This document shows positions 1-64,000 of a DNA stretch of 64,000 nucleotides, in pieces (position 1 is the stretch's first letter; each line of letters starts with the position of its first letter). The translations under genes were made by a program, and so were the position numbers. The notes beneath the pieces are model-generated. The model had not been told where the DNA came from. It was given only the letters and a program-made list of their open reading frames with translations, and did not search any database. This DNA is from Nitrosomonas sp. Its GTDB lineage: Bacteria; Pseudomonadota; Gammaproteobacteria; Burkholderiales; Nitrosomonadaceae. The stretch is from positions 1 to 64,000 of the forward strand of contig JAMWZR010000010.1 in NCBI GenBank assembly GCA_024282035.1. Reading direction: 5' to 3'.

Positions 1-843
1 TCGGTTATGGATTTTCTCGAAGGCGTCGGTCCGGAGTTGCCGTATCACGGCCCGGCCGTTCCCTTCATCGCGGTACCGACTACCGCCGGAACCGGCAGCG
101 AAGCCACCAAGAATGCCGTCCTCAGCGTGCAGGGTGAGCATGGCTTCAAGAAATCATTTCGCGACGACAAACTGGTTGCAGATTACGCCATCGTCGACCC
201 GGATCTGTTGCTCGACTGTCCGCCATCCGTCATTGCCGCCAATGGCATGGATGCCCTGACACAATTGTTGGAATCGTACGTTTCCACCAAGTCCAATGCA
301 CTGACGGATGCACTCGCCATCAGCGGCCTACAGGCCATCCGCGATGCCCTGATTCCACTCTACCGACAACAAGGGCCGTCTTCACGGCATCGCGAACAAA
401 TGGCCTATGCAGCACTATTGTCCGGCATCACACTGGCACAGGTCGGTTTAGGATCGGTACATGGACTGGCTTCACCGTTGGGAGCTTTCTTCCTGATTCC
501 ACATGGTGTCGTCTGCGGCACACTGGTCGCCGCCGCAACAAAAATCAACATCGATAGCATGCTGCAGCGCGAACCGGACAACAGGGCTTTGGGCAAATAT
601 GCCCAGGTCGCAGCAGTGCTTTGCCAGCAATCCTTTAGCGATACAGCAACAGCGCACCAAACTCTGATCGATTTACTGTCACGCTGGACGCAGGAACTGG
701 CTTTGCCACGATTGTCCGCTCTGGGTTTGCACGAATCGGCGTTGGACAAGGTCATCGCCAATTGCCGCGGCAACAGCATGAAAACCAATCCCATCGTACT
801 TACCGACGATGAAGTCAGACAGCTGTTGCTCGAGCGCTTGTAA
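1..843 (+). CDS. Iron-containing alcohol dehydrogenase, C-terminal part (5' end outside window)
   Basis: The reading frame is open from the first base, so the gene starts upstream; about 100 N-terminal residues of a roughly 380-residue family are missing. The dinucleotide-binding motif PTTAGTGSEAT and the metal-site region with VHGLASPLG and IPHG identify a group III (iron-type) alcohol dehydrogenase, which oxidises alcohols or reduces aldehydes with NAD(P). In the family the DALTH segment supplies an Asp and a His metal ligand; here it reads DALTQ (codon CAA at 262-264), so one usual His is Gln. The other two His are present. Substrate cannot be told. It converges on the next gene. Confidence 0.85.
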   Translation, partial: SVMDFLEGVGPELPYHGPAVPFIAVPTTAGTGSEATKNAVLSVQGEHGFKKSFRDDKLVADYAIVDPDLLLDCPPSVIAANGMDALTQLLESYVSTKSNALTDALAISGLQAIRDALIPLYRQQGPSSRHREQMAYAALLSGITLAQVGLGSVHGLASPLGAFFLIPHGVVCGTLVAAATKINIDSMLQREPDNRALGKYAQVAAVLCQQSFSDTATAHQTLIDLLSRWTQELALPRLSALGLHESALDKVIANCRGNSMKTNPIVLTDDEVRQLLLERL

Positions 844-867
844 ATTCATGGTTCAAACGCTTTCGTA

Positions 868-888
868 TAAGCCGGACCAGACGGCTTA
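868..888. terminator. Weak hairpin between convergent genes
   Basis: TAAGCCG (868-874) and CGGCTTA (82-88 in the same block, 882-888) form a 7-bp stem with a 7-nt loop in the short gap between two converging genes. There is no clear T-run, so its action as a terminator is a guess; its right arm reaches the stop region of the minus-strand gene. Confidence 0.3.
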
Positions 889-3426
889 GCGCGGCATCAG
901 GCGGTGTGTCTGCATTTGATTGCCAGCAAGTGCTGCATCCAAATGACCATCCACAACGGTTGCATCGGCCATGTCGGTTTCGATATGCGTAGTCTGTTTG
1001 GCGGTAGCAATGCCGGGAGCGAACGACAGAGAGTAATTTTTTTCACTATCGGCCTGATTCCAGACGCGTGCAATCACCCCCTGCTGTATACCCTCTTCGG
1101 CAGGCTTGATAGCCCACAGCAACACATCCGGATCGGAAATCGTCAATAGTGATGCACTTTTCTCATCGTATACCGCTGCGGTTCCCCTGACTGTGCCGGT
1201 AACCAATGGATTCTGGTGCTCCAACGCGAATTTCATCGCCGCAGTCTGATTGAATGCACTGTGCGTTTGCAAGGCAAAGCGCTGCAGAAACTGCGTATCT
1301 TCACCCTGATTCGGAATACCGAATTGCTCGCCATCCACCTGTCCACCCACCAATACATTCAGTTGTGCTGTGGCTGTATCCAGTTCGGTCAGCGAACTAT
1401 TCCCCAATTGCATGAAGTAGGCATCGGCGTTGGAAAGCGTGATGCCGCCCTGTGAATCGGACACATCGGCGAAGTGATTCAGGGTCAACCAGTCATAACG
1501 TGCATTTCTGGGCGAATAATGTCCGCCGTCAGGCAGTAGTTTGGCACGAATGACCGCTCCGACTTCCTCGTGCCACACATCCGGTTGATCGATAGCAAAC
1601 GAATAACCCCATGTCAGCGTTTCCGCAAAATTCTCTTCAATGAGGTTCTGAATTTCGATCCGGTCGCTATCGCGTGTCAGTGTAATCCGTGTCGTGTGCC
1701 AATAAGGATTGGCGGAAATGATGCGCACCGTCACACTGACTGGGCCGGCATTTTCGATGGCGATGCTGCCTCCTTGTCCACCTAGGTCATTGATCCAGCG
1801 ATTATTGATCCTGCGGGCAAATTCTCGATTACCCCGGGTTTTATCGATCAGGCTGGTAATTGCACCAGTGTTGGAAACGACGATACGATAAAAACGGTTC
1901 TCGATGACATTATCATTGACCGAAGCGGCATCGGCGAACCATTCCCCTGTTCCAGCCCGGATTTCATAGACTTTATACCCAACCGAAGGGACATCACGAG
2001 CCAGAACCCGCAAACGGACCTGGCCATCGATAAACACGTATTGCGAAGGCACGGTTTGCCCTGTCGTCAGATCAACCACGTATACCAGTCTTTGTCGGTG
2101 CATCGGAACGTCAACATAGCTGGTTCGTTGCCAGCTTAAACTGTTGAACACATAAAACCGCCGCTTGTCACCGCTACGTGCAATCATGGTACCCAACTGC
2201 TGCCGCGCTGCATCGTGCAGGGTATCGACATAACTGGTGACCTCGCCTTCGATCCGGCGTTGCCATTCTGCGCGTTCCGATCGGGTTACGGGGCCATCTG
2301 CTGTCCAGTTGTGTTCGAAATACAATCCCAGATTCAGCATGGCTTGATCACGTGTCGCCGCACTTTGACTCATGAATTCGGGTTGCTTTAGGGATACCAT
2401 GGTTGCCAATGCCTCTGCTGTGCGTAACTTTTCCACTGCCCGCTTGACGCGTGCCGATACTTCTGCCATTGATGCAATATACAGTTCCCATTCATTGCCA
2501 TAACTGGCCGCAAAGGTTTCCAGTTCCTCGCCATGATTCAATTCAAAGTCCCGGAAAAAATCCACCTGATTGGAGACAAAGACCTGGCGTTTGGGTGTCG
2601 ACAGTTGTTGCGCGGCGATGACAAATTCGTCGTCCAAGGTCATCAAGTCATCTTCGCCTTTACCGAAAACACCGATAACAGGAAACGGGTAACGTGCGGC
2701 AAAGGCAGGATTGCTATCGATATAATTGATCGTAGTCGCCGGATCTCGTCCTTCGGCATAGGCGCCAATCGATGTGTTGTCATCGGTAATATCCATCAGC
2801 AATGAATTCCACTTCATCAGTACCCGACTTTGATCGCGTCCGCCTAGATAGTAGATCTCACGTTCACGATTGCTCAAATGCGGAACATGCGTAGCGCAAC
2901 CACACACGCCTTTCCAAGAATACCGGGCACCCGAGCCTGCCCACAACGACGACAATCCATACGGCAGCGTCTGGTTTTCCATAGCAATCGCTAGTGGAAA
3001 ATCCACTTGATAGCTGCGCTGAATCGAACCGGCATAATACATACCGCGCAGTATGGCTTCTGCCGGCGTTCCACCATTGGACAACACCAGTACATTCAGT
3101 GGTACGCTGAAATGCCCATCCTTGATGCGATTAATCAGGCGTTGAAATTGCGCAGTAGAGCGATTTTTCTGATATTCCCACAACCACAGACTGCCATCGG
3201 CATTCCAGCGTGCCTGATAGGGCGCTGGCAGGGTTTCTGTGGCATCCATCTGATCGAGGTAGTGATCGATAGTTTGCAGAAAAACATCGCGATAACCTGC
3301 TTCGTCGGCTGTCCACATGTAATCGGTATGATCATCGGGAGCCAGGTAGATGCGCTTTTCAGCTAAACACGGTTGAGTCATCAGCAAGACTCCTGCAATA
3401 AAAACGCTATATATAAATGCTTTCAT
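886..3426 (-). CDS. Secreted glycoside hydrolase family 38-like (alpha-mannosidase-like) protein
   Basis: 846 residues with an N-terminal signal peptide (hydrophobic stretch ending PCLAEK), so exported to the periplasm or beyond. Residues about 28-40 contain DDHTDYMW, matching the first metal-binding His-x-Asp of GH38 enzymes. The C-terminal half has family-typical phrases: VFNSLSWQRTSYVDVP, VPSVGYKVYEI and NRFYRIVVSNTGAITSLIDK, which belong to the beta-sandwich domains of alpha-mannosidases. The usual nucleophile motif with DPFG is not seen, so activity and specificity are uncertain. It is a single gene between two convergent or unrelated neighbours; sugar release from glycans is the likely role. 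Confidence 0.7.
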   Translation of the reverse strand: MKAFIYSVFIAGVLLMTQPCLAEKRIYLAPDDHTDYMWTADEAGYRDVFLQTIDHYLDQMDATETLPAPYQARWNADGSLWLWEYQKNRSTAQFQRLINRIKDGHFSVPLNVLVLSNGGTPAEAILRGMYYAGSIQRSYQVDFPLAIAMENQTLPYGLSSLWAGSGARYSWKGVCGCATHVPHLSNREREIYYLGGRDQSRVLMKWNSLLMDITDDNTSIGAYAEGRDPATTINYIDSNPAFAARYPFPVIGVFGKGEDDLMTLDDEFVIAAQQLSTPKRQVFVSNQVDFFRDFELNHGEELETFAASYGNEWELYIASMAEVSARVKRAVEKLRTAEALATMVSLKQPEFMSQSAATRDQAMLNLGLYFEHNWTADGPVTRSERAEWQRRIEGEVTSYVDTLHDAARQQLGTMIARSGDKRRFYVFNSLSWQRTSYVDVPMHRQRLVYVVDLTTGQTVPSQYVFIDGQVRLRVLARDVPSVGYKVYEIRAGTGEWFADAASVNDNVIENRFYRIVVSNTGAITSLIDKTRGNREFARRINNRWINDLGGQGGSIAIENAGPVSVTVRIISANPYWHTTRITLTRDSDRIEIQNLIEENFAETLTWGYSFAIDQPDVWHEEVGAVIRAKLLPDGGHYSPRNARYDWLTLNHFADVSDSQGGITLSNADAYFMQLGNSSLTELDTATAQLNVLVGGQVDGEQFGIPNQGEDTQFLQRFALQTHSAFNQTAAMKFALEHQNPLVTGTVRGTAAVYDEKSASLLTISDPDVLLWAIKPAEEGIQQGVIARVWNQADSEKNYSLSFAPGIATAKQTTHIETDMADATVVDGHLDAALAGNQMQTHRLMPR

Positions 3427-3588
3427 ATCATCCGATTCATGTTAGTAGTTGTGATAGTTGCCCCGCACTCTCATCTGGCTCACCCGGTCAATGGTACAGC
3501 CCTAATGCTGGCTGTTCCTTGAATTGGATTTCACTGCAGCAGTGTCGAATTCAGCCAAGTTTCAGTTTCTTCCTGTTGCCACATGCTG

Positions 3589-4299
3589 TCAAAAAATCTC
3601 TTGCAGGAAATGCGTAATGGACCGGTATGCACGATTCGCCGCCACTTCCCTGTATACAGTGCCAAAGTCGGGATTATTAGCTTTTGGATTGGTGAATGCG
3701 TGCATCGTTCCACCATAGACATGAATTTGCCAATCCACACCAGCCTGCGTCATTTCAGTTTCAAATGCCAACACCTGTTCCGGTGGCACCATTGGATCGT
3801 CATGACCATGCAGGCACAACACTTTGGCAGTAATTGGTTCGTTTGCCACGGTACCAGAGACAAAGAGACCATGAATACTGATCACGCCACGCACATCGGC
3901 ACCGGAACGCGCCAGTTCCAGCACACACATGCCGCCGAAACAATACCCCATTGCCGCCACCCTGGTCGCATCAACCTCGGGCAACTGGCGTATCGTATCC
4001 AGTGCCACATTGATCCGGCGCCGCAACAGCGCGCGATCCTTGGCAAAAGGACTCATGAGTGCACCGTTTTTCTCCGCATCGCCATCGGCTCCGATGATGC
4101 CTTTGCCGTACATATCAAGCGCAAACCCCACATAACCCATCGCGGCAATCCGCTCGGCGGCCTGATTGGCGAATTCGCGTCGCCCGCTCCAGTCATGCGC
4201 AACCATCACCGCAGGTCTGGGCAAGTCCGTATCGGGGCAGGCCAGATAACCCTCCAGTAGCCGGCTACCATCTTCGTAATCTAGGGTTCTCGTCTTCAT
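3589..4299 (-). CDS. Dienelactone hydrolase family protein
   Basis: An alpha/beta hydrolase of about 236 residues. The nucleophile elbow reads GYCFGG (Cys nucleophile, as in dienelactone hydrolases), the acid is in HGHDDPMVP and the catalytic His in GGTMHAFTNP, so all three residues are present. No signal peptide; cytoplasmic. Two in-frame ATGs exist at 4308 and 4299; GAGGAA (4309-4314) touches the first but lies 9 nt before the second, so 4299 is the better start. The protein could act on ester or lactone bonds; many homologues have unknown substrates. It is divergent from the GlcG-like gene, with about 260 bp between. Confidence 0.85.
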   Translation of the reverse strand: MKTRTLDYEDGSRLLEGYLACPDTDLPRPAVMVAHDWSGRREFANQAAERIAAMGYVGFALDMYGKGIIGADGDAEKNGALMSPFAKDRALLRRRINVALDTIRQLPEVDATRVAAMGYCFGGMCVLELARSGADVRGVISIHGLFVSGTVANEPITAKVLCLHGHDDPMVPPEQVLAFETEMTQAGVDWQIHVYGGTMHAFTNPKANNPDFGTVYREVAANRAYRSITHFLQEIF

Positions 4300-4567
4300 C
4301 TGAATCATTTCCTCATTCTAATTTTGCGTTGTGTCCTGTGCGAGGCATGAAACAGGTCTTCCTTATCCGTTCCATAACCATCTCACCGTACACAAGGCGT
4401 ATGTCAAAAGCATAGTCGCGACTTCGATCAAATCTGATCCGGTAAAAATTAACCGGAAGCGCATACCCGTATCGTCATGCCGACTGGTTCAGGTAGAATG
4501 AATCGCAGTAATACCTGAATCAGCGACCTGCATCATCCATCGACATCAACCGACAGGAGAATCCATC

Positions 4568-5092
4568 ATGATAAACAAAATGAACCGTATCGTTTCCGGT
4601 TTTTCAGCGTTGGCACTTAGCTTTCTAATGCTTCCTGCACAGGCGCAAGACATGCCGGTACAAAAAATGCTTCCGCTGGAACTGGCCAATCAGGCAGTCA
4701 TGGCGGCGGTCAAAAAATGCCTCGACGACGGACATCGGGTTAGCGTTGCCGTCGTCGACCAATCCGGCTTACTTAAAGTGCAGGTCAAGGCCGATGGCGC
4801 CGGTCCACACACACTCGACAGCAGTCGTCGCAAAGCCTATACCGCCAACAGTTTGCGCGACTCCACGCATAAATATGCCGTACTGGTCACACAAAAACCT
4901 GAACTGCAAAGCCTGACGCGACTGAATGACAACATCCTGCTGCTGGGTGGCGGTTTTCCAATCAAAATGGGTGGAGAAGTGGTGGGTGGTATCGGTGTCG
5001 GTGGTGCGCCAGGCATCCAGTTTGACGAGGTCTGCGCCAGTGCCGCCCTGAAAGTCCTGAAAGCGGACGAAACTTACGAAGCCAAACCTTAG
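4568..5092 (+). CDS. Secreted GlcG/HbpS family protein
   Basis: 174 residues with a signal peptide ending at LPAQAQD, then one GlcG/HbpS-type domain: VSVAVVDQSGLLKVQVKADG, a TLDSSRRKAYTA segment, and the glycine-rich GGGFPIKMGGEVVGGIGVGG. Family members bind small ligands such as haem or act as accessory proteins beside oxidoreductases; no activity can be read from the sequence. The ribosome-binding site AGGAGAA lies just before ATG. It stands alone, divergent from the dienelactone hydrolase, and its stop is only 3 bp from the stop of holB on the other strand. Confidence 0.85.
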   Translation: MINKMNRIVSGFSALALSFLMLPAQAQDMPVQKMLPLELANQAVMAAVKKCLDDGHRVSVAVVDQSGLLKVQVKADGAGPHTLDSSRRKAYTANSLRDSTHKYAVLVTQKPELQSLTRLNDNILLLGGGFPIKMGGEVVGGIGVGGAPGIQFDEVCASAALKVLKADETYEAKP

Positions 5093-5095
5093 GAT

Positions 5096-6133
5096 CTAAC
5101 GCTGTAACATGGCTGCATAATCAAGGAACAGCTCTTCCAGAAACAAACGGGCATTGAGCGGATGAAATGACAGCTTCTGGCGCTGATAAAGTATGCGTGC
5201 AAACGCTATGGCTCGATGCAGATCCATGTTTTTGCTCAATGCCACGATGGCGGATTGCTGGTTCACAAAGTATCGGATTTGTCCGGTACTGCGATAACAA
5301 ACCAGGTCATAACACCATTTCTGCAACCAATCCACGACATCGGGCAGACTCGTCGATTGCAATGCTTCGGCGAGCGCCAATGCATCCAGTGACCGTGTCT
5401 GCGCGAGCTGCTGCACGAAGCGATCAAACGACGCGGCATGATCACCCTGCGTCAGGGTTAGCGCCAGCAACGGCGAGAATCCCGCAACCGCAAGACTGGC
5501 ATGTGGATCTGCAACACCTTGCTGTTGCAGCCAGTTTAACGCAGATTCCCTATTGGGAACCGGCATGGTCAACTGCTGGCAGCGGCTACGTATGGTCGGC
5601 AGTAAATGCTGAACCTGATGAGTCACCAGAATGAACATCACATTTTCCGGCGGCTCCTCCAATTTTTTCAACAAGGCATTGGCAGCGGCACCATGCATCG
5701 TTTCCGCTGGATAAATCAACACGATCTTATGGCCCTGCTGATGACCCGTCAGGTAAACAAAATCGCTTAATCTACGGATTTGATCGATGGTGATCTGTTG
5801 GCCCGCATTTTTACGGGTAGTGACATCACTACTTTTCGCTTCCGTATTATCCTGATTGGATTGGTTATCGTTGATATTCTGCAGCGCTTCCGGCATAACG
5901 GCTACGAAATTGGGGTGCGTATCCTGCTCGAACCACCCGCAACTGGCACACTGTCCACAAGCCTGCCCATCCGCCCTAGGTGCCGAACAAAGCAGTGATT
6001 TGGCCAGATGTCGGGCAAAAACCCATTTGCCTATGCCCTTGCGTCCTTTGAGCAGTAAGGCATGCGTCCAGAATGCTCGCCCCTGCAGCAGGCGCTCCCA
6101 AGTACCATGCTGCCAGTCATACAGTTCAGCCAA
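5096..6133 (-). CDS. holB: DNA polymerase III subunit delta'
   Basis: 345 residues. AAA+ clamp-loader fold: a degenerate Walker A in LLKGRKGIGKWVFARHLAK (delta' does not need to hydrolyse ATP), four cysteines of the zinc module (CSAP, CGQCASCGW), and the sensor/arginine region EEPPENVMFILVTHQ and LPTIRSRCQ. It is part of the clamp-loading complex of the replisome. The start is TTG at 6133, inside the 3' end of tmk (8-bp overlap), giving translational coupling. The tmk-holB order is conserved in proteobacteria. An Asn/Asp-rich insertion (NINDNQSNQDNTE) follows the zinc module, an unusual but plausible linker. Confidence 0.92.
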   Translation of the reverse strand: MAELYDWQHGTWERLLQGRAFWTHALLLKGRKGIGKWVFARHLAKSLLCSAPRADGQACGQCASCGWFEQDTHPNFVAVMPEALQNINDNQSNQDNTEAKSSDVTTRKNAGQQITIDQIRRLSDFVYLTGHQQGHKIVLIYPAETMHGAAANALLKKLEEPPENVMFILVTHQVQHLLPTIRSRCQQLTMPVPNRESALNWLQQQGVADPHASLAVAGFSPLLALTLTQGDHAASFDRFVQQLAQTRSLDALALAEALQSTSLPDVVDWLQKWCYDLVCYRSTGQIRYFVNQQSAIVALSKNMDLHRAIAFARILYQRQKLSFHPLNARLFLEELFLDYAAMLQR

Positions 6134-6761
6134 CTTGCAGAAATCCCTGCATCACACGCTCCACTTCGATCCGGACTTCCATCATAGACTGACTGGCATC
6201 GATGCGTTTGATACGCTGTGGGAAAGATAGTGCTCGCTCCAGGTAAGCTGCCCTCACCCGTTGAAAAAAATCACTCTGTTCTTTTTCAAAACGATCGGTA
6301 TTTCTTCCCTGCCCGACCCGTTGCTGCGCCAGCGCTACCGGCACATCGAAATACAGCGTCAAATCCGGTTGCAACGTCCCCAGAGTCCATTCCTCCAGAA
6401 CATTCAGCTTGTGTTGACTCAACCCTCGTCCGCCCCCTTGATAGGCATAACTGGCATCACTGAATCGATCCGAAACCACCCACTGCCCTTGCGCCAGGCT
6501 CGGCAGAATGACCTTGTCCAGGTGCTCGCGCCGCGCAGCAAACATCAACAAAGCCTCGGTTTCAGCGTGCATGACACTCGACTGATCCAGCAACAGGGAA
6601 CGTAATTGCTCGCCGAACGGTGTTCCGCCAGGTTCCCGGGTGACTACCGCCTGAATACCGGCATGTTGCAGTAACGTTACGATCCAGTTGAGTTGTGTCG
6701 ATTTTCCGGCACCATCGATGCCTTCCAGGGTAATCAGTTTGCCTGTCATTCGATTGTTCAT
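6126..6761 (-). CDS. tmk: Thymidylate kinase
   Basis: 211 residues. It phosphorylates dTMP to dTDP. The P-loop LEGIDGAGKSTQ is near residue 14, followed by the DR(F/Y) motif in VVSDRFSDASYAYQGGGRGL and the LTLYFDVPVALAQQRV segment. The lid has the Arg-containing sequence NTDRFEKEQSDFF. A second ATG 12 bp downstream could also serve as start. It is the first gene of a two-gene unit with holB, whose TTG start lies within its last codons. The divergent ampD begins 77 bp away, so that short gap must hold promoters for both. Confidence 0.95.
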   Translation of the reverse strand: MNNRMTGKLITLEGIDGAGKSTQLNWIVTLLQHAGIQAVVTREPGGTPFGEQLRSLLLDQSSVMHAETEALLMFAARREHLDKVILPSLAQGQWVVSDRFSDASYAYQGGGRGLSQHKLNVLEEWTLGTLQPDLTLYFDVPVALAQQRVGQGRNTDRFEKEQSDFFQRVRAAYLERALSFPQRIKRIDASQSMMEVRIEVERVMQGFLQVG

Positions 6762-6838
6762 TCACCGTCACTCGATTTTCATCGTTATCAAGATAAGTTA
6801 CACTGCTGCGTCATTTTATCATTCATGGTTTACAGCTC

Positions 6839-7414
6839 ATGCATATCGACGCCTCGGGTCTGCTCAGCGACCTGCCGTACATTCCTTCACCCAATTGCGA
6901 CGATCGCCCTGCTGGAACCGATATCACCTTGCTGGTCATACACAACATCAGTCTGCCACCGGATGAGTTTGGCGGAGATGGCGTAATCGAACTGTTCACC
7001 AATCGCATCGACCCACAGGCGCACCCTTACTATCAGTCCTTGCAGGACTTGAAGGTATCGGCACATTTCTTCATCCGCCGCGATGGCACAGTGATCCAGT
7101 TCGTCCCCTGTCTCAAACGCGCCTGGCATGCCGGCATTTCCTGCTGGCTGGGTAAGGAGCGCTGCAATGACTTCTCCATAGGTATCGAGCTGGAAGGCAG
7201 CGACAGCACAGCTTTCACCCCTGGACAATATATCACGTTGATCGCATTGACCCAGTGTTTGTGCGATCACTACCCCATTCAGCACATTACCGGACACTCC
7301 GACATTGCCCCCGGGCGCAAAACTGATCCCGGTCCCTACTTCGACTGGGAAAAATATGGCGATAGCCTGGAAAACCATCTGATCATGCCATCAACCAGTA
7401 GCACACCGACGTGA
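6839..7414 (+). CDS. ampD: 1,6-anhydro-N-acetylmuramyl-L-alanine amidase
   Basis: 191 residues, no signal peptide, so cytoplasmic as expected for AmpD, which removes the peptide from anhydro-muropeptides in cell-wall recycling. Amidase_2 fold: zinc ligands are visible in LLVIHNISLPP (His), AWHAGIS (HAG) and the late TGHSDIAPGRKTDPG, where the His and Asp ligands lie; the FSIGIELEGSD segment supplies the catalytic Glu. Length matches the family. Its 3' end overlaps the 3' end of the convergent transporter gene by 32 bp. Confidence 0.93.
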   Translation: MHIDASGLLSDLPYIPSPNCDDRPAGTDITLLVIHNISLPPDEFGGDGVIELFTNRIDPQAHPYYQSLQDLKVSAHFFIRRDGTVIQFVPCLKRAWHAGISCWLGKERCNDFSIGIELEGSDSTAFTPGQYITLIALTQCLCDHYPIQHITGHSDIAPGRKTDPGPYFDWEKYGDSLENHLIMPSTSSTPT

Positions 7415-8753
7415 TGACAATGGCACCGATCAAATTAAGTGCCAGTCCTTCACGCGCCATGCTGGTCATGGGTACCATGCCCGTTCCAAATACAATGGCA
7501 TTGGGTGCAGTACCAACTGGCATCATGAAACCATAGCTGGCAGCCATCGCTGCGGGCAACATCAACAAAGCCGGATCGATCCCCCCCGCTGCAGCCGCTG
7601 GCGCAAGAATTGGCATCAACAAAACAGTGATTGCCGTATTACTCGTAATTTCGGTAAGGAAAGTAACCGATAGTGCAACGAATGCAATAATGATCAGCGG
7701 ATGCAAACCGGACAGAATCGCCAGTTGTTCACCAATCGCTTTTGACAATCCGGTTTCAACAAACGCCTGCGCAATCGCAATCCCTCCGGCAAACAAAATC
7801 AGAATGCCCCACGGCACTTTGACGGCCGTATCCCAATCCAGTAATTTACCTCCGCGGCCATTCGGAATCAGAAACATCACCACGACGGCAAGCAATGCCA
7901 CCGATGCATCGCTCGCTCCTTTCAAACCAAACCAGAGGCTCCAGCCGCCGAACGGTTCATTGCGCGTAATCCATGCCAGCACGGTCAAACCAAAAATCAA
8001 CAGCATGCGCCGCTCTTCCGCACGCCACGGGCCTGCCGGCGGCATCGCCAATTCACCCACATGATGCAAACGCCGGGTCAACCATAAACCTGCCAGCGGC
8101 GTCATCAACACCACCACCGGCACACCCCAGCTCATCCACTGCGTAAAACTGACCGTAATGCCGGTGAAACTTTCATACTCACGCATGAACACCAGATTCG
8201 GCGGCGTGCCAATCGGCGAACCCAATCCGCCAATGCTGCTGCCATATGCAATCGACAACAACAATGGAATGGCCAATTTTTTATCGCTACTCTGATCGAT
8301 CACCGCCAGCGCTAACGGCAGCATCATCAGCGATGTCGCCGTATTGGAAATCCACATGCTGATGAATGCACAGGCACATAAAAACCCAAACACGATGCGC
8401 CGGCTGCTGTGCCCGCCAACGATACGAATCAGACCGAGCGCCAGCCGATGGTGCGCGCCCGAATGAGCCAACGCTGCCGATAACATAAAACCGCCCAGCA
8501 TCAGCAGCACCAGATCGTCGCCATACGCTCGCGCAATGTCCTCCTTTGGCAACACCCCGGCCAACGGAAACACCGCCAATGGAATGATCGATGTTACCGG
8601 AATCGGGATCGGCTCAAATATCCACCAGACGACACACAGTGCTACCGTAGCGCCAGTCCAGCAGGCCCTGGTGTCCCAGCCGGAGGCATTCATGCTGATA
8701 GCAAGAGCTATGGCGAAGCAGGGACCGAGAATAAGCGACCAATACCGGATCAT
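7383..8753 (-). CDS. DASS (SLC13-type) sodium:anion symporter
   Basis: 456 residues with about 11-12 hydrophobic membrane segments. Signature sequences of the DASS family are present twice in an inverted-repeat manner: WISNTATSLMMLPLALAV in the first half with GSPIGTPPNLVF, and ITSNTAITVLLMPILAP in the second half with MPVGTAPNAIVFG (SNT sodium-site motifs). Members import di- or tricarboxylates or sulphate with sodium; which anion cannot be told. The frame opens at a TTG at 8804, but the ATG at 8753 (MIRYWSLILG) is a better start. It converges on ampD with overlap. Confidence 0.88.
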   Translation of the reverse strand: MIRYWSLILGPCFAIALAISMNASGWDTRACWTGATVALCVVWWIFEPIPIPVTSIIPLAVFPLAGVLPKEDIARAYGDDLVLLMLGGFMLSAALAHSGAHHRLALGLIRIVGGHSSRRIVFGFLCACAFISMWISNTATSLMMLPLALAVIDQSSDKKLAIPLLLSIAYGSSIGGLGSPIGTPPNLVFMREYESFTGITVSFTQWMSWGVPVVVLMTPLAGLWLTRRLHHVGELAMPPAGPWRAEERRMLLIFGLTVLAWITRNEPFGGWSLWFGLKGASDASVALLAVVVMFLIPNGRGGKLLDWDTAVKVPWGILILFAGGIAIAQAFVETGLSKAIGEQLAILSGLHPLIIIAFVALSVTFLTEITSNTAITVLLMPILAPAAAAGGIDPALLMLPAAMAASYGFMMPVGTAPNAIVFGTGMVPMTSMAREGLALNLIGAIVITSVCYWLMA

Positions 8754-9250
8754 AGTTTCTTTGTAATTCCTTATATTTCTACTTGTATAGTTAACATATG
8801 GCAATTATTCATGGATGCCTTCCTAAGTTACAACAGCAATACAGTAGAATTTTCAATTAAAGAACAGACACCATCCACTTATCGCGAGAAGTGGTCGATG
8901 AGTTCTGAGTTACCTGCAGTGGCAAGCAGACAAATGATAAACATTTTCGAGGAAGCAAAAAGACGCAGTTTATAGATAACGAGCATTTGGCCTATTCTCA
9001 ACACCGTAGGTTTGATGTTGGGCTTTCTTCGGTAGCCCAAACTAACGCGTTCGGTATTCCAGCAGAGTCTTCGATAAAACAATCGGCCTGAATTCCCAAG
9101 CACCAATTATTGCGCAGTCCTGATCTTTTCCTAAATGACTCACCAAAAAGGAGAAATTCGGAGGTGCTGGCTTACCGAGATCCGGTTTAATGTTTTGGTC
9201 GTTGCATGACTGCTATGTCAAGACGCGCCCCCTTGTTCTGCGTTTCTTGG
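8754..9250. other. Intergenic region without a supported gene; contains a hairpin repeat
   Basis: About 500 bp. Short open frames here have no recognisable protein character. TTGGGCT (9018-9024) and AGCCCAA (9034-9040) form a hairpin inside a GTAGG...AGCCCAAACTAACG context that resembles dispersed intergenic hairpin repeats of betaproteobacteria. It marks the left edge of the AT-richer ATPase/nuclease module, so it may be a scar of insertion. Confidence 0.4.
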
Positions 9251-9808
9251 TCACAGCGGCTTGCCAATCAATTTACGCAGATAAATTTTCTCTCCATTTT
9301 GTACAGGTAATATTTGAGCGCGCTCTGGAGCGTCGTTTTCTGGCATCTCGATTAATGGCGCTTTGTTAAGGGGGTTCTTAGCAGCATCATGAAACACAAA
9401 ATAACGACGCGGCCAATGTGCAATAGTTTGACCGTTATACGTCATAAGCAAACTATCGAGATAGTTCAAAAAACAATGCGCACTTCGAAATTGTTCTGTC
9501 GCTTCATGACGGGAGGGTTCGCTTGACTTCAGTTCGCAACAGAGTATGTAGGGCTCATCCCCAACAACACAAAAGGCAACAGCATCGCATGCACGGTGCA
9601 TAGGGTGTGGCACATTAAACACGTTGCTCCCTGGAAAGCCACACGCATCAAACTTCAGTGCGAAGGCATTTTGTCCCACGCTCACAATATTGATGCTCTT
9701 GAGGCTGGCCTGTTTATGGCTTTCTGTAACAGTGAGCGTTGAATCTTCGCCTTGAACACATTTACTTGGGTTGAATATTTGACCAAGAGTTTGCAACACT
9801 TGTGTCAT
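9251..9808 (-). CDS. Putative PD-(D/E)XK-type nuclease partner of the upstream ATPase
   Basis: About 185 residues; family not recognised. Within it, CDAVAF is followed 15-16 residues later by YILCCELKSS, giving an Asp-x(n)-Glu-x-Lys arrangement (about D76, E93, K95 counting from the GTG at 9811), with a Gln in EATEQFRSA 12 residues on. That spacing and the flanking beta-strands are what a PD-(D/E)XK nuclease core shows; this is inference, not proof. An HPMHRA segment precedes the Asp. The ATG at 9808 overlaps the ATPase TGA by one base (TGATG), so the two are translationally coupled. An alternative GTG start lies one codon upstream. Likely role: effector nuclease of a two-protein system. Confidence 0.6.
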   Translation of the reverse strand: MTQVLQTLGQIFNPSKCVQGEDSTLTVTESHKQASLKSINIVSVGQNAFALKFDACGFPGSNVFNVPHPMHRACDAVAFCVVGDEPYILCCELKSSEPSRHEATEQFRSAHCFLNYLDSLLMTYNGQTIAHWPRRYFVFHDAAKNPLNKAPLIEMPENDAPERAQILPVQNGEKIYLRKLIGKPL

Positions 9809-11214
9809 CACTCGCCCCCATAGCGCAGATCATCCTGCATCCGACCCATATCAAAAATGGTTTTATCAAAGGACTTAACATCAATTCCGAGCTTCTCGTC
9901 AGGAGTAACTTTTAAAAGGGTCTTGAGCGTACGTTTGTTTTTTACTCCTTCAACGGCAAACTTGGCCTCCCCAGTTACATACAAAACAACCTTGTCATGG
10001 GTAAGTTGCTCGTTTTTTCCATAGCCATGTTCGATGCGAATTTTTTCAAAATGAGGAAGATTGCGCGAAAGCATGATAAGGGTATTGATCTCCCGAATGA
10101 TTGTATCGCTGTGTGTAGTGATAAATACCTTAACACCTGCATTAACCAAGGCGGCAATAAAACGAGCCATCTTTCGTTGATTTTCTGGGTGCAAATTAAG
10201 CTCCGGCTCATCAACCATAAGCAAATCACCTTTTATTGCTTGATATTTGAGCCAATACCAAACAATAAGCAGTGATCGTACCGCGCTTGACGCTTCGCCA
10301 AGCCCTAGTTTTACTTTGGCGCCTTTGGGCTGGAAATAGGTAACTCCATCCTTATTCGTTGAGTAGTGACCACCAACGATTTGAGTAAATTGATCGAGCA
10401 ACGAAGGCTCTTCCTTGAGCAATGGACTAAGCTCGCTCTCGGCACTTGGCAAAGCGTTCGTAAAGCGAACGTTATCATCGACGGGCATCGCATAGTCCTT
10501 TCTACGATATATGGTCTCAAATACCATGCCGGGTGTTAAATCGCCACCTCCATCCTTATGTGTCTGCGTTAACAAATCAATAATACGATTTTTTGCTAAG
10601 TTCAATTCGTTGCGAAAGGTGGTCGCTCCAGTACGTTCTGTACTGACCATAAATACGTTTGGCATGCTGCCAGACAGAATCATGTCAACTAGAGCCTCCT
10701 CGATAAATTCTTCCAATGAACTAATTGGAGAATTCATGCCTTCATTAGGTTTAGGGGCAGCAATTTCTACGATTGAAGAGTTTTCTTGCTTAAGAATGGT
10801 AACAAGAAGCCTGTCCTTTCCGCTCCGCAACTCTCTTGAATATTTATCTTTCTTCCAGCGATCATCAATTTTTATCAAAAAATCAAGCTTTGTGCTCTTG
10901 AACAAATCACTTTTCGACGCGAGCATTTCAGGAAGCGCATTGTGAAATCTCTCCAAAACAGACTGACTAATAACAGACCATTCATTAACAATTTTTTCCT
11001 GCGCGTCAATTCTCACAACACCAGATCGTCGTAGTTCCTCGAACTCTTTCGACAGATGAAGATTAATCAATCTTTTCCAGGTTTTTAGCAAACAATAAAG
11101 CGCGTAGGTAACATAGGTTTTACCTGTATTATTTTCACCACAAACTATAGTGAAATCTGCAAGCTCTATTTCTCCCTTATCGAGGGCACCTAAGTTCTCA
11201 AAAGACAATTTCAT
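9808..11214 (-). CDS. OLD/ABC-like AAA family ATPase
   Basis: 468 residues. Walker A GENNTGKT at 26-33; ABC-like signature LGLGEASSAVRSLL near 303-316; Walker B LLMVDEPELNLHP near 331-343; His switch TTHSD near 366-370. This order is that of the SMC/RecF/OLD-type ATPases found in phage-defence systems and some toxin-antitoxin systems. The C-terminal 90 residues carry no TOPRIM motif that I can see, so it is an ATPase without its own OLD nuclease. AGGTT/GAGG lies 5 nt before the ATG at 11214. It is the first gene of a coupled pair with the putative nuclease. Base composition is visibly AT-richer than purT and queG upstream. Confidence 0.8.
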   Translation of the reverse strand: MKLSFENLGALDKGEIELADFTIVCGENNTGKTYVTYALYCLLKTWKRLINLHLSKEFEELRRSGVVRIDAQEKIVNEWSVISQSVLERFHNALPEMLASKSDLFKSTKLDFLIKIDDRWKKDKYSRELRSGKDRLLVTILKQENSSIVEIAAPKPNEGMNSPISSLEEFIEEALVDMILSGSMPNVFMVSTERTGATTFRNELNLAKNRIIDLLTQTHKDGGGDLTPGMVFETIYRRKDYAMPVDDNVRFTNALPSAESELSPLLKEEPSLLDQFTQIVGGHYSTNKDGVTYFQPKGAKVKLGLGEASSAVRSLLIVWYWLKYQAIKGDLLMVDEPELNLHPENQRKMARFIAALVNAGVKVFITTHSDTIIREINTLIMLSRNLPHFEKIRIEHGYGKNEQLTHDKVVLYVTGEAKFAVEGVKNKRTLKTLLKVTPDEKLGIDVKSFDKTIFDMGRMQDDLRYGGE

Positions 11215-11290
11215 ACTAACCTCGCTTTAAATGTAGCTATCACACACAAGGGATTACATCTTGACATCACATATTAACAATCAACTCATC

Positions 11291-12199
11291 TCAACCGCGC
11301 ATCACCCGGTAATTAGCCGTCAATCGACACTCTCCTCCCGCCGCAACTTCAACGACATCATCCGCCGCATTGGTTGTTTCCACACACAATAAGCGTTGAT
11401 AGTCGTGATCTTCCAGATCCGCCATGTCCTTGGCGATTTTCTCCCATGGATTCCATACCACCGCGGTTTTACTGCCTTGTGAAGTAATTTGGATGCGGCG
11501 ATTAAAGGCTGCGTCGTCGATGGTCAGGGTATTGCCGACGTTCAGATAGATGCGGTCCACTTCGGCGCTGATGGTAACATCACCAGTCTGGTGTTTTTGC
11601 GCGCTGCCACCACCGGCTTTGTCGAGATAATCACAATCGGCCAGTCCCAGCACTTTTGCGCGGCTGATGTCGCCAACCTTGAAATAAGTGTGAAACGCCT
11701 GGGTAATGGTGAATTTTTCCTTGCCGGTATTACGCGTGATCAATGACAAATTTAAGCTATCGCCGATAACGATTTCCTGCCTCAGGCTAAAGGCATGTGG
11801 CCAGATGGCTTGCGTTTCCGGGGTATCGTCCAATCCGACAGTGACTTTGATGTCGCCATTGGCCAGCGCCTCCGTGGCTACCACATTCCAGCCGCGATTA
11901 CGTACGAAACCATGCCCGGGGCGGCCTTTGCCTTCCGGATCGGCGCCGAACCACGGCCAACAGATCGGCGCGCCGCCCTTGATGGCTTTGCCGTCCTGGT
12001 AATACGCCTTTTCGCTCAGAAATAGTACGTCTTCCGCTTCACCGGCCGGTTGGTATGACAGCACCTGACCGGCATGAATCGAGATCAGCGCTTTGGCCTT
12101 GGCGGATTCAACCTGAATCATCGGCAATCCACCTTTGCCGGCGATAAATTTCAGTTGTCCTTCGATACCGAAATTGGCGTTCAATTGTTCAATAGTCAT
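11291..12199 (-). CDS. yeaD: D-hexose-6-phosphate mutarotase (YeaD-like aldose epimerase)
   Basis: 302 residues with a galactose-mutarotase-like beta-sandwich fold. Visible family motifs: GGAPICWPWFG, GHGFVRNRGW, the catalytic His in AFHTYFKVGD and the catalytic Glu in LLCVETTNAADD. It interconverts alpha and beta anomers of hexose 6-phosphates in the cytoplasm. AAGGAAA precedes the ATG. It follows purT on the same strand with a 30-bp gap, so queG-purT-yeaD may be one transcript. The next gene downstream on the strand is the ATPase/nuclease module after 76 bp. Confidence 0.9.
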   Translation of the reverse strand: MTIEQLNANFGIEGQLKFIAGKGGLPMIQVESAKAKALISIHAGQVLSYQPAGEAEDVLFLSEKAYYQDGKAIKGGAPICWPWFGADPEGKGRPGHGFVRNRGWNVVATEALANGDIKVTVGLDDTPETQAIWPHAFSLRQEIVIGDSLNLSLITRNTGKEKFTITQAFHTYFKVGDISRAKVLGLADCDYLDKAGGGSAQKHQTGDVTISAEVDRIYLNVGNTLTIDDAAFNRRIQITSQGSKTAVVWNPWEKIAKDMADLEDHDYQRLLCVETTNAADDVVEVAAGGECRLTANYRVMRG

Positions 12200-12229
12200 T
12201 ATTTTTCCTTTAGTCCTGATTGATAAGAG

Positions 12230-13441
12230 TTAATCTTTGATTGGCACGACCCTGCTGGCAGCCAGCTTGGCACGCTCACGCGCCTGGTCCGTATCGCTGC
12301 CATTCGCCAGCGCCACACCCATGCGTCGTCGTTTGAACGACTCCGGTTTGCCGAACAGACGGATATCACTTTGCGGCACCTTGAGCGCATCAACCACGCC
12401 GGAAAAGGCAATGCCTTTAGTTTCGAGTTGGCCGTAAATCACGGCACTGGCCCCGGGTGCGAGCAGCAAAGTGTCGACTGGAAGCCCCAGAATTGCACGC
12501 GCGTGCAAATCGAATTCGCTCTGCTTCTGGCTGCACATCGTCACCATGCCAGTGTCGTGCGGCCGCGGACTGACTTCGCTAAACCACACGTCGTCGCCTT
12601 TGACGAACAATTCCACGCCGAAAATGCCCAGACCACCCAGATCATCGGTGATGATTTTGGCGATTTCGCGCGCGCGCTGTAGCGCCAACGGAGACATCGC
12701 CTGCGGTTGCCAGCTTTCGACATAATCGCCATGCACCTGAACATGGCCGATCTGTTCGCAGAAATGCGTGTTGATATGCCCTTCGCCATCCCGCGCACGC
12801 ACGGTCAATTGTGTAATTTCATAATCGAAATGAATCACACCCTCGACGATGACACGTCCTTGGTCGACCCGACTGCCGCTGGCAGCATAATCCCAGGCTG
12901 CTTTGACTTCACCGGCATGATCGACACGAGACTGCCCTTTCCCGGACGACGACATCACTGGTTTGACGATGCAGGGGTAGCCGATCTTAGTATCGATGGC
13001 TGCTTGCAATTCCGCCAGACTGTTGGCAAAGGCAAACGGCGATGTCGGCAAATCCAAAGTTTCTGCTGCCAGACAACGAATGCCCTCGCGATTCATCGTC
13101 AACCGGGCGGCACGCGCAGTCGGAATTACCATGGCCATACCGGCTTGTTCGATTTCGACCAGCATGTCGGTGGCGATCGCTTCAATTTCCGGAACAATAA
13201 TATCGGGCCGTTCCTGTTCAACCAGTGCACGCAACGCCTGACCGTCCGCCATGTTGATCACGTGCGCACGATGCGCCACCTGATGTCCCGGTGCATTGGC
13301 GTAACGATCCACTGCGATTGTTTCGACCCCTAAACGCTGCAGCGCAATGATGACTTCCTTGCCGAGTTCGCCACTGCCGAGCAGCATGACTTTGGTCGCC
13401 GACGGACTCAGCGGCGTACCGATAACCGATGGTGTTTTCAT
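12230..13441 (-). CDS. purT: Formate-dependent phosphoribosylglycinamide formyltransferase
   Basis: 403 residues. ATP-grasp enzyme that makes formyl-GAR from GAR, formate and ATP, the folate-independent route of purine synthesis. Visible: the N-terminal [18 protein letters not shown] nucleotide-binding loop, SSSGKGQS loop, [20 protein letters not shown] (Glu and Asn/Ser metal region) and PHDTGMVTM. The open frame extends much further upstream, but family length and the AGGAGT site 7-8 nt before the ATG at 13441 fix the start. That site lies inside the end of queG, whose stop is 5 bp away. Probably co-transcribed with queG and yeaD. Confidence 0.95.
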
Positions 13442-13445
13442 ATGT

Positions 13446-14558
13446 TTACTCCTGATTGCTTGTTCTTTTTTGATGTTGTTGCTGCAGCGCCCACTGCACA
13501 TGCTCGCGCACCAGCTCGGATGCGTCGTCTGCCCGTCCCTGCAGTGCCCTAACGATATCGTTCGAATATGGCGCATTGCCAAGGCCGACAGCAATGTTGC
13601 GCAACCATTGTTTGTAGCCAATGCGGCGAATCGCGCTGCCGGCCAGTTTGGCTTCGAATGTAGCCTGATCCCAGCCGAACAATTCGACCAGCGATACATC
13701 GTCCAAGCCATTGCGCACATGAAAATCGGCTTCCTGCGTGATGTGGGCATACTTGTTCCACGGACAAACCAGCTGGCAATCGTCACAACCATAGACGCGA
13801 TTGCCGATCAGTGGTCGCAGCGACTCCGGTATGCTGTCCTTCATCTCGATGGTCAGATAAGAAATGCAACGTCGTGCATCCAGCCGATAAGGCGCAGTGA
13901 TGGCTTGAGTGGGGCAGATATCGATACAGCGGGTGCAACTGCCACAATAATTCCCGGTTTCCTCATCGACCGGCAATGGCAGGTCGACATACATTTCACC
14001 GAGAAAAAACATCGATCCGGCCTGGCGATTCAGTAACAATGTGTGCTTGCCGCGCCAGCCCAGACCGGCTTTCTGCGCCCATGCCACTTCCATGACCGGC
14101 GCACTGTCCGAAAAAACCCGATACTGGAAAGTGCCGATCTGCGCGGTCATTCTGTCGGCCAGCTTTTGCAAACGCGCCCGTACCACCTTGTGGTAATCGC
14201 GTCCCAGCGCATAGCGGGAAATGAAAGCTCCAGTGCCAGAGCGAATGACATCCCAGCTATTTTTTACATGCGGTGGTGCATAATTCATACACACGGACAG
14301 GATGCGCTGTGTACCGGGTTCGAGTTCAGCAGGTCGCGTACGCTTGGTGCCGTGTTTCGCCATATAATCCATGTCGCCGTGGCAACCCTGTTCTAGCCAT
14401 TTGAACAAACCGCTCTCCACAGCCGACATGTCGGCATGGGCATCGGCAATACAAATGGCTTGAAATCCCAGTTCCCGGCTCCAGATTTTGATATCGTTAA
14501 CTAGCGCCACATAATCCGGCAATGATTTTTTCGAGGTATTTTCTTGCATAGCACGCAT
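13446..14558 (-). CDS. queG: Epoxyqueuosine reductase
   Basis: 370 residues. It makes queuosine from epoxyqueuosine in tRNA anticodons using cobalamin and two 4Fe-4S clusters. Cluster ligands are visible in [16 protein letters not shown] and [13 protein letters not shown]. The C-terminal HEAT-like repeat region is present ([12 protein letters not shown]...). Two in-frame ATGs at 14558 and 14549 are possible starts. Its first codons overlap the TTG start of tsaE on the other strand, so promoters of both genes must sit within the opposite gene. First gene of the likely queG-purT-yeaD unit. Confidence 0.95.
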
Positions 14559-15050
14559 TTTACAGATTCCAAACCCGATTCAGGTTTGCATTTCGATTTT
14601 TCCGATGAAACCAGCCTGCTGAATTGGGCTGGAAAACTGGCATCCTGCCTGCACGCTGGCATGACCATTCATCTTTCCGGCACACTGGGCGCCGGCAAAA
14701 CCACGCTCACACGCGGCATTCTACATGGACTGGGTCATACCCATCACGTCAGGAGTCCCACCTATAATTTAGTTGAAATCTATAAAATTTCTAGGTTATA
14801 CTTGTATCACTTTGATTTTTATCGGTTCAATGATCGATACGAATGGGAAGAAGCAGGCTTCCGCGAATATTTTAACCCGGATTCCATCTGCATCGTGGAA
14901 TGGCCGGAAAAAGCGGGTGATCTGCTACCCACGGCCGACATACAAATCTTTCTTGAAATTGTTGATTCGGGACGCAGTTTAAGAATACGTGCTGGCACAG
15001 AAACAGGAAACCAATGCCTAGAAAAATTGAAGAATCAGATCCGTATGTAA
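14544..15050 (+). CDS. tsaE: tRNA threonylcarbamoyladenosine biosynthesis ATPase TsaE
   Basis: 168 residues. Walker A SGTLGAGKTTLTRG near residue 50, then the family phrase SPTYNLVEIY, LYHFDFYRF and CIVEWPEKAG. TsaE drives the TsaB-TsaD complex that makes t6A37 in ANN-decoding tRNAs. The start appears to be TTG at 14544, because no ATG precedes the P-loop region at a suitable place. Bases about 14760-14840 are clearly AT-richer than the rest of the gene although the protein motifs are kept. Its 3' end overlaps the start of amiC by 37 bp, and tsaE-amiC is a common gene order. Confidence 0.93.
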   Translation: MHSTHFTDSKPDSGLHFDFSDETSLLNWAGKLASCLHAGMTIHLSGTLGAGKTTLTRGILHGLGHTHHVRSPTYNLVEIYKISRLYLYHFDFYRFNDRYEWEEAGFREYFNPDSICIVEWPEKAGDLLPTADIQIFLEIVDSGRSLRIRAGTETGNQCLEKLKNQIRM

Positions 15051-16471
15051 AGTTGAATGTGTTCGGATGCGTGCACGCCTGCATGGCGTGGTTTGCTTCT
15101 TCGTTGCCATCATTTCTGGGATTGTTGCTGCTGAGTCTTGCCATGTTCGCTCACGCGGCTCCAGCAATCAAATCTGTACACGTCGGACTTACACCCGACT
15201 ATACCCGCATTACATTGGAATCCAATGAACCACTGCAATACGAGTTGAGTATGTTGGACAATCCGCATCGTGTCATCATGGACCTCAGGAACGTCAAGCT
15301 CACACCCGCATTGAATGCCTTGCCACAAAAAGTCGATGCCATTGATCCATTCGTGCAGAAAGTACGTATCGGGCAGTTCAAGTCTGATGTCATCCGCCTC
15401 GTTTTCGACTTGAAGGCAAATGTGGTACCCAAAACATTTGTCGTAGCGCCAAACAACAATATGCAGCATCGCCTGGTACTGGATATCTATCACCCCGATA
15501 AAGCGGGAAAGATTCCGGACACTGCGCGTATCGATAATATGGCGGGAACCGATCATGATGCCGATGTCCTTGAAGATCTGGTCACCTCGCTGTCACAACC
15601 CGTGCGGCAAGCCAAGGTACAGGCTGCTGCACCAATCCCACAGTCGCATCAACCACCGCGCACCAAACCTCAAGTCAGTCCTGCCAAACAAAGTGGCAAT
15701 ACAGCGAGCAGTAAAAACCAGGAGCGTAAGGCAGCCACCAAGGTACCGCGCATGCTGATTGTTGCCATTGATGCAGGACATGGCGGTAAGGATCCGGGTG
15801 CCGTGGGCAGTTTGGGTACACACGAGAAGGATGTCACACTGGCCATTGCTCGCAAACTGAAGGAACGCATCGACAAGGAACCAAACATGCGCGCCGTACT
15901 GACGCGCGATGGCGATTACTACATCTCGTTGCAGCAGCGCCGTATCAATGCCCGCCGCGCCAATGCCAGCCTGTTCGTTTCCATTCACGCCGACGCCAAT
16001 CCTAAACCTCATGCACACGGTTCCTCGGTTTTCACCCTGTCGGAACATGGCGCATCATCAACCACGGCAAGTTGGCTGGCCAACAAGGAAAATAGCGTGG
16101 ATAACGATTTGATGGGCGGTATCGACATCACCACCAAATCCAAGGATATCAAGGAGCTGTTGCTTGATCTGTCGGTCAACGCGACGATCAATGACAGTGT
16201 CAAACTGGCCGAACAGGTATTAAAACAACTTGGTGATGTCAATCATCTACACAAGCGACAGGTTGAACAGGCCGGCTTTGCTGTGCTCAAGTCACCCGAC
16301 ATTCCTTCCATCCTGGTCGAAACTGCATTCCTGAGCAATCCACGGGAAGAAGAAAAATTGCGCAACCATATGTATCAGAACAAGTTGGCCGACGCGGTAT
16401 TTTCCGGCATCAAAAGCTACTTCATCAAAAATCCGGCCATCGCACAGACAGAAATGGCACGTGTAAAATAG
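15014..16471 (+). CDS. amiC: N-acetylmuramoyl-L-alanine amidase, AMIN plus Amidase_3
   Basis: 485 residues. An N-terminal signal segment (SLPSFLGLLLLSLAMFAHA) sends it to the periplasm. An AMIN domain follows (about 50-155, with VHVGLTPDYTRITLES and HRVIMDLRNV), then a polar linker, then the zinc amidase (about 245-475): AIDAGHGGKDPGAVG (His), GTHEKDVTLA (Glu), SLFVSIHADA (His) and SILVETAFLSN (catalytic Glu). It cleaves the amide between MurNAc and the peptide during daughter-cell separation; the AMIN domain targets it to the septum. The start overlaps tsaE, indicating coupling. Confidence 0.93.
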   Translation: MPRKIEESDPYVKLNVFGCVHACMAWFASSLPSFLGLLLLSLAMFAHAAPAIKSVHVGLTPDYTRITLESNEPLQYELSMLDNPHRVIMDLRNVKLTPALNALPQKVDAIDPFVQKVRIGQFKSDVIRLVFDLKANVVPKTFVVAPNNNMQHRLVLDIYHPDKAGKIPDTARIDNMAGTDHDADVLEDLVTSLSQPVRQAKVQAAAPIPQSHQPPRTKPQVSPAKQSGNTASSKNQERKAATKVPRMLIVAIDAGHGGKDPGAVGSLGTHEKDVTLAIARKLKERIDKEPNMRAVLTRDGDYYISLQQRRINARRANASLFVSIHADANPKPHAHGSSVFTLSEHGASSTTASWLANKENSVDNDLMGGIDITTKSKDIKELLLDLSVNATINDSVKLAEQVLKQLGDVNHLHKRQVEQAGFAVLKSPDIPSILVETAFLSNPREEEKLRNHMYQNKLADAVFSGIKSYFIKNPAIAQTEMARVK

Positions 16472-16647
16472 TGCCCGTTCATCAGAATTTTAGAAAGCAA
16501 CCCGAGTTGTCAATTTAGACACACCTTTACCGATAACCTGCTCCCGGCTCAAAGTTATCTTGCCAAATCCACGAAGATATTGATAATTTGATCGGAACAA
16601 TTCACTCCGGGCCATCGCACCACAAATCGAATACCGCACACCAACGC

Positions 16648-17778
16648 ATGCAAAACGACTCCAGACTGACACAATGGTATCAACTCGAGGACAGACAGAA
16701 TGTTCCCTGCATCTGCCTGACCGGGAACTATACCCTGCCAGCACTCGAGGATGTTTTTGATGATCTGGCAAGCGATCTGGCCCAGCAAGCACAAAAACCG
16801 GATTTGCGCTGGAACCTCCTGGGCATCCAGCAAATCGACAGTGCTGGCATTACCATGCTGTGGCAGGCCTGGCATGCACAACGCCCACAGCAGATCGAAT
16901 TGCGCCCCGAGCATGAAAAAATGATCGAACGACTGGAACAGCTTCCGGTGCATCAGCCTGCATCGATACCTTCCGATTGGTTGTGGCCGATTACACAAAT
17001 TGGCCAACTGTCCTTGCTGTTATGGCAGCACACCATCAGCCTGGTCACCTTGATCGGCCAGTTGTTGCTAGACATGGGTTATCTGATCCGCCACCCGGCC
17101 TATATTCCATGGCGTGAGATTTCAGCCAATCTGTTTCGCACCGGTGCGCAAGCACTCGGCATTACAGCCTTGGTTGGCTTCCTGATCGGTATTGTGATCA
17201 GCTATCTATCCTCCAAACAACTCCAGCTTTTCGGCGCCGATATTTTCATTATCAATATTCTGGGCATCAGCATCATTCGCGAACTGGGACCCATGCTGGC
17301 GGCCATTCTGGTGGCCGGCCGTTCTGGATCGTCAATGACGGCACAGCTAGGCGTCATGCGAGTAACTCAAGAACTGGATGCGCTCACGGTAATGGGTATT
17401 TCACACAGTTTGCGGTTGATCCTGCCCAAGATTCTGGGATTGGGTCTCGCCATGCCTTTACTGGTGATATGGACGAGCGCCATGGCGCTCATCGGCGGCA
17501 TGGTTGCTGCAGAACTGCAGTTAGGTTTGAGTATCCAGTACTTTATTTCCACATTGCCTGACTCCGTCCCGATCGGAAACTTGTGGTTGGGACTGGGCAA
17601 GGGCGTGGTGTGCGGCATGGTCATCGCGTTGATTGCCTGTCATTTCGGCATGCGCATCAAACCCAATACCGAAAGCCTCGGTGAAGGCACGACCTCCTCG
17701 GTGGTGACAGCCATAACGATGGTCATCATTGTGGATGCCATCTTTGCCATCCTATTTTCCGATGTGGGGTTACCCTGA
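16648..17778 (+). CDS. MlaE-family ABC permease with N-terminal STAS-like domain
   Basis: 376 residues from the ATG at 16648; a TTG 60 bp upstream is less likely. Residues about 1-110 form a STAS-like domain (NLLGIQQIDSAGITMLWQAW is the typical switch region), fused to the MlaE/YrbE permease (about 120-376) with motifs IRELGPMLAAILVAGRSGSS and the LDALTVMGISH segment. In the classical Mla system the STAS protein MlaB is separate; here it is built in. First gene of a four-gene operon (permease, ATPase, MCE protein, lipoprotein) likely moving phospholipid or other lipid between the membranes. Confidence 0.9.
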   Translation: MQNDSRLTQWYQLEDRQNVPCICLTGNYTLPALEDVFDDLASDLAQQAQKPDLRWNLLGIQQIDSAGITMLWQAWHAQRPQQIELRPEHEKMIERLEQLPVHQPASIPSDWLWPITQIGQLSLLLWQHTISLVTLIGQLLLDMGYLIRHPAYIPWREISANLFRTGAQALGITALVGFLIGIVISYLSSKQLQLFGADIFIINILGISIIRELGPMLAAILVAGRSGSSMTAQLGVMRVTQELDALTVMGISHSLRLILPKILGLGLAMPLLVIWTSAMALIGGMVAAELQLGLSIQYFISTLPDSVPIGNLWLGLGKGVVCGMVIALIACHFGMRIKPNTESLGEGTTSSVVTAITMVIIVDAIFAILFSDVGLP

Positions 17779-17781
17779 AGC

Positions 17782-18591
17782 ATGAGCCATTCTCAATGTA
17801 TCATCGAAATCGAGGCGCTTCACACGCAATTTGGCGATCATATCGTTCATCAGGACCTGAATCTGTGCGTCTATCGTGGAGAAATCCTGACGCTGGTTGG
17901 GGGCTCGGGAAGCGGCAAAACCACCTTGCTGCGACAAATGCTCGGACTGGAACAACCCATTCAGGGAGTGGTCAAAATCTTTGGGCACAATCGCAACGAT
18001 CTGCAATCCATTCAACAAAACAAGAACATCCGTGGCCGCTCCGGTGTGCTGTTTCAGCAAGGTGCGCTGTTCAGTGCGCTGACAGTATTTGACAATGTGG
18101 CGCTGCCATTGCGTGAACGCCATTCCCTGTCCGAAGCCAGTATCCGTGAGCTAGTGATGCTCAAGCTCAACATGGTTGCCATCGGTCCGGAACATGCCGA
18201 CAAGATGCCAGCAGCCCTGTCCGGCGGCATGATCAAACGCGTAGCTCTGGCACGGGCGCTGGCATTGGACCCAGAACTGTTATTTCTCGACGAACCCACA
18301 GCGGGACTCGATCCGGTATTGAGCGAAAGCTTTGTCGAGTTGATCAGGACATTACGCAGTGAAATGGATTTAACCATCGTCATGGTGACACACGATCTCG
18401 ACACCCTAGTTGCCCTGTCCGACCGCATAGCCATTCTGGCTGAACAGAAAGTCATTGCCGTTGGCCCTTTGAATGAAATCGTACAATTGACGCACCCATT
18501 CATTGTCAGTTTCTTTAAGAGCATCCATCCCCATTCAAAACCTCAGACTTTATCGGAGCCCTCATGGAAAACCGAGCCCATGCCCTCATAG
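17782..18591 (+). CDS. MlaF-like ABC transporter ATP-binding protein
   Basis: 269 residues. Walker A VGGSGSGKTTLL, Q-loop FQQGALFSALTVFDNV, signature LSGGMIKRVALARAL, Walker B LLFLDEPTAGLDP and H-loop VMVTHD are all intact. It powers the MlaE-type permease encoded 3 bp upstream. The FQQGALFS and AGLDPV wording is typical of the Mla/Mkl branch. The last 28 bp overlap the MCE-domain gene. The tail after the ATPase core (about residues 245-269) is short and polar. Confidence 0.92.
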   Translation: MSHSQCIIEIEALHTQFGDHIVHQDLNLCVYRGEILTLVGGSGSGKTTLLRQMLGLEQPIQGVVKIFGHNRNDLQSIQQNKNIRGRSGVLFQQGALFSALTVFDNVALPLRERHSLSEASIRELVMLKLNMVAIGPEHADKMPAALSGGMIKRVALARALALDPELLFLDEPTAGLDPVLSESFVELIRTLRSEMDLTIVMVTHDLDTLVALSDRIAILAEQKVIAVGPLNEIVQLTHPFIVSFFKSIHPHSKPQTLSEPSWKTEPMPS

Positions 18592-19463
18592 CCGGTCTTT
18601 TTGTCATTTCGCTGAGTATCGCCATTGCCATGGTTGCCATGTGGTTCAGTGGCAGCAACATTCAGCGTGTCAACTATCTGGTGGTGACCAAGGAATCTGT
18701 CAGCGGTTTGAATCCGCAATCCGCAGTACATTTCCGAGGAGTGAATATCGGCAGGGTTGAAAGCATAGAATTCGATCCCGACAATCCGCAGCAGATTCTC
18801 ATCCAGATTGCAATCGACCAGCATGTCATGCTTAGCAATACCGTCTACGCTCAGCTCGGGTATCAGGGCGTCACCGGCCTCGCGTACGTGCAACTCAACG
18901 ATGATGGATTCGGCACCAAGCGACTGGCTGGTGACACTAGAATCCCCATGCGCCGCTCGCTTCTCGACGAAGTGGCAGGGTCAGGTCAGGATCTATTGAC
19001 CAACGTCAATCAATTGGTGTTGAAAATGCACCACTTGCTGGATGATCAGAATCGCGAGCACATTTCGCACATCCTGCTGAATATCGAGAAAGCGACTCGA
19101 AATTTTGACAATATCGCCAATCATGTACAACCGGTACTGAAATCCTTTACTGATCTGACCGTGGAATCTGGCACGCTGGTCAAAAGACTGGACTATCTAC
19201 TGGGTGAAATCAATCTCGCGGTAACTCGGGCCAATCAGAAGGAAGGCCTCTTTGACAGCGTGTCTCAGAGCACACAGGCACTCGCCAATGTCATACCGGA
19301 ATTGCACAAGGTCACGCACAGCATTACCCACAGTTCAAACAACCTCGACCGCGTGCTACGTCAATTCGAAGATAATCCGCAGAGTCTGTTATTTGGACGT
19401 TCTCCCGCTGCACCCGGTCCGGGAGAGAGCGGCTTCATTTCCCCTACCGAGACCAAACCATGA
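18564..19463 (+). CDS. MlaD-family MCE domain protein
   Basis: 299 residues. An N-terminal membrane anchor (about 8-28) is followed by one MCE domain (YLVVTKESVSGLNPQSAVHF, RGVNIGRVESIEFDPDN, LGYQGVTGLAYVQL) and a long helical region to the C terminus. Single-MCE proteins form a periplasmic ring on the permease and ferry lipid. Start inside the 3' end of the ATPase gene (28-bp overlap), with GGAG upstream; its stop overlaps the next ATG (ATGA). The helical tail is longer than in E. coli MlaD and may form a needle-like tunnel as in PqiB/LetB relatives. Confidence 0.9.
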   Translation: MENRAHALIAGLFVISLSIAIAMVAMWFSGSNIQRVNYLVVTKESVSGLNPQSAVHFRGVNIGRVESIEFDPDNPQQILIQIAIDQHVMLSNTVYAQLGYQGVTGLAYVQLNDDGFGTKRLAGDTRIPMRRSLLDEVAGSGQDLLTNVNQLVLKMHHLLDDQNREHISHILLNIEKATRNFDNIANHVQPVLKSFTDLTVESGTLVKRLDYLLGEINLAVTRANQKEGLFDSVSQSTQALANVIPELHKVTHSITHSSNNLDRVLRQFEDNPQSLLFGRSPAAPGPGESGFISPTETKP

Positions 19464-20080
19464 TCAAACGGCTGACCCTGATTTCCATCCTGCTGTTCCT
19501 GACGGGGTGCGTTATGTGGCACAAACCCACTACCGTATCCGTTTTCGATCTCAGTGCATCACAGCATAGACAGAACAACCCTGTCCCAGCACCCTGGCCA
19601 TCGCGAAAAAGCATACTCATCGTGGATGCCACGGCACCGGCGTGGTTAGACAATACGGCCATCCATTATCGGCTGGCTTATCACAATCCAACACAATCGC
19701 ACAGTTATGCCAACAGTCGCTGGATTGCGCCGCCTGCCGCAATCCTGACCCAGAAAATACGCAACCGGATCGTCAGTGACACAACCGGATCGGTGATCAA
19801 GAACAGTAGCATGGCCAAGGCCGATGTGTTGCTCAATACCGAATTGACCGAATTCGTCCAAATTTTCGATGGAGCGCATGACAGTCATGTGGTAATCAAT
19901 CTGCGCGCCAGCCTGGTAGACCGCACTTCACGACAATTGCTGGCACAAAAGGACTTCACTATCCGGGAAACAGCACCAAGCGCGGACGCAGTCGGTGCTG
20001 TCGCCAGTTTGAGTTCTTCCAGCGATCGATTGATCGGAGAATTGATCCAGTGGTTGAGTCCCCTGCTACCAACGGATTAG
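19460..20080 (+). CDS. PqiC-like ABC-transport auxiliary lipoprotein
   Basis: 206 residues. The signal ends in the lipobox LTGC (Cys about residue 16), so it is lipid-anchored, probably in the outer membrane. The body matches the ABC_trans_aux/PqiC pattern: VSVFDLSAS, ILIVDATAPAWLDNTAIHYRLAY, NSRWIAPPAAILTQKIRN, and later a TEFVQIFD and VVINLRASLVDR stretch. It likely receives lipid from the MCE protein at the outer membrane. Coupled to it by a 4-bp ATGA overlap. Last gene of the operon. Confidence 0.85.
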   Translation: MIKRLTLISILLFLTGCVMWHKPTTVSVFDLSASQHRQNNPVPAPWPSRKSILIVDATAPAWLDNTAIHYRLAYHNPTQSHSYANSRWIAPPAAILTQKIRNRIVSDTTGSVIKNSSMAKADVLLNTELTEFVQIFDGAHDSHVVINLRASLVDRTSRQLLAQKDFTIRETAPSADAVGAVASLSSSSDRLIGELIQWLSPLLPTD

Positions 20081-20189
20081 GCAGACTGCGCGTGCCAATT
20101 AGGCTGAGCAAGTCAACATACGATCACAGGCACCCAGGATTGTTGCTTGTGGTAGTATCGTACGCTTTCATTTTGCAGGAACTTGACTT

Positions 20190-20330
20190 GTGCGCGCACT
20201 TATCTCCACCACCTTGATTCTACTGTCACTCGGTGCATGCGGCCTGAAGGGTCCGCTCTATATGCCACAACCGGAAGAAGCCAGTCGTCAGCCCATACCG
20301 GCACCCACCACAGAAATTGAAAAAAAATGA
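20190..20330 (+). CDS. lptM: Small lipoprotein LptM (YifL-like)
   Basis: 46 residues from GTG at 20190, with AGGA (20177-20180) upstream. The protein has a short hydrophobic signal, the lipobox LGAC, then GLKGPLYMPQ, which is the hallmark of LptM/YifL-type lipoproteins, and a proline-rich polar tail. LptM helps mature the LptDE lipopolysaccharide translocon in the outer membrane. The TGA overlaps the ATG of lysA (ATGA), and lptM-lysA is a conserved pair in proteobacteria. Confidence 0.85.
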   Translation: MRALISTTLILLSLGACGLKGPLYMPQPEEASRQPIPAPTTEIEKK

Positions 20331-21583
20331 GCGGCTTTACAGCATTTCATTATCAGGGTGGCGAACTGTTTGCCGAGGCTGTACCGTTAAAACAGATTGC
20401 AGCAGAATTTGGCACGCCTTGTTATATCTATTCACGATCCGCGCTCACTCAGGCTTTCAAGGCATTTGACACGGCATTTGCAAATCGGGATCACCTGATT
20501 TGTTATGCCGTCAAAGCCAACTCGAATCTTGCCATTCTCAATGTGCTGGCCAAGCTGGGAAGTGGATTCGATATCGTATCGGGCGGAGAACTACAGCGTG
20601 TCTTGCTGGCTGGTGGTGATCCTCGCAAAACGGTTTTTTCCGGAGTTGGCAAAACCACTGATGAAATGCGGCAGGCATTGGCCGCACAGATTCTGTGCTT
20701 CAACGTCGAATCGGAAGCCGAACTGGCCACGTTGAATCAGGTTGCACAGAGCATGCAAACCGTAGCATCAGTCAGCTTGCGCGTGAATCCGGATGTTGAT
20801 GCCAAAACACATCCCTATATTTCTACAGGTCTGAAAGAAAACAAATTTGGCGTCCCGATGACCGAAGCCATTAGAATCTATCAATCAGCGCACCAGTTCT
20901 CACATATCCGGTTTACCGGCCTGGATTGTCATATTGGCTCGCAACTGACCGAAATTGATCCTTTCACACAGGCCAGCAGCAAGGTACTCGATCTGCTCGA
21001 CACGCTGCAATCTCAAGGTCTGCAAATCGAACATCTGGATCTCGGCGGAGGACTTGGCATTCGCTACCGGGATGAATCCCCACCTTCCATTGCAGATTAT
21101 GTCGCCACATTGTGTGCCAACACCCAAACCATAAAACAAAAAATACTTATTGAACCGGGCCGTTCCCTGGTTGGGAATTCCGGCATTTTGCTCACACGGG
21201 TCGAGTACCTGAAACATACTCCGGCCAAAAACTTTGCCATTGTCGATGCAGCCATGAACGACTTGATGCGCCCGGCACTGTATCAGGCCTACCACACCAT
21301 CCTGCCGGTAGTTCAAGACTCGGCTGAAACAAAAAATTACCAAGTGGTTGGTCCGGTCTGTGAAACCGGCGATTTTCTCGGACACGACCGTGCATTAGGT
21401 CTGACTCCCGGAGATTTGCTTGCGGTCATGTCTGCCGGTGCATACGGCATGAGCATGAGCTCAAATTACAATACCCGTCCACGTGCCGCCGAAGTGATGG
21501 TGGATCAGAAAAAAATTCAGGTCATCCGTCAACGTGAAACGCTCGAACAGCTCGTTGCCGGGGAACGGATTCTGGATGAATGA
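20327..21583 (+). CDS. lysA: Diaminopimelate decarboxylase
   Basis: 418 residues. PLP-dependent fold III enzyme that converts meso-diaminopimelate to L-lysine. The PLP lysine is in CYAVKANSNLAIL, the phosphate-binding glycines in LDLGGGLGIRY, the EPGRSLVGNSG segment follows, and the second active-site cysteine is in GPVCETGDFLG. The late MSAGAYGMSMSSNYN is typical. Translationally coupled to lptM. The squalene synthase gene follows on the same strand after about 65 bp. Confidence 0.95.
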   Translation: MSGFTAFHYQGGELFAEAVPLKQIAAEFGTPCYIYSRSALTQAFKAFDTAFANRDHLICYAVKANSNLAILNVLAKLGSGFDIVSGGELQRVLLAGGDPRKTVFSGVGKTTDEMRQALAAQILCFNVESEAELATLNQVAQSMQTVASVSLRVNPDVDAKTHPYISTGLKENKFGVPMTEAIRIYQSAHQFSHIRFTGLDCHIGSQLTEIDPFTQASSKVLDLLDTLQSQGLQIEHLDLGGGLGIRYRDESPPSIADYVATLCANTQTIKQKILIEPGRSLVGNSGILLTRVEYLKHTPAKNFAIVDAAMNDLMRPALYQAYHTILPVVQDSAETKNYQVVGPVCETGDFLGHDRALGLTPGDLLAVMSAGAYGMSMSSNYNTRPRAAEVMVDQKKIQVIRQRETLEQLVAGERILDE

Positions 21584-21650
21584 ACGACATTAGATGTGGA
21601 GTTGCGCCCATCTGTAGTAACATGCAGCATTGCCTTATGACAAACGAGCG

Positions 21651-22721
21651 ATGACCAGTCTTTCCAGTACGCATGATGAGCAGTATCAGGACAATATCCT
21701 GCAAGGTGTGTCGCGCACTTTCGCCCTGACTATTCCACAATTGCCGGAAGCGTTACGCCGGGTCATTGGCAATGCCTATCTGTTGTGCCGCATTACCGAT
21801 ACCATCGAAGATGACAGTGCACTGACGCTGGAACAGACCAAGGAACTGACTCACATGTTCTCGGATGTGGTGTGCGGCAAAACACCGGCTGATGTGTTTG
21901 CGCAAAAACTGCATCCCCTGCTGTCAAACCATACGATTCCGGCAGAACACGATCTGATCAAGAATACGCCTTCAGTCATTCGCATTACACACAGTTTCAA
22001 TCCGGTACAACGTAGCGCATTGGAACGTTGCGTACGAATCATGGGCCAAGGCATGTATCACTATCAGGAAACCGAATCACTGAGTGGCCTCAAGGATTTG
22101 TCCGAAATGAACCAGTACTGCTATTACGTAGCAGGCGTCGTTGGAGAAATGCTAACCGAGCTATTCTGCGATTATTCCGAACAAATCCACAGGCACAAGA
22201 ATGTGCTGATGCCACTGTCCGTTTCATTTGGCCAGGGACTGCAGATGACCAATATCCTGAAAGACATCTGGGATGATCGTCAGCGCGGTGCATGCTGGTT
22301 GCCACAAGATATCTTTTTCAAGCATGGATTCGATCTGGCGCAATTGCAGCCGGGGCTGTCAGATGAAAAATTTCAGGCAGGATTGGCAGAGTTGCTAGGT
22401 ATCGCCAGAAATCATCTGCATAATGCACTCGTGTATACCTGTCTCATTCCGCCACAGGAAAAGGGCATACGCCGCTTTTGTCTATGGGCTATCGGCATGG
22501 CTGTATTGACCCTCAACAAGATCAATAACCATCGCGATTTTTCCCAAGGCAAGCAGGTAAAAATCAGCCGCAACAGCGTCAAAGCCACAGTCATCATTAC
22601 CAGTGCATTGGCAAGTCAAGACTGGGCACTAAAACTGCTTTTCAGACTGACAGCAAACAATCTTCCCAGAATCGAGCCCAATAATGACTTTCTACCCAAA
22701 AATCAAATTCGGAACGAGTGA
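21651..22721 (+). CDS. Squalene/phytoene synthase family protein (probable squalene synthase)
   Basis: 356 residues from the ATG at 21651 (a TTG lies 21 bp upstream). Two aspartate-rich motifs that bind farnesyl diphosphate via magnesium are seen: LCRITDTIEDD and NILKDIWDDRQRG. Also QGVSRTFALTIPQLP near the start. At about 356 residues it is longer than the HpnC/HpnD pair (about 280) and looks like one-protein squalene synthases, but the product cannot be proven. No strong C-terminal anchor. With hpnA just downstream it probably feeds hopanoid synthesis. Confidence 0.85.
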   Translation: MTSLSSTHDEQYQDNILQGVSRTFALTIPQLPEALRRVIGNAYLLCRITDTIEDDSALTLEQTKELTHMFSDVVCGKTPADVFAQKLHPLLSNHTIPAEHDLIKNTPSVIRITHSFNPVQRSALERCVRIMGQGMYHYQETESLSGLKDLSEMNQYCYYVAGVVGEMLTELFCDYSEQIHRHKNVLMPLSVSFGQGLQMTNILKDIWDDRQRGACWLPQDIFFKHGFDLAQLQPGLSDEKFQAGLAELLGIARNHLHNALVYTCLIPPQEKGIRRFCLWAIGMAVLTLNKINNHRDFSQGKQVKISRNSVKATVIITSALASQDWALKLLFRLTANNLPRIEPNNDFLPKNQIRNE

Positions 22722-22778
22722 TTACCACCATGGATGTGCTGACATGATTACTCTCTTTCTTCATCGTTCAGCTACGCC

Positions 22779-23783
22779 ATGAAGTCGCTGGTCACTGGTG
22801 CAACAGGTTTCCTAGGATCGGCGGTCATGCGTTGTTTGCTTGCCGCAGGCCATCAGGTTCGCGTATTGGTTCGACCGGAAAGCGACCGTAGAAATTTAGA
22901 GAATTTTCCTGTCGAGATCGCCACCGGCGATTTGCGTGAGCACGATTCGCTGAAGCACGCAGTCGACGGCTGCGACAGTGTTTTTCATGTTGCGGCAGAT
23001 TACCGTCTCTGGGTACCCGATCCACAAACCATGTTCGATATCAATGTGAAAGGAACAGAAGCGCTGATCATCGCGGCCATGGAAGCGAACGTAAAACGAA
23101 TTGTGTACACCAGTAGTGTCGCCACCTTGGGATTGAATCAGGATGGTTCGCCAGCCAATGAGAATACCCCTTCGAGTTACATTGATGCCACCGGGTTTTA
23201 CAAACGCACCAAATATCAGGCCGAACAGGTCGTCAAGAAACTGACAGACGACTATGCTTTACCACTTGTCATTGTCAACCCTTCTACTCCGATTGGCCCT
23301 GGGGACATCCGTCCAACGCCGACTGGGCGTATCGTCGTGGACACGCTGAATGATCGCATGCCAGCCTACGTCAATACCGGTCTCAACATTGCGCATGTCG
23401 ACGACATCGCCTTGGGTCATTTACTCGCCTTTGAACGCGGCATACCAGGCGAACGTTACATACTGGGCGGAGACAACATGACATTGCTGGAGATCCTGCA
23501 AACTATCGATGAAATCGAGGGCACGCGGCGACGTCGTACTAATATACCGCTCGGCATCATGTTACCAATGGCCTGGTGCATGGAAAAGATCGCAATGATC
23601 ACCCGATGTGAACCTCGCGCCACGCTCGACAGCATCCGCATGGCAAAGAAGCTGATGTACTTTTCCAGTGACAAAGCGCGCCATGAACTCGGCTATCGCC
23701 ACCGTCCCTCGGTAGAAGCCATACAGGACGCTGTCAGGTGGTTCAAGGACAATCATTATTGCGGCACTTCGCAATTGCAATAA
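22779..23783 (+). CDS. hpnA: Hopanoid-associated sugar epimerase
   Basis: 334 residues, extended SDR fold: GATGFLGSAVMRCLLAAGHQ at the N terminus (Rossmann glycines), VRPESDRRNLENFPVE, VFHVAADYRLWVPD and the YxxxK catalytic pair in FYKRTKYQAEQ. The phrases VADYRLWV and NPSTPIGPGDIRPTPTGRI are characteristic of HpnA. HpnA acts on the sugar-like side chain during hopanoid elaboration; its exact reaction is not settled. It lies 57 bp after the squalene synthase gene. Confidence 0.88.
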   Translation: MKSLVTGATGFLGSAVMRCLLAAGHQVRVLVRPESDRRNLENFPVEIATGDLREHDSLKHAVDGCDSVFHVAADYRLWVPDPQTMFDINVKGTEALIIAAMEANVKRIVYTSSVATLGLNQDGSPANENTPSSYIDATGFYKRTKYQAEQVVKKLTDDYALPLVIVNPSTPIGPGDIRPTPTGRIVVDTLNDRMPAYVNTGLNIAHVDDIALGHLLAFERGIPGERYILGGDNMTLLEILQTIDEIEGTRRRRTNIPLGIMLPMAWCMEKIAMITRCEPRATLDSIRMAKKLMYFSSDKARHELGYRHRPSVEAIQDAVRWFKDNHYCGTSQLQ

Positions 23784-23837
23784 CTGCCAAAAAAGCAATT
23801 TCGACTGCACAACCAACATTAACCACAGATTGCCTTC

Positions 23838-25478
23838 TCAGTCTTGATTCGACCCCAACTGGCGCTGCAAATGGGCTTCAACATCCTGCTGACTGAAGCC
23901 AATAGCGCTGGCGACACGATCGGCGTGACTGACTTTCGAGACCCCGGTTATTAGTCGGTGTGTAGGCCCTTGTGCAGCGAATTCAACCTGCAAATATCGG
24001 CCGATTCCATCTTTCTGCAACAGCTCGCACAATTCATGATTGTGCGTCACCAGTAGGGTACTGGCACCCAATTGATGAAAGCCTTTGAGGATATACTCCG
24101 AAATCGTCATTTTTTCCTCGAATGTCGTGCCCTCGGATAGTTCATCCAGAACAACCAGACTACGCGCCGTAGCATTGAAGAATATTTCACGAGTCCGCTT
24201 GAGTTCATGACCGAAGCGTCCCATTGCTGCGCTCAGCTGCCCCGGATCCGGCACCTGATAATAAATATGCTCCACCGGAACCAGTCGTCCCTGCTCAGCT
24301 GGAATATAACACCCCATCTGTCCCAACAACTGAATTTGCGCCACCGTCTTGCAATAGGCTGTTTTGCCGCCGCTGTTCGGGCCAGTAATGATGAGTACCC
24401 GTCCTGCTGCATCCAGATGAATATCATTGGGTACATAATCGTTAATCGCTCTGATCAGCAAAGGATTACGAGCCTGACTGACGACCAGACGATGCTGTTT
24501 GTCGTCCAGAATCTCCGGTAACACCTTGGCACCGACATGTGTTTGTCCATACCGGTAGAACGACAGCAGTTCATCTACCAACCCAAGTACTTCAAGCGTT
24601 CTGGCCAGATCCGGGCTTTCCCGAAACACCTTGCGCAGCGGATAAATAATGGCATCGCGATCTGTCGCACCCATGGCCAACAAAATGATGGGGAACACTG
24701 GCGCCGTCAATGCCAGTATGCCGTAACTGATATAGGAAGCACTGAATTGCGGCATCAATACATCGAAAAAAAACAGGATGCCGTACGATGCAGCGAAGAA
24801 AATGAAAGTGGGGAGCAGTTTCAGTAATGAAGGTCGAAAACGTGAATACAGATCAAATGCTTTCTTTTCCTTGCGAGTCTTGAACTTGCCGTTTGCCGTA
24901 TAGACCGGCCCCTGTATCAGTGCATAGGTACGTGACTGGGCAAATTCCTGCACCGCGTCGAGCAATGTACACAAGTAAGGCGATTGCGGCCGTGGTATAT
25001 TCCTGCTGCCTTCCACCCAATCGACCACAAATTGCGTACCATCCCGATACTGCTTGTAACCAAAACCACCGAATTCCAGTTTATCCGTGCGACTGCTGGG
25101 ATCATCGGTAGCCAATCCTCCTGCAAACTCGCCATAAAGCAGATACTGGAGTGATTTTTCGCCGCTAACTGCACCTTGTACCCAGCGCTCCAGCGCTTCA
25201 CGCAGTGGCGTATTGGATTCGATTTCACGCAGAGCAGTCTGTTTCTGTTGCAGCACCTGCGCATCTTGTTGCGGACTAGCAAATGAGCGATACAGTGCCA
25301 GACGTCCCGTCTCAGTTCGAGTATGATCGACGGTCTCGAACAATGCTTCCGCTTCGATGGCTTCAAAAGTCTTGGGATCCAGAACACCATGCCGTTCTTC
25401 TGTCGGACGAATGTCGACCAGGCTGGTAGGTTGATCGGAATCGGATAAAATGAAACGTTTGCGCCAAATATCAATCAT
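23838..25478 (-). CDS. MutS-like ATPase with two membrane segments
   Basis: 546 residues. The C-terminal third is a MutS domain V: Walker A ITGPNSGGKTAYCK (about 365-377), Walker B SLVVLDELSEGT (about 440-451) and the TLLVTHNHELCE H-loop. The N-terminal half resembles MutS lever/core helices (residues about 35-110), but there is no mismatch-recognition domain. Between them are two hydrophobic stretches, about 219-240 and 250-270, predicted to cross the membrane. Such proteins are usually annotated as mismatch repair proteins, but the missing DNA-reading domain and membrane segments make that unlikely. Function unknown. Divergent from the exporter operon. Confidence 0.8.
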   Translation of the reverse strand: MIDIWRKRFILSDSDQPTSLVDIRPTEERHGVLDPKTFEAIEAEALFETVDHTRTETGRLALYRSFASPQQDAQVLQQKQTALREIESNTPLREALERWVQGAVSGEKSLQYLLYGEFAGGLATDDPSSRTDKLEFGGFGYKQYRDGTQFVVDWVEGSRNIPRPQSPYLCTLLDAVQEFAQSRTYALIQGPVYTANGKFKTRKEKKAFDLYSRFRPSLLKLLPTFIFFAASYGILFFFDVLMPQFSASYISYGILALTAPVFPIILLAMGATDRDAIIYPLRKVFRESPDLARTLEVLGLVDELLSFYRYGQTHVGAKVLPEILDDKQHRLVVSQARNPLLIRAINDYVPNDIHLDAAGRVLIITGPNSGGKTAYCKTVAQIQLLGQMGCYIPAEQGRLVPVEHIYYQVPDPGQLSAAMGRFGHELKRTREIFFNATARSLVVLDELSEGTTFEEKMTISEYILKGFHQLGASTLLVTHNHELCELLQKDGIGRYLQVEFAAQGPTHRLITGVSKVSHADRVASAIGFSQQDVEAHLQRQLGSNQD

Positions 25479-25610
25479 ACGGATCGCCTGTGTAAATTAT
25501 CTGAAATTTCAATGGAGCAGTGGTCGAACAAGTTCAGTTTTTTGGCTGACTAAAATACGCATATTTGCAATGAAACACAATGTTATTTTTTCCTACAACT
25601 TTAGTTTCAA

Positions 25611-26774
25611 ATGATATCTTCAGTAAAACAAATTTTTTCATCAAAAATCATCGTTCTCATTATTCTAGCCATAGCGATTGCGCTGCCGAGCTGGTATTAC
25701 ACTCGTCCCAAACCACTGCAAGTCGACCTGGCCACAATCACAACCGGTGATGTCGAATCCACGATTGTCAATACGCGTGCGGGCACGATCAAGTCTTGTC
25801 AGCGATCCAATCTGGCCCCTATCGCTGGTGGGCAGATTGCCAAAATCTGGATCAAAGAAGGCGATCATGTCGAGAAAGGGCAATTGCTGCTGGAACTGTG
25901 GAATCACGATGTCCAGGCACAACGTGAACTGGCTCAGCGACAACTGGTCATGGCACAGGAGCGTCGCCGCGAAACTTGCATTCTGTCTGAAAATGCCCGG
26001 CGCGAATACCTGCGCACGCAGCAACTGGTGAAAGATGGCTTTGTCAGTTCTCAACGCGCCGATGATGCGAACGCCAATGCCCGGTCCAGACAAGCCAGCT
26101 GCGAAGCCGCCACAACTGACATTCAGCGGGCTGAGGCGCAAATTCGGGTGGCTCAGGCTGGTATTGACAGAACCGTTATTACTGCACCTTTCTCCGGCGT
26201 GATTGGAAAAATATCCGGTGAACTGGGTGAGTTTACGACCCCTTCCCCTCCCGGCATTCCAACGCCTGCAACCATCGATCTGATCGATGACCGCTGCTTG
26301 TATATCACCGCACCGATGGATGAAGTCGATGCTCCCAAAATACAGATTGGACAGGAAGCACGTATTACCCTGGATGCCATGCCCAACAAGGTTTTTCCCG
26401 GGAAGATTCGTCGCATTGCGCCGTATGTCACCGAAATCGAGAAACAGGCACGCACCGTCGACATCGAGGTCGAGTTTCTGCACATTCCGGAAGACACGCT
26501 GCTGGTCGGTTACAGTGCCGATGTCGAAGTAATTCTAGATCGCAAAAGCAATGTATTGCGCATTCCCACCCAAGCCATTCGCCAAAATCATAAAGTATGG
26601 ATTGTCGATGCCAACGACAAACTGACCGAACAGCAGCTGGAGACCGGGTTAAGTAACTGGAGTTTCACCGAAGTTCGTCGTGGACTCCAAGCTGGTGATC
26701 GTGTACTGGTTTCATTCGATCAGGACGGTATCAAAAAGGGCGCTACCGTACAATCCAAAGCACCGCCACCATGA
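25611..26774 (+). CDS. MacA-like periplasmic adaptor subunit of an ABC exporter
   Basis: 387 residues. One N-terminal membrane segment (VLIILAIAIALPSWYYT), then a lipoyl-like half (GGQIAKIWIKEGDHVEKGQ), a helical hairpin (about 95-170), the second lipoyl half (TVITAPFSGVIGKISGELGE) and beta-barrel domains. It bridges an inner-membrane transporter to an outer-membrane channel; no channel gene is nearby. The helical hairpin is short. The stop overlaps the ATPase start (ATGA). Confidence 0.88.
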   Translation: MISSVKQIFSSKIIVLIILAIAIALPSWYYTRPKPLQVDLATITTGDVESTIVNTRAGTIKSCQRSNLAPIAGGQIAKIWIKEGDHVEKGQLLLELWNHDVQAQRELAQRQLVMAQERRRETCILSENARREYLRTQQLVKDGFVSSQRADDANANARSRQASCEAATTDIQRAEAQIRVAQAGIDRTVITAPFSGVIGKISGELGEFTTPSPPGIPTPATIDLIDDRCLYITAPMDEVDAPKIQIGQEARITLDAMPNKVFPGKIRRIAPYVTEIEKQARTVDIEVEFLHIPEDTLLVGYSADVEVILDRKSNVLRIPTQAIRQNHKVWIVDANDKLTEQQLETGLSNWSFTEVRRGLQAGDRVLVSFDQDGIKKGATVQSKAPPP

Positions 26775-27445
26775 TTAAACTGCAATCGATCACGCGCACA
26801 TTCCACATGGGGGATCAGGCGGTCTATGCACTAAATGACATCAATCTGCAGATCGATTCGGGGGAATACGTTTCCATCATGGGACCTTCCGGTTCTGGAA
26901 AATCGACATTGCTGAATATCATCGGATTACTGGATCAACCGAATAGCGGTCGCTACGAACTGGATGGCAAACCAGTCACCGATCTGACCGAGATCGAACA
27001 GGCACGTATCCGCCGTGAGAAAATTGGCTTTGTGTTCCAGTCTTTTCATCTTGTTCCACGTCTCACTGCAGCGGAAAACATCGAACTGCCACTGATTCTG
27101 GGCGGTATACCGGTAGAACAGCGACAAGCGCGCGTGCAGGCTGCATTACAGGCATTTGAGTTGCTACAACGCGCTCAACATCGGCCATCCGAGTTATCCG
27201 GCGGTCAACGACAGCGTGTTGCCATTGCCCGTGCCACCATCATGCAACCCAGCGTCATTTTGGCCGATGAACCTACCGGTAACTTGGATCACCAGATCGG
27301 TGCCGAGGTCATGGTATTGCTGGAAAATCTGCACCATGCTGGTACCACGCTCATCATCGTCACGCATGATCGCGAACTGGGCGCTAGGGCACATCGCCAG
27401 ATCGGCATGCGTGACGGCAGAATACTGACAGATCAGCATTCATGA
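26771..27445 (+). CDS. MacB-like ABC transporter ATP-binding protein (separate ATPase)
   Basis: 224 residues. Walker A GPSGSGKSTLLNIIGLLDQP, Q-loop FVFQSFHLVPRLTAAENIELP, signature LSGGQRQRVAIARA, Walker B VILADEPTGNLD and H-loop IIVTHD. The wording (IIGLLDQPNSGRYELDG) is that of the MacB/LolD branch. In E. coli MacB the ATPase is fused to the permease; here it is separate and serves two permeases encoded downstream. ATGA overlaps at both ends indicate tight coupling. Confidence 0.92.
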   Translation: MIKLQSITRTFHMGDQAVYALNDINLQIDSGEYVSIMGPSGSGKSTLLNIIGLLDQPNSGRYELDGKPVTDLTEIEQARIRREKIGFVFQSFHLVPRLTAAENIELPLILGGIPVEQRQARVQAALQAFELLQRAQHRPSELSGGQRQRVAIARATIMQPSVILADEPTGNLDHQIGAEVMVLLENLHHAGTTLIIVTHDRELGARAHRQIGMRDGRILTDQHS

Positions 27446-28644
27446 CACTCCCCGATACCTTGCTCACTTCATTTCGAACCGTAGTCAGTTACCGCCTGCG
27501 TTCGCTGTTGATCATATTGGCCATGGCGCTGGGTGTAGCTGCCGTGGTCATGTTGACAGCGCTGGGTGACGGTGCACGCAATTATGTCATCAACCAGTTT
27601 TCTTCGATCGGCACCAACTTGCTGGTAGTGTTACCCGGGCGCGCAGAGACTTCGGGATCGTTTCTTGGCGCCGTGCTAGGACAAACACCGCGCGACCTGA
27701 CATTGAAAGATGCGCAACTGCTGGAGCGCTTGCCGCAGATTCGGCGCTATGCGCCGCTCAATGTCGGTGCAGCGGAATTGTCCGCTGCCAATCGCCTGCG
27801 TGAAGTCACCGTACTGGGCAGTACCGAACATCTCATTCCCATTCGTCACATGAAACTTGCTCAAGGCAGTTTTTTGCAACAAGGTAGCGAACGTAGCGCT
27901 CAAATCGTTCTCGGTGCCAAGATCGCCCGGGAATTCTTTCCGCACACCCAGGCCATCGGCCAGCGCGTGCGGCTGGGTGATAACCGTTTCCTGGTTTCCG
28001 GTGTACTGGCTGCACAAGGCGAAACCATGGGATTCAACACCGATGAAGTCGTCATCATTCCAATCGACCACGCACAAGCGATGTTCAACACCACATCATT
28101 ATTTCGCATTCTGGTGGAAACCAAGCATCACAACGACATCGAACCGGCCAAGCAGGCCATGCTGGCAATACTGAAGCAGGCACATGATGGCGAGGAAGAC
28201 ATCACCATTATCACCCAGGATGCCATTCTCGATACATTTGACCGGATTCTGCATGCACTGACTCTAGCAGTTGCAGGTATCGCAGCCATCAGTCTGATTG
28301 TTGCCGGCATCCTGATCATGAATGTCATGCTGGTAGCGGTAAGTCAACGTACCGCGGAAATCGGTTTGCTGAAAGCCATTGGCGCAACATCGAGTGATAT
28401 CCGCCGCTTATTCTTTGCCGAAGCCTTGTGGTTATCGTTAACCGGTGCCATGTTTGGTTTCCTGTTCGGCCAACTGGGCAGCCAGTTGATCCGCTGGGCC
28501 TATCCGCAGTTGCCAGCTTGGGCACCACTTTGGGCTTCGATTGCTGGCATAGCCGTAGCGGTGATCACAGGCATCGTGGCCAGCATACTACCCGCCAACC
28601 AGGCCGCACGACTGGATGCAGTGCAGGCATTGGGCAAGCGATGA
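27442..28644 (+). CDS. MacB/FtsX-type ABC permease 1
   Basis: 400 residues. Topology of MacB permeases: one N-terminal membrane segment (RSLLIILAMALGVAAVVMLTAL), a large periplasmic domain (about 50-270), then three membrane segments (about 275-400) within the FtsX domain, with the RTAEIGLLKAIGAT motif. It forms half of the exporter with the following permease, which it resembles. The stop overlaps the next ATG (ATGA at 28641). Confidence 0.9.
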   Translation: MTLPDTLLTSFRTVVSYRLRSLLIILAMALGVAAVVMLTALGDGARNYVINQFSSIGTNLLVVLPGRAETSGSFLGAVLGQTPRDLTLKDAQLLERLPQIRRYAPLNVGAAELSAANRLREVTVLGSTEHLIPIRHMKLAQGSFLQQGSERSAQIVLGAKIAREFFPHTQAIGQRVRLGDNRFLVSGVLAAQGETMGFNTDEVVIIPIDHAQAMFNTTSLFRILVETKHHNDIEPAKQAMLAILKQAHDGEEDITIITQDAILDTFDRILHALTLAVAGIAAISLIVAGILIMNVMLVAVSQRTAEIGLLKAIGATSSDIRRLFFAEALWLSLTGAMFGFLFGQLGSQLIRWAYPQLPAWAPLWASIAGIAVAVITGIVASILPANQAARLDAVQALGKR

Positions 28645-29840
28645 ACTGGCTCGATACGCTGCGTTTTGCCATACGCTCACTGACTGCCCATCGTACACGG
28701 ACAATCCTATCTGCTTCAGGCATTGCCATCGGTATCGCCGCTGTCGTATTACTCACCGGTATCGGTGACGGTATGCAGCGCTTTGTACTGGCCGAATTCA
28801 CCCAATTTGGCACCAACATCGTGACGATCACACCAGGGAAAATCAATACCCATGGCGGTTCACTCGGCGCCATTGGCAGTGCCCGGTTGCTGACTATCGA
28901 TGATGCACTGGCACTCAAACACAGCCACTTCACGCAGTACGCCAATGCCAGCGTCATTGGCAATGCGGAAATTCGTGCCAACGGTCACAGTCGCCGGGTC
29001 ACGGCTTATGGCCAGGGACCGGATTTCGCCAGGGCATTCAACATGAATGTCGCCATTGGTCAGTTTCTACCCGACGACGATCCCCGCAATCCACGCGCTT
29101 ATGTCGTGTTGGGCGCAAAAGTGCGCAATGAACTCTTCGGCGATGCCAATCCGCTGGGTGCGCTGTTACAAGTTGGGGGCACACGCTTTCGCGTAATTGG
29201 TGTTATGGCATCGAAAGGACAGATTTTGGGATTCGATCTGGATGACACTGTTTTCATCCCGACGACACGTGCACTGGAAGTTTTCAATCGTCAAGGCGTC
29301 ATGGAAATCAACGTATCCTATGTTGCCGACTCGCCCATTCAAGCGGTAGTGGAGGATATCCGACGCATTTTGGTAGCGCGTCACGGTCGCGAGGATTTTA
29401 CCATCAAGCCGCAACAGCAAATGCTGAGCACCCTGTCGACAGTACTGAATGTACTAAAGTTCGCCGTAGCTGCACTCGGTAGTATTTCCTTACTGGTTGG
29501 TGCTGTGGGTATGATTACGTTGATGCACATTACCGTATCAGAACGGGTGGCAGAAATTGGTTTACTGACGGCACTGGGTGCGACCCGAGCGCGTATTCGC
29601 TTGCTTTTCCTGTTGGAATCGGTTGCCCTCTCCACACTGGGTGGACTGTCTGGTCTATTGATCGGTACTGGCATTGCTGGATTGTTGCAGTTACTGATCA
29701 TCGGACTACCCGTTAACATCCCTTGGCATTATGTACTGGTGGCGCTGGGCATTTCCATTCTGATTGGTTTGATTGCTGGAGTCATACCCGCCATGCGGGC
29801 CGCAAAACTGAATCCTGTCGATGCGCTGAGAACTGAATGA
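28641..29840 (+). CDS. MacB/FtsX-type ABC permease 2
   Basis: 399 residues from the ATG at 28641; the frame is open further upstream but that part lies inside the first permease and is not coding. Same topology as permease 1: TM1 (TILSASGIAIGIAAVVLLTGI), a periplasmic domain that opens with GTNIVTITPGK, and a C-terminal three-helix FtsX domain with ERVAEIGLLTALGATRARI. The two permeases are paralogues, so a heterodimer is likely. Substrate unknown. Ends 27 bp before the convergent GGDEF/EAL gene. Confidence 0.9.
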   Translation: MNWLDTLRFAIRSLTAHRTRTILSASGIAIGIAAVVLLTGIGDGMQRFVLAEFTQFGTNIVTITPGKINTHGGSLGAIGSARLLTIDDALALKHSHFTQYANASVIGNAEIRANGHSRRVTAYGQGPDFARAFNMNVAIGQFLPDDDPRNPRAYVVLGAKVRNELFGDANPLGALLQVGGTRFRVIGVMASKGQILGFDLDDTVFIPTTRALEVFNRQGVMEINVSYVADSPIQAVVEDIRRILVARHGREDFTIKPQQQMLSTLSTVLNVLKFAVAALGSISLLVGAVGMITLMHITVSERVAEIGLLTALGATRARIRLLFLLESVALSTLGGLSGLLIGTGIAGLLQLLIIGLPVNIPWHYVLVALGISILIGLIAGVIPAMRAAKLNPVDALRTE

Positions 29841-29867
29841 ACCGGTCCGAAGCCATCGCAAAACACG

Positions 29868-32789
29868 TCAGGGCAACAATTCGTTCTGTTTCTTCAGAAA
29901 CTCTTTGGCAGGAGATGGTTTTCCAATGTAATAGCCTTGTGCGTAATCGATATCCAGATTTTCCAATATCGCCAGAATCTTGGCATTTTCCACAAACTCC
30001 GCCGTAATTCTTTTGCCAAATCCACGCGCGACGCTACACAATGCGTTAACCAGAATGAGATCATCACTGTTATCCGCTAGGTTCTTGATGAAGGAACCAT
30101 CAATTTTGACAACATCAACCGGCAGCTCACGCAAATAATAGAACGACGAAAAACCGACTCCAAAATCATCCAGCACAAATCCGCATCCCAGTTCCTTGAT
30201 TTCCTTCATCAAACTACGCGCCCCGGGTAAATCTTCCAGTGCAGCCGTTTCGGTGATCTCAAACATCAGATTTTCCGGTTCAAACTGATGACGCACCAGT
30301 TCCGCCTTGAGAATGGGCAGCAACTCGGGATCATTGAACGCATGAGCTGATAAATTGATGGAAAAATTCACCTTGTAACCAGCCTTGTAACTTTCAGCAG
30401 CGTGTGCGATGGATTTACGCAGCACCATGTGATCGATCGCATGGATCAGCCCGGTATGTTCAGCAGCAGGAATGAAATCTGCCGGGGAACGCACTGTGCC
30501 GTCCGAATCATGCATGCGCAACAACACCTCGTAGTGCGAAATTTCCTTGGTATTGATGGTCATGATCGGCTGCAGGTATAGCACGAAGTTGTCGTGCAGG
30601 TGCGAGTACTCAATTTTCTCTTTCCAGTACACCAGAGTCTGAATCCGTTCGCGACTCAGATCTTTGTCAGAGAATAGATACCAAGCGTTACGCCCCATGG
30701 CCTTAGCCTGATACATCGCCAGATCAGCAGCGGCCAGTAAATCATGAATATTGGCGCCGTGCTGAGGGAATAGGGCAATACCGATACTGGCTGAAATTCT
30801 GTGCGTGCGATTATTGATCGACAGTTCTGCCTGATCCAATTGATTCAACACTTTTTTAGCTACTTCGATAGCGCCATCGGCATTGATTTCCGGCAAGATG
30901 ATGGCAAATTCGTCTCCCCCCAGACGTCCGGTAATGTCATCGGCACGAATGGTTTTTGACAGCATGGTCGCCACAATCTTAAGCAGTGTATCCCCCGCCT
31001 GATGACCGCTGGTATCGTTGACATATTTAAAGCGATCCAAATCGAAAAACAACAGCGCCCCTGGATGCTGGTAACGCTCGGCACGACTTAGTACCTGTTC
31101 CAGTTCTTCACTGAAGCGCCGGCGATTGAACATGTTGGTCAAAGGATCGTGATCTGCCAGCCAGGCCAGATGACCTTCCACACGCTTGTATTCAGTGACG
31201 TCCAGTCCCACCGACAGAATGGACGCATCTTCCTCCGAATTCCAGGTGAGATGCGAGTGCAACCACGCCACGTGGCGCGTCGATCCATCTTTGCAATGCG
31301 TAATGGCTTCGTGCCGCAATTGCATTTTGATCCCACTGTGTATTTCCTTGAAGCGAATCAGTGCATCCTGGGATTCGTATTCTGGAATCAACACACTCAG
31401 ATAGGATTTTCCACGCAATTCATATTCCGAGTAGCGAGTCAGCATCTCACCATAGGCATTGATCGATATGATCTTGCCGTCGGGATTCTGGGTCAGCACA
31501 ATGGCCTGAGCAGTATCAAGCAGATTCTTGACGAAATCCCTTTCCTTACTCAGTTCGTCACGCTGTGAAATGAGCATCCGAGTACGCGATGTTACCTTTT
31601 CTTCGAGTTTTTCCAGTTGGATTGACAACGTAACGGCGGCCTCAGACAAGGTATCGATCTCATCTCTGACATGATGCAATCGGTCTGCCGAAGCCAACGA
31701 CAAACGAAAGTGCTCGAATTGACCATTGGCAAGCAGCGGCAAAGCATATGCCACATCCTTCAATCTTGCCAGCAGGCGTGTAAAAATCAGGAATAACAAA
31801 ATTTCCGAAATGATCAACCCCAGCAAACCAATCAGCGCAATCTTCCAGATCGAGTCATGAATGTTTTTGACCGCTGTGGTCACATCGGTAAGAACAACCA
31901 GATGCGCCAGCCCCGTTTCCACCGAATTCAGGGGTAACAACTTGACCTGCTGAAACTGGTCGCTCCAGTTCACCTGCACACCATCGTTCAATGTCAAAAT
32001 TTCCGGATGCAACTGCGACGTAAGCTTGAGAATTGGTGCATTCTGCTCTCGATTGGTCAAAGCGGAAATCTGGAAATCCCAAAGCAGTGCATCTGGATCG
32101 TTGCCATGAGATGATTGATCTGCACGATTGACCAGTAGTCCAATGTCGGCACCGAAAATCCGCTTAAAAGCCAGCAACACATCGGCCAGAGATATCCCCA
32201 GAACGACCACACCGGCTTTCTTGCCATCCGTAAGTAGCGGCGCAATGATGTACTGCATGCAGTTTTCCCGGCACAGCAAGGGACTCATGGGCTGCTCGGT
32301 GTAATTTACCTGTCTGACCCAATCGAGCAGCAGGTCTTCGTCATCGATGCTGGTTTCGAGATTCTCCCAGCTGGCTGTTAGTTGATTCGTCGAACTATAG
32401 AAATGTGCAAACTCGACCCCATTATGAAATTGCATCAGGGCCCAGTGTTGATCGAATACCTTACTGATAGTTTCACCATCGCTAGATTGCAGCGCCTTTT
32501 TCATTCCATCGAGGAATGGAATGATTTCTGCAAGCCGGTATAAATTCTGCGCGGTATTCTTGATCAGATTGTCAATTTCATGTGTATACCGCCGGTAATC
32601 CGTTGAGCGCTGATTCTCGAAATTGGACATCAAGCTCAAGTAGCTGACAAATGAAAACAACATCACCACAGCTAACAAGATCAAGCTACTACCCAGCGAA
32701 ATCTTCCACAACAGACTGCGAAATTTCCGCTCTTTGACGCCATGTACTTTGTAATTTTTTTCCAAGGCAAGCTCGGAGCTCTTATCCAT
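29868..32789 (-). CDS. Membrane-bound sensor with PAS, GGDEF and EAL domains
   Basis: 973 residues from ATG 32789 (a TTG 12 bp earlier is possible). TM1 about 30-52, a periplasmic sensor domain of about 260 residues, TM2 about 318-340, a HAMP-like coil, PAS about 425-540, GGDEF about 555-710, EAL about 725-965. The GGDEF site is intact and an inhibitory RxxD (RADD) lies five residues before it. The EAL motif reads EVL (YEVLLRM); DDFGVGFSS and VKIDGSF are conserved. It could make and/or break c-di-GMP. Last gene of an apparent operon after the porin, PstS-like and acyltransferase genes, so the periplasmic domain may read something bound or imported there. Confidence 0.92.
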   Translation of the reverse strand: MDKSSELALEKNYKVHGVKERKFRSLLWKISLGSSLILLAVVMLFSFVSYLSLMSNFENQRSTDYRRYTHEIDNLIKNTAQNLYRLAEIIPFLDGMKKALQSSDGETISKVFDQHWALMQFHNGVEFAHFYSSTNQLTASWENLETSIDDEDLLLDWVRQVNYTEQPMSPLLCRENCMQYIIAPLLTDGKKAGVVVLGISLADVLLAFKRIFGADIGLLVNRADQSSHGNDPDALLWDFQISALTNREQNAPILKLTSQLHPEILTLNDGVQVNWSDQFQQVKLLPLNSVETGLAHLVVLTDVTTAVKNIHDSIWKIALIGLLGLIISEILLFLIFTRLLARLKDVAYALPLLANGQFEHFRLSLASADRLHHVRDEIDTLSEAAVTLSIQLEKLEEKVTSRTRMLISQRDELSKERDFVKNLLDTAQAIVLTQNPDGKIISINAYGEMLTRYSEYELRGKSYLSVLIPEYESQDALIRFKEIHSGIKMQLRHEAITHCKDGSTRHVAWLHSHLTWNSEEDASILSVGLDVTEYKRVEGHLAWLADHDPLTNMFNRRRFSEELEQVLSRAERYQHPGALLFFDLDRFKYVNDTSGHQAGDTLLKIVATMLSKTIRADDITGRLGGDEFAIILPEINADGAIEVAKKVLNQLDQAELSINNRTHRISASIGIALFPQHGANIHDLLAAADLAMYQAKAMGRNAWYLFSDKDLSRERIQTLVYWKEKIEYSHLHDNFVLYLQPIMTINTKEISHYEVLLRMHDSDGTVRSPADFIPAAEHTGLIHAIDHMVLRKSIAHAAESYKAGYKVNFSINLSAHAFNDPELLPILKAELVRHQFEPENLMFEITETAALEDLPGARSLMKEIKELGCGFVLDDFGVGFSSFYYLRELPVDVVKIDGSFIKNLADNSDDLILVNALCSVARGFGKRITAEFVENAKILAILENLDIDYAQGYYIGKPSPAKEFLKKQNELLP

Positions 32790-32801
32790 GGGTATTTCCA
32801 A

Positions 32802-34208
32802 TTAGAAACGGTAAGAGGCCAGTATACCGAAGAGATCCCAATGTTGTGTTGTTCCGGCTGCAGTAGGGTTATCAAGTCGCGATAGCCAGCCCGTTCCGTT
32901 CACATGATGATATTCTGCACGCAGCATAAATTCCGGTGTGACATTCCAGCGCAGCCCTACTGTAATATCCTTGGCAAACCGGGTATGCGGAATTGCTCCA
33001 AACTCAGCTGAAAACTGACTGCCATCCCTATCATGCCTGTCAGCAAAGTATGCATCATATCTCACAAATCCTTCCCATCGGGGTGTAAAACGATATTCCC
33101 CCTGAAAATAATAACTTTCTCCAGTAAAGTTTCTTCCATTAAAAAGAAATTTATTACCAAATTTATCATTATAGGAAATATTACGAATTGCATATTCTGA
33201 AGTCAGACTCCATTTTTCGGCATTATACTGAGCTGAAAAATAGATGGGTGTAAATAGAAATGAACCCGAACCAATGGGGTCTTGTGAATGAAATGAAGGA
33301 TCATAGGATGTATTCAGCCAGATTCCACTGACACCAAGGCGCAAGCGTTTATCATTTGTCTCAAAAATACCACGTCCGATATAGGAGGCTTCTCGATTCA
33401 AAGAACCCTGTCTTAGATGAGTAAGAACTACTGAAGATTCCGTATCTTTATCACTGACAATGGGCCACCATACACCAAACTGAGCTGAAAAAGTACCCAA
33501 ACTGGATATCGCTTTTTCGCCATAAATTTGAACTGAATCACCCGACAACCCGAGATTCCGGGTACGGTCAAAATAAATCGATTGTGGCAACAAGATACCA
33601 GGACGGGTAAACGCAACATCTCGCGTGTCATTATAAAAACCAAATGGATTTTTTAATCGTCCCACACGAATGCCAAACTGATCCGCTTCATGCGAATACA
33701 CCTGATAATCCAGAAAAGCATAATCGAGACGCGGCATGCCGGTATTGCCCTCCCCTGCCCGACGCGATAAAACCTGCGCAGAGACCTGCAATTTAGGTAA
33801 GGGCCGTGCTGAAGCATTCAAAGCCGCTTCCGTCAGACCGAAACTGCCACCTTTGTCGCTATTGCCAAATACATCATTGTCCGAAGTGGCAATATAGGCC
33901 TGGGTTACAAAACCATGAATCTGGAGATCACCGGGTAATTCATTATTTCTGAAACGATTGATAGTCGAACTGACCCATCCCGGTTTTTTCTTGTTGTCTT
34001 CCACACCGGTTGCTTCAGCAGGCAATTCCGATGTTTTAAACCAATTGCTCAATGACTGCAAAGGTTTGAACTCTTGTTGTGTGCCAGTTTCCGATTGTGC
34101 CTGAGCCGAAACACTTCCGGCCAGCATCATGATGACTAGCCACCGGATCTTGCGCGAGAGATTCTCGCACAGACAGCTACTTAATCTGGAGCACGTTAAC
34201 TGATTCAT
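32802..34208 (-). CDS. Outer-membrane porin-like beta-barrel protein
   Basis: About 468 residues from ATG 34208 (GGAG upstream); the frame is open to a TTG at 34265. A signal peptide ends at VSAQAQ. The rest is a run of alternating beta-strands with aromatic girdle residues, ending in the classical outer-membrane C-terminal Phe (LASYRF). Phrases like YAFLDYQVYSHEADQFGIRVGRLKNPFGFYND resemble phosphate-selective or DUF-type porins. Its start overlaps the PstS-like gene by 32 bp and its stop lies 12 bp before the GGDEF/EAL ATG. Ligand unknown; anions are a guess from the PstS-like partner. Confidence 0.82.
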   Translation of the reverse strand: MNQLTCSRLSSCLCENLSRKIRWLVIMMLAGSVSAQAQSETGTQQEFKPLQSLSNWFKTSELPAEATGVEDNKKKPGWVSSTINRFRNNELPGDLQIHGFVTQAYIATSDNDVFGNSDKGGSFGLTEAALNASARPLPKLQVSAQVLSRRAGEGNTGMPRLDYAFLDYQVYSHEADQFGIRVGRLKNPFGFYNDTRDVAFTRPGILLPQSIYFDRTRNLGLSGDSVQIYGEKAISSLGTFSAQFGVWWPIVSDKDTESSVVLTHLRQGSLNREASYIGRGIFETNDKRLRLGVSGIWLNTSYDPSFHSQDPIGSGSFLFTPIYFSAQYNAEKWSLTSEYAIRNISYNDKFGNKFLFNGRNFTGESYYFQGEYRFTPRWEGFVRYDAYFADRHDRDGSQFSAEFGAIPHTRFAKDITVGLRWNVTPEFMLRAEYHHVNGTGWLSRLDNPTAAGTTQHWDLFGILASYRF

Positions 34209-34662
34209 TAATATTTGCTCTCCATAAATAACCAATTGCTCCAGGTGTACTCGCAACCTTGGCAAGCATTTCCTCGTTTGAATTTACTTTGATAGGCGCC
34301 TGACCGGTTCCTGAAAAAACCAACCGATCCCATGTGGATCGTAATTGATAGGGAAAAACATTTAATTTTTCCTTGGCAACGATCTGGTGTAATTGATCGT
34401 CATCCGCTAATACGAAAACTCTGATCTTGGTTCCATCCGTCCAAGTTTTAAGTCGCATACTGAAAATGGAACGCAACACGTTACCTGAAACGGTATTCTC
34501 GGTTACCCCCGTGTTGACTATAATTTCAGGTTGTTCGTTTGACCAAGCATTTAAATTGATAAATAAGAATACTGCAAATAAGAAGCAGCCGATAAATGCT
34601 CTTCTTTTCAGTATAAAACGACTAAATATCCGAATATGCAAAATGAATTGGAGTAGTCTCAA
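34177..34662 (-). CDS. Short PstS-like periplasmic binding protein
   Basis: 161 residues. A signal anchor (AFIGCFLFAVFLFINLNAWS) is followed by a single small domain with VNTGVTENTVSGNVLRSIFS, TKIRVFVLADDD and the end motif TPGAIGYLWR; this is the half-size PstS/PBP-like family that often precedes a porin and a GGDEF protein. No ATG precedes the signal; the likely start is TTG at 34662 with AGGAAG four bases upstream. It sits 8 bp after the acyltransferase stop. Role: possible periplasmic ligand (phosphate-like anion) sensor subunit; inference from family and neighbours. Confidence 0.75.
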   Translation of the reverse strand: MRLLQFILHIRIFSRFILKRRAFIGCFLFAVFLFINLNAWSNEQPEIIVNTGVTENTVSGNVLRSIFSMRLKTWTDGTKIRVFVLADDDQLHQIVAKEKLNVFPYQLRSTWDRLVFSGTGQAPIKVNSNEEMLAKVASTPGAIGYLWRANINESVNVLQIK

Positions 34663-34670
34663 AAAACTTC

Positions 34671-35438
34671 CTAATTCGACATCTTCTGGGTAGATAAGGG
34701 ATTATATTTACCAGCATCTGTTAATACGTCCCATGCATCGCGGTGGTTACTATACATTCGCTTTAGTACGTCTTCCACTTTGACAAAATAAGGACGTCGC
34801 ATCCCGTGATAATTGACTGCTGGACCAATTGGAGTAAATGCCAATCCATCAAAACTTAACAATCGATTTAATGGCGTATCCATCATCGATAGCCAATTCT
34901 GGATATTGTGCTGCATAGACATTCGCATGACACCAGCCATCAATACCAGTGCAATAGTCAATCCGGAACGACGATCTGGAGTATGGCGTTGCTCCTTAGC
35001 TGCATCTTCTGCGCCCGGCTGATGCTCCCCTTTACGACGGTTTTCCTTACGGCGATTGAATCGGTTAATCACGACGAAACGGGATACTTCTGCAGTTTGT
35101 TGGCGTGGTAATCTGTCCACATCGCAGAGGTTGAGATCCAGTTGCGTATTTAATTCAACTGGAAAAGGTTTTTGTGGCTGCTTAGGATCAAATAATATCA
35201 ATCTAACTGTACCAATATATTCTCCAGTAGATTGAAACTTTAATAAAGCATGGATGGAGTGAATGTCGTTGTCATCCTTTTCCTGTTCATCCGGAAACTG
35301 TGAAGGCTCAAAGCCCGGAATACGCTGTTCCACACATAACACCTGATAACGAATTTTGTAAACTTGCTCAAGTAACTGCGGTGTATCTGCAATTTCAATT
35401 TCAAAGTATTTATTGAAGCTTTTATATAATTCGCTCAT
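34671..35438 (-). CDS. PEP-CTERM/exosortase system-associated acyltransferase
   Basis: 255 residues from ATG 35438; further ATGs at 35456 and 35498 are possible. The start MSELYKSFNKYFEIEIADTP and then YKIRYQVLCVEQRIPGFEP match the GNAT-like acyltransferases (autoinducer-synthase-like fold) found with exosortase A. A low-complexity basic insert (NRRKENRRKGEHQPG) splits the domain, a family trait. The cofactor-binding part follows near LALVLMAGVMRMSMQ. The acyl donor and acceptor are unknown. It opens a four-gene minus-strand run leading to the GGDEF/EAL gene. Confidence 0.85.
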   Translation of the reverse strand: MSELYKSFNKYFEIEIADTPQLLEQVYKIRYQVLCVEQRIPGFEPSQFPDEQEKDDNDIHSIHALLKFQSTGEYIGTVRLILFDPKQPQKPFPVELNTQLDLNLCDVDRLPRQQTAEVSRFVVINRFNRRKENRRKGEHQPGAEDAAKEQRHTPDRRSGLTIALVLMAGVMRMSMQHNIQNWLSMMDTPLNRLLSFDGLAFTPIGPAVNYHGMRRPYFVKVEDVLKRMYSNHRDAWDVLTDAGKYNPLSTQKMSN

Positions 35439-35880
35439 CACATCACCCAGATCCATGCTTGTATAAATCCTTTTTATCAGATAAAAGTAAAAATACAATT
35501 TTCGTCAACTGCAAGAACTGCCACTAAGCGCGAAAAACGCCTGCAAATATAATGCAAGTCGAATTGACCGCATTCAAGAAAAAGGATACTAACTTGGCCT
35601 TTTTTTAAGCCTCATGTTGTTTTCTATGCTTCGGAATTATTCAGTTTTATTTTTAATTGACTCAAAGCATCCAACAAGCCATTTAACAAATACTTTTCAT
35701 TCAGTGACTAAGTGATACAGGGGCATTATATTCGCAATTCAAATTGATTATTCAATAGATCGTGATCTAAAGAATGAAGAATTGCAGCTTAATAATGAAT
35801 TTGTACACAATATGCAACATATTGTGCTGTTTTTTTCATGATGAATCTAATTGAAATCCGAAATAGTTCGATGGAGAGTG
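35439..35880. other. AT-rich intergenic region with no supported gene
   Basis: About 440 bp between two minus-strand genes of the exosortase-linked group. It is clearly AT-rich and has no convincing coding frame. It holds a terminator-like hairpin facing the plus strand (see separate entry) and the promoter region of the acyltransferase operon. A small RNA on the plus strand is possible. Confidence 0.5.
35806..35833 (+). terminator. Terminator-like hairpin, plus-strand orientation
   Basis: CACAATATG (35806-35814) and CATATTGTG (35818-35826) form a perfect 9-bp stem with a CAA loop, followed by CTG and a run of seven T on the plus strand. No plus-strand gene precedes it within the window's recognisable genes, so it either ends an unannotated transcript or is bidirectional. 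The stem is AT-rich and therefore weak. Confidence 0.5.
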
Positions 35881-37116
35881 TCATACCAAAACTTCAATCG
35901 GCTCGGGATGATTCAGAAACGCAACCGGACTCGCAGTTAATCCATAGGCACCTGATTGCAATACCACAACCAAATCCCCAATGCTTGCTCTAGTGACGGG
36001 GATTTGTTCCGCCAAAATATCAAGCGGTGTGCACAACGGTCCGACTATTGTGACCACGTCATCGGCATTTTGATGAATTTTGTTTCCAATCAGAACCGGA
36101 AAATTCTTTCGTATTACCTGACCTAAATTTCCAGAAGCGGCCAGGTGATGATGCATCCCGCCGTCCGTCACCAGAAAAATTTGCCCGCGTGATGTTTTGC
36201 GCTCCACGACACGGCAAACATAAATCCCGGCTTCCGCCACGATATAGCGCCCCAGTTCCATGGCTATTTCTATGTTTGGAAAGATCTGCTTGATATCGTA
36301 TACCAATCCGTGCAAACGTTCACCAACAGCAGCAAGATCCAGGGGGTGTTGCCCCGGGAAATAGGGAACACCCAGTCCCCCGCCAATATTGAGCCACGGA
36401 ATAGCCACTCCGGCCTGGTGTGCAATCTTTGTCGCCAGTCGAATCGTTTTTTCCTGCGCCTCGCAAATAGCAGATGTATTTAGATTCTGCGATCCACTAA
36501 AAACATGGAGTCCCACAAAATTCAATCCCAATGTGCTAATACGTTGCAGCAATGATGGAACCTGTTCTGCATCGATACCAAATGGCTTGGCCCCTCCCCC
36601 CATTTTCATTCCGGAAGACTGGAGCTCAAAATCTGGATTCACCCGGATCGATACCCGAGGCAACATGCCAAGTTCCTCGCCACATTGCACAACACGCTCC
36701 ATTTCACTTGCAGACTCAACATTAATGACCACATCTGATGCCACAGCACTACGCAATTCTTCCAATCTTTTGCCCGGACCGGAAAAACTGATTCGGTGCG
36801 AGGTTATCGGTGTATCCAATGCTACTTTCATTTCCCCCATCGAGGCGACGTCCATGCCATCCACCAATTTCGCCAAATGCTGCACCACTGCTGGCATAGG
36901 ATTGGCTTTCATGGCGTAATATAACTGTATCTCAGGCGGCATATATCGCCGCAACAATGCAACACGTTCAGAAATTTTTTTTCTGTCGTAGGCATAAAAA
37001 GGAGTGATTCCAACACGTTGAACCAACCGAGTCAGTGACATGCCGCCTATCTGCAGGCAGCCATCCTTTACATCGAGCGACTCCAAAGCAGCATGCTGAG
37101 GAAATGAGTTATTCAC
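35881..37116 (-). CDS. Exosortase-A-associated pyridoxal-dependent decarboxylase
   Basis: 411 residues, alanine-racemase-like fold III PLP enzyme. PLP lysine in QLYYAMKANPMPAV, glycine motif in LNIGGGLGVPYF, ELGRYIVAEAG and the active-site cysteine segment GPLCTPLDILAE. It belongs to the decarboxylase group found beside exosortase A together with an AMP-forming acyl-CoA ligase, probably building part of an exopolysaccharide or lipid. The start is GTG at 37116, overlapping the ligase TGA by 4 bp (GTGA). Confidence 0.9.
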   Translation of the reverse strand: MNNSFPQHAALESLDVKDGCLQIGGMSLTRLVQRVGITPFYAYDRKKISERVALLRRYMPPEIQLYYAMKANPMPAVVQHLAKLVDGMDVASMGEMKVALDTPITSHRISFSGPGKRLEELRSAVASDVVINVESASEMERVVQCGEELGMLPRVSIRVNPDFELQSSGMKMGGGAKPFGIDAEQVPSLLQRISTLGLNFVGLHVFSGSQNLNTSAICEAQEKTIRLATKIAHQAGVAIPWLNIGGGLGVPYFPGQHPLDLAAVGERLHGLVYDIKQIFPNIEIAMELGRYIVAEAGIYVCRVVERKTSRGQIFLVTDGGMHHHLAASGNLGQVIRKNFPVLIGNKIHQNADDVVTIVGPLCTPLDILAEQIPVTRASIGDLVVVLQSGAYGLTASPVAFLNHPEPIEVLV

Positions 37117-38696
37117 TCCGAGTGCTCTCCAAATAGATACTGTAATTCGTGATAAAGCAACCTACGATCCACTTTTCCATTGGGATTGCGTGGCAAATTC
37201 TCCTGCCTGATTTCGTAATGATGCGGTTGCATGAATGTCGGTAGCCTTTGTTTACATGTTGCACGTATTACTTCCACATCCAGTGGATGATTTTTTTGAG
37301 CCATAACCACGACAGCGATCGCCTGCCCCATCTGCGCATGGGGTACGCCAATGGCGATGACTTCGACCACATTTTCCATTGAAAAAATCACTTCCTCTAT
37401 CTCGGTAGGGCTGATCCGGTAACCGGAAGATTTAATCATTTCATCGCGACGTTCGACAAAATACAGGTAACCTTCGTGATCCATGCGAACCGTATCGCCA
37501 GACCAAGCCGCAATCTCACTTACGGATACTCCTTGAACTGGATGTATCGACTTGAAGCATTGTGCCGTTTTTACGGCATCATTCCAGTATCCCATGGTTA
37601 CCAGAGCGCCTCGGTGAACCAATTCCCCAGGCTCGCCGGGAGCGCAGTGCGAGCCATCCTCGCGTACCACCCATACTTCAGCATTGGGAATGGCTTTGCC
37701 AATCGAATTCGGACGACGATCGAGCTCTTCCGGCGCCAGATAGGTTGATCGAAATGCTTCCGTAAAACCATACATCAGAAAAATTTGTGTATTGGGTAAA
37801 GCACTCCGCAGACGTTCCAGTGTTGTGCGAGGCATCACACCACCCGAATTAGTCAAGTATCGCAGTGAAGTCATCTTTTCACACTTCAGTTGCGCCAACT
37901 GAATCCACAATGGTGGCACGGCTGCAAGCCCGGTGATCGCTAGTTCATCGGCCAGTTGGATAATGTCCTGGGGTAGCAAATAGTTCATCAGAACATTGGT
38001 TGCGCGGGAATAAAATGCTGTTGTCAGCTGACTTAAACCATAGTCGAAACTGAGAGGTAACACAGTTAGAATCCGATCTTGCGGAGAATTTCCCAAGTAG
38101 CGGCATACACTCCTCGCCCCCGCCACCAGATTGCGATGCGAGAATACCACTCCTTTGGGTTTTCCAGTACTGCCTGAGGTGTAGAGAATTGCGGTCATGT
38201 CGATGTCGATCACCGTCATCGGCGCTGCAGCACATTCCATCTGTATCACATCTTCCCATTCCTCAATCAACAAACCCGCGACTGGCGTCAGACTGTCGTG
38301 TACATCAACCAGCATGATCGTCCGCAAAAAAAGCCAAGGATGTAAAACCTTCTGCAACCCCTCCCAGCGTTGTTGTGAAGTTAGCAGCATCTTCACCTCG
38401 CAATCCAGCAAAATATGCTTGACTTGGTCCGGCTTTAACACGGGATTCACCGGAACAAATACACCACCAGCCGCTGCTATGGAAAATAATGCAACAACCG
38501 TCTCCAATCTTTTTTCGAGATAAACGGCCACACGTTCACCACGATTTAGACCCAGAGCCCGCAAACCTTTCGCAGTATTTCTGATAGCTTCTGCCAGCTC
38601 AGAATAACTGAGTATTTGTTCTTCGTATCTCAACGCGTGAGTGTCTGGTGCATGATCGGCAGCCGAGAAAATCAATTCGTGAACCAGATTTACCAT
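37113..38696 (-). CDS. Exosortase-A-associated acyl-CoA ligase (AMP-forming)
   Basis: About 527 residues from ATG 38696 (MVNLVHELIFSAADHAPD); a GTG at 38747 is less likely. ANL superfamily: the P-loop YTSGSTGKPKGVVFSH, the LMYGFTEAF substrate loop, GYLYFVERRDEMIKSSGYRI hinge and PRNPNGKVDRR catalytic lysine are all present. It activates a carboxylic acid as adenylate and CoA thioester. It is translationally coupled to the decarboxylase, and a downstream acyl-carrier gene usually found with the pair is not seen. Divergent from gltX with a 178-bp gap. Confidence 0.9.
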   Translation of the reverse strand: MVNLVHELIFSAADHAPDTHALRYEEQILSYSELAEAIRNTAKGLRALGLNRGERVAVYLEKRLETVVALFSIAAAGGVFVPVNPVLKPDQVKHILLDCEVKMLLTSQQRWEGLQKVLHPWLFLRTIMLVDVHDSLTPVAGLLIEEWEDVIQMECAAAPMTVIDIDMTAILYTSGSTGKPKGVVFSHRNLVAGARSVCRYLGNSPQDRILTVLPLSFDYGLSQLTTAFYSRATNVLMNYLLPQDIIQLADELAITGLAAVPPLWIQLAQLKCEKMTSLRYLTNSGGVMPRTTLERLRSALPNTQIFLMYGFTEAFRSTYLAPEELDRRPNSIGKAIPNAEVWVVREDGSHCAPGEPGELVHRGALVTMGYWNDAVKTAQCFKSIHPVQGVSVSEIAAWSGDTVRMDHEGYLYFVERRDEMIKSSGYRISPTEIEEVIFSMENVVEVIAIGVPHAQMGQAIAVVVMAQKNHPLDVEVIRATCKQRLPTFMQPHHYEIRQENLPRNPNGKVDRRLLYHELQYLFGEHSE

Positions 38697-38874
38697 ACGT
38701 GAATCACTATCATCGGATATATAAAAAGCGCAACCATGGCGATTCACATTATAATCGGATCTGTTTGGAGAAGCATGTTTGCTGTCTCATAGCGCATAGA
38801 CACAATAGATGCCAACCCAAAACATATCACCTCGTTTTATTACACGCATTCGATAAACAAAGACAGATAACATC

Positions 38875-40266
38875 ATGGTACGTACACGTTTTGCACCCAG
38901 TCCAACCGGCTACCTCCACATTGGCGGTGCTCGCACAGCACTATTTTCTTGGGCTTTTGCGCGCAAGCATGGCGGAAAGTTCATTTTACGCATTGAAGAT
39001 ACAGATCAGGAACGATCGACCCAACAGTCTACTCAAGCCATTCTCGATGGTATGGCATGGCTGGACCTGGATTACGATGAAGGTCCGTTTTATCAAATGC
39101 AGCGTCTGCAACGCTATCACGACGTCGCAGAACAACTGCTACGAAACAATCAGGCGTATTACTGCTACGCCACAAAAGAAGAACTGGATGAAATGCGCGA
39201 GCGGCAACTCGCAGCTGGTTTGAAACCACGCTATGACGGGCGTTGGCGTGACTCAAAACAAACTCCCCCGGCGGGAGTTAAACCGGTATTGCGTTTCAAA
39301 AATCCACTGGAAGGCTATGTAACATTCAACGACCTGATCAAGGGACGCATCAGTGTTGCCAATCAAGAACTGGATGATTTAGTGTTACTGCGCGGTGATG
39401 GCATACCCACTTATAATTTCAGCGTGGTTGTGGATGATCTCGACATGCAAATCAGTCATGTCATTCGAGGAGATGATCATGTCAATAACACACCACGGCA
39501 AATTAACATCCTCAAGGCATTGGATGCCACACTTCCTGACTACGCACATGTACCAATGATCTTGGGTGCCAATGGCGAACGATTGTCGAAGCGCCATGGC
39601 GCCGTATCTGTTATGCAGTATCAGGATGATGGTTATCTGCCGGAAGCACTGGTGAATTACCTAGCTCGGCTCGGCTGGTCACATGGTGACGAAGAAATTT
39701 TCAGTCGCGAAGACCTGATCAACTGGTTCGATCTATCTTCGATCAGTCGCTCACCAGCAAAATTCAATCCTGAAAAGTTACACTGGATCAACCAGCAGTA
39801 CCTTAAAAAGACTGATAACACAGCCTTGGCCAAGCTTGTCGTTCCTTACTTGAAAAAAGATGAATGCAATATCGCCAATGGCCCCGACTTGTCATGTGTT
39901 GTTAACTTACTGAAAGAAAGAGTCAATACGATTGAAGAACTAGCAGATGCGTCAGTGTATTTTTATCGTCAACTTGAGCCCAGCGACGAACTTAAGGATC
40001 AATATTTTAACAAAACATCAAAAAAACTCCTTACAGAACTGACGCAGAACTTAGAGACCATTGAATGGAATCGCGAATCCATTCATGAAGCAATAAAAAC
40101 CTTTGCAAAAAATCAAAATTTAAAACTGCCTCAAGTAGCCATGCCCCTGCGCGTGATGGTCACCGGAGAGGTTCATACGCCTTCAATTGATGCTGTACTT
40201 GAATTATTGGGAAAAGACAAAGCTATGTTACGCATCCATCAGCATCTCAACACAATTGTGGATTGA
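38875..40266 (+). CDS. gltX: Glutamyl-tRNA synthetase
   Basis: 463 residues. Class I synthetase: SPTGYLHIGGART (HIGH motif) near residue 9 and LSKRHGAVSV (KMSKS-type motif) near 240. It charges tRNA-Glu; whether it also mischarges tRNA-Gln cannot be told. The tRNA-Ala and tRNA-Glu genes follow within 160 bp, so enzyme and substrate tRNA are neighbours. The 3' part of the gene (from about 39,900) is AT-richer than the start. Confidence 0.95.
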   Translation: MVRTRFAPSPTGYLHIGGARTALFSWAFARKHGGKFILRIEDTDQERSTQQSTQAILDGMAWLDLDYDEGPFYQMQRLQRYHDVAEQLLRNNQAYYCYATKEELDEMRERQLAAGLKPRYDGRWRDSKQTPPAGVKPVLRFKNPLEGYVTFNDLIKGRISVANQELDDLVLLRGDGIPTYNFSVVVDDLDMQISHVIRGDDHVNNTPRQINILKALDATLPDYAHVPMILGANGERLSKRHGAVSVMQYQDDGYLPEALVNYLARLGWSHGDEEIFSREDLINWFDLSSISRSPAKFNPEKLHWINQQYLKKTDNTALAKLVVPYLKKDECNIANGPDLSCVVNLLKERVNTIEELADASVYFYRQLEPSDELKDQYFNKTSKKLLTELTQNLETIEWNRESIHEAIKTFAKNQNLKLPQVAMPLRVMVTGEVHTPSIDAVLELLGKDKAMLRIHQHLNTIVD

Positions 40267-40273
40267 ACTTTTC

Positions 40274-40302
40274 TTTACAATGAATCATGGCATCAGTATA
40301 AT
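40274..40302 (+). promoter_or_regulatory. Strong sigma-70-type promoter for tRNA-Ala
   Basis: TTTACA (40274-40279), a 17-bp spacer and a perfect TATAAT (40297-40302) lie 18 bp before the tRNA-Ala gene. Position, spacing and sequence all fit; transcription should begin near 40309. Confidence 0.7.
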
Positions 40303-40319
40303 CGCTCTTCCTTTGATCA

Positions 40320-40395
<76 letters not shown>

Positions 40396-40409
40396 GTTAA
40401 TCTTTAGAG

Positions 40410-40418
40410 TGCTATAAT
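40410..40418 (+). promoter_or_regulatory. Extended -10 promoter before tRNA-Glu
   Basis: TGC followed by TATAAT (40413-40418) forms an extended -10 element 9 bp before tRNA-Glu. No good -35 box is seen, as it would fall within the end of tRNA-Ala. The tRNA may also be read from the tRNA-Ala promoter. Confidence 0.45.
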
Positions 40419-40426
40419 TCAGTTTT

Positions 40427-40502
40427 GTCCCCATCGTCTAGAGGCCTAGGACATCGCCCTTTCACGGCGGTAACACGAGTTCGAATCTCGTTGGGGACGC
40501 CA
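40427..40502 (+). tRNA. tRNA-Glu (TTC)
   Basis: 76 nt with encoded CCA. Starts GTCCCCATCGTCTAGAGG as glutamate tRNAs do, anticodon loop in CCCTTTCACGG gives TTC, T arm GAGTTCGAATCTC, and the acceptor closes with GGGGAC. It lies 160 bp after gltX, the gene for its synthetase. Confidence 0.95.
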
Positions 40503-40713
40503 CATATAGTTCATTTTTTTCATAACTCAAGATTTAAAAACTGTATTATCCGTGTATTACTCCCCAATGTAGTTGATATTTGTATGCACTTACTACAGTA
40601 GTTTTATTCCTTTTTGTCTGAGAAATTAATAAAATTCGCCGAAAAATCCTGAATTTTATTCTGGATATGCTAGCCAAGTAACAGACTAAAAGGTATTATG
40701 CGCGCTATCAGAA

Positions 40714-40803
40714 GGAGGTGTGGCCGAGCGGTTTAAGGCAGCAGTCTTGAAAACTGCCGTAGGGGTGACTCTACCGTGAGTTCGAATCTCACCGCCTCCG
40801 CCA
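40714..40803 (+). tRNA. tRNA-Ser (TGA)
   Basis: 90 nt with encoded CCA and a long variable arm (GTAGGGGTGACTCTACC region), as in serine tRNAs. Acceptor GGAGGTG pairs with CGCCTCC; the anticodon loop CTTGAAA gives TGA; T arm GAGTTCGAATCTC. A run of accessory genes (parDE, Rhs pieces) follows, so it is a candidate integration site, but no copy of its 3' end is seen further on. Confidence 0.95.
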
Positions 40804-41023
40804 ACGATCCAGTATCCATGCCGTTCTTAGCCAAATCACCCAGGTATTCCCATCAATCATCCCATCAAAATATTTTTGGTTTAACGCCTAATTTTTAGGA
40901 TAGCCGCACAGAAAAGCTGACCTTCTACATCTACGGATAGCCTTTGAATACTATTTCAAGCCTCCACCGGCGATAACAGTCTTATCTAATTGAAATCGGA
41001 TTCTGATTATCGTTTTCTTGTGA

Positions 41024-41040
41024 TGGCAATATTTGCCATT
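41024..41040. promoter_or_regulatory. Palindrome upstream of parD, candidate ParD operator
   Basis: ATGGCAA and TTGCCAT form perfect 7-bp arms around a 3-bp centre, 49 bp before the parD start codon. ParD proteins repress their own operon by binding palindromes in this place, so an operator is a reasonable inference. Confidence 0.45.
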
Positions 41041-41088
41041 TTATGTTATTTGTGTCACAGTAAGCGACAAGATAAGGAGGATGCATCT

Positions 41089-41349
41089 ATGCAAAGTATG
41101 AATATCTCTCTGCCCGATCCCTTGAAAAAATTCGTGGATGGACAAATTGCCCAGGGCCGCTACAGCAGCGCCAGCGAATATGTTCGCGAATTGATCCGTG
41201 CCGATGAAAAGCGCAAAGCTGAACAACAACTTGAAGCCAAGTTACTGGAAGGATTGAGCAGCCCAGAAAGTGAATTGACCTCTGCAGACTGGAGTGAGAT
41301 TCGCAAAGAAGCCTTAGCTAAGCTGGAAGCACGAAAGAAACAACCTTGA
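41089..41349 (+). CDS. parD: ParD-like antitoxin
   Basis: 86 residues from ATG 41089, which has AAGGAGG 8 bp upstream; the frame is open for another 99 bp before that. The N terminus MNISLPDPLKKFVDGQIAQG and YSSASEYVRELIRADEKR is the ribbon-helix-helix DNA-binding domain of ParD/CopG antitoxins, and the charged C-terminal tail binds the toxin. It should neutralise ParE and repress the operon. The TGA overlaps the toxin ATG by one base. Confidence 0.9.
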   Translation: MQSMNISLPDPLKKFVDGQIAQGRYSSASEYVRELIRADEKRKAEQQLEAKLLEGLSSPESELTSADWSEIRKEALAKLEARKKQP

Positions 41350-41591
41350 TGCCTAAAATCTATCAACGAGCGACAGCGAGGCGCGACTTGGTAGAGCATT
41401 TCGTTTATCTTGCGGAAAATGCGAACCTGGAAACAGCTGAGCGCTTTTTGACACAAGTGGAGGCCAGCTTCAACGATCTGGCTGAGCGCCCAATGATTGG
41501 CGCACCATTGATGCTCCATGATCCGGCATTGGCAGGCATGCGTAAATGGCCGGTTACAGACTTTGAAAATCACCTATCCGTTATTCGGTAA
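41349..41591 (+). pseudogene. parE: ParE-like toxin, C-terminally shortened
   Basis: 80 residues. The RelE/ParE fold is clear: ATARRDLVEHFVYLAENANLE, ERFLTQVEASFNDLAERPMIG and MRKWPVTDFENHLSVIR. Family members are about 95-100 residues, and after FENYLIFYR they continue with two more beta-strands and a conserved late arginine/histidine region. Here the frame stops directly after VIR, so about 15-20 residues are absent. No continuation was found in the other frames. The toxin is probably inactive or altered, although ParD may still bind it. Confidence 0.7.
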
Positions 41592-41651
41592 AATGAGTTA
41601 AAAATCTTCATCTGTTCCGTACTTGTATCCTACCCCCCCCCCTGAAATTGT

Positions 41652-41762
41652 GTCGGAACAGTCGGAATAGTCGGAACAAAATCCAGAAACCCGCATGGAT
41701 GCCTGCTTTACGTGTTCCGACTTTTTACAAAAACGTTCCGACAAACCCCGTTTTATTCCGAC
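41652..41762. repeat. Cluster of 9-bp direct and inverted repeats (iteron-like)
   Basis: Three exactly contiguous forward copies of GTCGGAA(C/T)A lie at 41652-41660, 41661-41669 and 41670-41678. Three inverted copies follow: TGTTCCGAC (41713-41721), CGTTCCGAC (41734-41742) and TATTCCGAC (41754-41762). A partial inverted copy (TGTTCCGTAC) lies at 41613. This is a protein-binding array in form; replication iterons or a recombinase/primase site are possible readings. Confidence 0.75.
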
Positions 41763-41931
41763 AATTCTGGGGAATCAAGGGGTTTTACGCTCTGGTATAA
41801 CTCGACTTCTTGAGAAGCACAAAGGTATTAATGCGAAAATCCCAGTTTTGGATCTGTCAGTCCTTTCAAAAAATATTTCCTTTTGAATATCCTCATATTT
41901 GTTAAGTAATAACAACTTCTGAATTGATTGG

Positions 41932-41947
41932 TGTGATTTTTATCACT
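41932..41947. promoter_or_regulatory. CRP/FNR-like site upstream of the PEP-CTERM gene
   Basis: TGTGA, six bases (TTTTTA), then TCACT is one mismatch from the CRP-type half-sites. It is about 210 bp before the start codon, so it could act from afar or be chance in AT-rich DNA. Confidence 0.3.
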
Positions 41948-42156
41948 GAAGAAATATTGAAAAATGACTATTTTGAATTTCTCAGGGTGTGAGGTCTTCC
42001 CAAAAACCCTACACTTGTAACGAGACCGGTAACAGGTGAGAAAATTTAAATAATATCAGCATCCTTTCACATAAACTTGCTAAGGCACCGTCATCAAAAC
42101 ATTTTTGATAACTTAGTTCTTCAAGCAGTAAAACACCATTCTCCCAAGGGATCATC

Positions 42157-43368
42157 ATGAGCATGTCATACAAATGTACAAAACTTAAATTTATTACTAT
42201 TTTTCTAATTGGGAGTTATATCGCATCAAATGCTGCACTTGCAAACGCGGGATGGTCAATTAGAGGATTGGAGAATTTAGGTGGAAACGATAGTTTTGTA
42301 AATGCGATTAACGACTCTGGTCAGATAACGGGGAGCTTCCTTGACAATGGTGTTTATCACAGTTTTATAACAGGTAATAACGGCATAGGGATAACTGACA
42401 TTGGCAGTTTGGATGGAACCGATAGTTTTGCTCGAGCGATAAATAATTTCGGGATAGTAGCGGGTGAATCTCCAAATTTTGATTCAATTTTCTCACATGC
42501 ATTTATAACAAGTCTTGACGGAAAAAACATTACTGATGTAGGTAATATAGGTGTTAATGGACAAGTTTATGGCATTAACGATTCTGGACAAATCGTCGGA
42601 GATTTGGATTCTATCAATACTAACGGTTCTCATGCCTTTATCACGGGTCCTAATGGTAATGAAATAACGGATTTGGGTACGCTGGGAGGGGTGTTTAGTT
42701 CAGCTACTGGCATCAATAATTCTGGACAAGTAACGGGATGGGCTCAAAAAGGAAGTGATGGCAGTGTATCTGTTGATAGCCATGCTTTTATTACCGGCCC
42801 TAACGGCGTAGGGATGAACGACTTGGGTACTCTAAATGGCAACTTCAGTGTTGCCAATGGCATCAACAATTCGGGACAGGTTGTGGGAAATGTTGGAGAA
42901 GTCAGCGAGATCTATTATCACAATGCTTTCATTACAGGGGCTAACGGTGTGAATATGACTAACCTTGGTACATTGGGAGGCCACTTCAGTGATGCACTGA
43001 GTATCAACGACGCAGGGGAAGCAGTGGGGTGGGCTGAAACGGCAGACGGAGATATGCATGCTTTCTTATATAGCCATGGAGGGATAACTGATCTTTCGTT
43101 GTTAGATGTGGTTATCGCTGGCGGGTGGAAGAGCATTTTCACGGCTGACATCAACAACAATGGACAAATTATAGGAAATGGAATTAACGCTCATGGCGCA
43201 TCCGAAGCATTTTTGCTGTCCTATACACCTGATACCATATTTACGCCGAATCCCATATTTATTCCAACGCCTCCTCCACCAATTCCCGAACCTGAAACTT
43301 ATATGATGTTATTGGCTGGATTAGGATTGATGGGTTTTATGGCATGGCTGAGAGAACATAAGGTTTAA
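42157..43368 (+). CDS. HAF-repeat protein with PEP-CTERM sorting signal
   Basis: 403 residues. A signal peptide ends near ALANAG. The body has about seven repeats of about 45 residues, each with a phrase like GINNSGQVVG, usually with HAFITGPNG and DLGTLGG before it (the HAF extracellular repeat). The C terminus has PIPEPETY, a hydrophobic segment (MMLLAGLGLMGFMAW) and basic RE..K end, the PEP-CTERM signal cut by exosortase A. It should be exported, processed and attached to surface polymer. The exosortase-associated ligase, decarboxylase and acyltransferase lie 4-7 kb away; the exosortase gene itself is outside the window. Confidence 0.88.
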   Translation: MSMSYKCTKLKFITIFLIGSYIASNAALANAGWSIRGLENLGGNDSFVNAINDSGQITGSFLDNGVYHSFITGNNGIGITDIGSLDGTDSFARAINNFGIVAGESPNFDSIFSHAFITSLDGKNITDVGNIGVNGQVYGINDSGQIVGDLDSINTNGSHAFITGPNGNEITDLGTLGGVFSSATGINNSGQVTGWAQKGSDGSVSVDSHAFITGPNGVGMNDLGTLNGNFSVANGINNSGQVVGNVGEVSEIYYHNAFITGANGVNMTNLGTLGGHFSDALSINDAGEAVGWAETADGDMHAFLYSHGGITDLSLLDVVIAGGWKSIFTADINNNGQIIGNGINAHGASEAFLLSYTPDTIFTPNPIFIPTPPPPIPEPETYMMLLAGLGLMGFMAWLREHKV

Positions 43369-43622
43369 CTTGAGTAATAGCGAAAAACCTAGTGAGATAA
43401 AATTCATCGTAACCAAGAAAAAGACTTTGATCGCGGATAATTTTCTTGGAAATAATGGAAACGGCTGGACGGCAGATTAACTTCTCACAAAACGCCGTAC
43501 GCATAACAAAATACCGCCACATACATGGAGGCGTGGAGGGAAATGTCAAATCAGATCCATGTAATATCAGATTATTCTGCATAAAGGTACCAAAAGTCCC
43601 ATAGGGATTTGTACATTGATTT
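43369..43622. other. Short unassigned stretch before the Rhs remnants
   Basis: About 250 bp with no convincing gene or RNA. It separates the PEP-CTERM gene from the Rhs remnants. No terminator was recognised after the PEP-CTERM gene. Confidence 0.4.
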
Positions 43623-43802
43623 GATCACTCTTGGCATGTTGAAATGATCGGCATGGATATAGTAAATCTGGATCGGGCTAGTGGCAGTGGCTTTGCGGAT
43701 CACGGCCACTGGAATATCCTCCAGCCAGATGGTTTCCTGCCGCACCAGCCAGTCATCCATCGGTGTAGCGGTGGAAGCATTGTCCCTGCATTCGCCGATC
43801 AA
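43623..43802 (-). pseudogene. Rhs core fragment C (relic)
   Basis: 180 bp closely matching 44775-44954 within Rhs fragment B (roughly nine in ten bases by eye). In the minus frame it reads IGECRDNASTATPMDDWLV..., then WLEDIPVAVIRKATATSPIQ and IYYIHADHFNMPRV, the conserved Rhs segment before the tip (IHTDHLNTPR type). It lacks everything before and after. It is the last piece of an array of Rhs tips and immunity genes. Confidence 0.8.
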
Positions 43803-43870
43803 ATATTTCTAATTCGAGATCTGCTTCACATGTTTAGATAAATTTCTATTAAAGTAAATTAGTATTAAAT

Positions 43871-44281
43871 CTATCTGTCGCCATATACATTTAAAGCCAA
43901 ATCAATTTGTAGCATACCAAGCTTTTTCAATAAGATATTACTAAATATATCGCCAGTATTACCAGTTGAAAACCAGCCAATAAAGAATTCGATACTTCCT
44001 CCACCATCTCGAATTCGACAAAAGAGAGGCTCATGTTGAAAAAGCATATCAACTGTTCGGTCTAGTAGTTCGTGCAATTCCTCATCGTTATTAGGTTGAA
44101 TTGAGAATGAGCAATAGTTCCTATCATAAATTCCATCAAGAAGCGTTCCTTTCGGGCTTTTCCTTTGCTCACCAATTTTATTTAGCCATTTTGGCGCCAT
44201 ACCTAATTGAGAACATATAACATCAGGATCAATTGTTTGCGTAAAAAACCTTAAAGAGACTTCAAAAGTAAATTCATGCAT
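43871..44281 (-). CDS. Candidate Rhs immunity protein (DUF4279-like)
   Basis: 136 residues, no signal peptide. HEFTFEVSLRFFTQTIDPDV, QLGMAPKWLNKIGEQRKSPK and DELHELLDRTVDMLFQHEP (here EELHELL) resemble the DUF4279 pattern, a family often next to polymorphic toxins. It lies 12 bp after the broken tip of Rhs fragment B and before fragment C, the place of an immunity gene. Assignment to the family is from memory of its pattern. Base composition is AT-rich relative to the Rhs pieces. Confidence 0.6.
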   Translation of the reverse strand: MHEFTFEVSLRFFTQTIDPDVICSQLGMAPKWLNKIGEQRKSPKGTLLDGIYDRNYCSFSIQPNNDEELHELLDRTVDMLFQHEPLFCRIRDGGGSIEFFIGWFSTGNTGDIFSNILLKKLGMLQIDLALNVYGDR

Positions 44282-44293
44282 AGTAACTCTAGC

Positions 44294-45480
44294 CTATGGT
44301 AAATAATCTTCAAATGGACCGTGATTTACTGCCTTCCCTTCAGAGTCTCTCGTAATAACATTGCCATCAGGCGTTATGCCAGTCCAATCTTTTGGCTTTG
44401 GGTCATCCATAATGCGCCAACCCCTGCACTTAAGTGGCTGCACAAGCTGGGTTCCCAGCACAAGCAACGAGAATGGCAGGAATTGCTTCACCCGTGAGAT
44501 CGGCAAAACCCATCGGGTTGCTAGCCACATACCCATAAATATTGAGTCTTCCAGCGAGCCCGACTGGACCAGGCGATACATACCGTCCAGTCTCAGGCTC
44601 ATAGTATCTGAAGTAGTTGTAATGCAGATTTGTTTCTTTATCGAAATATTGCCCCGGGAATCTGGGATGATATTCAAACAACTGGGCATTGCCATCCGGG
44701 TCTTTATCAGGCAGATTGGCGCCAAATACATGGGCGTTCTCCCAATGCCAGACGATGGTGTTAGCAGTGTTCACGATCACTCTTGGCGTGTTGAGATGAT
44801 CGGCATGAATATAGTAAATCTGGATTGGGCTAGTGGCAGTGGCTTTGCGGATCACGGCCACCGGAATATCCTCCAGCCAGATGGTTTCCTGACACACTAG
44901 CCAGTCATCGGTTGGCGTAGCAGTGGATGCATTGTCCTTGTACTCGCCGATCAATTTCCCATCGGGGTCATAGAAAAACATGAACTTCGAACTCAATGGG
45001 CAATTTTTAGTGATGCGCTGATCCAAAGTATTGTATTTATGAGTATGTTCGGCATTGTTGATAGTGGTTGGGCTTGCCCGCCGCATTCCAGGTAAATGTC
45101 GTCAAACCATCGCTCAAGGAATTGCCGGCAGCATCATAGGTGTATGTTTTCATTACCGGCCCGGCCACAGATTGCAAGCGGTCACTGTTTGCTGCCAGAG
45201 TGTATAGGTAATTGGTGGCACCGATCTGAGTGTTCGTGCGGTTACTGCCGGCATCATAACACCAGAGCCTGAAACCGGTGGTGTCCGATTCACTGGTTAA
45301 ACGATCCAGTGCGTCATAATCATAGCTGCGGTTATATTCCGGATTGATATCGGTAGTACCGGTAATACGGCTAGCAGCATCGTAGGCCAATGTGCGAGTA
45401 TCGCTGCCGACACGGTGGGTCTTGAGTCGGCCATCGGAGTTAAAGGTGTACACATAGGTTTGGACGTTGTCCATATTAAG
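44294..45480 (-). pseudogene. Rhs repeat protein fragment B, frameshifted
   Basis: Read on the minus strand it starts abruptly near 45480 with YD-repeat sequence (YAFNSDGR-type, LAYDAASRITGTTD, YDYDALDRLTSESD, YDAAGNSLSDG), shifts frame near 45075 in a CCC run, continues through [34 protein letters not shown] and LNIYGYVASNP, then shifts again near 44445 into the tail DWTGITPDGNVITRD and HGPFEDYLP. The tip is thus present but out of frame. A full Rhs protein would be over 1000 residues; this is only the C-terminal piece. Secreted polymorphic toxin remnant. Confidence 0.82.
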
Positions 45481-45534
45481 CTTTCAAAGACTGGATTCAG
45501 TCAATTCCCGGATGACGCACGCTTATCCAGGTTA

Positions 45535-45867
45535 CTAGGTAAACCCAGTTTTATCTGGATCATGATTTCCCATCAACGAAAAGCATAACTCGCGAAGTTC
45601 ATATAAGGTACGATTAATCAGATTTCTTTCTTCCGTGCTCAGCGGCCTATTATTTTCATCGAGGCATACAGCAAATATCTCATCGAGCACTCCCCATTTA
45701 CGTATCAACTCATTTCGTTGAGAAAGTGAAAAATTTTCTAGTGCCCTTATTAATCCTTCGATATTAGAAACCAAGGACGATAAGCTAAGATTTCCTTCCT
45801 CAAAGCTATTAATACATTTAACAAGTCGATCAAGTTGACGCAAGTTATATTCACTTAAAATTGCCAT
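45535..45867 (-). CDS. Candidate immunity protein for the Rhs tip A
   Basis: 110 residues, helical, acidic and leucine-rich: AILSEYNLRQLDRLVKCINS, LSLSSLVSNIEGLIRALENF, RNELIRKWGVLDEIFAVCLD. Not a family I can name with certainty, though similar proteins occur as immunity proteins beside contact-dependent toxins. Its ATG follows the toxin TAA with no gap (TAAATG), which argues for translational coupling and a toxin-immunity pair. It appears intact. Confidence 0.6.
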   Translation of the reverse strand: MAILSEYNLRQLDRLVKCINSFEEGNLSLSSLVSNIEGLIRALENFSLSQRNELIRKWGVLDEIFAVCLDENNRPLSTEERNLINRTLYELRELCFSLMGNHDPDKTGFT

Positions 45868-46600
45868 TTAATCCTCCATAGTTCTGCGAAGGCCGGAGGG
45901 CAGACCCCACCGGACTGACACCGTGTTTCCGGTATTGTGGTTAACAACGATAGTGACATTAATCACCACACTATAATACTGGGATGTTGAAGAGGTCTTA
46001 CCAAGATACTCAGAGCCTGTAGTAATTGTGTTGTTTACAACAGATGGCGGTATTCCACGAGCTTGCATTAGATCAAATGCATGTCCAGAAAAATTTCTAC
46101 CACAAACATTTCCACCTGGCTGTTGCGCTTTAGGTAGTACCTGAAACTGACTTCTCGAGCTACCAACAGGATAGTTTGCCGTTCGAGGTGGAGCATTATC
46201 AATACTGAGACAAAATCGCCCATAACTCCACCCCCCAGGACGATTGCCTGGGTTTAATGCAATGCTTTTTGGATTGCCACCTCCACGATTTCTGGCTAAT
46301 CCATTAAAATCGATCCAGCTGATCGGGTCATTTTCAACATATCCATAAACATTCAATCCCCCCGCCAACCCAACCGGATCAGGCGACACATACCGCCCCG
46401 TTTCAGGCTCATAGTAACTATCGTTTCGTTTGCCGAAAGAATCACCAGATACTTGAAGCCAATTATGTGGGCGAACGTGTATTGATTGCACCAGAAACAT
46501 GTGGCGACTTTCAGACCACGGCAACACCGGGCAGGTCAAAAGTATAGCTGACTGGTTTTGTAGACCGTTTGCAGCGTCATATTTTTGTGTGCGGGAAATC
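45868..46600 (-). pseudogene. Orphan Rhs C-terminal tip A with toxin domain
   Basis: The minus frame is open from about 46620 to 45868. From about 46425 it has the Rhs core end: [20 protein letters not shown], then [20 protein letters not shown]. The variable tip follows (about 120 residues), ending with [20 protein letters not shown], then [13 protein letters not shown], which looks like a small DUF4258/BECR-type RNase toxin. No Rhs body or secretion part is attached, and only weak Rhs-like wording (KYDAANG) precedes it, so it is an orphan tip. The toxin-like tip itself looks intact. Confidence 0.7.
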
Positions 46601-46631
46601 TGGATGGGGGTATACCCCAGTCAGTGACATA

Positions 46632-46665
46632 ATCAGAGGTTTGTCAAAAACCTACGACCTCTGAT
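46632..46665. repeat. 9-bp inverted repeat at the edge of the Rhs array
   Basis: ATCAGAGGT (46632-46640) and ACCTCTGAT (46657-46665) are perfect inverted repeats 16 bp apart. The place, between the minus-strand Rhs array and the next plus-strand gene, would suit a terminator for neither; an element end or a protein site is possible. Confidence 0.4.
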
Positions 46666-46751
46666 CCTTAGAGAGATCGCTTAGAGGTGTGCTCAAAAAA
46701 ACGAATTGGAAAGTGGGTAGGTATTGGAGAAATGAACTTAAAGAGATCGAC

Positions 46752-47021
46752 ATGAAGAAATGTATTAAGTACCAGGCACCATTTGAAGAAACAACAAACA
46801 ATGGAAGAAACAAATCCTATTGTTCGGTTGCATGCAGGCGATCCACTGAACTAGAGATAAGGCGGATCAACGACCGAATAGCAGGATTGGAGAAAGTCTC
46901 TGAAAGCTACAGAATGAATATCCTGGTTCTTGAGCTTTACGGTTCGGAAGAAAGTGTAAATGCTGAACTCAACAGGCAGGAAATCAGGTTGAAGGAACTG
47001 CTGTCCGTAATGACTGACTGA
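46752..47021 (+). CDS. Small zinc-ribbon-like protein of unknown function
   Basis: 89 residues from ATG 46752. It has MKKCIKYQAPFEE, then NGRNKSYCSVACRRSTELEI, then a helical charged tail rich in Glu, Arg and Leu. The layout is that of a treble-clef finger (CxxC ... CSxxC), but the first pair reads CIKYQ, so the second Cys is replaced (Tyr). A helical coil follows, as in small proteins of mobile elements. Function unknown; DNA binding is a guess. Confidence 0.55.
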   Translation: MKKCIKYQAPFEETTNNGRNKSYCSVACRRSTELEIRRINDRIAGLEKVSESYRMNILVLELYGSEESVNAELNRQEIRLKELLSVMTD

Positions 47022-47505
47022 TTAAAGTTGAAATCGATCAGAATGACTGTCTAAAAATTGGGCAGCGATTAAAAATAAATAACTCTATTAACATAAAGTT
47101 ATTTATCCATTGTGAATGACACTGCCCCACCACTCTACAATCCACACACATCCGCATCAGCCCATATAATATCCTGAATAGATTATTGCAATCGACTTGC
47201 CTTTCGTGGCAGTCCAAAATAATCCATTGGAAGTCAGCAAAAAAGTATGGTAATAAAGCGTAGTAACAATTTTTGCCAAAACAATTGCCATTTCATGCCC
47301 ATCATGGACTCCTTGATTAATGTAACTTGTAAGAATCCACTTACCCATGACAACAAACCTCACAAGCAGCATGACAGACAGGGTATTAATCATTCGGTAT
47401 ATCTAGACGATTACAAGTATTGGCAGCTGCGATGACCAAAATTTTTATCATCAACATCAAATCAGTTGTAGTGTCCCAGTTTACATTTCCACCATGTGAG
47501 AAATC
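47022..47505. other. Intergenic region with one doubtful reading frame
   Basis: About 480 bp. A 78-codon minus-strand frame (47157-47393) has hydrophobic and aromatic stretches (IVTTLYYHTFLLTSNGLFW) that could be the remains of an immunity-type protein, but there is no ribosome site or homologue that I can name. No other feature is seen. Confidence 0.35.
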
Positions 47506-48159
47506 TTGAATCCGCTAGAACTCATAACATTCGATGATACCGACTTTGAATCCCAAGGCGACATCGACGGCAGGCGTGTATGGTATAGCCCCGCAAACGA
47601 TGGGGTCGGTCTTTATTGCTTTGGTGTACCGCCAGACATCATTTACGATCTTGCTGACATGCAAGCGATTCGTAATTTCTACCGTCAAACGGCATCAAAA
47701 GCAGGTCTTGCAATCATCGAGGTCGATACTGCCATGATTGAGAACTGTAAGGTTATCCGGACAATTATCAAAGTCCCGCAGCAACCTAGCGGCATGACGT
47801 ACCTAGGTTCTATCACTTTGCCATTTCGTGATTTCAGCTATGTCTTGAAAGTACAATGTGCTGAACAGGGTGTCACCGGATTACGTGAAGCTGTCGTGCT
47901 TGACCAACTGATCAAAAGCGATACAGTTACATTCTTACCGGAAGAAGGCGAAATTCAAGGATGGATGCAGGATCCCTACGATCCTGCAATTCAAGCTCCA
48001 TTGATGCGAAATCGATCAGAGGCCATCGAGTACGACGAAACATTTCCCGATCACCCGCTATCCCGTGCCCGCCAAGTTCTCAATCATATTCAGAAAACTA
48101 TGGTAATCGCCCCAGAGATACGCAGCGCACCTCCATTTGTTGGCCAAGCCCAAAACTAA
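47506..48159 (+). CDS. Hypothetical protein
   Basis: 217 residues, apparently from TTG at 47506; no ATG lies near the start. It begins NPLELITFDDTDFESQGDID, has WYSPANDGVGLYCFGVPPDI and a middle part (VIRTIIKVPQQPSGMTYLGS) that reads as a compact alpha/beta protein without a signal or membrane segment. The C terminus is a polar helix ending SAPPFVGQAQN. I do not recognise a family. It lies in the accessory region beside Rhs tips and could belong to their neighbourhood (adaptor or immunity), but this is only position. Confidence 0.6.
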   Translation: MNPLELITFDDTDFESQGDIDGRRVWYSPANDGVGLYCFGVPPDIIYDLADMQAIRNFYRQTASKAGLAIIEVDTAMIENCKVIRTIIKVPQQPSGMTYLGSITLPFRDFSYVLKVQCAEQGVTGLREAVVLDQLIKSDTVTFLPEEGEIQGWMQDPYDPAIQAPLMRNRSEAIEYDETFPDHPLSRARQVLNHIQKTMVIAPEIRSAPPFVGQAQN

Positions 48160-48213
48160 CCCAAAACTTGGTGGAAGCGCTGGTAACAAGAAAATATGAT
48201 AGCCGTTTTGTGA

Positions 48214-49110
48214 ATGGCCCATATCGGGTTAAATGCTAAAAATATGGGAAAATCGTCTTCTGAATCATTTTCTTCAAATTCAATGCTTTCTACACCTAAA
48301 GAAAGTGTAACAGTCATTGGTGCACCGTCAGGATTCGAGCCTGCTATCGTTTGTTCCATTTGGCGTCATATCGAAGCTTGCGGGACGGCAGTTGTTCCTG
48401 GGACTGTACCTGCAAATGTTTATGCCTGTTTGAATGTAATAACAGACGGTGATGTAAAAATCTGCGGTGCTTCAGGAGAATCGCTTCCTCATCTATTTCT
48501 GACAGGCCCTTTTTCCACGCCAGTAAAGACATTCGCATTCGCCCCACTGAATTCTTTGAGTATCGTTCTCCAACCCTGGTTGCTGCAAACATGGTTTGAT
48601 CTTGACCTGAGGGATATGGCAAATGCGATTATCGATGCCGCATATGTACCCCGTCTCAATGATCCATGCGTGACCGACGCTCTTCGATCCACTACTTTTG
48701 AGCCCAGCCTTCTGGAATCGGCATTAGCAATGCTTTCCGTTCCGCACCCAGATCCTGATCACGAGGCTAGCGTGATGGCCAATCTGCTTTTCGAGACGCA
48801 GAGTATTTCAGAAACGGCATCCCGGCATGGTATTGGCGTGCGTCAGATGGAACGCCGATTTGTACGATATTTCGGACTCAGCCCAAAGGAATGGTTGCGC
48901 GTCAAACGTTTTGAAGGCTCGCTGGTTAAATTGGCCGATGACAAAGAATCATTGGCTAGTGTGGCTGCAGACGCGGGCTATTCCGACCAGTCCCACATGA
49001 CTCGTGACTATCGGCGCACAACGGGTTTTACACCCAATCAAACCAGAGAAGGCATGAATAGCGAAACACCCGGCTATTGGGCATTCAAACCGGCAAAAGT
49101 GATGTTCTAA
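48214..49110 (+). CDS. AraC-family transcriptional regulator
   Basis: 298 residues; an ATG at 48244 is an alternative start. The last 100 residues have two helix-turn-helix motifs of AraC/XylS type: SISETASRHGIGVRQMERRF, GLSPKEWLRVKRFEGSLVKL, then SLASVAADAGYSDQSHMTRD and FRRTTGFTPNQ-like end. The N-terminal 140 residues are a cupin-like ligand domain (VPANVYACLNVITDGDVKI, FTGPF segment) of the DUF6597 sort. It likely controls the glycosyltransferase gene 100 bp downstream. Ligand unknown. Confidence 0.85.
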   Translation: MAHIGLNAKNMGKSSSESFSSNSMLSTPKESVTVIGAPSGFEPAIVCSIWRHIEACGTAVVPGTVPANVYACLNVITDGDVKICGASGESLPHLFLTGPFSTPVKTFAFAPLNSLSIVLQPWLLQTWFDLDLRDMANAIIDAAYVPRLNDPCVTDALRSTTFEPSLLESALAMLSVPHPDPDHEASVMANLLFETQSISETASRHGIGVRQMERRFVRYFGLSPKEWLRVKRFEGSLVKLADDKESLASVAADAGYSDQSHMTRDYRRTTGFTPNQTREGMNSETPGYWAFKPAKVMF

Positions 49111-49211
49111 CTGACCGAATGCGGAAAATGTCGTTATTATTCAATACGCACGGCTGATTGACTATTAACCTGCTTCAAATCCATAAAATATTTTGAGGCA
49201 GGAATTGAAAT

Positions 49212-50477
49212 ATGCGCAAGATTAAACGAGCTGTGGTGATGGCAGTGGGTTCGGGGGGTGATGTTGTACCAATGGCATCGATCGCCGCCAAGCTCGCGGA
49301 TCGTGGGTTGGAGAGCACGTTGCTTGCGCCAGAACGCTACCAGCATTTTACCGAAGGTACAACGGCAAAATTTCAGTCGATCGGTGCAGATACAGTATTT
49401 TCAGAAGTTTTTGATGGAAATGACATTTGGCATCCGTTGAAAGGATTGAGAATAGCATGGCGCTATTACGGTGCAGCCATGCGTTCAGGATTGCAGATAC
49501 TGCGTCAGGGCTGGGATTCTACCGATACGATTCTTGTGAGTTCATCATTTGCGGTTGCGGCACGCCTCGCGGAGGAGCTTGATGGTTACCGCAATACGAC
49601 GGTACATCTATCTCCCTCAATTATTTTCTCGGCACATCAGCCATCAACATGGCCTTCTTTCTCCATACCCCCGGATTGGCCCCTGCTCCTGAAGCGCTGG
49701 ATGATGACAGCCGCAGAGCGGTGTGTCACTGATCCTGTGATAGGTGCGCAAATTAATCCATACCGCACGGAGCTTGGTCTTTCACCGCAAAAACATTTCT
49801 TCTCCAAATGGCTGCATTCACCTCGGCGGGCAATTTATGGTTTTCCCGAATGGTTTGCTACTCCAGCCGAAGATTGGCCAGCCAATGGCACATTCGCTGG
49901 ATTTCCAGACGGGATCAATCGCAATCATCTGCTGCCTGGTAAATTGGAAGCCTTCCTGCGCAATGGAACCGCCCCTGTGGTTGTGATCACTGCCGGTAGT
50001 GCCGTGGCGTCAAGACCGGGCTGGGTAGATCTTATGATCGATTTTTCGGTCAAGCAAGGCGCACGCGTTGTGGTAATCGAGCCAGTTTCTCATGCAGATC
50101 GAGAAGATAAGTTTGTTTTCCGGATCCCTTTCGCACCTTTCGAAGCGCTGCTTGGCCGAGTCCATCTGATCATACATCATGCGGGTATTGGCACGATGGC
50201 TGAGGCTATGCGTGCCGGGATACCCCAATTGTTAGTGCCGATGGCGCACGATCAGGCCGACAATGCGACCAGACTCCAGAAACTGGGCTTGGGGCGAAGG
50301 ATTGATCCGTTATCAAATCGTGCTGCCATCGAAGCAGTTTGGCATTGGGCTTTCAATCCCAATTTCAGGAAGACACTCCAACAGACAAAGCAAAAACTTA
50401 TGGCTGAGGGTGATGGTGCAAATCGGATTGCAGAGATTGTACTTGTCGATCTTACCGATGAACAATTAGAAAATTAA
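49212..50477 (+). CDS. UDP-glycosyltransferase-like (GT1) protein
   Basis: 421 residues. Two-domain GT-B fold: the N-terminal start VVMAVGSGGDVVPMASIAAK is the acceptor domain, and the C-terminal part has VVVITAGSAVASRP and the donor-binding signature HHAGIGTMAEAMRAGIPQLL then VPMAHDQADNATRLQKLGLG. Cytoplasmic. Members move a sugar from UDP to a lipid, polyketide or other small molecule. GAGGCAGG lies before the ATG. It follows an AraC regulator and is in the AT-mixed accessory region, so acquisition by transfer is possible. Confidence 0.85.
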   Translation: MRKIKRAVVMAVGSGGDVVPMASIAAKLADRGLESTLLAPERYQHFTEGTTAKFQSIGADTVFSEVFDGNDIWHPLKGLRIAWRYYGAAMRSGLQILRQGWDSTDTILVSSSFAVAARLAEELDGYRNTTVHLSPSIIFSAHQPSTWPSFSIPPDWPLLLKRWMMTAAERCVTDPVIGAQINPYRTELGLSPQKHFFSKWLHSPRRAIYGFPEWFATPAEDWPANGTFAGFPDGINRNHLLPGKLEAFLRNGTAPVVVITAGSAVASRPGWVDLMIDFSVKQGARVVVIEPVSHADREDKFVFRIPFAPFEALLGRVHLIIHHAGIGTMAEAMRAGIPQLLVPMAHDQADNATRLQKLGLGRRIDPLSNRAAIEAVWHWAFNPNFRKTLQQTKQKLMAEGDGANRIAEIVLVDLTDEQLEN

Positions 50478-50687
50478 GCGTATAAAAACCAAATGTCACC
50501 AATCTGGTTGACTTGGGTATCCGGTTAGTTTTTCCCAATAGACAAACTAGGCGGATAGTGGATCTGATATTCAGAACTGAAAAGTGACATGACAGAAAAT
50601 TTCACAACAAGCGATTGGATGAATTAATTAATAACATCTCCCCAGATGCAATTGCAGAGCTGGGAGAGATAAGGTCACATGAATAAA

Positions 50688-51479
50688 CTATTGATTTGTC
50701 AGAATCGATCTTCCATTGAGACCTTGTGCTGTCCTGGCATTGTTCGTATAGAACGTTTTCATTTTATCCAGTTGTGCTTGAGAAATCGTGATGATTTCAG
50801 ATAACAAGTACCATTGCACCCCTTCACTGCACGGAGGTGTAGTCAATGAACCAGCAAAGGTGTAATACTTAAGATTCTCGAGATCAACGGCGGGCAGCAA
50901 TTGCGCTGGATCGAACTGAATACCCGAGGTTGAATTCTTTCCACCTTCTTCCGTCGGCATATTGTCAAGAATGGTCTGGAACAGGGCATTTTCAGTACCA
51001 ACGTCGATTGCTACACCCAGCACAGCAATCCTTCCATCTCCATTGATGTGTACAAAATGTAATTCTGCTGGAAACTTTTTATCGCCGATTACATGCTCGC
51101 TGGGTTCGTGAAAGTGTAATTGAATGAGTGGGAGTGTTTCCTCACCAACCTTCAATCCACCAGCAAAACTACTAGAAGTATTGACCTGTATCGCATGCCC
51201 CGTGTTGAAGAACTCTGGTGTATCTGTACCATACGTAACCGCGAGTTTGTTTAAAGGCTTCGAATTATCAAAAGTGGCTGCTGCCAGATCGATGGGTGAT
51301 TGGTGTGTACCCACACCACACTCCGCAAAAGGGAAATTTAGCGGTAGTGTCTTCGTCGTATCTTCAACAGCCCACCAGGTAGCTTGTTCATCATGAGTCC
51401 AGTGAGGTGCAGCAACGGCTATGCACGTATAGCCGGTAACAATTATAGAAGCCAGATTTGCCAATATTTTAGTTTTCAT
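50688..51479 (-). CDS. Secreted alpha-carbonic anhydrase
   Basis: 263 residues with a signal peptide (ASIIVTGYTCIAVAAPHW). The alpha-CA pattern is clear: CGVGTHQSPIDL, LIQLHFHEPSEH with two zinc His, AELHFVHI with the third His, and the C-terminal SLTTPPCSEGVQWYLL. Two cysteines (in ECGVG and PPCSE) can form the family disulphide in the periplasm. It speeds CO2/bicarbonate exchange, useful for an autotroph. GGAGAA precedes the ATG. A small secreted protein gene lies 33 bp upstream on the same strand. Confidence 0.93.
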   Translation of the reverse strand: MKTKILANLASIIVTGYTCIAVAAPHWTHDEQATWWAVEDTTKTLPLNFPFAECGVGTHQSPIDLAAATFDNSKPLNKLAVTYGTDTPEFFNTGHAIQVNTSSSFAGGLKVGEETLPLIQLHFHEPSEHVIGDKKFPAELHFVHINGDGRIAVLGVAIDVGTENALFQTILDNMPTEEGGKNSTSGIQFDPAQLLPAVDLENLKYYTFAGSLTTPPCSEGVQWYLLSEIITISQAQLDKMKTFYTNNARTAQGLNGRSILTNQ

Positions 51480-51512
51480 GAATAAATTCTCCGTTCACAA
51501 AATGTCATGGAA

Positions 51513-51764
51513 TTAACATGTATGTTTTCTGCAATAATCAACCATAGGTGGCTTTTTATCCTGACTATCATCTTGTAATGACTGTGATTCTGCTTTTTTA
51601 GCGGATGCATTTGAGGATGATGATTGCGGGGTCAAGCTGGTATTACTTGATGAATTCTTGAGTTGGCTGGAATCAAGTAACTGCTTTGGCTGATCCCCGC
51701 CCGATTCTGCAAAACATGAAACACTTAAACTTAATACTGCGGCTAAAAATAGTTTTATAAGCAT
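51513..51764 (-). CDS. Small secreted Ser-rich protein with CX4C tail
   Basis: 83 residues from ATG 51764 (GAGGAAATC before it); the frame continues upstream but that part is unlikely. Signal peptide LFLAAVLSLSVSCFAES, then a low-complexity Ser/Gln/Asn/Lys linker, then the end PMVDYCRKHTC. The cysteine-containing tail at the very C terminus is unusual, and could bind metal or form a disulphide. Adjacent and co-oriented with the carbonic anhydrase gene, 33 bp apart, so co-transcription is likely. Function unknown. Confidence 0.7.
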   Translation of the reverse strand: MLIKLFLAAVLSLSVSCFAESGGDQPKQLLDSSQLKNSSSNTSLTPQSSSSNASAKKAESQSLQDDSQDKKPPMVDYCRKHTC

Positions 51765-52002
51765 GATTTCCTCATCTATTAAGTATACAAATCGCATCCA
51801 TATGAAAAATATGGAATGCACTTTTCAAGCTATCATGAAACTGTAAAGAAAATGTTAACAAAAACAATTACTAGCAGTAATGTCTTTATAATCAAACTAT
51901 GATATCCCTTTGTCTGCAGGGATAATTTGGTGTGATAACGTCAATGATAAAAAATAAAAATCAGAATGTTCTCTCCCTTTGATTACGTTTATTCTTACTT
52001 AA

Positions 52003-52521
52003 TTAGATCAGTTTCTCGAGATACTCGATCGTCAATCCTGGAACCTTGGGTATCCCCATGCCCAGATGCAGCGGGTAGGACTCAACCCGCCCCGTTGGAA
52101 CATACCCTCTGCGGCGATAGAATGCGATTAGCTCTTGACGCTGGGAAACGACAAACATAATAAATTTGCGCACACCCATCGTGCTCAATGCAAACATTTC
52201 GGCCTGCATTAATACCTGTTTCCCCAGTCCCTTTTTCTGCAAACCCGGATCGACTGCAAAGAAACCGATATAGGCATGTGCATTTTCATGCACGACACAA
52301 ATGCATGCTGCCAGTTTCTGCTGCCAGTAGCTCACCAGAAAACAAGCTTCCGGATTCGACAGTACTCTTACGATTTCATCCTGACTGGTTCGCATTCCAT
52401 CGATAATCGCGGTTTCCCGGGTCCAGCCAGTTGGTCCGCGATAGCTCAAATTGACAAGATCGGCAATAGCCTGAGCGTCTCTGGAATCTGCCTGATATAA
52501 ATGGAAGCCCGACAGATTCAC
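52003..52521 (-). CDS. GNAT-family N-acetyltransferase
   Basis: 172 residues from GTG 52521. GNAT motif A is readable: YIGFFAVDPGLQKKGLGKQV, with the Q/RxxGxG/A pyrophosphate loop (QKKGLGK), followed by QAEMFALSTMGVRKFIMFVV and FYRRRGYVPTGRVESYP. It transfers an acyl group from CoA to an unknown amine. No operon partners: about 480 bp from the small protein upstream in position and 60 bp from the next gene on the same strand. Confidence 0.85.
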   Translation of the reverse strand: MNLSGFHLYQADSRDAQAIADLVNLSYRGPTGWTRETAIIDGMRTSQDEIVRVLSNPEACFLVSYWQQKLAACICVVHENAHAYIGFFAVDPGLQKKGLGKQVLMQAEMFALSTMGVRKFIMFVVSQRQELIAFYRRRGYVPTGRVESYPLHLGMGIPKVPGLTIEYLEKLI

Positions 52522-52581
52522 AAGCCAGCTTTGTCAAATGAATAATGAATTGAAGAACGGATGAAAAGCATCGGCAAAATT

Positions 52582-52962
52582 TCACATACCGATCGTAGGA
52601 TCCTTGTTGATGGCTACCAATACGATATACGCAAACACACATTGCGCCGCAAGCCAGGCCGAAATTTTTACAGATCGTGTTTTGCCAAAACGCAATGCAA
52701 TCATACCGAGTCCGATATAGCACAGTAGACCGATCACTTTGGCCGTCAACCAGACATGCTCCAAAGGAAACTGCTGTATCGTTATTGCAAGAGCAATAGC
52801 GCTGGTTAACAGAATGGTATCGATGATGTGAGGCAAAACTTTCACCCAGCGTTGATGCAATGCCGGTGAATCACGCATCATCCATATTCCGCGAACGAAA
52901 AAGAACGTGTAGCTGACTACAACGCTACCAATATGAATTATTTTGAGTAATGCGTAGCTCAT
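52582..52962 (-). CDS. SirB family membrane protein
   Basis: 126 residues with four membrane segments. The start MSYALLKIIHIGSVVVSYTF, then RGIWMM, and PHIIDTILLTSAIALAI match the SirB2 pattern. Function of SirB2 is unknown. It follows the CopD-like gene with a 3-bp gap (stop at 52966), so the two form a unit. Confidence 0.85.
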   Translation of the reverse strand: MSYALLKIIHIGSVVVSYTFFFVRGIWMMRDSPALHQRWVKVLPHIIDTILLTSAIALAITIQQFPLEHVWLTAKVIGLLCYIGLGMIALRFGKTRSVKISAWLAAQCVFAYIVLVAINKDPTIGM

Positions 52963-52965
52963 GGT

Positions 52966-53451
52966 TCAAGTGCCCGAAATTAACCAGCCATGACTGCCAG
53001 CTACTGCACCAGCAATCGTCAACAACCCCAACACTAGCAACAATAAATGCTTGCGTTGAATTTTAACGAATGTTGCAGCTGATACTTCGGATGGCGATGC
53101 ACCTGCGGAAGCCTGCTTACGCCCCTGTGGTTCCATGACAAATAACATGACACTAAAAAACAGCCAGATCAGCACCATGGCGTGCATCCACCAATATTGC
53201 CATTGCACGAACCGATGCCAGATATCGAGTGCATAAATCATATAGAAACCCGATATGCCGACGACTAAAGTCGATAAACGTGCCTGAGCTGCAAATTTCT
53301 GTCTGAATTGCCGAAAAAAAACCATGGCTTCCGATGGTGATTGCATTTTTGCCAGTGACGGCAATAAAACAAATGTAACCATAGCCACGCCACCTATCCA
53401 AAGTACGACACCCAGCACGTGCAATACTCTTGCCAGAACCAATTCATCCAT
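52966..53451 (-). CDS. CopD-like four-helix membrane protein
   Basis: 161 residues, four hydrophobic segments (about 8-28, 55-75, 88-108, 136-155). The N-terminal ARVLHVLGVVLWIGGVAMVT and His residues in LHVLG and WWMH are typical of CopD-domain-like membrane proteins, which have been tied to copper or haem. No cofactor can be assigned from the sequence. Co-transcribed with sirB downstream. Confidence 0.75.
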   Translation of the reverse strand: MDELVLARVLHVLGVVLWIGGVAMVTFVLLPSLAKMQSPSEAMVFFRQFRQKFAAQARLSTLVVGISGFYMIYALDIWHRFVQWQYWWMHAMVLIWLFFSVMLFVMEPQGRKQASAGASPSEVSAATFVKIQRKHLLLLVLGLLTIAGAVAGSHGWLISGT

Positions 53452-53558
53452 AGTGAGTTTGAAATTTGAAGTAAAAGAACCGGCTACATCAACACAGAAT
53501 ATGTTTCATGATCAGTTCACTCCTAAATATCGAAACTGATCAACAAATAAAGCCTAAG

Positions 53559-53915
53559 TCAGCTATTTACCACATCCGAGGCCCAATCTTCAGCATCCTC
53601 GTATTCATGAAATACAGACACGTTGGCATTGACAAAGAGATTGGATACCCAAGCTCCCCAAGCCTGCCACTCGTCATCCGTCACAACGGCAACCCGGTTA
53701 AATTCGCTACCATGCTCACGTAAAAATTTGATTTCTTCCCAAGCAACATCTACGGTGTAATCCAGCATATCCCGCCAATCGAACAATAAATTGGCTTTTC
53801 CATCAAAATGGGACTGATAAAGTACCTGCTGTTCAAATTCTTTATAGTCCGTCAGTGTAAATTCACCAATCACTGCAACAATGATCAAATTGTTTTTCTT
53901 TTGAATAGTAATCAT
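53559..53915 (-). CDS. SpoIIAA-like (STAS/SEC14) protein
   Basis: 118 residues. IIVAVIGEFTLTDYKEFEQQ, then LLFDWRDMLDYTVDVAWEEI and VAVVTDDEWQAWGAWVSNLF follow the SpoIIAA-like family, small alpha/beta proteins with a hydrophobic cavity for ligands. Soluble. TGAGGTG precedes the ATG. A single gene; function unknown. Confidence 0.85.
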   Translation of the reverse strand: MITIQKKNNLIIVAVIGEFTLTDYKEFEQQVLYQSHFDGKANLLFDWRDMLDYTVDVAWEEIKFLREHGSEFNRVAVVTDDEWQAWGAWVSNLFVNANVSVFHEYEDAEDWASDVVNS

Positions 53916-53999
53916 GATTTCACCTCAAATGATAGACGAGCCCATCATAGGCAATTAAACCCAATGGTGCAAATATTGCTTCCAGTTATTACTGGTAAA

Positions 54000-54863
54000 T
54001 TACTTCCGAGGTATCACCAAAACCTGCCTTAGGCTCAATATGCCACTTGCAGAACCTCCCAATACAATCAGCAAGATACCGGCCCAAGCTAGAGGAGACA
54101 AGGCTTCATTCCAGTACCATACTCCCAAGAGGCTCGAAAATAAAACCGTACTATAACCCAATGCGGTAACCACCAATGTCACACCGGTATGATAAGCCCG
54201 CGTCATGGCCAGTTGCGCCAAAGTTGCCGTTATCCCCATTCCCAACAACAACAATAATCCCTGCTCCGTGATTGGATTCATACTGGTGAATAACAACCAG
54301 ATTCCAGTTACGAATGTACTGATTAAAGTGAAATAAAACACCACACGCCATTCGGATTCCCCCAGCAAACCGAGTTGTTTGACATTAATATAGGCGATAC
54401 CAGCAAAAAAACCGGAAGCTACTCCCATGACATTCACCATCGGCAGTGTCTGTTCGGTCAAATCTGGTTGCAATAGCAGAATTACTCCAACAAATCCAAC
54501 CAGAATGGATCCAATAAGTGGTTTATGAATTTTTTCCTTCAATATTAATGTAGAAAACAGCGCCACAAATAACGGCCAAGTGTAATTGAGTGAAATGGCC
54601 GTAGCCAAGGGCAAGCGGGTCAAGCAATAAAAAAACAGCAACAAGCTGACCAAACCGCTCACTCCACGCCAACAATGAATTTTCCAATGCGGCGTAATGA
54701 TCGGCAAACGTTGATAGCGAATTACCCAGAAAGTGATCCAGACCCCTAGCAACGAGCGATAAAATACCAATTCTGTACTGGAAAAATACTGTGCACCAAG
54801 CTTAACAAACACACCCATGCAGGCAAACATAAATCCTGCCACTAGCATCCATAGCGAACGCAT
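54000..54863 (-). CDS. EamA (DMT) family transporter
   Basis: 287 residues with ten hydrophobic segments arranged as two EamA repeats: SLWMLVAGFMFACMGVFVKL and RLPLATAISLNYTWPLFVAL in the first, LGMGITATLAQLAMTRAYHT and LVVTALGYSTVLFSSLLGVW in the second. Drug/metabolite transporter superfamily; an exporter of a small metabolite is likely, substrate unknown. Co-oriented with the Rieske gene upstream, 37 bp apart, so possibly one transcript. Confidence 0.9.
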   Translation of the reverse strand: MRSLWMLVAGFMFACMGVFVKLGAQYFSSTELVFYRSLLGVWITFWVIRYQRLPIITPHWKIHCWRGVSGLVSLLLFFYCLTRLPLATAISLNYTWPLFVALFSTLILKEKIHKPLIGSILVGFVGVILLLQPDLTEQTLPMVNVMGVASGFFAGIAYINVKQLGLLGESEWRVVFYFTLISTFVTGIWLLFTSMNPITEQGLLLLLGMGITATLAQLAMTRAYHTGVTLVVTALGYSTVLFSSLLGVWYWNEALSPLAWAGILLIVLGGSASGILSLRQVLVIPRK

Positions 54864-54900
54864 GAAAAACCACCATCGAGATTAAATTTTAACTTTTCAG

Positions 54901-56013
54901 CTAGGCTAGATGCTCATCAAGTTCGCGTCGTAAAAACTGGTGGAAATGTTCCATACCCGCTTCCATCGGCATTTGATAAGGCCCCACTTCATTTAGATTC
55001 TGTGTATACAAGGCGCGCCGGCCCGCCGTCATCAATCGACAGATTTCATCATCCTCCAGAGCTGTTTCTTTGTAGGCGGCTTGCTCAGCTTCAACGAATT
55101 CGCGCTCAAACAAGGCAATTTCCTCGGGATAATAAAATTCAACCACATTGGTGCAACTTGCAATACCGGTTGGTATTATGGTGCTGATGACAAGGGTGTG
55201 TGGGTACCATTCCAGCATGATATTCGGGTAATACAGTAGCCAGATAGCACCATACTCAGGCAATTCCCCTCCAGCCGACTGATTGAGTACTTGTTCATGC
55301 CATTTGGCGTAGATCGGACTACCGGGACGTTGCAAGCGCGCATTATCCAGCGCGACCGTCTGTACGCTATACCATTCGCCATATTCCCAGTTCAGCTCAT
55401 TGGTATTGACAAAATGTCCCAATCCAGGATGAAAGGTGTCGACATGATAATCTTCCAAATAAACCTCGATAAAGGTCTTCCAGTTACAAGCGTAGTGCTC
55501 GATCTGGACTCTATCAAGCATATACCCGGAGAAATCAAAATTTTTCAACACACTCAGTTTGGCCATGTCCTGGTTAACATTGCGCTTGCCACTAAATAAC
55601 AATCCATTCCAGTTCTGTAATGGGAATTTATTCAAATGCAGACACGGATTCTTGTCAAAATGAGGAGCACCAAGCAATTTGCCATCGAGCGCATAAGTCC
55701 AGCGATGAATTGGACAAACAATATTCTTCACATTGTTTCTTCCAGATAACAATTGTGCTTGCCGGTGACGACAAACATTGGAAAGCAGTTCGATTCCCTG
55801 TTCGTTATGAACCAACACCCTAGCCTGATTCATCCTTTCTGGCACATAGTAATCCCCGACATGAGGCACCATGATTTCATGCCCCACATAACCTGGCCCA
55901 CAATCAAACAAGACACGTTTTTCTAGTTCGTATATTTCAGGATCCCAGTACCATGCAATCGGAAGTTGCACTGACATCCCCGTCAGTTGTGAGATTTCAG
56001 CCAAATTTGACAT
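54901..56013 (-). CDS. Rieske non-haem iron oxygenase, alpha subunit
   Basis: 370 residues. Rieske 2Fe-2S ligands are in NVCRHRQAQLLSG (C-x-H) and VCPIHRW (C-x2-H), about residues 80-105. The mononuclear iron site is in YLEDYHVDTFHPGLGHF, with the two His and a later Asp. It belongs to the ring-hydroxylating dioxygenase group; the substrate and the electron-transfer partner are not in the window. AAGGT precedes the ATG. The EamA transporter gene follows and might move a related compound. Confidence 0.88.
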   Translation of the reverse strand: MSNLAEISQLTGMSVQLPIAWYWDPEIYELEKRVLFDCGPGYVGHEIMVPHVGDYYVPERMNQARVLVHNEQGIELLSNVCRHRQAQLLSGRNNVKNIVCPIHRWTYALDGKLLGAPHFDKNPCLHLNKFPLQNWNGLLFSGKRNVNQDMAKLSVLKNFDFSGYMLDRVQIEHYACNWKTFIEVYLEDYHVDTFHPGLGHFVNTNELNWEYGEWYSVQTVALDNARLQRPGSPIYAKWHEQVLNQSAGGELPEYGAIWLLYYPNIMLEWYPHTLVISTIIPTGIASCTNVVEFYYPEEIALFEREFVEAEQAAYKETALEDDEICRLMTAGRRALYTQNLNEVGPYQMPMEAGMEHFHQFLRRELDEHLA

Positions 56014-56222
56014 ATTGTTACCTTATCTTCCCCCAATAAAAAAACTAGCGGCGAAAATACACCAAACAAAAAAAAATTAAAACCCGAGCAAGCAAGTTGC
56101 AAACGAAAATTAATTGCATGGTTATAATAGCAATGTTGATAGTAAAATAGCGTTCATACCTGCGGGTTATTCAATTCAAGCGCATAAGATTAATTTCATA
56201 TATTCAAGAAGAGAGCATCTTA

Positions 56223-57635
56223 ATGAAATCAATACAGGCATCACTCAAAAAACCATGGGCACAGTTAATATCTGTAGTATGCATAACCAGTCTCGCTGCC
56301 TGCGATAGTGGCAGTAACGAGAAATACGAAACTGCGGCTACCGAAACCGCCACCCAGAGAGTTTTACCAACTGGACCTGCGACCGGCATTCTGGTTGATT
56401 CACCGGTAAGCGGCATTTCATATTCAGCATCCTCCGGCAAATCCGGTTCGACTGATGACAAAGGTCATTTCAATTTCAATCATGGCGACAAAGTTGAATT
56501 TAAACTCGGCGGATTGTCACTCGCCACCATTCCCGGTTCGCTTATTATAACCCCAATCGAACTGGCAGATGGCAATGACAGCAAACTGCAAAATCTACTA
56601 ATTCTGTTGCAATCCCTTGATTCCGATGGGGATCCTGGCAATGGCATTTCAATTTCGAACGAAACGGCTGCAGCAGTCAAATCTTCGATCAATCTGGACA
56701 GCAGTCCTGATAGCTTTGCGGAATCTGCCGGATTAAAAAATATCATTGAAACTAGCGGTAGTGCCGGTCAAGTTAGAACTACGGAAGAAGCCAGTGCACA
56801 TTTTCTGTCTCAAGGAGTAGCCTTACTCAGCGCTCAAATCTGGGTCAGCTACAATAACCAGACTGCGAGCGTTCTGCGTGTTGCAGCCGATAATAGTGGC
56901 GAATACTTGCATGGTGATGCCAGAACCGATGATTCCTGTGATGAAAACCGCGTTTGCGGTGGCCGCACCATCTTTCAAAGCGGCGTGGAATATGGCACTG
57001 CTAAAGCCGTTGAATTTGATACCCGTGGTTTTAAATTAGTCGGCACACCATCTGTCGATACCAATCTGAAAGGTGGGTTATCTAACCCCAATCCCACGCG
57101 TCGTGTACGTACGGATGGATTTGAACTAATCAACTCGGATATCATCAGCGCACAACGGGCTAGGGAAGAAAGTAGCGTATTTGGCGAACTTTTCCACATC
57201 GCCAAACCAATCCAATTAAGCGATGAAAATGAAGTGGCGCCAAAAGTTGTCAAAGAAACCCGTTTTTCCAAGATCGACAATGAAGCATCAGGTATCGTTG
57301 GTGCCTGGGCTTCTGATGCCACTGCCATCAAAACTCCATTGCTGATTTTCTTCCCCAATGGCAAGTTCATGATGATCGATCCAACTGGAGAAACACAACG
57401 AGCTGATCAAGCTAAATGCGGGAAACCCGGAATCGAGTTTGCTTCTTATAGCTATGACAAAGGCTCCAGCAAGCTCAGCTTCTCGAGTTACACTTATAAT
57501 ACCAATGGTTGCGCCGGATTCTCGGATCTGGATGCCAGCGCCGCACTCGGTTTTACGCTCAGCTCTGATGGCAAAACTGCAAAACTAGACAAGCCAGGCG
57601 AGACCTCAATCACTCTTCACCGGGTATCGCACTAG
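56223..57635 (+). CDS. Lipoprotein of unknown function
   Basis: 470 residues. A signal with lipobox LAAC (CITSLAACDSG) makes it a lipoprotein. Residues about 55-165 show TGILVDSPVSGISYSASSG, GHFNFNHGDKVEFKLGGL and PIELADGN, like the N-terminal beta domain of surface or adhesin-type lipoproteins, with the calcium-like DSDGDPGNG loop. The rest is beta-rich with KETRFSKIDNEASGIVGAW and ends ITLHRVSH. Family not named. An isolated gene with a perfect hairpin after it. Confidence 0.7.
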   Translation: MKSIQASLKKPWAQLISVVCITSLAACDSGSNEKYETAATETATQRVLPTGPATGILVDSPVSGISYSASSGKSGSTDDKGHFNFNHGDKVEFKLGGLSLATIPGSLIITPIELADGNDSKLQNLLILLQSLDSDGDPGNGISISNETAAAVKSSINLDSSPDSFAESAGLKNIIETSGSAGQVRTTEEASAHFLSQGVALLSAQIWVSYNNQTASVLRVAADNSGEYLHGDARTDDSCDENRVCGGRTIFQSGVEYGTAKAVEFDTRGFKLVGTPSVDTNLKGGLSNPNPTRRVRTDGFELINSDIISAQRAREESSVFGELFHIAKPIQLSDENEVAPKVVKETRFSKIDNEASGIVGAWASDATAIKTPLLIFFPNGKFMMIDPTGETQRADQAKCGKPGIEFASYSYDKGSSKLSFSSYTYNTNGCAGFSDLDASAALGFTLSSDGKTAKLDKPGETSITLHRVSH

Positions 57636-57653
57636 TAAAAGCGATTGACTCAA

Positions 57654-57689
57654 ACTCACCAAAAACACACTGATGTTTTTGGTGAGTTG
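57654..57689. terminator. Perfect 15-bp hairpin after the lipoprotein gene
   Basis: AACTCACCAAAAACA (57654-57668), a 6-nt loop, and its exact reverse complement (57675-57689) make a strong hairpin 19 bp after the stop. It lacks a long T-run after it, but T runs lie within the right arm (TGTTTTTGG). Likely a terminator before priA. Confidence 0.7.
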
Positions 57690-57747
57690 CAACATTAAAT
57701 ATTCAGCTCACCACTTAATCCAATCTACTGATACATGACATATATTC

Positions 57748-59937
57748 ATGCCGATTATCCGTGTCGCACTGAATATACCCATTAACTCGCTGTTTGATTA
57801 TTATGCTGATGCCGCCACGAGTGAAGATATCGGATGCCGTGTATGCGTCCCACTCGGAAAAAGACTAGTCATTGGCATCGTCCTTGCAGTCGATACAGAA
57901 TCCCAGATCCCTGTCGAAAAACTCAAATCCGTTCAAGCTTTTTTCAGAGAAACACCCCGGCTACCGACTTCATTACTTGATCTATTTCATTTCTGCAGTC
58001 AGTACTATCACTACCCATTAGGTATGATCGTACTCAACAGTCTACCTGCCAGACTCAGAAAGAATGCTCCGATAAAATCCAACACTGATAACCGGAAAAC
58101 ATGCTTTCAGCTCACTGCAAGCGGTGAACAAATCAATCCTGATTCTTTTCCTCGCCGTAATTTAATCGAACGCAAGTTACTGCTACGGTTTCAACAATCA
58201 GGAGTTTTGACGCCAGAAGATCTGGCAAGTATTTCACCTCGCGCCCAATTCTGGATAAAGAAGTGGATTGACAAGAGTTGGGTCGCTCCCCTCCCACGGT
58301 TCACCGGCACAACAATCACCACACCCCTGATTCCACATCTGAACGATGAACAAACCCACGCTGCCTGCGAAATCCAATCCCGACTGCATCGATTCGCTGT
58401 CTGGTTATTGCATGGCGTTACCGGAAGCGGAAAAACCGAAGTCTATATGAGGGTCATTGCAACTGTACTGGAATACAACAAGCAGGTGCTTGTATTGATA
58501 CCGGAAATCAATCTAACTCCGCAACTCGAATCGATTTTTCGTAGCCGCTTCAATGCTTTCCCGATTATCAATTTGCATAGTGGACTCAACGATACAGAAA
58601 GACTATCGGGATGGCTGGAAGCGCAACAGGGTCAAGCCAGAATCATACTGGGAACACGGCTTGCCTTGTTTACACCGCTTCCACATTTGGGTTTGATCAT
58701 AGTGGATGAAGAACAAGATCATGCCTTCAAACAACAGAATGGATTGCGTTATTCTGCCCGAGATATGGCCATTTTTCGTGCAAAGCAGCACCATATCCCT
58801 GTCATACTCGGTTCTGCCACCCCATCTCTGGAAACTTTCCACAACGCACTACGAGGTCGTTATCATCATTTGCGCCTTCAGTCCCGAGCTGTTCAGGCAG
58901 CATCGCTGCCATCCATCCGCATGATCGACGTGCGTATCCACAAACCCCAGGAAGGGCTGTCACAACCCTTATTAATAGCACTCAAGCAATGCCTCGATCA
59001 GCGGCAACAAAGCCTCGTTTTCATCAATCGCAGAGGTTATGCTCCGGTATTACTCTGCAAGTTCTGTGCCTGGACGGCTACTTGTCAGCGTTGCTCAAGT
59101 CGTATGGTGGTGCATTTGCACACCAAGCAACTCAGCTGCCATCACTGCGGTCGACAGGAAAACTTCCCACAAGTCTGCCCGCAATGCGGTAATCACGATA
59201 TCGTTCCGTTTGGTCATGGCACACAACGCATCGAAAAAGCGCTGACGACACATTTTCCAGAAGCACGCATACTTCGAATCGATCGCGATAGCGTGCAACG
59301 CAAACAAGCCTGGAATATCATGCTGGAAAAAATCCACGCACAGGAAGTTGACATTCTCATCGGCACACAGTTACTGGCAAAAGGACATGATTTTCCCAGT
59401 TTGTCATTGGTAGGCGTGTTAAATTCCGATGCCTCGCTCTACAGCACCGATTTTCGCGCTAGCGAACATCTCTTTTCCCAATTGATGCAGGTGTCTGGTC
59501 GCGCAGGGCGCGCGCAGATACCCGGCCAGGTCTATATTCAAACCGAATTCCCGGAACATCCACTTTATGCCGCCCTCCAGCGACATGATTTTGACACACT
59601 TGCCCATATGCTATTAGCAGAAAGAAAAATGGCTGGATTGCCACCTTATGTTTTTCAAGCATTACTTCGTGCCGAAGCACACGAAGTCAGCAAGGTGATG
59701 AATTTTCTGACACAAGCTGCTCAAATTGCTGATTCCTCATGCGATATCGAAATCTTCGATCCAGTGCCAGCGCATATGTCACGGCTCAAAGGTTTTGAGC
59801 GAGCGCATTTATTGGTACAATCCGCATCACGCAGTCATTTGCATCAATTTCTGTCCGAATGGCAGGTAAAAATCAACGAACTCAATGATCATCACCGGAT
59901 CCGCTGGACACTTGAAGTAGATCCCATTGAATTCTGA
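57748..59937 (+). CDS. priA: Primosomal replication restart helicase
   Basis: 729 residues, full length. N-terminal DNA-binding domain (IIRVALNIPINSLFDYYADA), then helicase domains: Walker A LLHGVTGSGKTEVYMRV (about 235), Walker B variant LIIVDEEQDHAFKQ, and GSATPSLETF. Eight zinc cysteines sit in CKFCAWTATCQRCS and CHHCGRQ, then CPQCGNHD; helicase motifs V and VI follow (LIGTQLLAKGHDFP, VSGRAGRAQIPG). It reloads the replisome at stalled forks. Confidence 0.95.
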   Translation: MPIIRVALNIPINSLFDYYADAATSEDIGCRVCVPLGKRLVIGIVLAVDTESQIPVEKLKSVQAFFRETPRLPTSLLDLFHFCSQYYHYPLGMIVLNSLPARLRKNAPIKSNTDNRKTCFQLTASGEQINPDSFPRRNLIERKLLLRFQQSGVLTPEDLASISPRAQFWIKKWIDKSWVAPLPRFTGTTITTPLIPHLNDEQTHAACEIQSRLHRFAVWLLHGVTGSGKTEVYMRVIATVLEYNKQVLVLIPEINLTPQLESIFRSRFNAFPIINLHSGLNDTERLSGWLEAQQGQARIILGTRLALFTPLPHLGLIIVDEEQDHAFKQQNGLRYSARDMAIFRAKQHHIPVILGSATPSLETFHNALRGRYHHLRLQSRAVQAASLPSIRMIDVRIHKPQEGLSQPLLIALKQCLDQRQQSLVFINRRGYAPVLLCKFCAWTATCQRCSSRMVVHLHTKQLSCHHCGRQENFPQVCPQCGNHDIVPFGHGTQRIEKALTTHFPEARILRIDRDSVQRKQAWNIMLEKIHAQEVDILIGTQLLAKGHDFPSLSLVGVLNSDASLYSTDFRASEHLFSQLMQVSGRAGRAQIPGQVYIQTEFPEHPLYAALQRHDFDTLAHMLLAERKMAGLPPYVFQALLRAEAHEVSKVMNFLTQAAQIADSSCDIEIFDPVPAHMSRLKGFERAHLLVQSASRSHLHQFLSEWQVKINELNDHHRIRWTLEVDPIEF

Positions 59938-59988
59938 CGTGCGGTATCGCCCCAATTTCATTCATAGCTGTAACAACAAGGACTCGAC

Positions 59989-60225
59989 ATGCTAGACAAA
60001 CACGATTTGCATCATGAATTTCCGGATCATCACGATCGCATCCACGAACTTAAAACCAGTAATAGTCATTTTGCACGGCTATTTGATGAATATCATGAAA
60101 TTAACCGTGAAATCATGAGAATCGAAGAAGGCGTGGAGAATACCTCCGACGAATACCTGGAAGAGCTCAAAAAGAAGCGTCTGTCACACAAAGACCAACT
60201 CTATTCGATATTGACTCAATCCTGA
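59989..60225 (+). CDS. YdcH-like (DUF465) small helical protein
   Basis: 78 residues. HHEFPDHHDRIHELKTSNSH and FARLFDEYHEINREIMRIEE follow the DUF465 pattern, then a coiled-coil tail. Soluble, His/Glu-rich, function unknown. It follows priA by 51 bp on the same strand and converges on the chemoreceptor gene. Confidence 0.85.
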   Translation: MLDKHDLHHEFPDHHDRIHELKTSNSHFARLFDEYHEINREIMRIEEGVENTSDEYLEELKKKRLSHKDQLYSILTQS

Positions 60226-60257
60226 GTCAGAGCCAAGGTCAGATAGAAGATAAAAAA

Positions 60258-60316
60258 GAACGTTACCGAAGATTATCTGAATTGACGCCAGATTAAATTT
60301 ACTAACGGTAACGTTC
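60258..60316. repeat. Distant 11-bp inverted repeat between convergent genes
   Basis: GAACGTTACCG (60258-60268) and CGGTAACGTTC (60306-60316) are exact inverted repeats 37 bp apart, in the gap between the DUF465 gene and the chemoreceptor gene. A long-looped structure or a protein site is possible; a classical terminator is not. Confidence 0.5.
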
Positions 60317-60407
60317 AAAGACCTACTTACTGTTCATTTACTTACAGAGCACCATCTCACTGAAGATTTTCTAGTGGATGGCATGACCTGGTGCGACTGG
60401 TTTCAAT

Positions 60408-62126
60408 CTAAAAACCATCTACATTCTTTGCGCCTCCAACCGCAACTTTACGGGATGTCGCAACCTGTGCCTCGGGTATGTCTTCATTATCCGTATGGAG
60501 CTGATTTTTCTTAGTTACTGATCCCCGTTGTGGCAGCCGGGATACTATTGCGGATGCGGCGTTTCTGTTCGCCTTGGTTTTCTCATTGCGGTTACCATCA
60601 TTTGACAACTTGAACTGACTGACTGCTTGCGCCAGAACGTTTGATTGATCCTTCATGGACTCCGCAGCAGCCGAAGCTTCTTCAACCAAAGCCGCATTTT
60701 GTTGCGTTACTTCATCCATTTGCGTCACTGCCTGATTGATTTGCTCAATTCCAGAGCTTTGCTCCTGAGATGCAGCCGAAATTTCGCTCATGATGTCCGT
60801 CACACGTTTTACCGCCGAAACGATCTCATTCATGGTTGAACCAGCTTCATCCACCAGCTTTGTGCCTTCGTCAACCTTGATCACCGAATCATTGATCAAC
60901 TCCTTGATTTCCTTGGCTGCCGCAGCCGATCGTTGCGCCAGGGTACGCACTTCTGTCGCAACTACTGCAAACCCTCTACCCTGTTCACCCGCCCGGGCTG
61001 CTTCTACTGCTGCATTTAAGGCCAAGATGTTGGTTTGAAATGCAATCCCATCGATCACAGCAATGATGTCCACGATTTTCTTTGAACTGTCATTGATCGA
61101 ACTCATTGTTTCCACAACCTGACCAACCACCGTTCCACCTTTCATAGCCACTTCCGATGCCCCTACAGCCAATTGATTTGCCTGACGAGCATTGTCGGCA
61201 TTTTGTCTAACAGTGGATGTCAACTCTTCCACTGAGGAAGCTGTTTCCTCCAGGCTTGATGCCTGCATTTCGGTGCGCTGGCTCAAATCCAAATTACCCG
61301 AAGCAATCTCCCCCGATGCGGTAGAAATGGACTCGGTACTATTACGGACCTTGCCTACCAGATCGAGCAAACCATCATTCATCGATTTCAATGCCTGCAA
61401 TAATCGTCCCAGTTCATTGGTCGAATTTACTTCAATGTGCCCAGTCAGATCTCCCGATGCCACCCGATTGGCTGCTTCAATGGCTTTATTTAAGGGACCC
61501 ACAATAGCTCTTACCAACAGATATCCGATCAACATGGCCAGCAATACACCAAATATCAAAGTGGACAGGGTAACAACCAGTGTTCTTTCATACTGACTCT
61601 CGGCATGTGCGTATTCATTCGTGGCTGATTCGCGCCGTAACTCGAGCAACTTGAACAGAGTGGCATGTGCCGCCTCGAATTTAGGTGTTGCAATGGTGCT
61701 GGCATTTTTGATAGCCAGATCGAACTCTCCGGAAGCCGCAAAGGCCATGGTACGATTGCGCTCATCAACATATGCCTTCCACTGCTGATCGAAATCACTG
61801 GTCAGTTTCTTTTCTTCTTCCGTAAGCTTATTGGTCAGATATTTTTGCCATGTCTCTGCAATTTCAATATCCCTTTGCTCATTCAGAGCTTGTCGCTGCT
61901 TCACAATTTCTGCGTTACGTCCGTAGGCAGAGATAACTGCATTCAAACGTGCCCGTTGCATGCGATCCAATATCAATCCCAGATCACCTAATGGAATGGC
62001 ACCTTTGAAGGCATCATTAGTTTGACTAAGCCCCGAAATGCCCAGGATACCCACACTCACCAGTAACAGTGACAGCAATCCCACAACCAGACCTACTCTT
62101 GATTTTATTGTTAAATTTTTAAACAT
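60408..62126 (-). CDS. Methyl-accepting chemotaxis protein
   Basis: 572 residues. TM1 ([19 protein letters not shown]), a four-helix ligand domain (about 30-190), TM2 ([20 protein letters not shown]), HAMP (about 212-265, [15 protein letters not shown]), then a long signalling coil with the tip [40 protein letters not shown] and methylation regions. It senses a small molecule and controls CheA. The tail after the coil is Arg/Lys/Asn-rich, ends VDGF and lacks a CheR-binding pentapeptide. AAGGAG precedes the ATG. No che genes are in the window. Confidence 0.95.
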
Positions 62127-62315
62127 GTTGGTCTCCTTGAATATTCCCTAAAGATAATCCCTGCATTTTTGAATGCGCTTATAACGGTGCTTGCATGGTC
62201 AACATTTAACTCAAAGCTCGATAAAAGTGAAACCGAGCCAGCCCGTATTTCGGGGTTAACTATAAGGCGTAACAAACTGGAGATTGTTGCGAGAATGTAA
62301 ACTCTTTGTGAAATG

Positions 62316-62333
62316 TCATTCAAATTTGAATGA
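62316..62333. promoter_or_regulatory. 18-bp perfect palindrome upstream of the chemoreceptor
   Basis: TCATTCAAATTTGAATGA is its own reverse complement over all 18 bases, 190 bp before the chemoreceptor ATG. It has the form of an operator for a dimeric regulator; a chance AT-rich palindrome cannot be excluded. Confidence 0.45.
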
Positions 62334-62450
62334 TCGCAATGTTTGTGTGCATAGCTATCATCAATGTTTGCAAAAAGAATAGACCATCTTCAGTAGATCT
62401 CAAATGTAAGAATTTCTAGTGTTGTTTAAAATATTCAGGAGAATCTATAG

Positions 62451-62539
62451 ATGAACATACACAAACGCACTCGCTTAATATTACTGGATCGCCAGGAAAT
62501 TTAGCGGCTATATCAAATCTTACCCAGGTGGGCTTATTT
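62451..62539 (+). pseudogene. N-terminal relic of a second IS481-type transposase
   Basis: The plus strand reads MNIHKRTRLILLDRQEI, a stop, then RLYQILPRW. This matches the start of IS481-type transposases (MNIHK.TRLT..DR.EIWRLY) with a stop in place of the aromatic residue before RLY. The rest is lost. It differs from the transposase downstream, which starts MNSVQQNVIK, so a separate element once lay here. Confidence 0.6.
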
Positions 62540-62600
62540 GTAATAATTCAAGCCTAATCTGACAATGCCCCGATTTGACGATGTGCCTGTTAGATCAAAT

Positions 62601-63721
62601 TCAGTTATTCAATGTGGTGATTTTATCGTCCCATATCTCCTTTGCGTCAATTAAAGTTTGCATCGGTGTGCGCCCGCAGCACATCTTTCCTTGGTGAGTT
62701 CGCGTGCTGTTGTAATACCCCATCCAGTCGTCCAGATCGTATTGTAACTCTCCGATGGATTGGTAAATCTTGCGCCGGAATGCCACTTGGTAGAACTCCT
62801 GCAAGATGGTTTTGTGGAAACGCTCGCAACGATGGATTGGTAAATCTTGCGCCGGAATGCCACTTGGTAGAACTCCTGCAAGATGGTTTTGTGGAAACGC
62901 TCGCAAATACCATTGGTCTGCGGATGATTGGCTTTCGTTTTGGAATGTTCAATGTCGTTCAGTGCCAGATAGAGCTGATAATCGTGATTTTCCGGTTTTC
63001 CGCAATATTCGGTACCGCGATCGGTCAAGATACGGATGACACCCATACCTTGCTCAGCGAAGAACGGCAGTACCCGGTCATTGAGCAAATCAGCTGCTGT
63101 GATCGGTGTTTTGGTGGTATAAAGCTTGGCGGCTGCCCACTTGGAATAGGTGTCGACGAAGGTTTGCTGATAAATCCGCCCCACACCCTTCAAAGTGCCG
63201 ACATAAAAGGTATCCTGGCTCCCGAGATACCCAGGATGAGCCGTTTCGATCTCACCATGTGCCACATCATCGTCTTGTTTCCTCTCCAGTGCCTGCACCT
63301 GTGCCTCGGTCAGCACCGTCCCGGTCTCAGCAACATGCTTTTCCAAGGCTGACAAACGTTTTTTGAACGACTCCAGATTTTGGCGCAACCACACCGAACG
63401 AACACCTGACGGGGAAACGAAGATTCCACGCTTACGTAGTTCGTTAGAAACTCGAACTTGGCCAAAAGCCGGTTGCTCCAGGGCAAAAGCGGTAATCGCC
63501 GCCTCCGTCGCCTCTTCTACACGGTTCTTAATGTTGGGCTTGCGCCGGTTTGCATCAATCAGGGCATCAACACCACCTGCTTCTAATGCTGTCTGATAGC
63601 GATAGAAAGTATCGCGAGAAAAACCCATCACCTTGCAGGCGCGGGATATATTACCAAGCTCGGCTGCTAGATTAAGCAGACCAATCTTGTGTTTGATAAC
63701 ATTCTGTTGAACACTATTCAT
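62601..63721 (-). pseudogene. IS481-family transposase broken by a 77-bp tandem duplication
   Basis: The start MNSVQQNVIKHKIGLLNLAA, then RACKVMGFSRDTFYRYQTAL is a helix-turn-helix part; the DDE core has SQDTFYVGTLKG, RILTDRGTEYC and NGICERFHKTI. At 62753-62906 a 77-bp segment is exactly repeated, shifting the frame after the catalytic Glu region. Removing one copy leaves 1044 bp, exactly 348 codons ending GYYNSTRTHQGKM... and DDKITTLNN, the family C terminus. AAAGGAG precedes the ATG. Inactive now unless the duplication is lost. Confidence 0.9.
62753..62906. repeat. Perfect 77-bp tandem duplication
   Basis: Bases 62753-62829 and 62830-62906 are identical over all 77 positions, beginning CGATGGATTGG and ending GCTCGCAA. 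Both copies code for the same transposase segment (CERFHKTILQEFYQVAF on the minus strand), but 77 is not a multiple of three. Confidence 0.97.
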
Positions 63722-64000
63722 GGGATTACTCCTTTATGCTTTCGCATTTAGTTGATAAAGATTCGCACCTCTATCAAACCGGGTAATCCCACCCTTTGGC
63801 AAGAACTACTGTCTGATCAAATCTGAACTACTACACTTTATGTATCGTGTTGATTATTTCTTAGTTGGCGTATCGTTTCGGAACGTAAATTGTATTTATT
63901 GAATTGAAAAAGCCACTGCCTCCGGCATTTGAATTGCCCCCAAGAAATTGGACATTTAAAAATTAGCAAACTGCGTTGCAAACTGTGACCTTTAGTCCAC
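63722..64000. other. Non-coding right end with possible further insertion-sequence end
   Basis: After the transposase leader and the right end of the element there is no gene. Near 63,930-63,960 the sequence TTGCCCCCAAGAAATTGGACA resembles ends of IS3-type elements by eye, so another element may start at the window edge. This is weak. Confidence 0.25.

Follow-up and report, generated by a model that had tools for sequence, protein, structure and literature searches.

A Nitrosomonas chromosome carries a probable anti-phage gene pair of the PD-T4-4 type

Two coupled minus-strand genes (9251-11214) in the window, i.e. the whole 64,000-nucleotide stretch of Nitrosomonas sp. DNA that was analysed, very likely constitute a chromosomal anti-phage pair of the PD-T4-4 type. 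The pair belongs to that family by profile, its catalytic residues are intact, its small protein has a predicted nuclease-like fold, its two genes recur together and its distribution is patchy and horizontal. By analogy with PD-T4-4 and with the related WonAB system, we infer that it acts against phage, that its proteins form a complex and that ATP controls their activity. The first-pass annotation, which had proposed a defence module of an OLD-type ATPase with a separate PD-(D/E)XK-like nuclease, was correct in its observation, which profiles, active-site conservation, the predicted fold and the pairing support. The novelty that it implied does not hold, since membership of PD-T4-4 / PDC-M47 makes the pair an ordinary member of a described family; its design is already reported in print (PMC9519451, PMC12137116, PMC12839542).

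The upstream gene, confirmed by a sequence check as an open reading frame at 9808-11214 on the minus strand, encodes an OLD-type ABC ATPase of 468 residues belonging to the PD-T4-4_A / PDC-M47A family, as judged from PADLOC and Pfam profiles, invariant residues and a structural model. It matches the PADLOC model PD-T4-4_A almost from end to end (1e-159, 530.6 bits, residues 1-467 of 468 on profile positions 1-458 of 460), with PDC-M47A next (5.4e-141), and is also matched by Pfam AAA_15 (4.4e-29) and, by sequence profile in PADLOC, by PARIS AriA (1.8e-33). The Walker A, signature, Walker B and His-switch motifs originally read from the sequence are borne out by conservation, in that K32, S309 and S310, D335 and E336, and H368, respectively, are invariant across 42 aligned relatives; R194 is listed with them among the key residues of the protein. 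The supposed lack of a TOPRIM part was likewise upheld, neither the ATPase nor the small protein having a Pfam match to a TOPRIM family at E values up to 10, and membership of the OLD nucleases, PARIS or Gabija was rejected on this ground. The PADLOC OLD, GajA and ATPase-Toprim models match the ATPase, their best stretches falling in its ATPase part. The predicted structure has a pLDDT of 85.3 and is weak at 196-204; among the 50 Foldseek matches shown, which run from a best E value of 2.2e-10, for retron IA / Septu-type ATPases, to 2.2e-7 and have low query TM-scores (0.27-0.36), are retron IA, Septu PtuA, retron Eco8 and GajA, together with cohesin and Rad50 heads. A scan of viral contigs with the ATPase confirmed no relative.

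The downstream gene, confirmed in the same way at 9251-9808 on the minus strand, encodes a small PD-(D/E)XK-like nuclease of the PD-T4-4_B / PDC-M47B family, an assignment based on PADLOC, conservation and a structural model. The protein is 185 residues long from its ATG, or 186 from an alternative GTG at 9811, one codon upstream. It had been described as unrecognised, which proved mistaken: PD-T4-4_B matches it at 7.4e-18 with a modest 63 bits (residues 20-180 on profile positions 21-188 of 190), and PDC-M47B follows (5.7e-12). Pfam, NCBIfam and PHROGs gave zero matches, and searches of PDB sequences returned one weak, unrelated match with the protein alone and one chance-level, unrelated match with its profile.

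The proposal that D76, E93 and K95, with a Gln 12 residues later, are spaced as in a PD-(D/E)XK core stands as to the residues, which are conserved as D75, E92, K94 and Q106 in the 185-residue count from the ATG used here; the numbering given with it counts from the GTG (186 residues), and so disagrees with the accompanying length of 185 residues, which counts from the ATG. Among 95 partner proteins, the window's included, D75 is kept in every one, position 92 is Glu in 86 and Asp in nine, position 94 is Lys in 92 and Gln in three, and position 106 is Gln in 91 and Lys in four; outside this set of residues, position 29 is Glu in 92 and Asp in three, and position 54 is Asp in 87 and Glu in eight. 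The D...(D/E)xK active site conserved in the PD-(D/E)XK superfamily is present in the small protein and in nearly all of its counterparts, and its conservation in these proteins exceeds chance. In three relatives (L044, L070, L084) Gln at position 94 occurs together with Asp at position 29, and their B enzymes may be altered or inactive.

A PD-(D/E)XK core has, in order, a helix, strands that carry the Asp and the ExK motif, and a further helix. The AlphaFold2 model of the small protein, obtained with 62 aligned sequences (pLDDT 92.6, pTM 0.89), has helices at 2-11 and 100-125 and strands at 24-28, 38-42, 76-82, 85-94 and 134-141; D75 immediately precedes strand 76-82, strand 85-94 carries both E92 and K94, and helix 100-125 carries Q106. 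Judged on the order of its elements, the model has the expected core. The structure prediction that the first-pass annotation had suggested as a check is therefore favourable with regard to the placement of the residues, the matches to solved structures being not significant. Foldseek gave none at E <= 0.001, and the first six rows, comprising PaqCI (two chains), Bse634I, FokI, BamHI and Avs3, have E values of 0.041-0.12 and TM-scores of 0.21-0.31, with unrelated proteins from rank 7 on. Viral models searched in the same manner also gave no match at E <= 0.001.

The two genes are coupled, as had been noted, by a TGATG overlap of stop and start (9806-9810, minus strand), the TGA of the ATPase gene being at 9810-9808 and the ATG of the small-protein gene at 9808-9806; counting from the first possible start codon, 83 of 95 pairs have frames that abut or overlap. 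Conservation of the pairing was assessed in the best 80 of at least 374 loci confirmed in a scan of species genomes, in 16 further loci, which came from 13 genomes out of 397 others in the phylum, and in five named records, with a partner defined as an open reading frame of at least 150 residues starting between 60 bases before and 120 bases after the ATPase stop. By this definition, 73 of the best 80 loci have a full partner gene behind the ATPase (more distant relatives lie outside this count), as do all 16 further loci and all five named records. Among the seven loci with no full partner, four (L051, L062, L075, L076) carry the start of B before the contig breaks off, another (L064) has 88 bases remaining and two (L011, L069) have a broken B remnant. 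The ATPase is therefore not found mostly without its partner, and no confident match of the small protein to a non-nuclease family was obtained, these being the two results that had been named as telling against the proposal.

Across 92 A-B pairs, among them that of the window, the identities of the two proteins correlate (Spearman 0.83, against a maximum of 0.24 in 500 label permutations), which argues for joint inheritance and not for contact, because relatedness common to both genes gives the same signal. The partners have likely been exchanged in L010 and L012, as judged from sequence identities: their ATPases are 53% and 51% identical to that of the window, their nucleases 23% and 26%, and these nucleases are nearer the E. 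coli type (37% and 32%).

PD-T4-4 is an anti-T4 system of E. coli that was found experimentally and is located in an ICE-like element (Vassallo et al. 2022, PMC9519451); a review table gives its domains as PD(D/E)XK plus P-loop (PMC10952713). As in the window pair, the gene for the ATPase comes first and that for the small nuclease-like protein second, and the window has both of the gene matches by which PD-T4-4 is recognised, i.e. a near full-length A match and an adjoining B match. An E. coli relative, L006, which scores 8.4e-210 and 7.5e-98 against the two PD-T4-4 models, adjoins conjugation (trb) genes, which fits the published ICE-like location (PMC9519451), whereas the window pair occupies a chromosomal spot among housekeeping genes. 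The window and L006 are 34-36% identical in the ATPase and 27% in the nuclease, and in a midpoint-rooted ATPase tree a branch with an SH-aLRT value of 88, below the 95 mark, joins the window's group of 10 with the group of five that contains L006. PDC-M47, a candidate system in PADLOC, matches both window genes, although both score higher to PD-T4-4; for a cyanobacterial relative (L020), in contrast, PDC-M47 is the best model for both genes.

WonAB, from the WASA-1 prophage of V. cholerae, resembles the window pair by description, being an OLD-type ABC ATPase with a variant PD-(D/E)XK nuclease; its authors call PD-T4-4 similar and place WonAB in a larger family of ABC-ATPase sensors with nuclease effectors (PMC12137116; see also PMC12409358). 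The same gene logic is described for operons of OLD-ABC ATPases with novel REases in R-M-like neighbourhoods (Krishnan et al., cited in PMC12137116) and for OLD-ABC plus PD-(D/E)XK modules in BREX (PMC12839542). A related ATPase is found in Septu PtuA, retrons Eco7/Ec78/IA and Eco8, Gabija GajA and PARIS AriA. The nucleases of Septu, those retrons, Gabija and PARIS are of the HNH or TOPRIM type, whereas the small protein of the window matched neither in Pfam or NCBIfam. Septu membership was rejected on the missing HNH match of B in these two collections and on its D-ExK type of active site, in agreement with the earlier view that the partner is not the HNH nuclease of Septu.

With respect to mechanism, the ATPase would dimerise through its ABC motifs, and the dimer would sense some sign of phage infection while holding or licensing the small nuclease, which, once triggered, would cut nucleic acid such that the phage cycle is not completed. 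We lean slightly towards host RNA as the target, with abortive infection as the outcome, rather than phage DNA, because overproduction of WonB, a protein of 16.1 kDa, is reported to stop translation while genomic DNA stays intact (PMC12137116). In WonAB both genes are required, and mutants of the ATPase and of the nuclease lose protection (PMC12137116).

It is possible, though short of probable, that the pair instead restricts directly, with the ATPase recognising or sliding on phage DNA and B acting as a DNase that cuts this DNA without death of the cell. PD-(D/E)XK enzymes are mostly DNases, and the first Foldseek rows of B, albeit not significant, are mostly DNA restriction enzymes. Of 11 systems having parts that resemble DNA-binding or DNA-cleaving ones, moreover, 7 gave direct immunity, according to a passage of the published study that does not name PD-T4-4 (PMC9519451). 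The effect of WonB on translation, with the genomic DNA spared, points away from such restriction (PMC12137116).

Slightly less likely still is a role for the pair as a guard or back-up module that monitors a restriction or BREX system and is triggered once a phage disables it, the window copy then standing apart from such an operon. PARIS guards in this manner with Ocr. When the flanks of the best 80 loci were screened with proteins that PADLOC had named as BrxC, PglX, DrmD-like or type III methylase, such a gene was present in the fetched flank of 17, which is a lower bound given the narrow homology screen. The pair lies between a brxC gene directly upstream and a pglX gene directly downstream in six of the 80 (L025, L035, L039, L048, L050, L061), and in L026 brxC is upstream of the pair and the contig then ends; the six BREX-flanked pairs are PD-T4-4/PDC-M47-like. 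A type III methylase gene directly follows the pair in four of the 80 (L009, L012, L013, L086), with a 4-base overlap in L009 and L013, two members of the group of four that includes the window. That OLD-ABC plus PD-(D/E)XK modules are associated with BREX is already published, in a 2026 survey that proposes them as back-up effectors (PMC12839542). The window's own genome has, on contig C48, matches to HSDR_N (6.5e-9) and N6_Mtase (7.7e-74), which suggest a type I R-M locus there.

Against a guard role, no R-M or BREX gene is beside the window copy, no BrxC match was found in its genome, and the R-M/BREX-type genes, subject to the lower bound given above, are in only 17 of the 80 loci. The genes adjoining the window copy are themselves housekeeping-like. 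In a survey of hand-picked neighbours scanned with PADLOC (61 of 145 nearest and 61 of 113 far), 209 families were matched in the nearest set versus 125 in the far set, the top family being in five versus two proteins; R-M genes occur in both sets and no statistic was drawn. E. coli MG1655 carries its own type I R-M system. Subject to that qualification, the report that PD-T4-4 functioned in this strain when cloned alone (PMC9519451) also counts against a guard.

A toxin-antitoxin pair, in which the ATPase merely neutralises the nuclease, is improbable; the genes are coupled, and toxin-antitoxin-like genes are at the same site in some congeners, but the ATPase motifs are invariant, which is unexpected for a mere antitoxin, and overproduced WonB is toxic only when active WonA is present, simple sequestration having been ruled out (PMC12137116). 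That the pair is decayed or housekeeping, with no role in defence, is highly improbable, since despite its housekeeping neighbours and the broken B remnants in L011 and L069, its frames and catalytic residues are intact, it is absent from all 60 related genomes searched and it is homologous to tested defence systems.

The pair is distributed patchily. At E <= 1e-10 the ATPase was absent from all 60 related genomes searched (36 congeners and 24 genomes of the same order); relatives occur in five loci labelled Nitrosomonas in another collection (L008, L010, L028, L048, L050) and also in Cyanobacteria, Thermodesulfobacteriota, Chloroflexota, Gemmatimonadota and Methanosarcinaceae. The nearest relative in the best 80 of at least 374 loci, L008, is 85% identical in the ATPase and 79% in the nuclease, and its DNA is common with that of the window over 9242-11229 only, so that some 2 kb behave as one unit. 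L028 and the window have 2.8 kb of 70% identical DNA in common elsewhere in the window.

The pair is AT-richer than its neighbours, as originally observed, with a GC content of 42.7% against 53.5% for the downstream gene, of sodium:sulfate-symporter type, and 53.2% for the upstream gene, of aldose-epimerase (mutarotase) type, both of which look housekeeping. The possibility that the rest of the window is a defence island was rejected, 10 further proteins from its AT-richer half having no PADLOC match at 1e-8. Two stretches of the window, 33000-36000 and 40000-48000, are AT-richer (GC 0.38-0.45 per kb), and three tRNA genes are at 40320-40803; of four proteins scanned in these stretches, one each matched Porin_O_P, Acetyltransf_5 and PEP-CTERM and the fourth nothing, with no PADLOC match among them.

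Neither gene of the pair was found in the regions surveyed from 12 of the 40 congeners, which were chosen by size of contig, and the window's transporter gene is in only four of the 12 (L135, L136, L138, L141), so the neighbourhood itself varies. The variable chromosomal spot is at 8805-11290, beside the mutarotase gene. Next to this gene G029 has a RelA_SpoT protein matching the PADLOC candidate PDC-S33, plus a Gp49/HTH pair; G022 has Gp49 and a SecB-like protein, G013 a PIN_12 protein, G016 a DUF4760 protein, G031 LemA and an unknown 388-residue protein, and G020 a 341-residue protein with no family match. A further stretch by the mutarotase gene, in G023, has a HerA_C ATPase, which may be ordinary.

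The pair is bracketed by an imperfect inverted repeat (ATGTCAAGA..CCCTTGT; 22 nucleotides, 77% complementary), the left member of which is at 9215-9236 on the plus strand and the right member, located by repeat search and pattern scan, at 11246-11267 on the minus strand. Five congeners (G013, G016, G020, G022, G023) have a sequence like the right member after their mutarotase gene, and TGTCAAGAYSTGAYCCCTT, at up to 2 mismatches, has two matches in the window's 2.93-Mb genome, which are the two repeat sites; short two-copy repeats, it should be said, often arise by chance. A first inverted-repeat pattern gave no signal, with 3 genome matches versus 3 in the reversed control. A second pattern, built post hoc from the window repeats and the congener sequences, gave 27 matches in 13 of 41 genomes, versus 0 of 41 for its reversed control; 25 of the 27 are in 12 of the 40 other genomes and 9 of the 27 are at the site from which the pattern came. 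Inward-facing copies bracket cargo at the same site in G013 and G023, and elsewhere in G031 a looser pair (2 and 3 mismatches) stands around a short Mrr_cat protein. Against a cassette, the copies in L164 and L165 have the same orientation rather than being inverted, and many copies stand singly. A possible known relative of the motif was sought in the literature, and no paper on it turned up. Since the pattern was made after the fact, the inverted repeats with changing cargo at the site are a lead rather than a result. On a wider and more speculative view, which we consider rather unlikely, PD-T4-4-type pairs would serve as exchangeable back-up effectors, entering and leaving BREX and type III R-M operons; in this genus the pair would be cargo of a short integrase-less cassette, bounded by inverted repeats of about 20 bp, that loads a fixed mutarotase-side hotspot with changing defence or toxin genes.

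The overall results identify a nuclease first guessed from residue spacing alone as component B of a family of tested defence systems, and the 95 aligned partners point to residues worth mutating. Because our search of the literature on PD-T4-4 and WonAB found no paper that works out the PD-T4-4 mechanism, a divergent but intact two-gene copy is usable for comparison. The variable spot, where related genomes have differing defence- or toxin-type cargo near a short inverted repeat, is relevant to how small integrase-less defence cassettes move.
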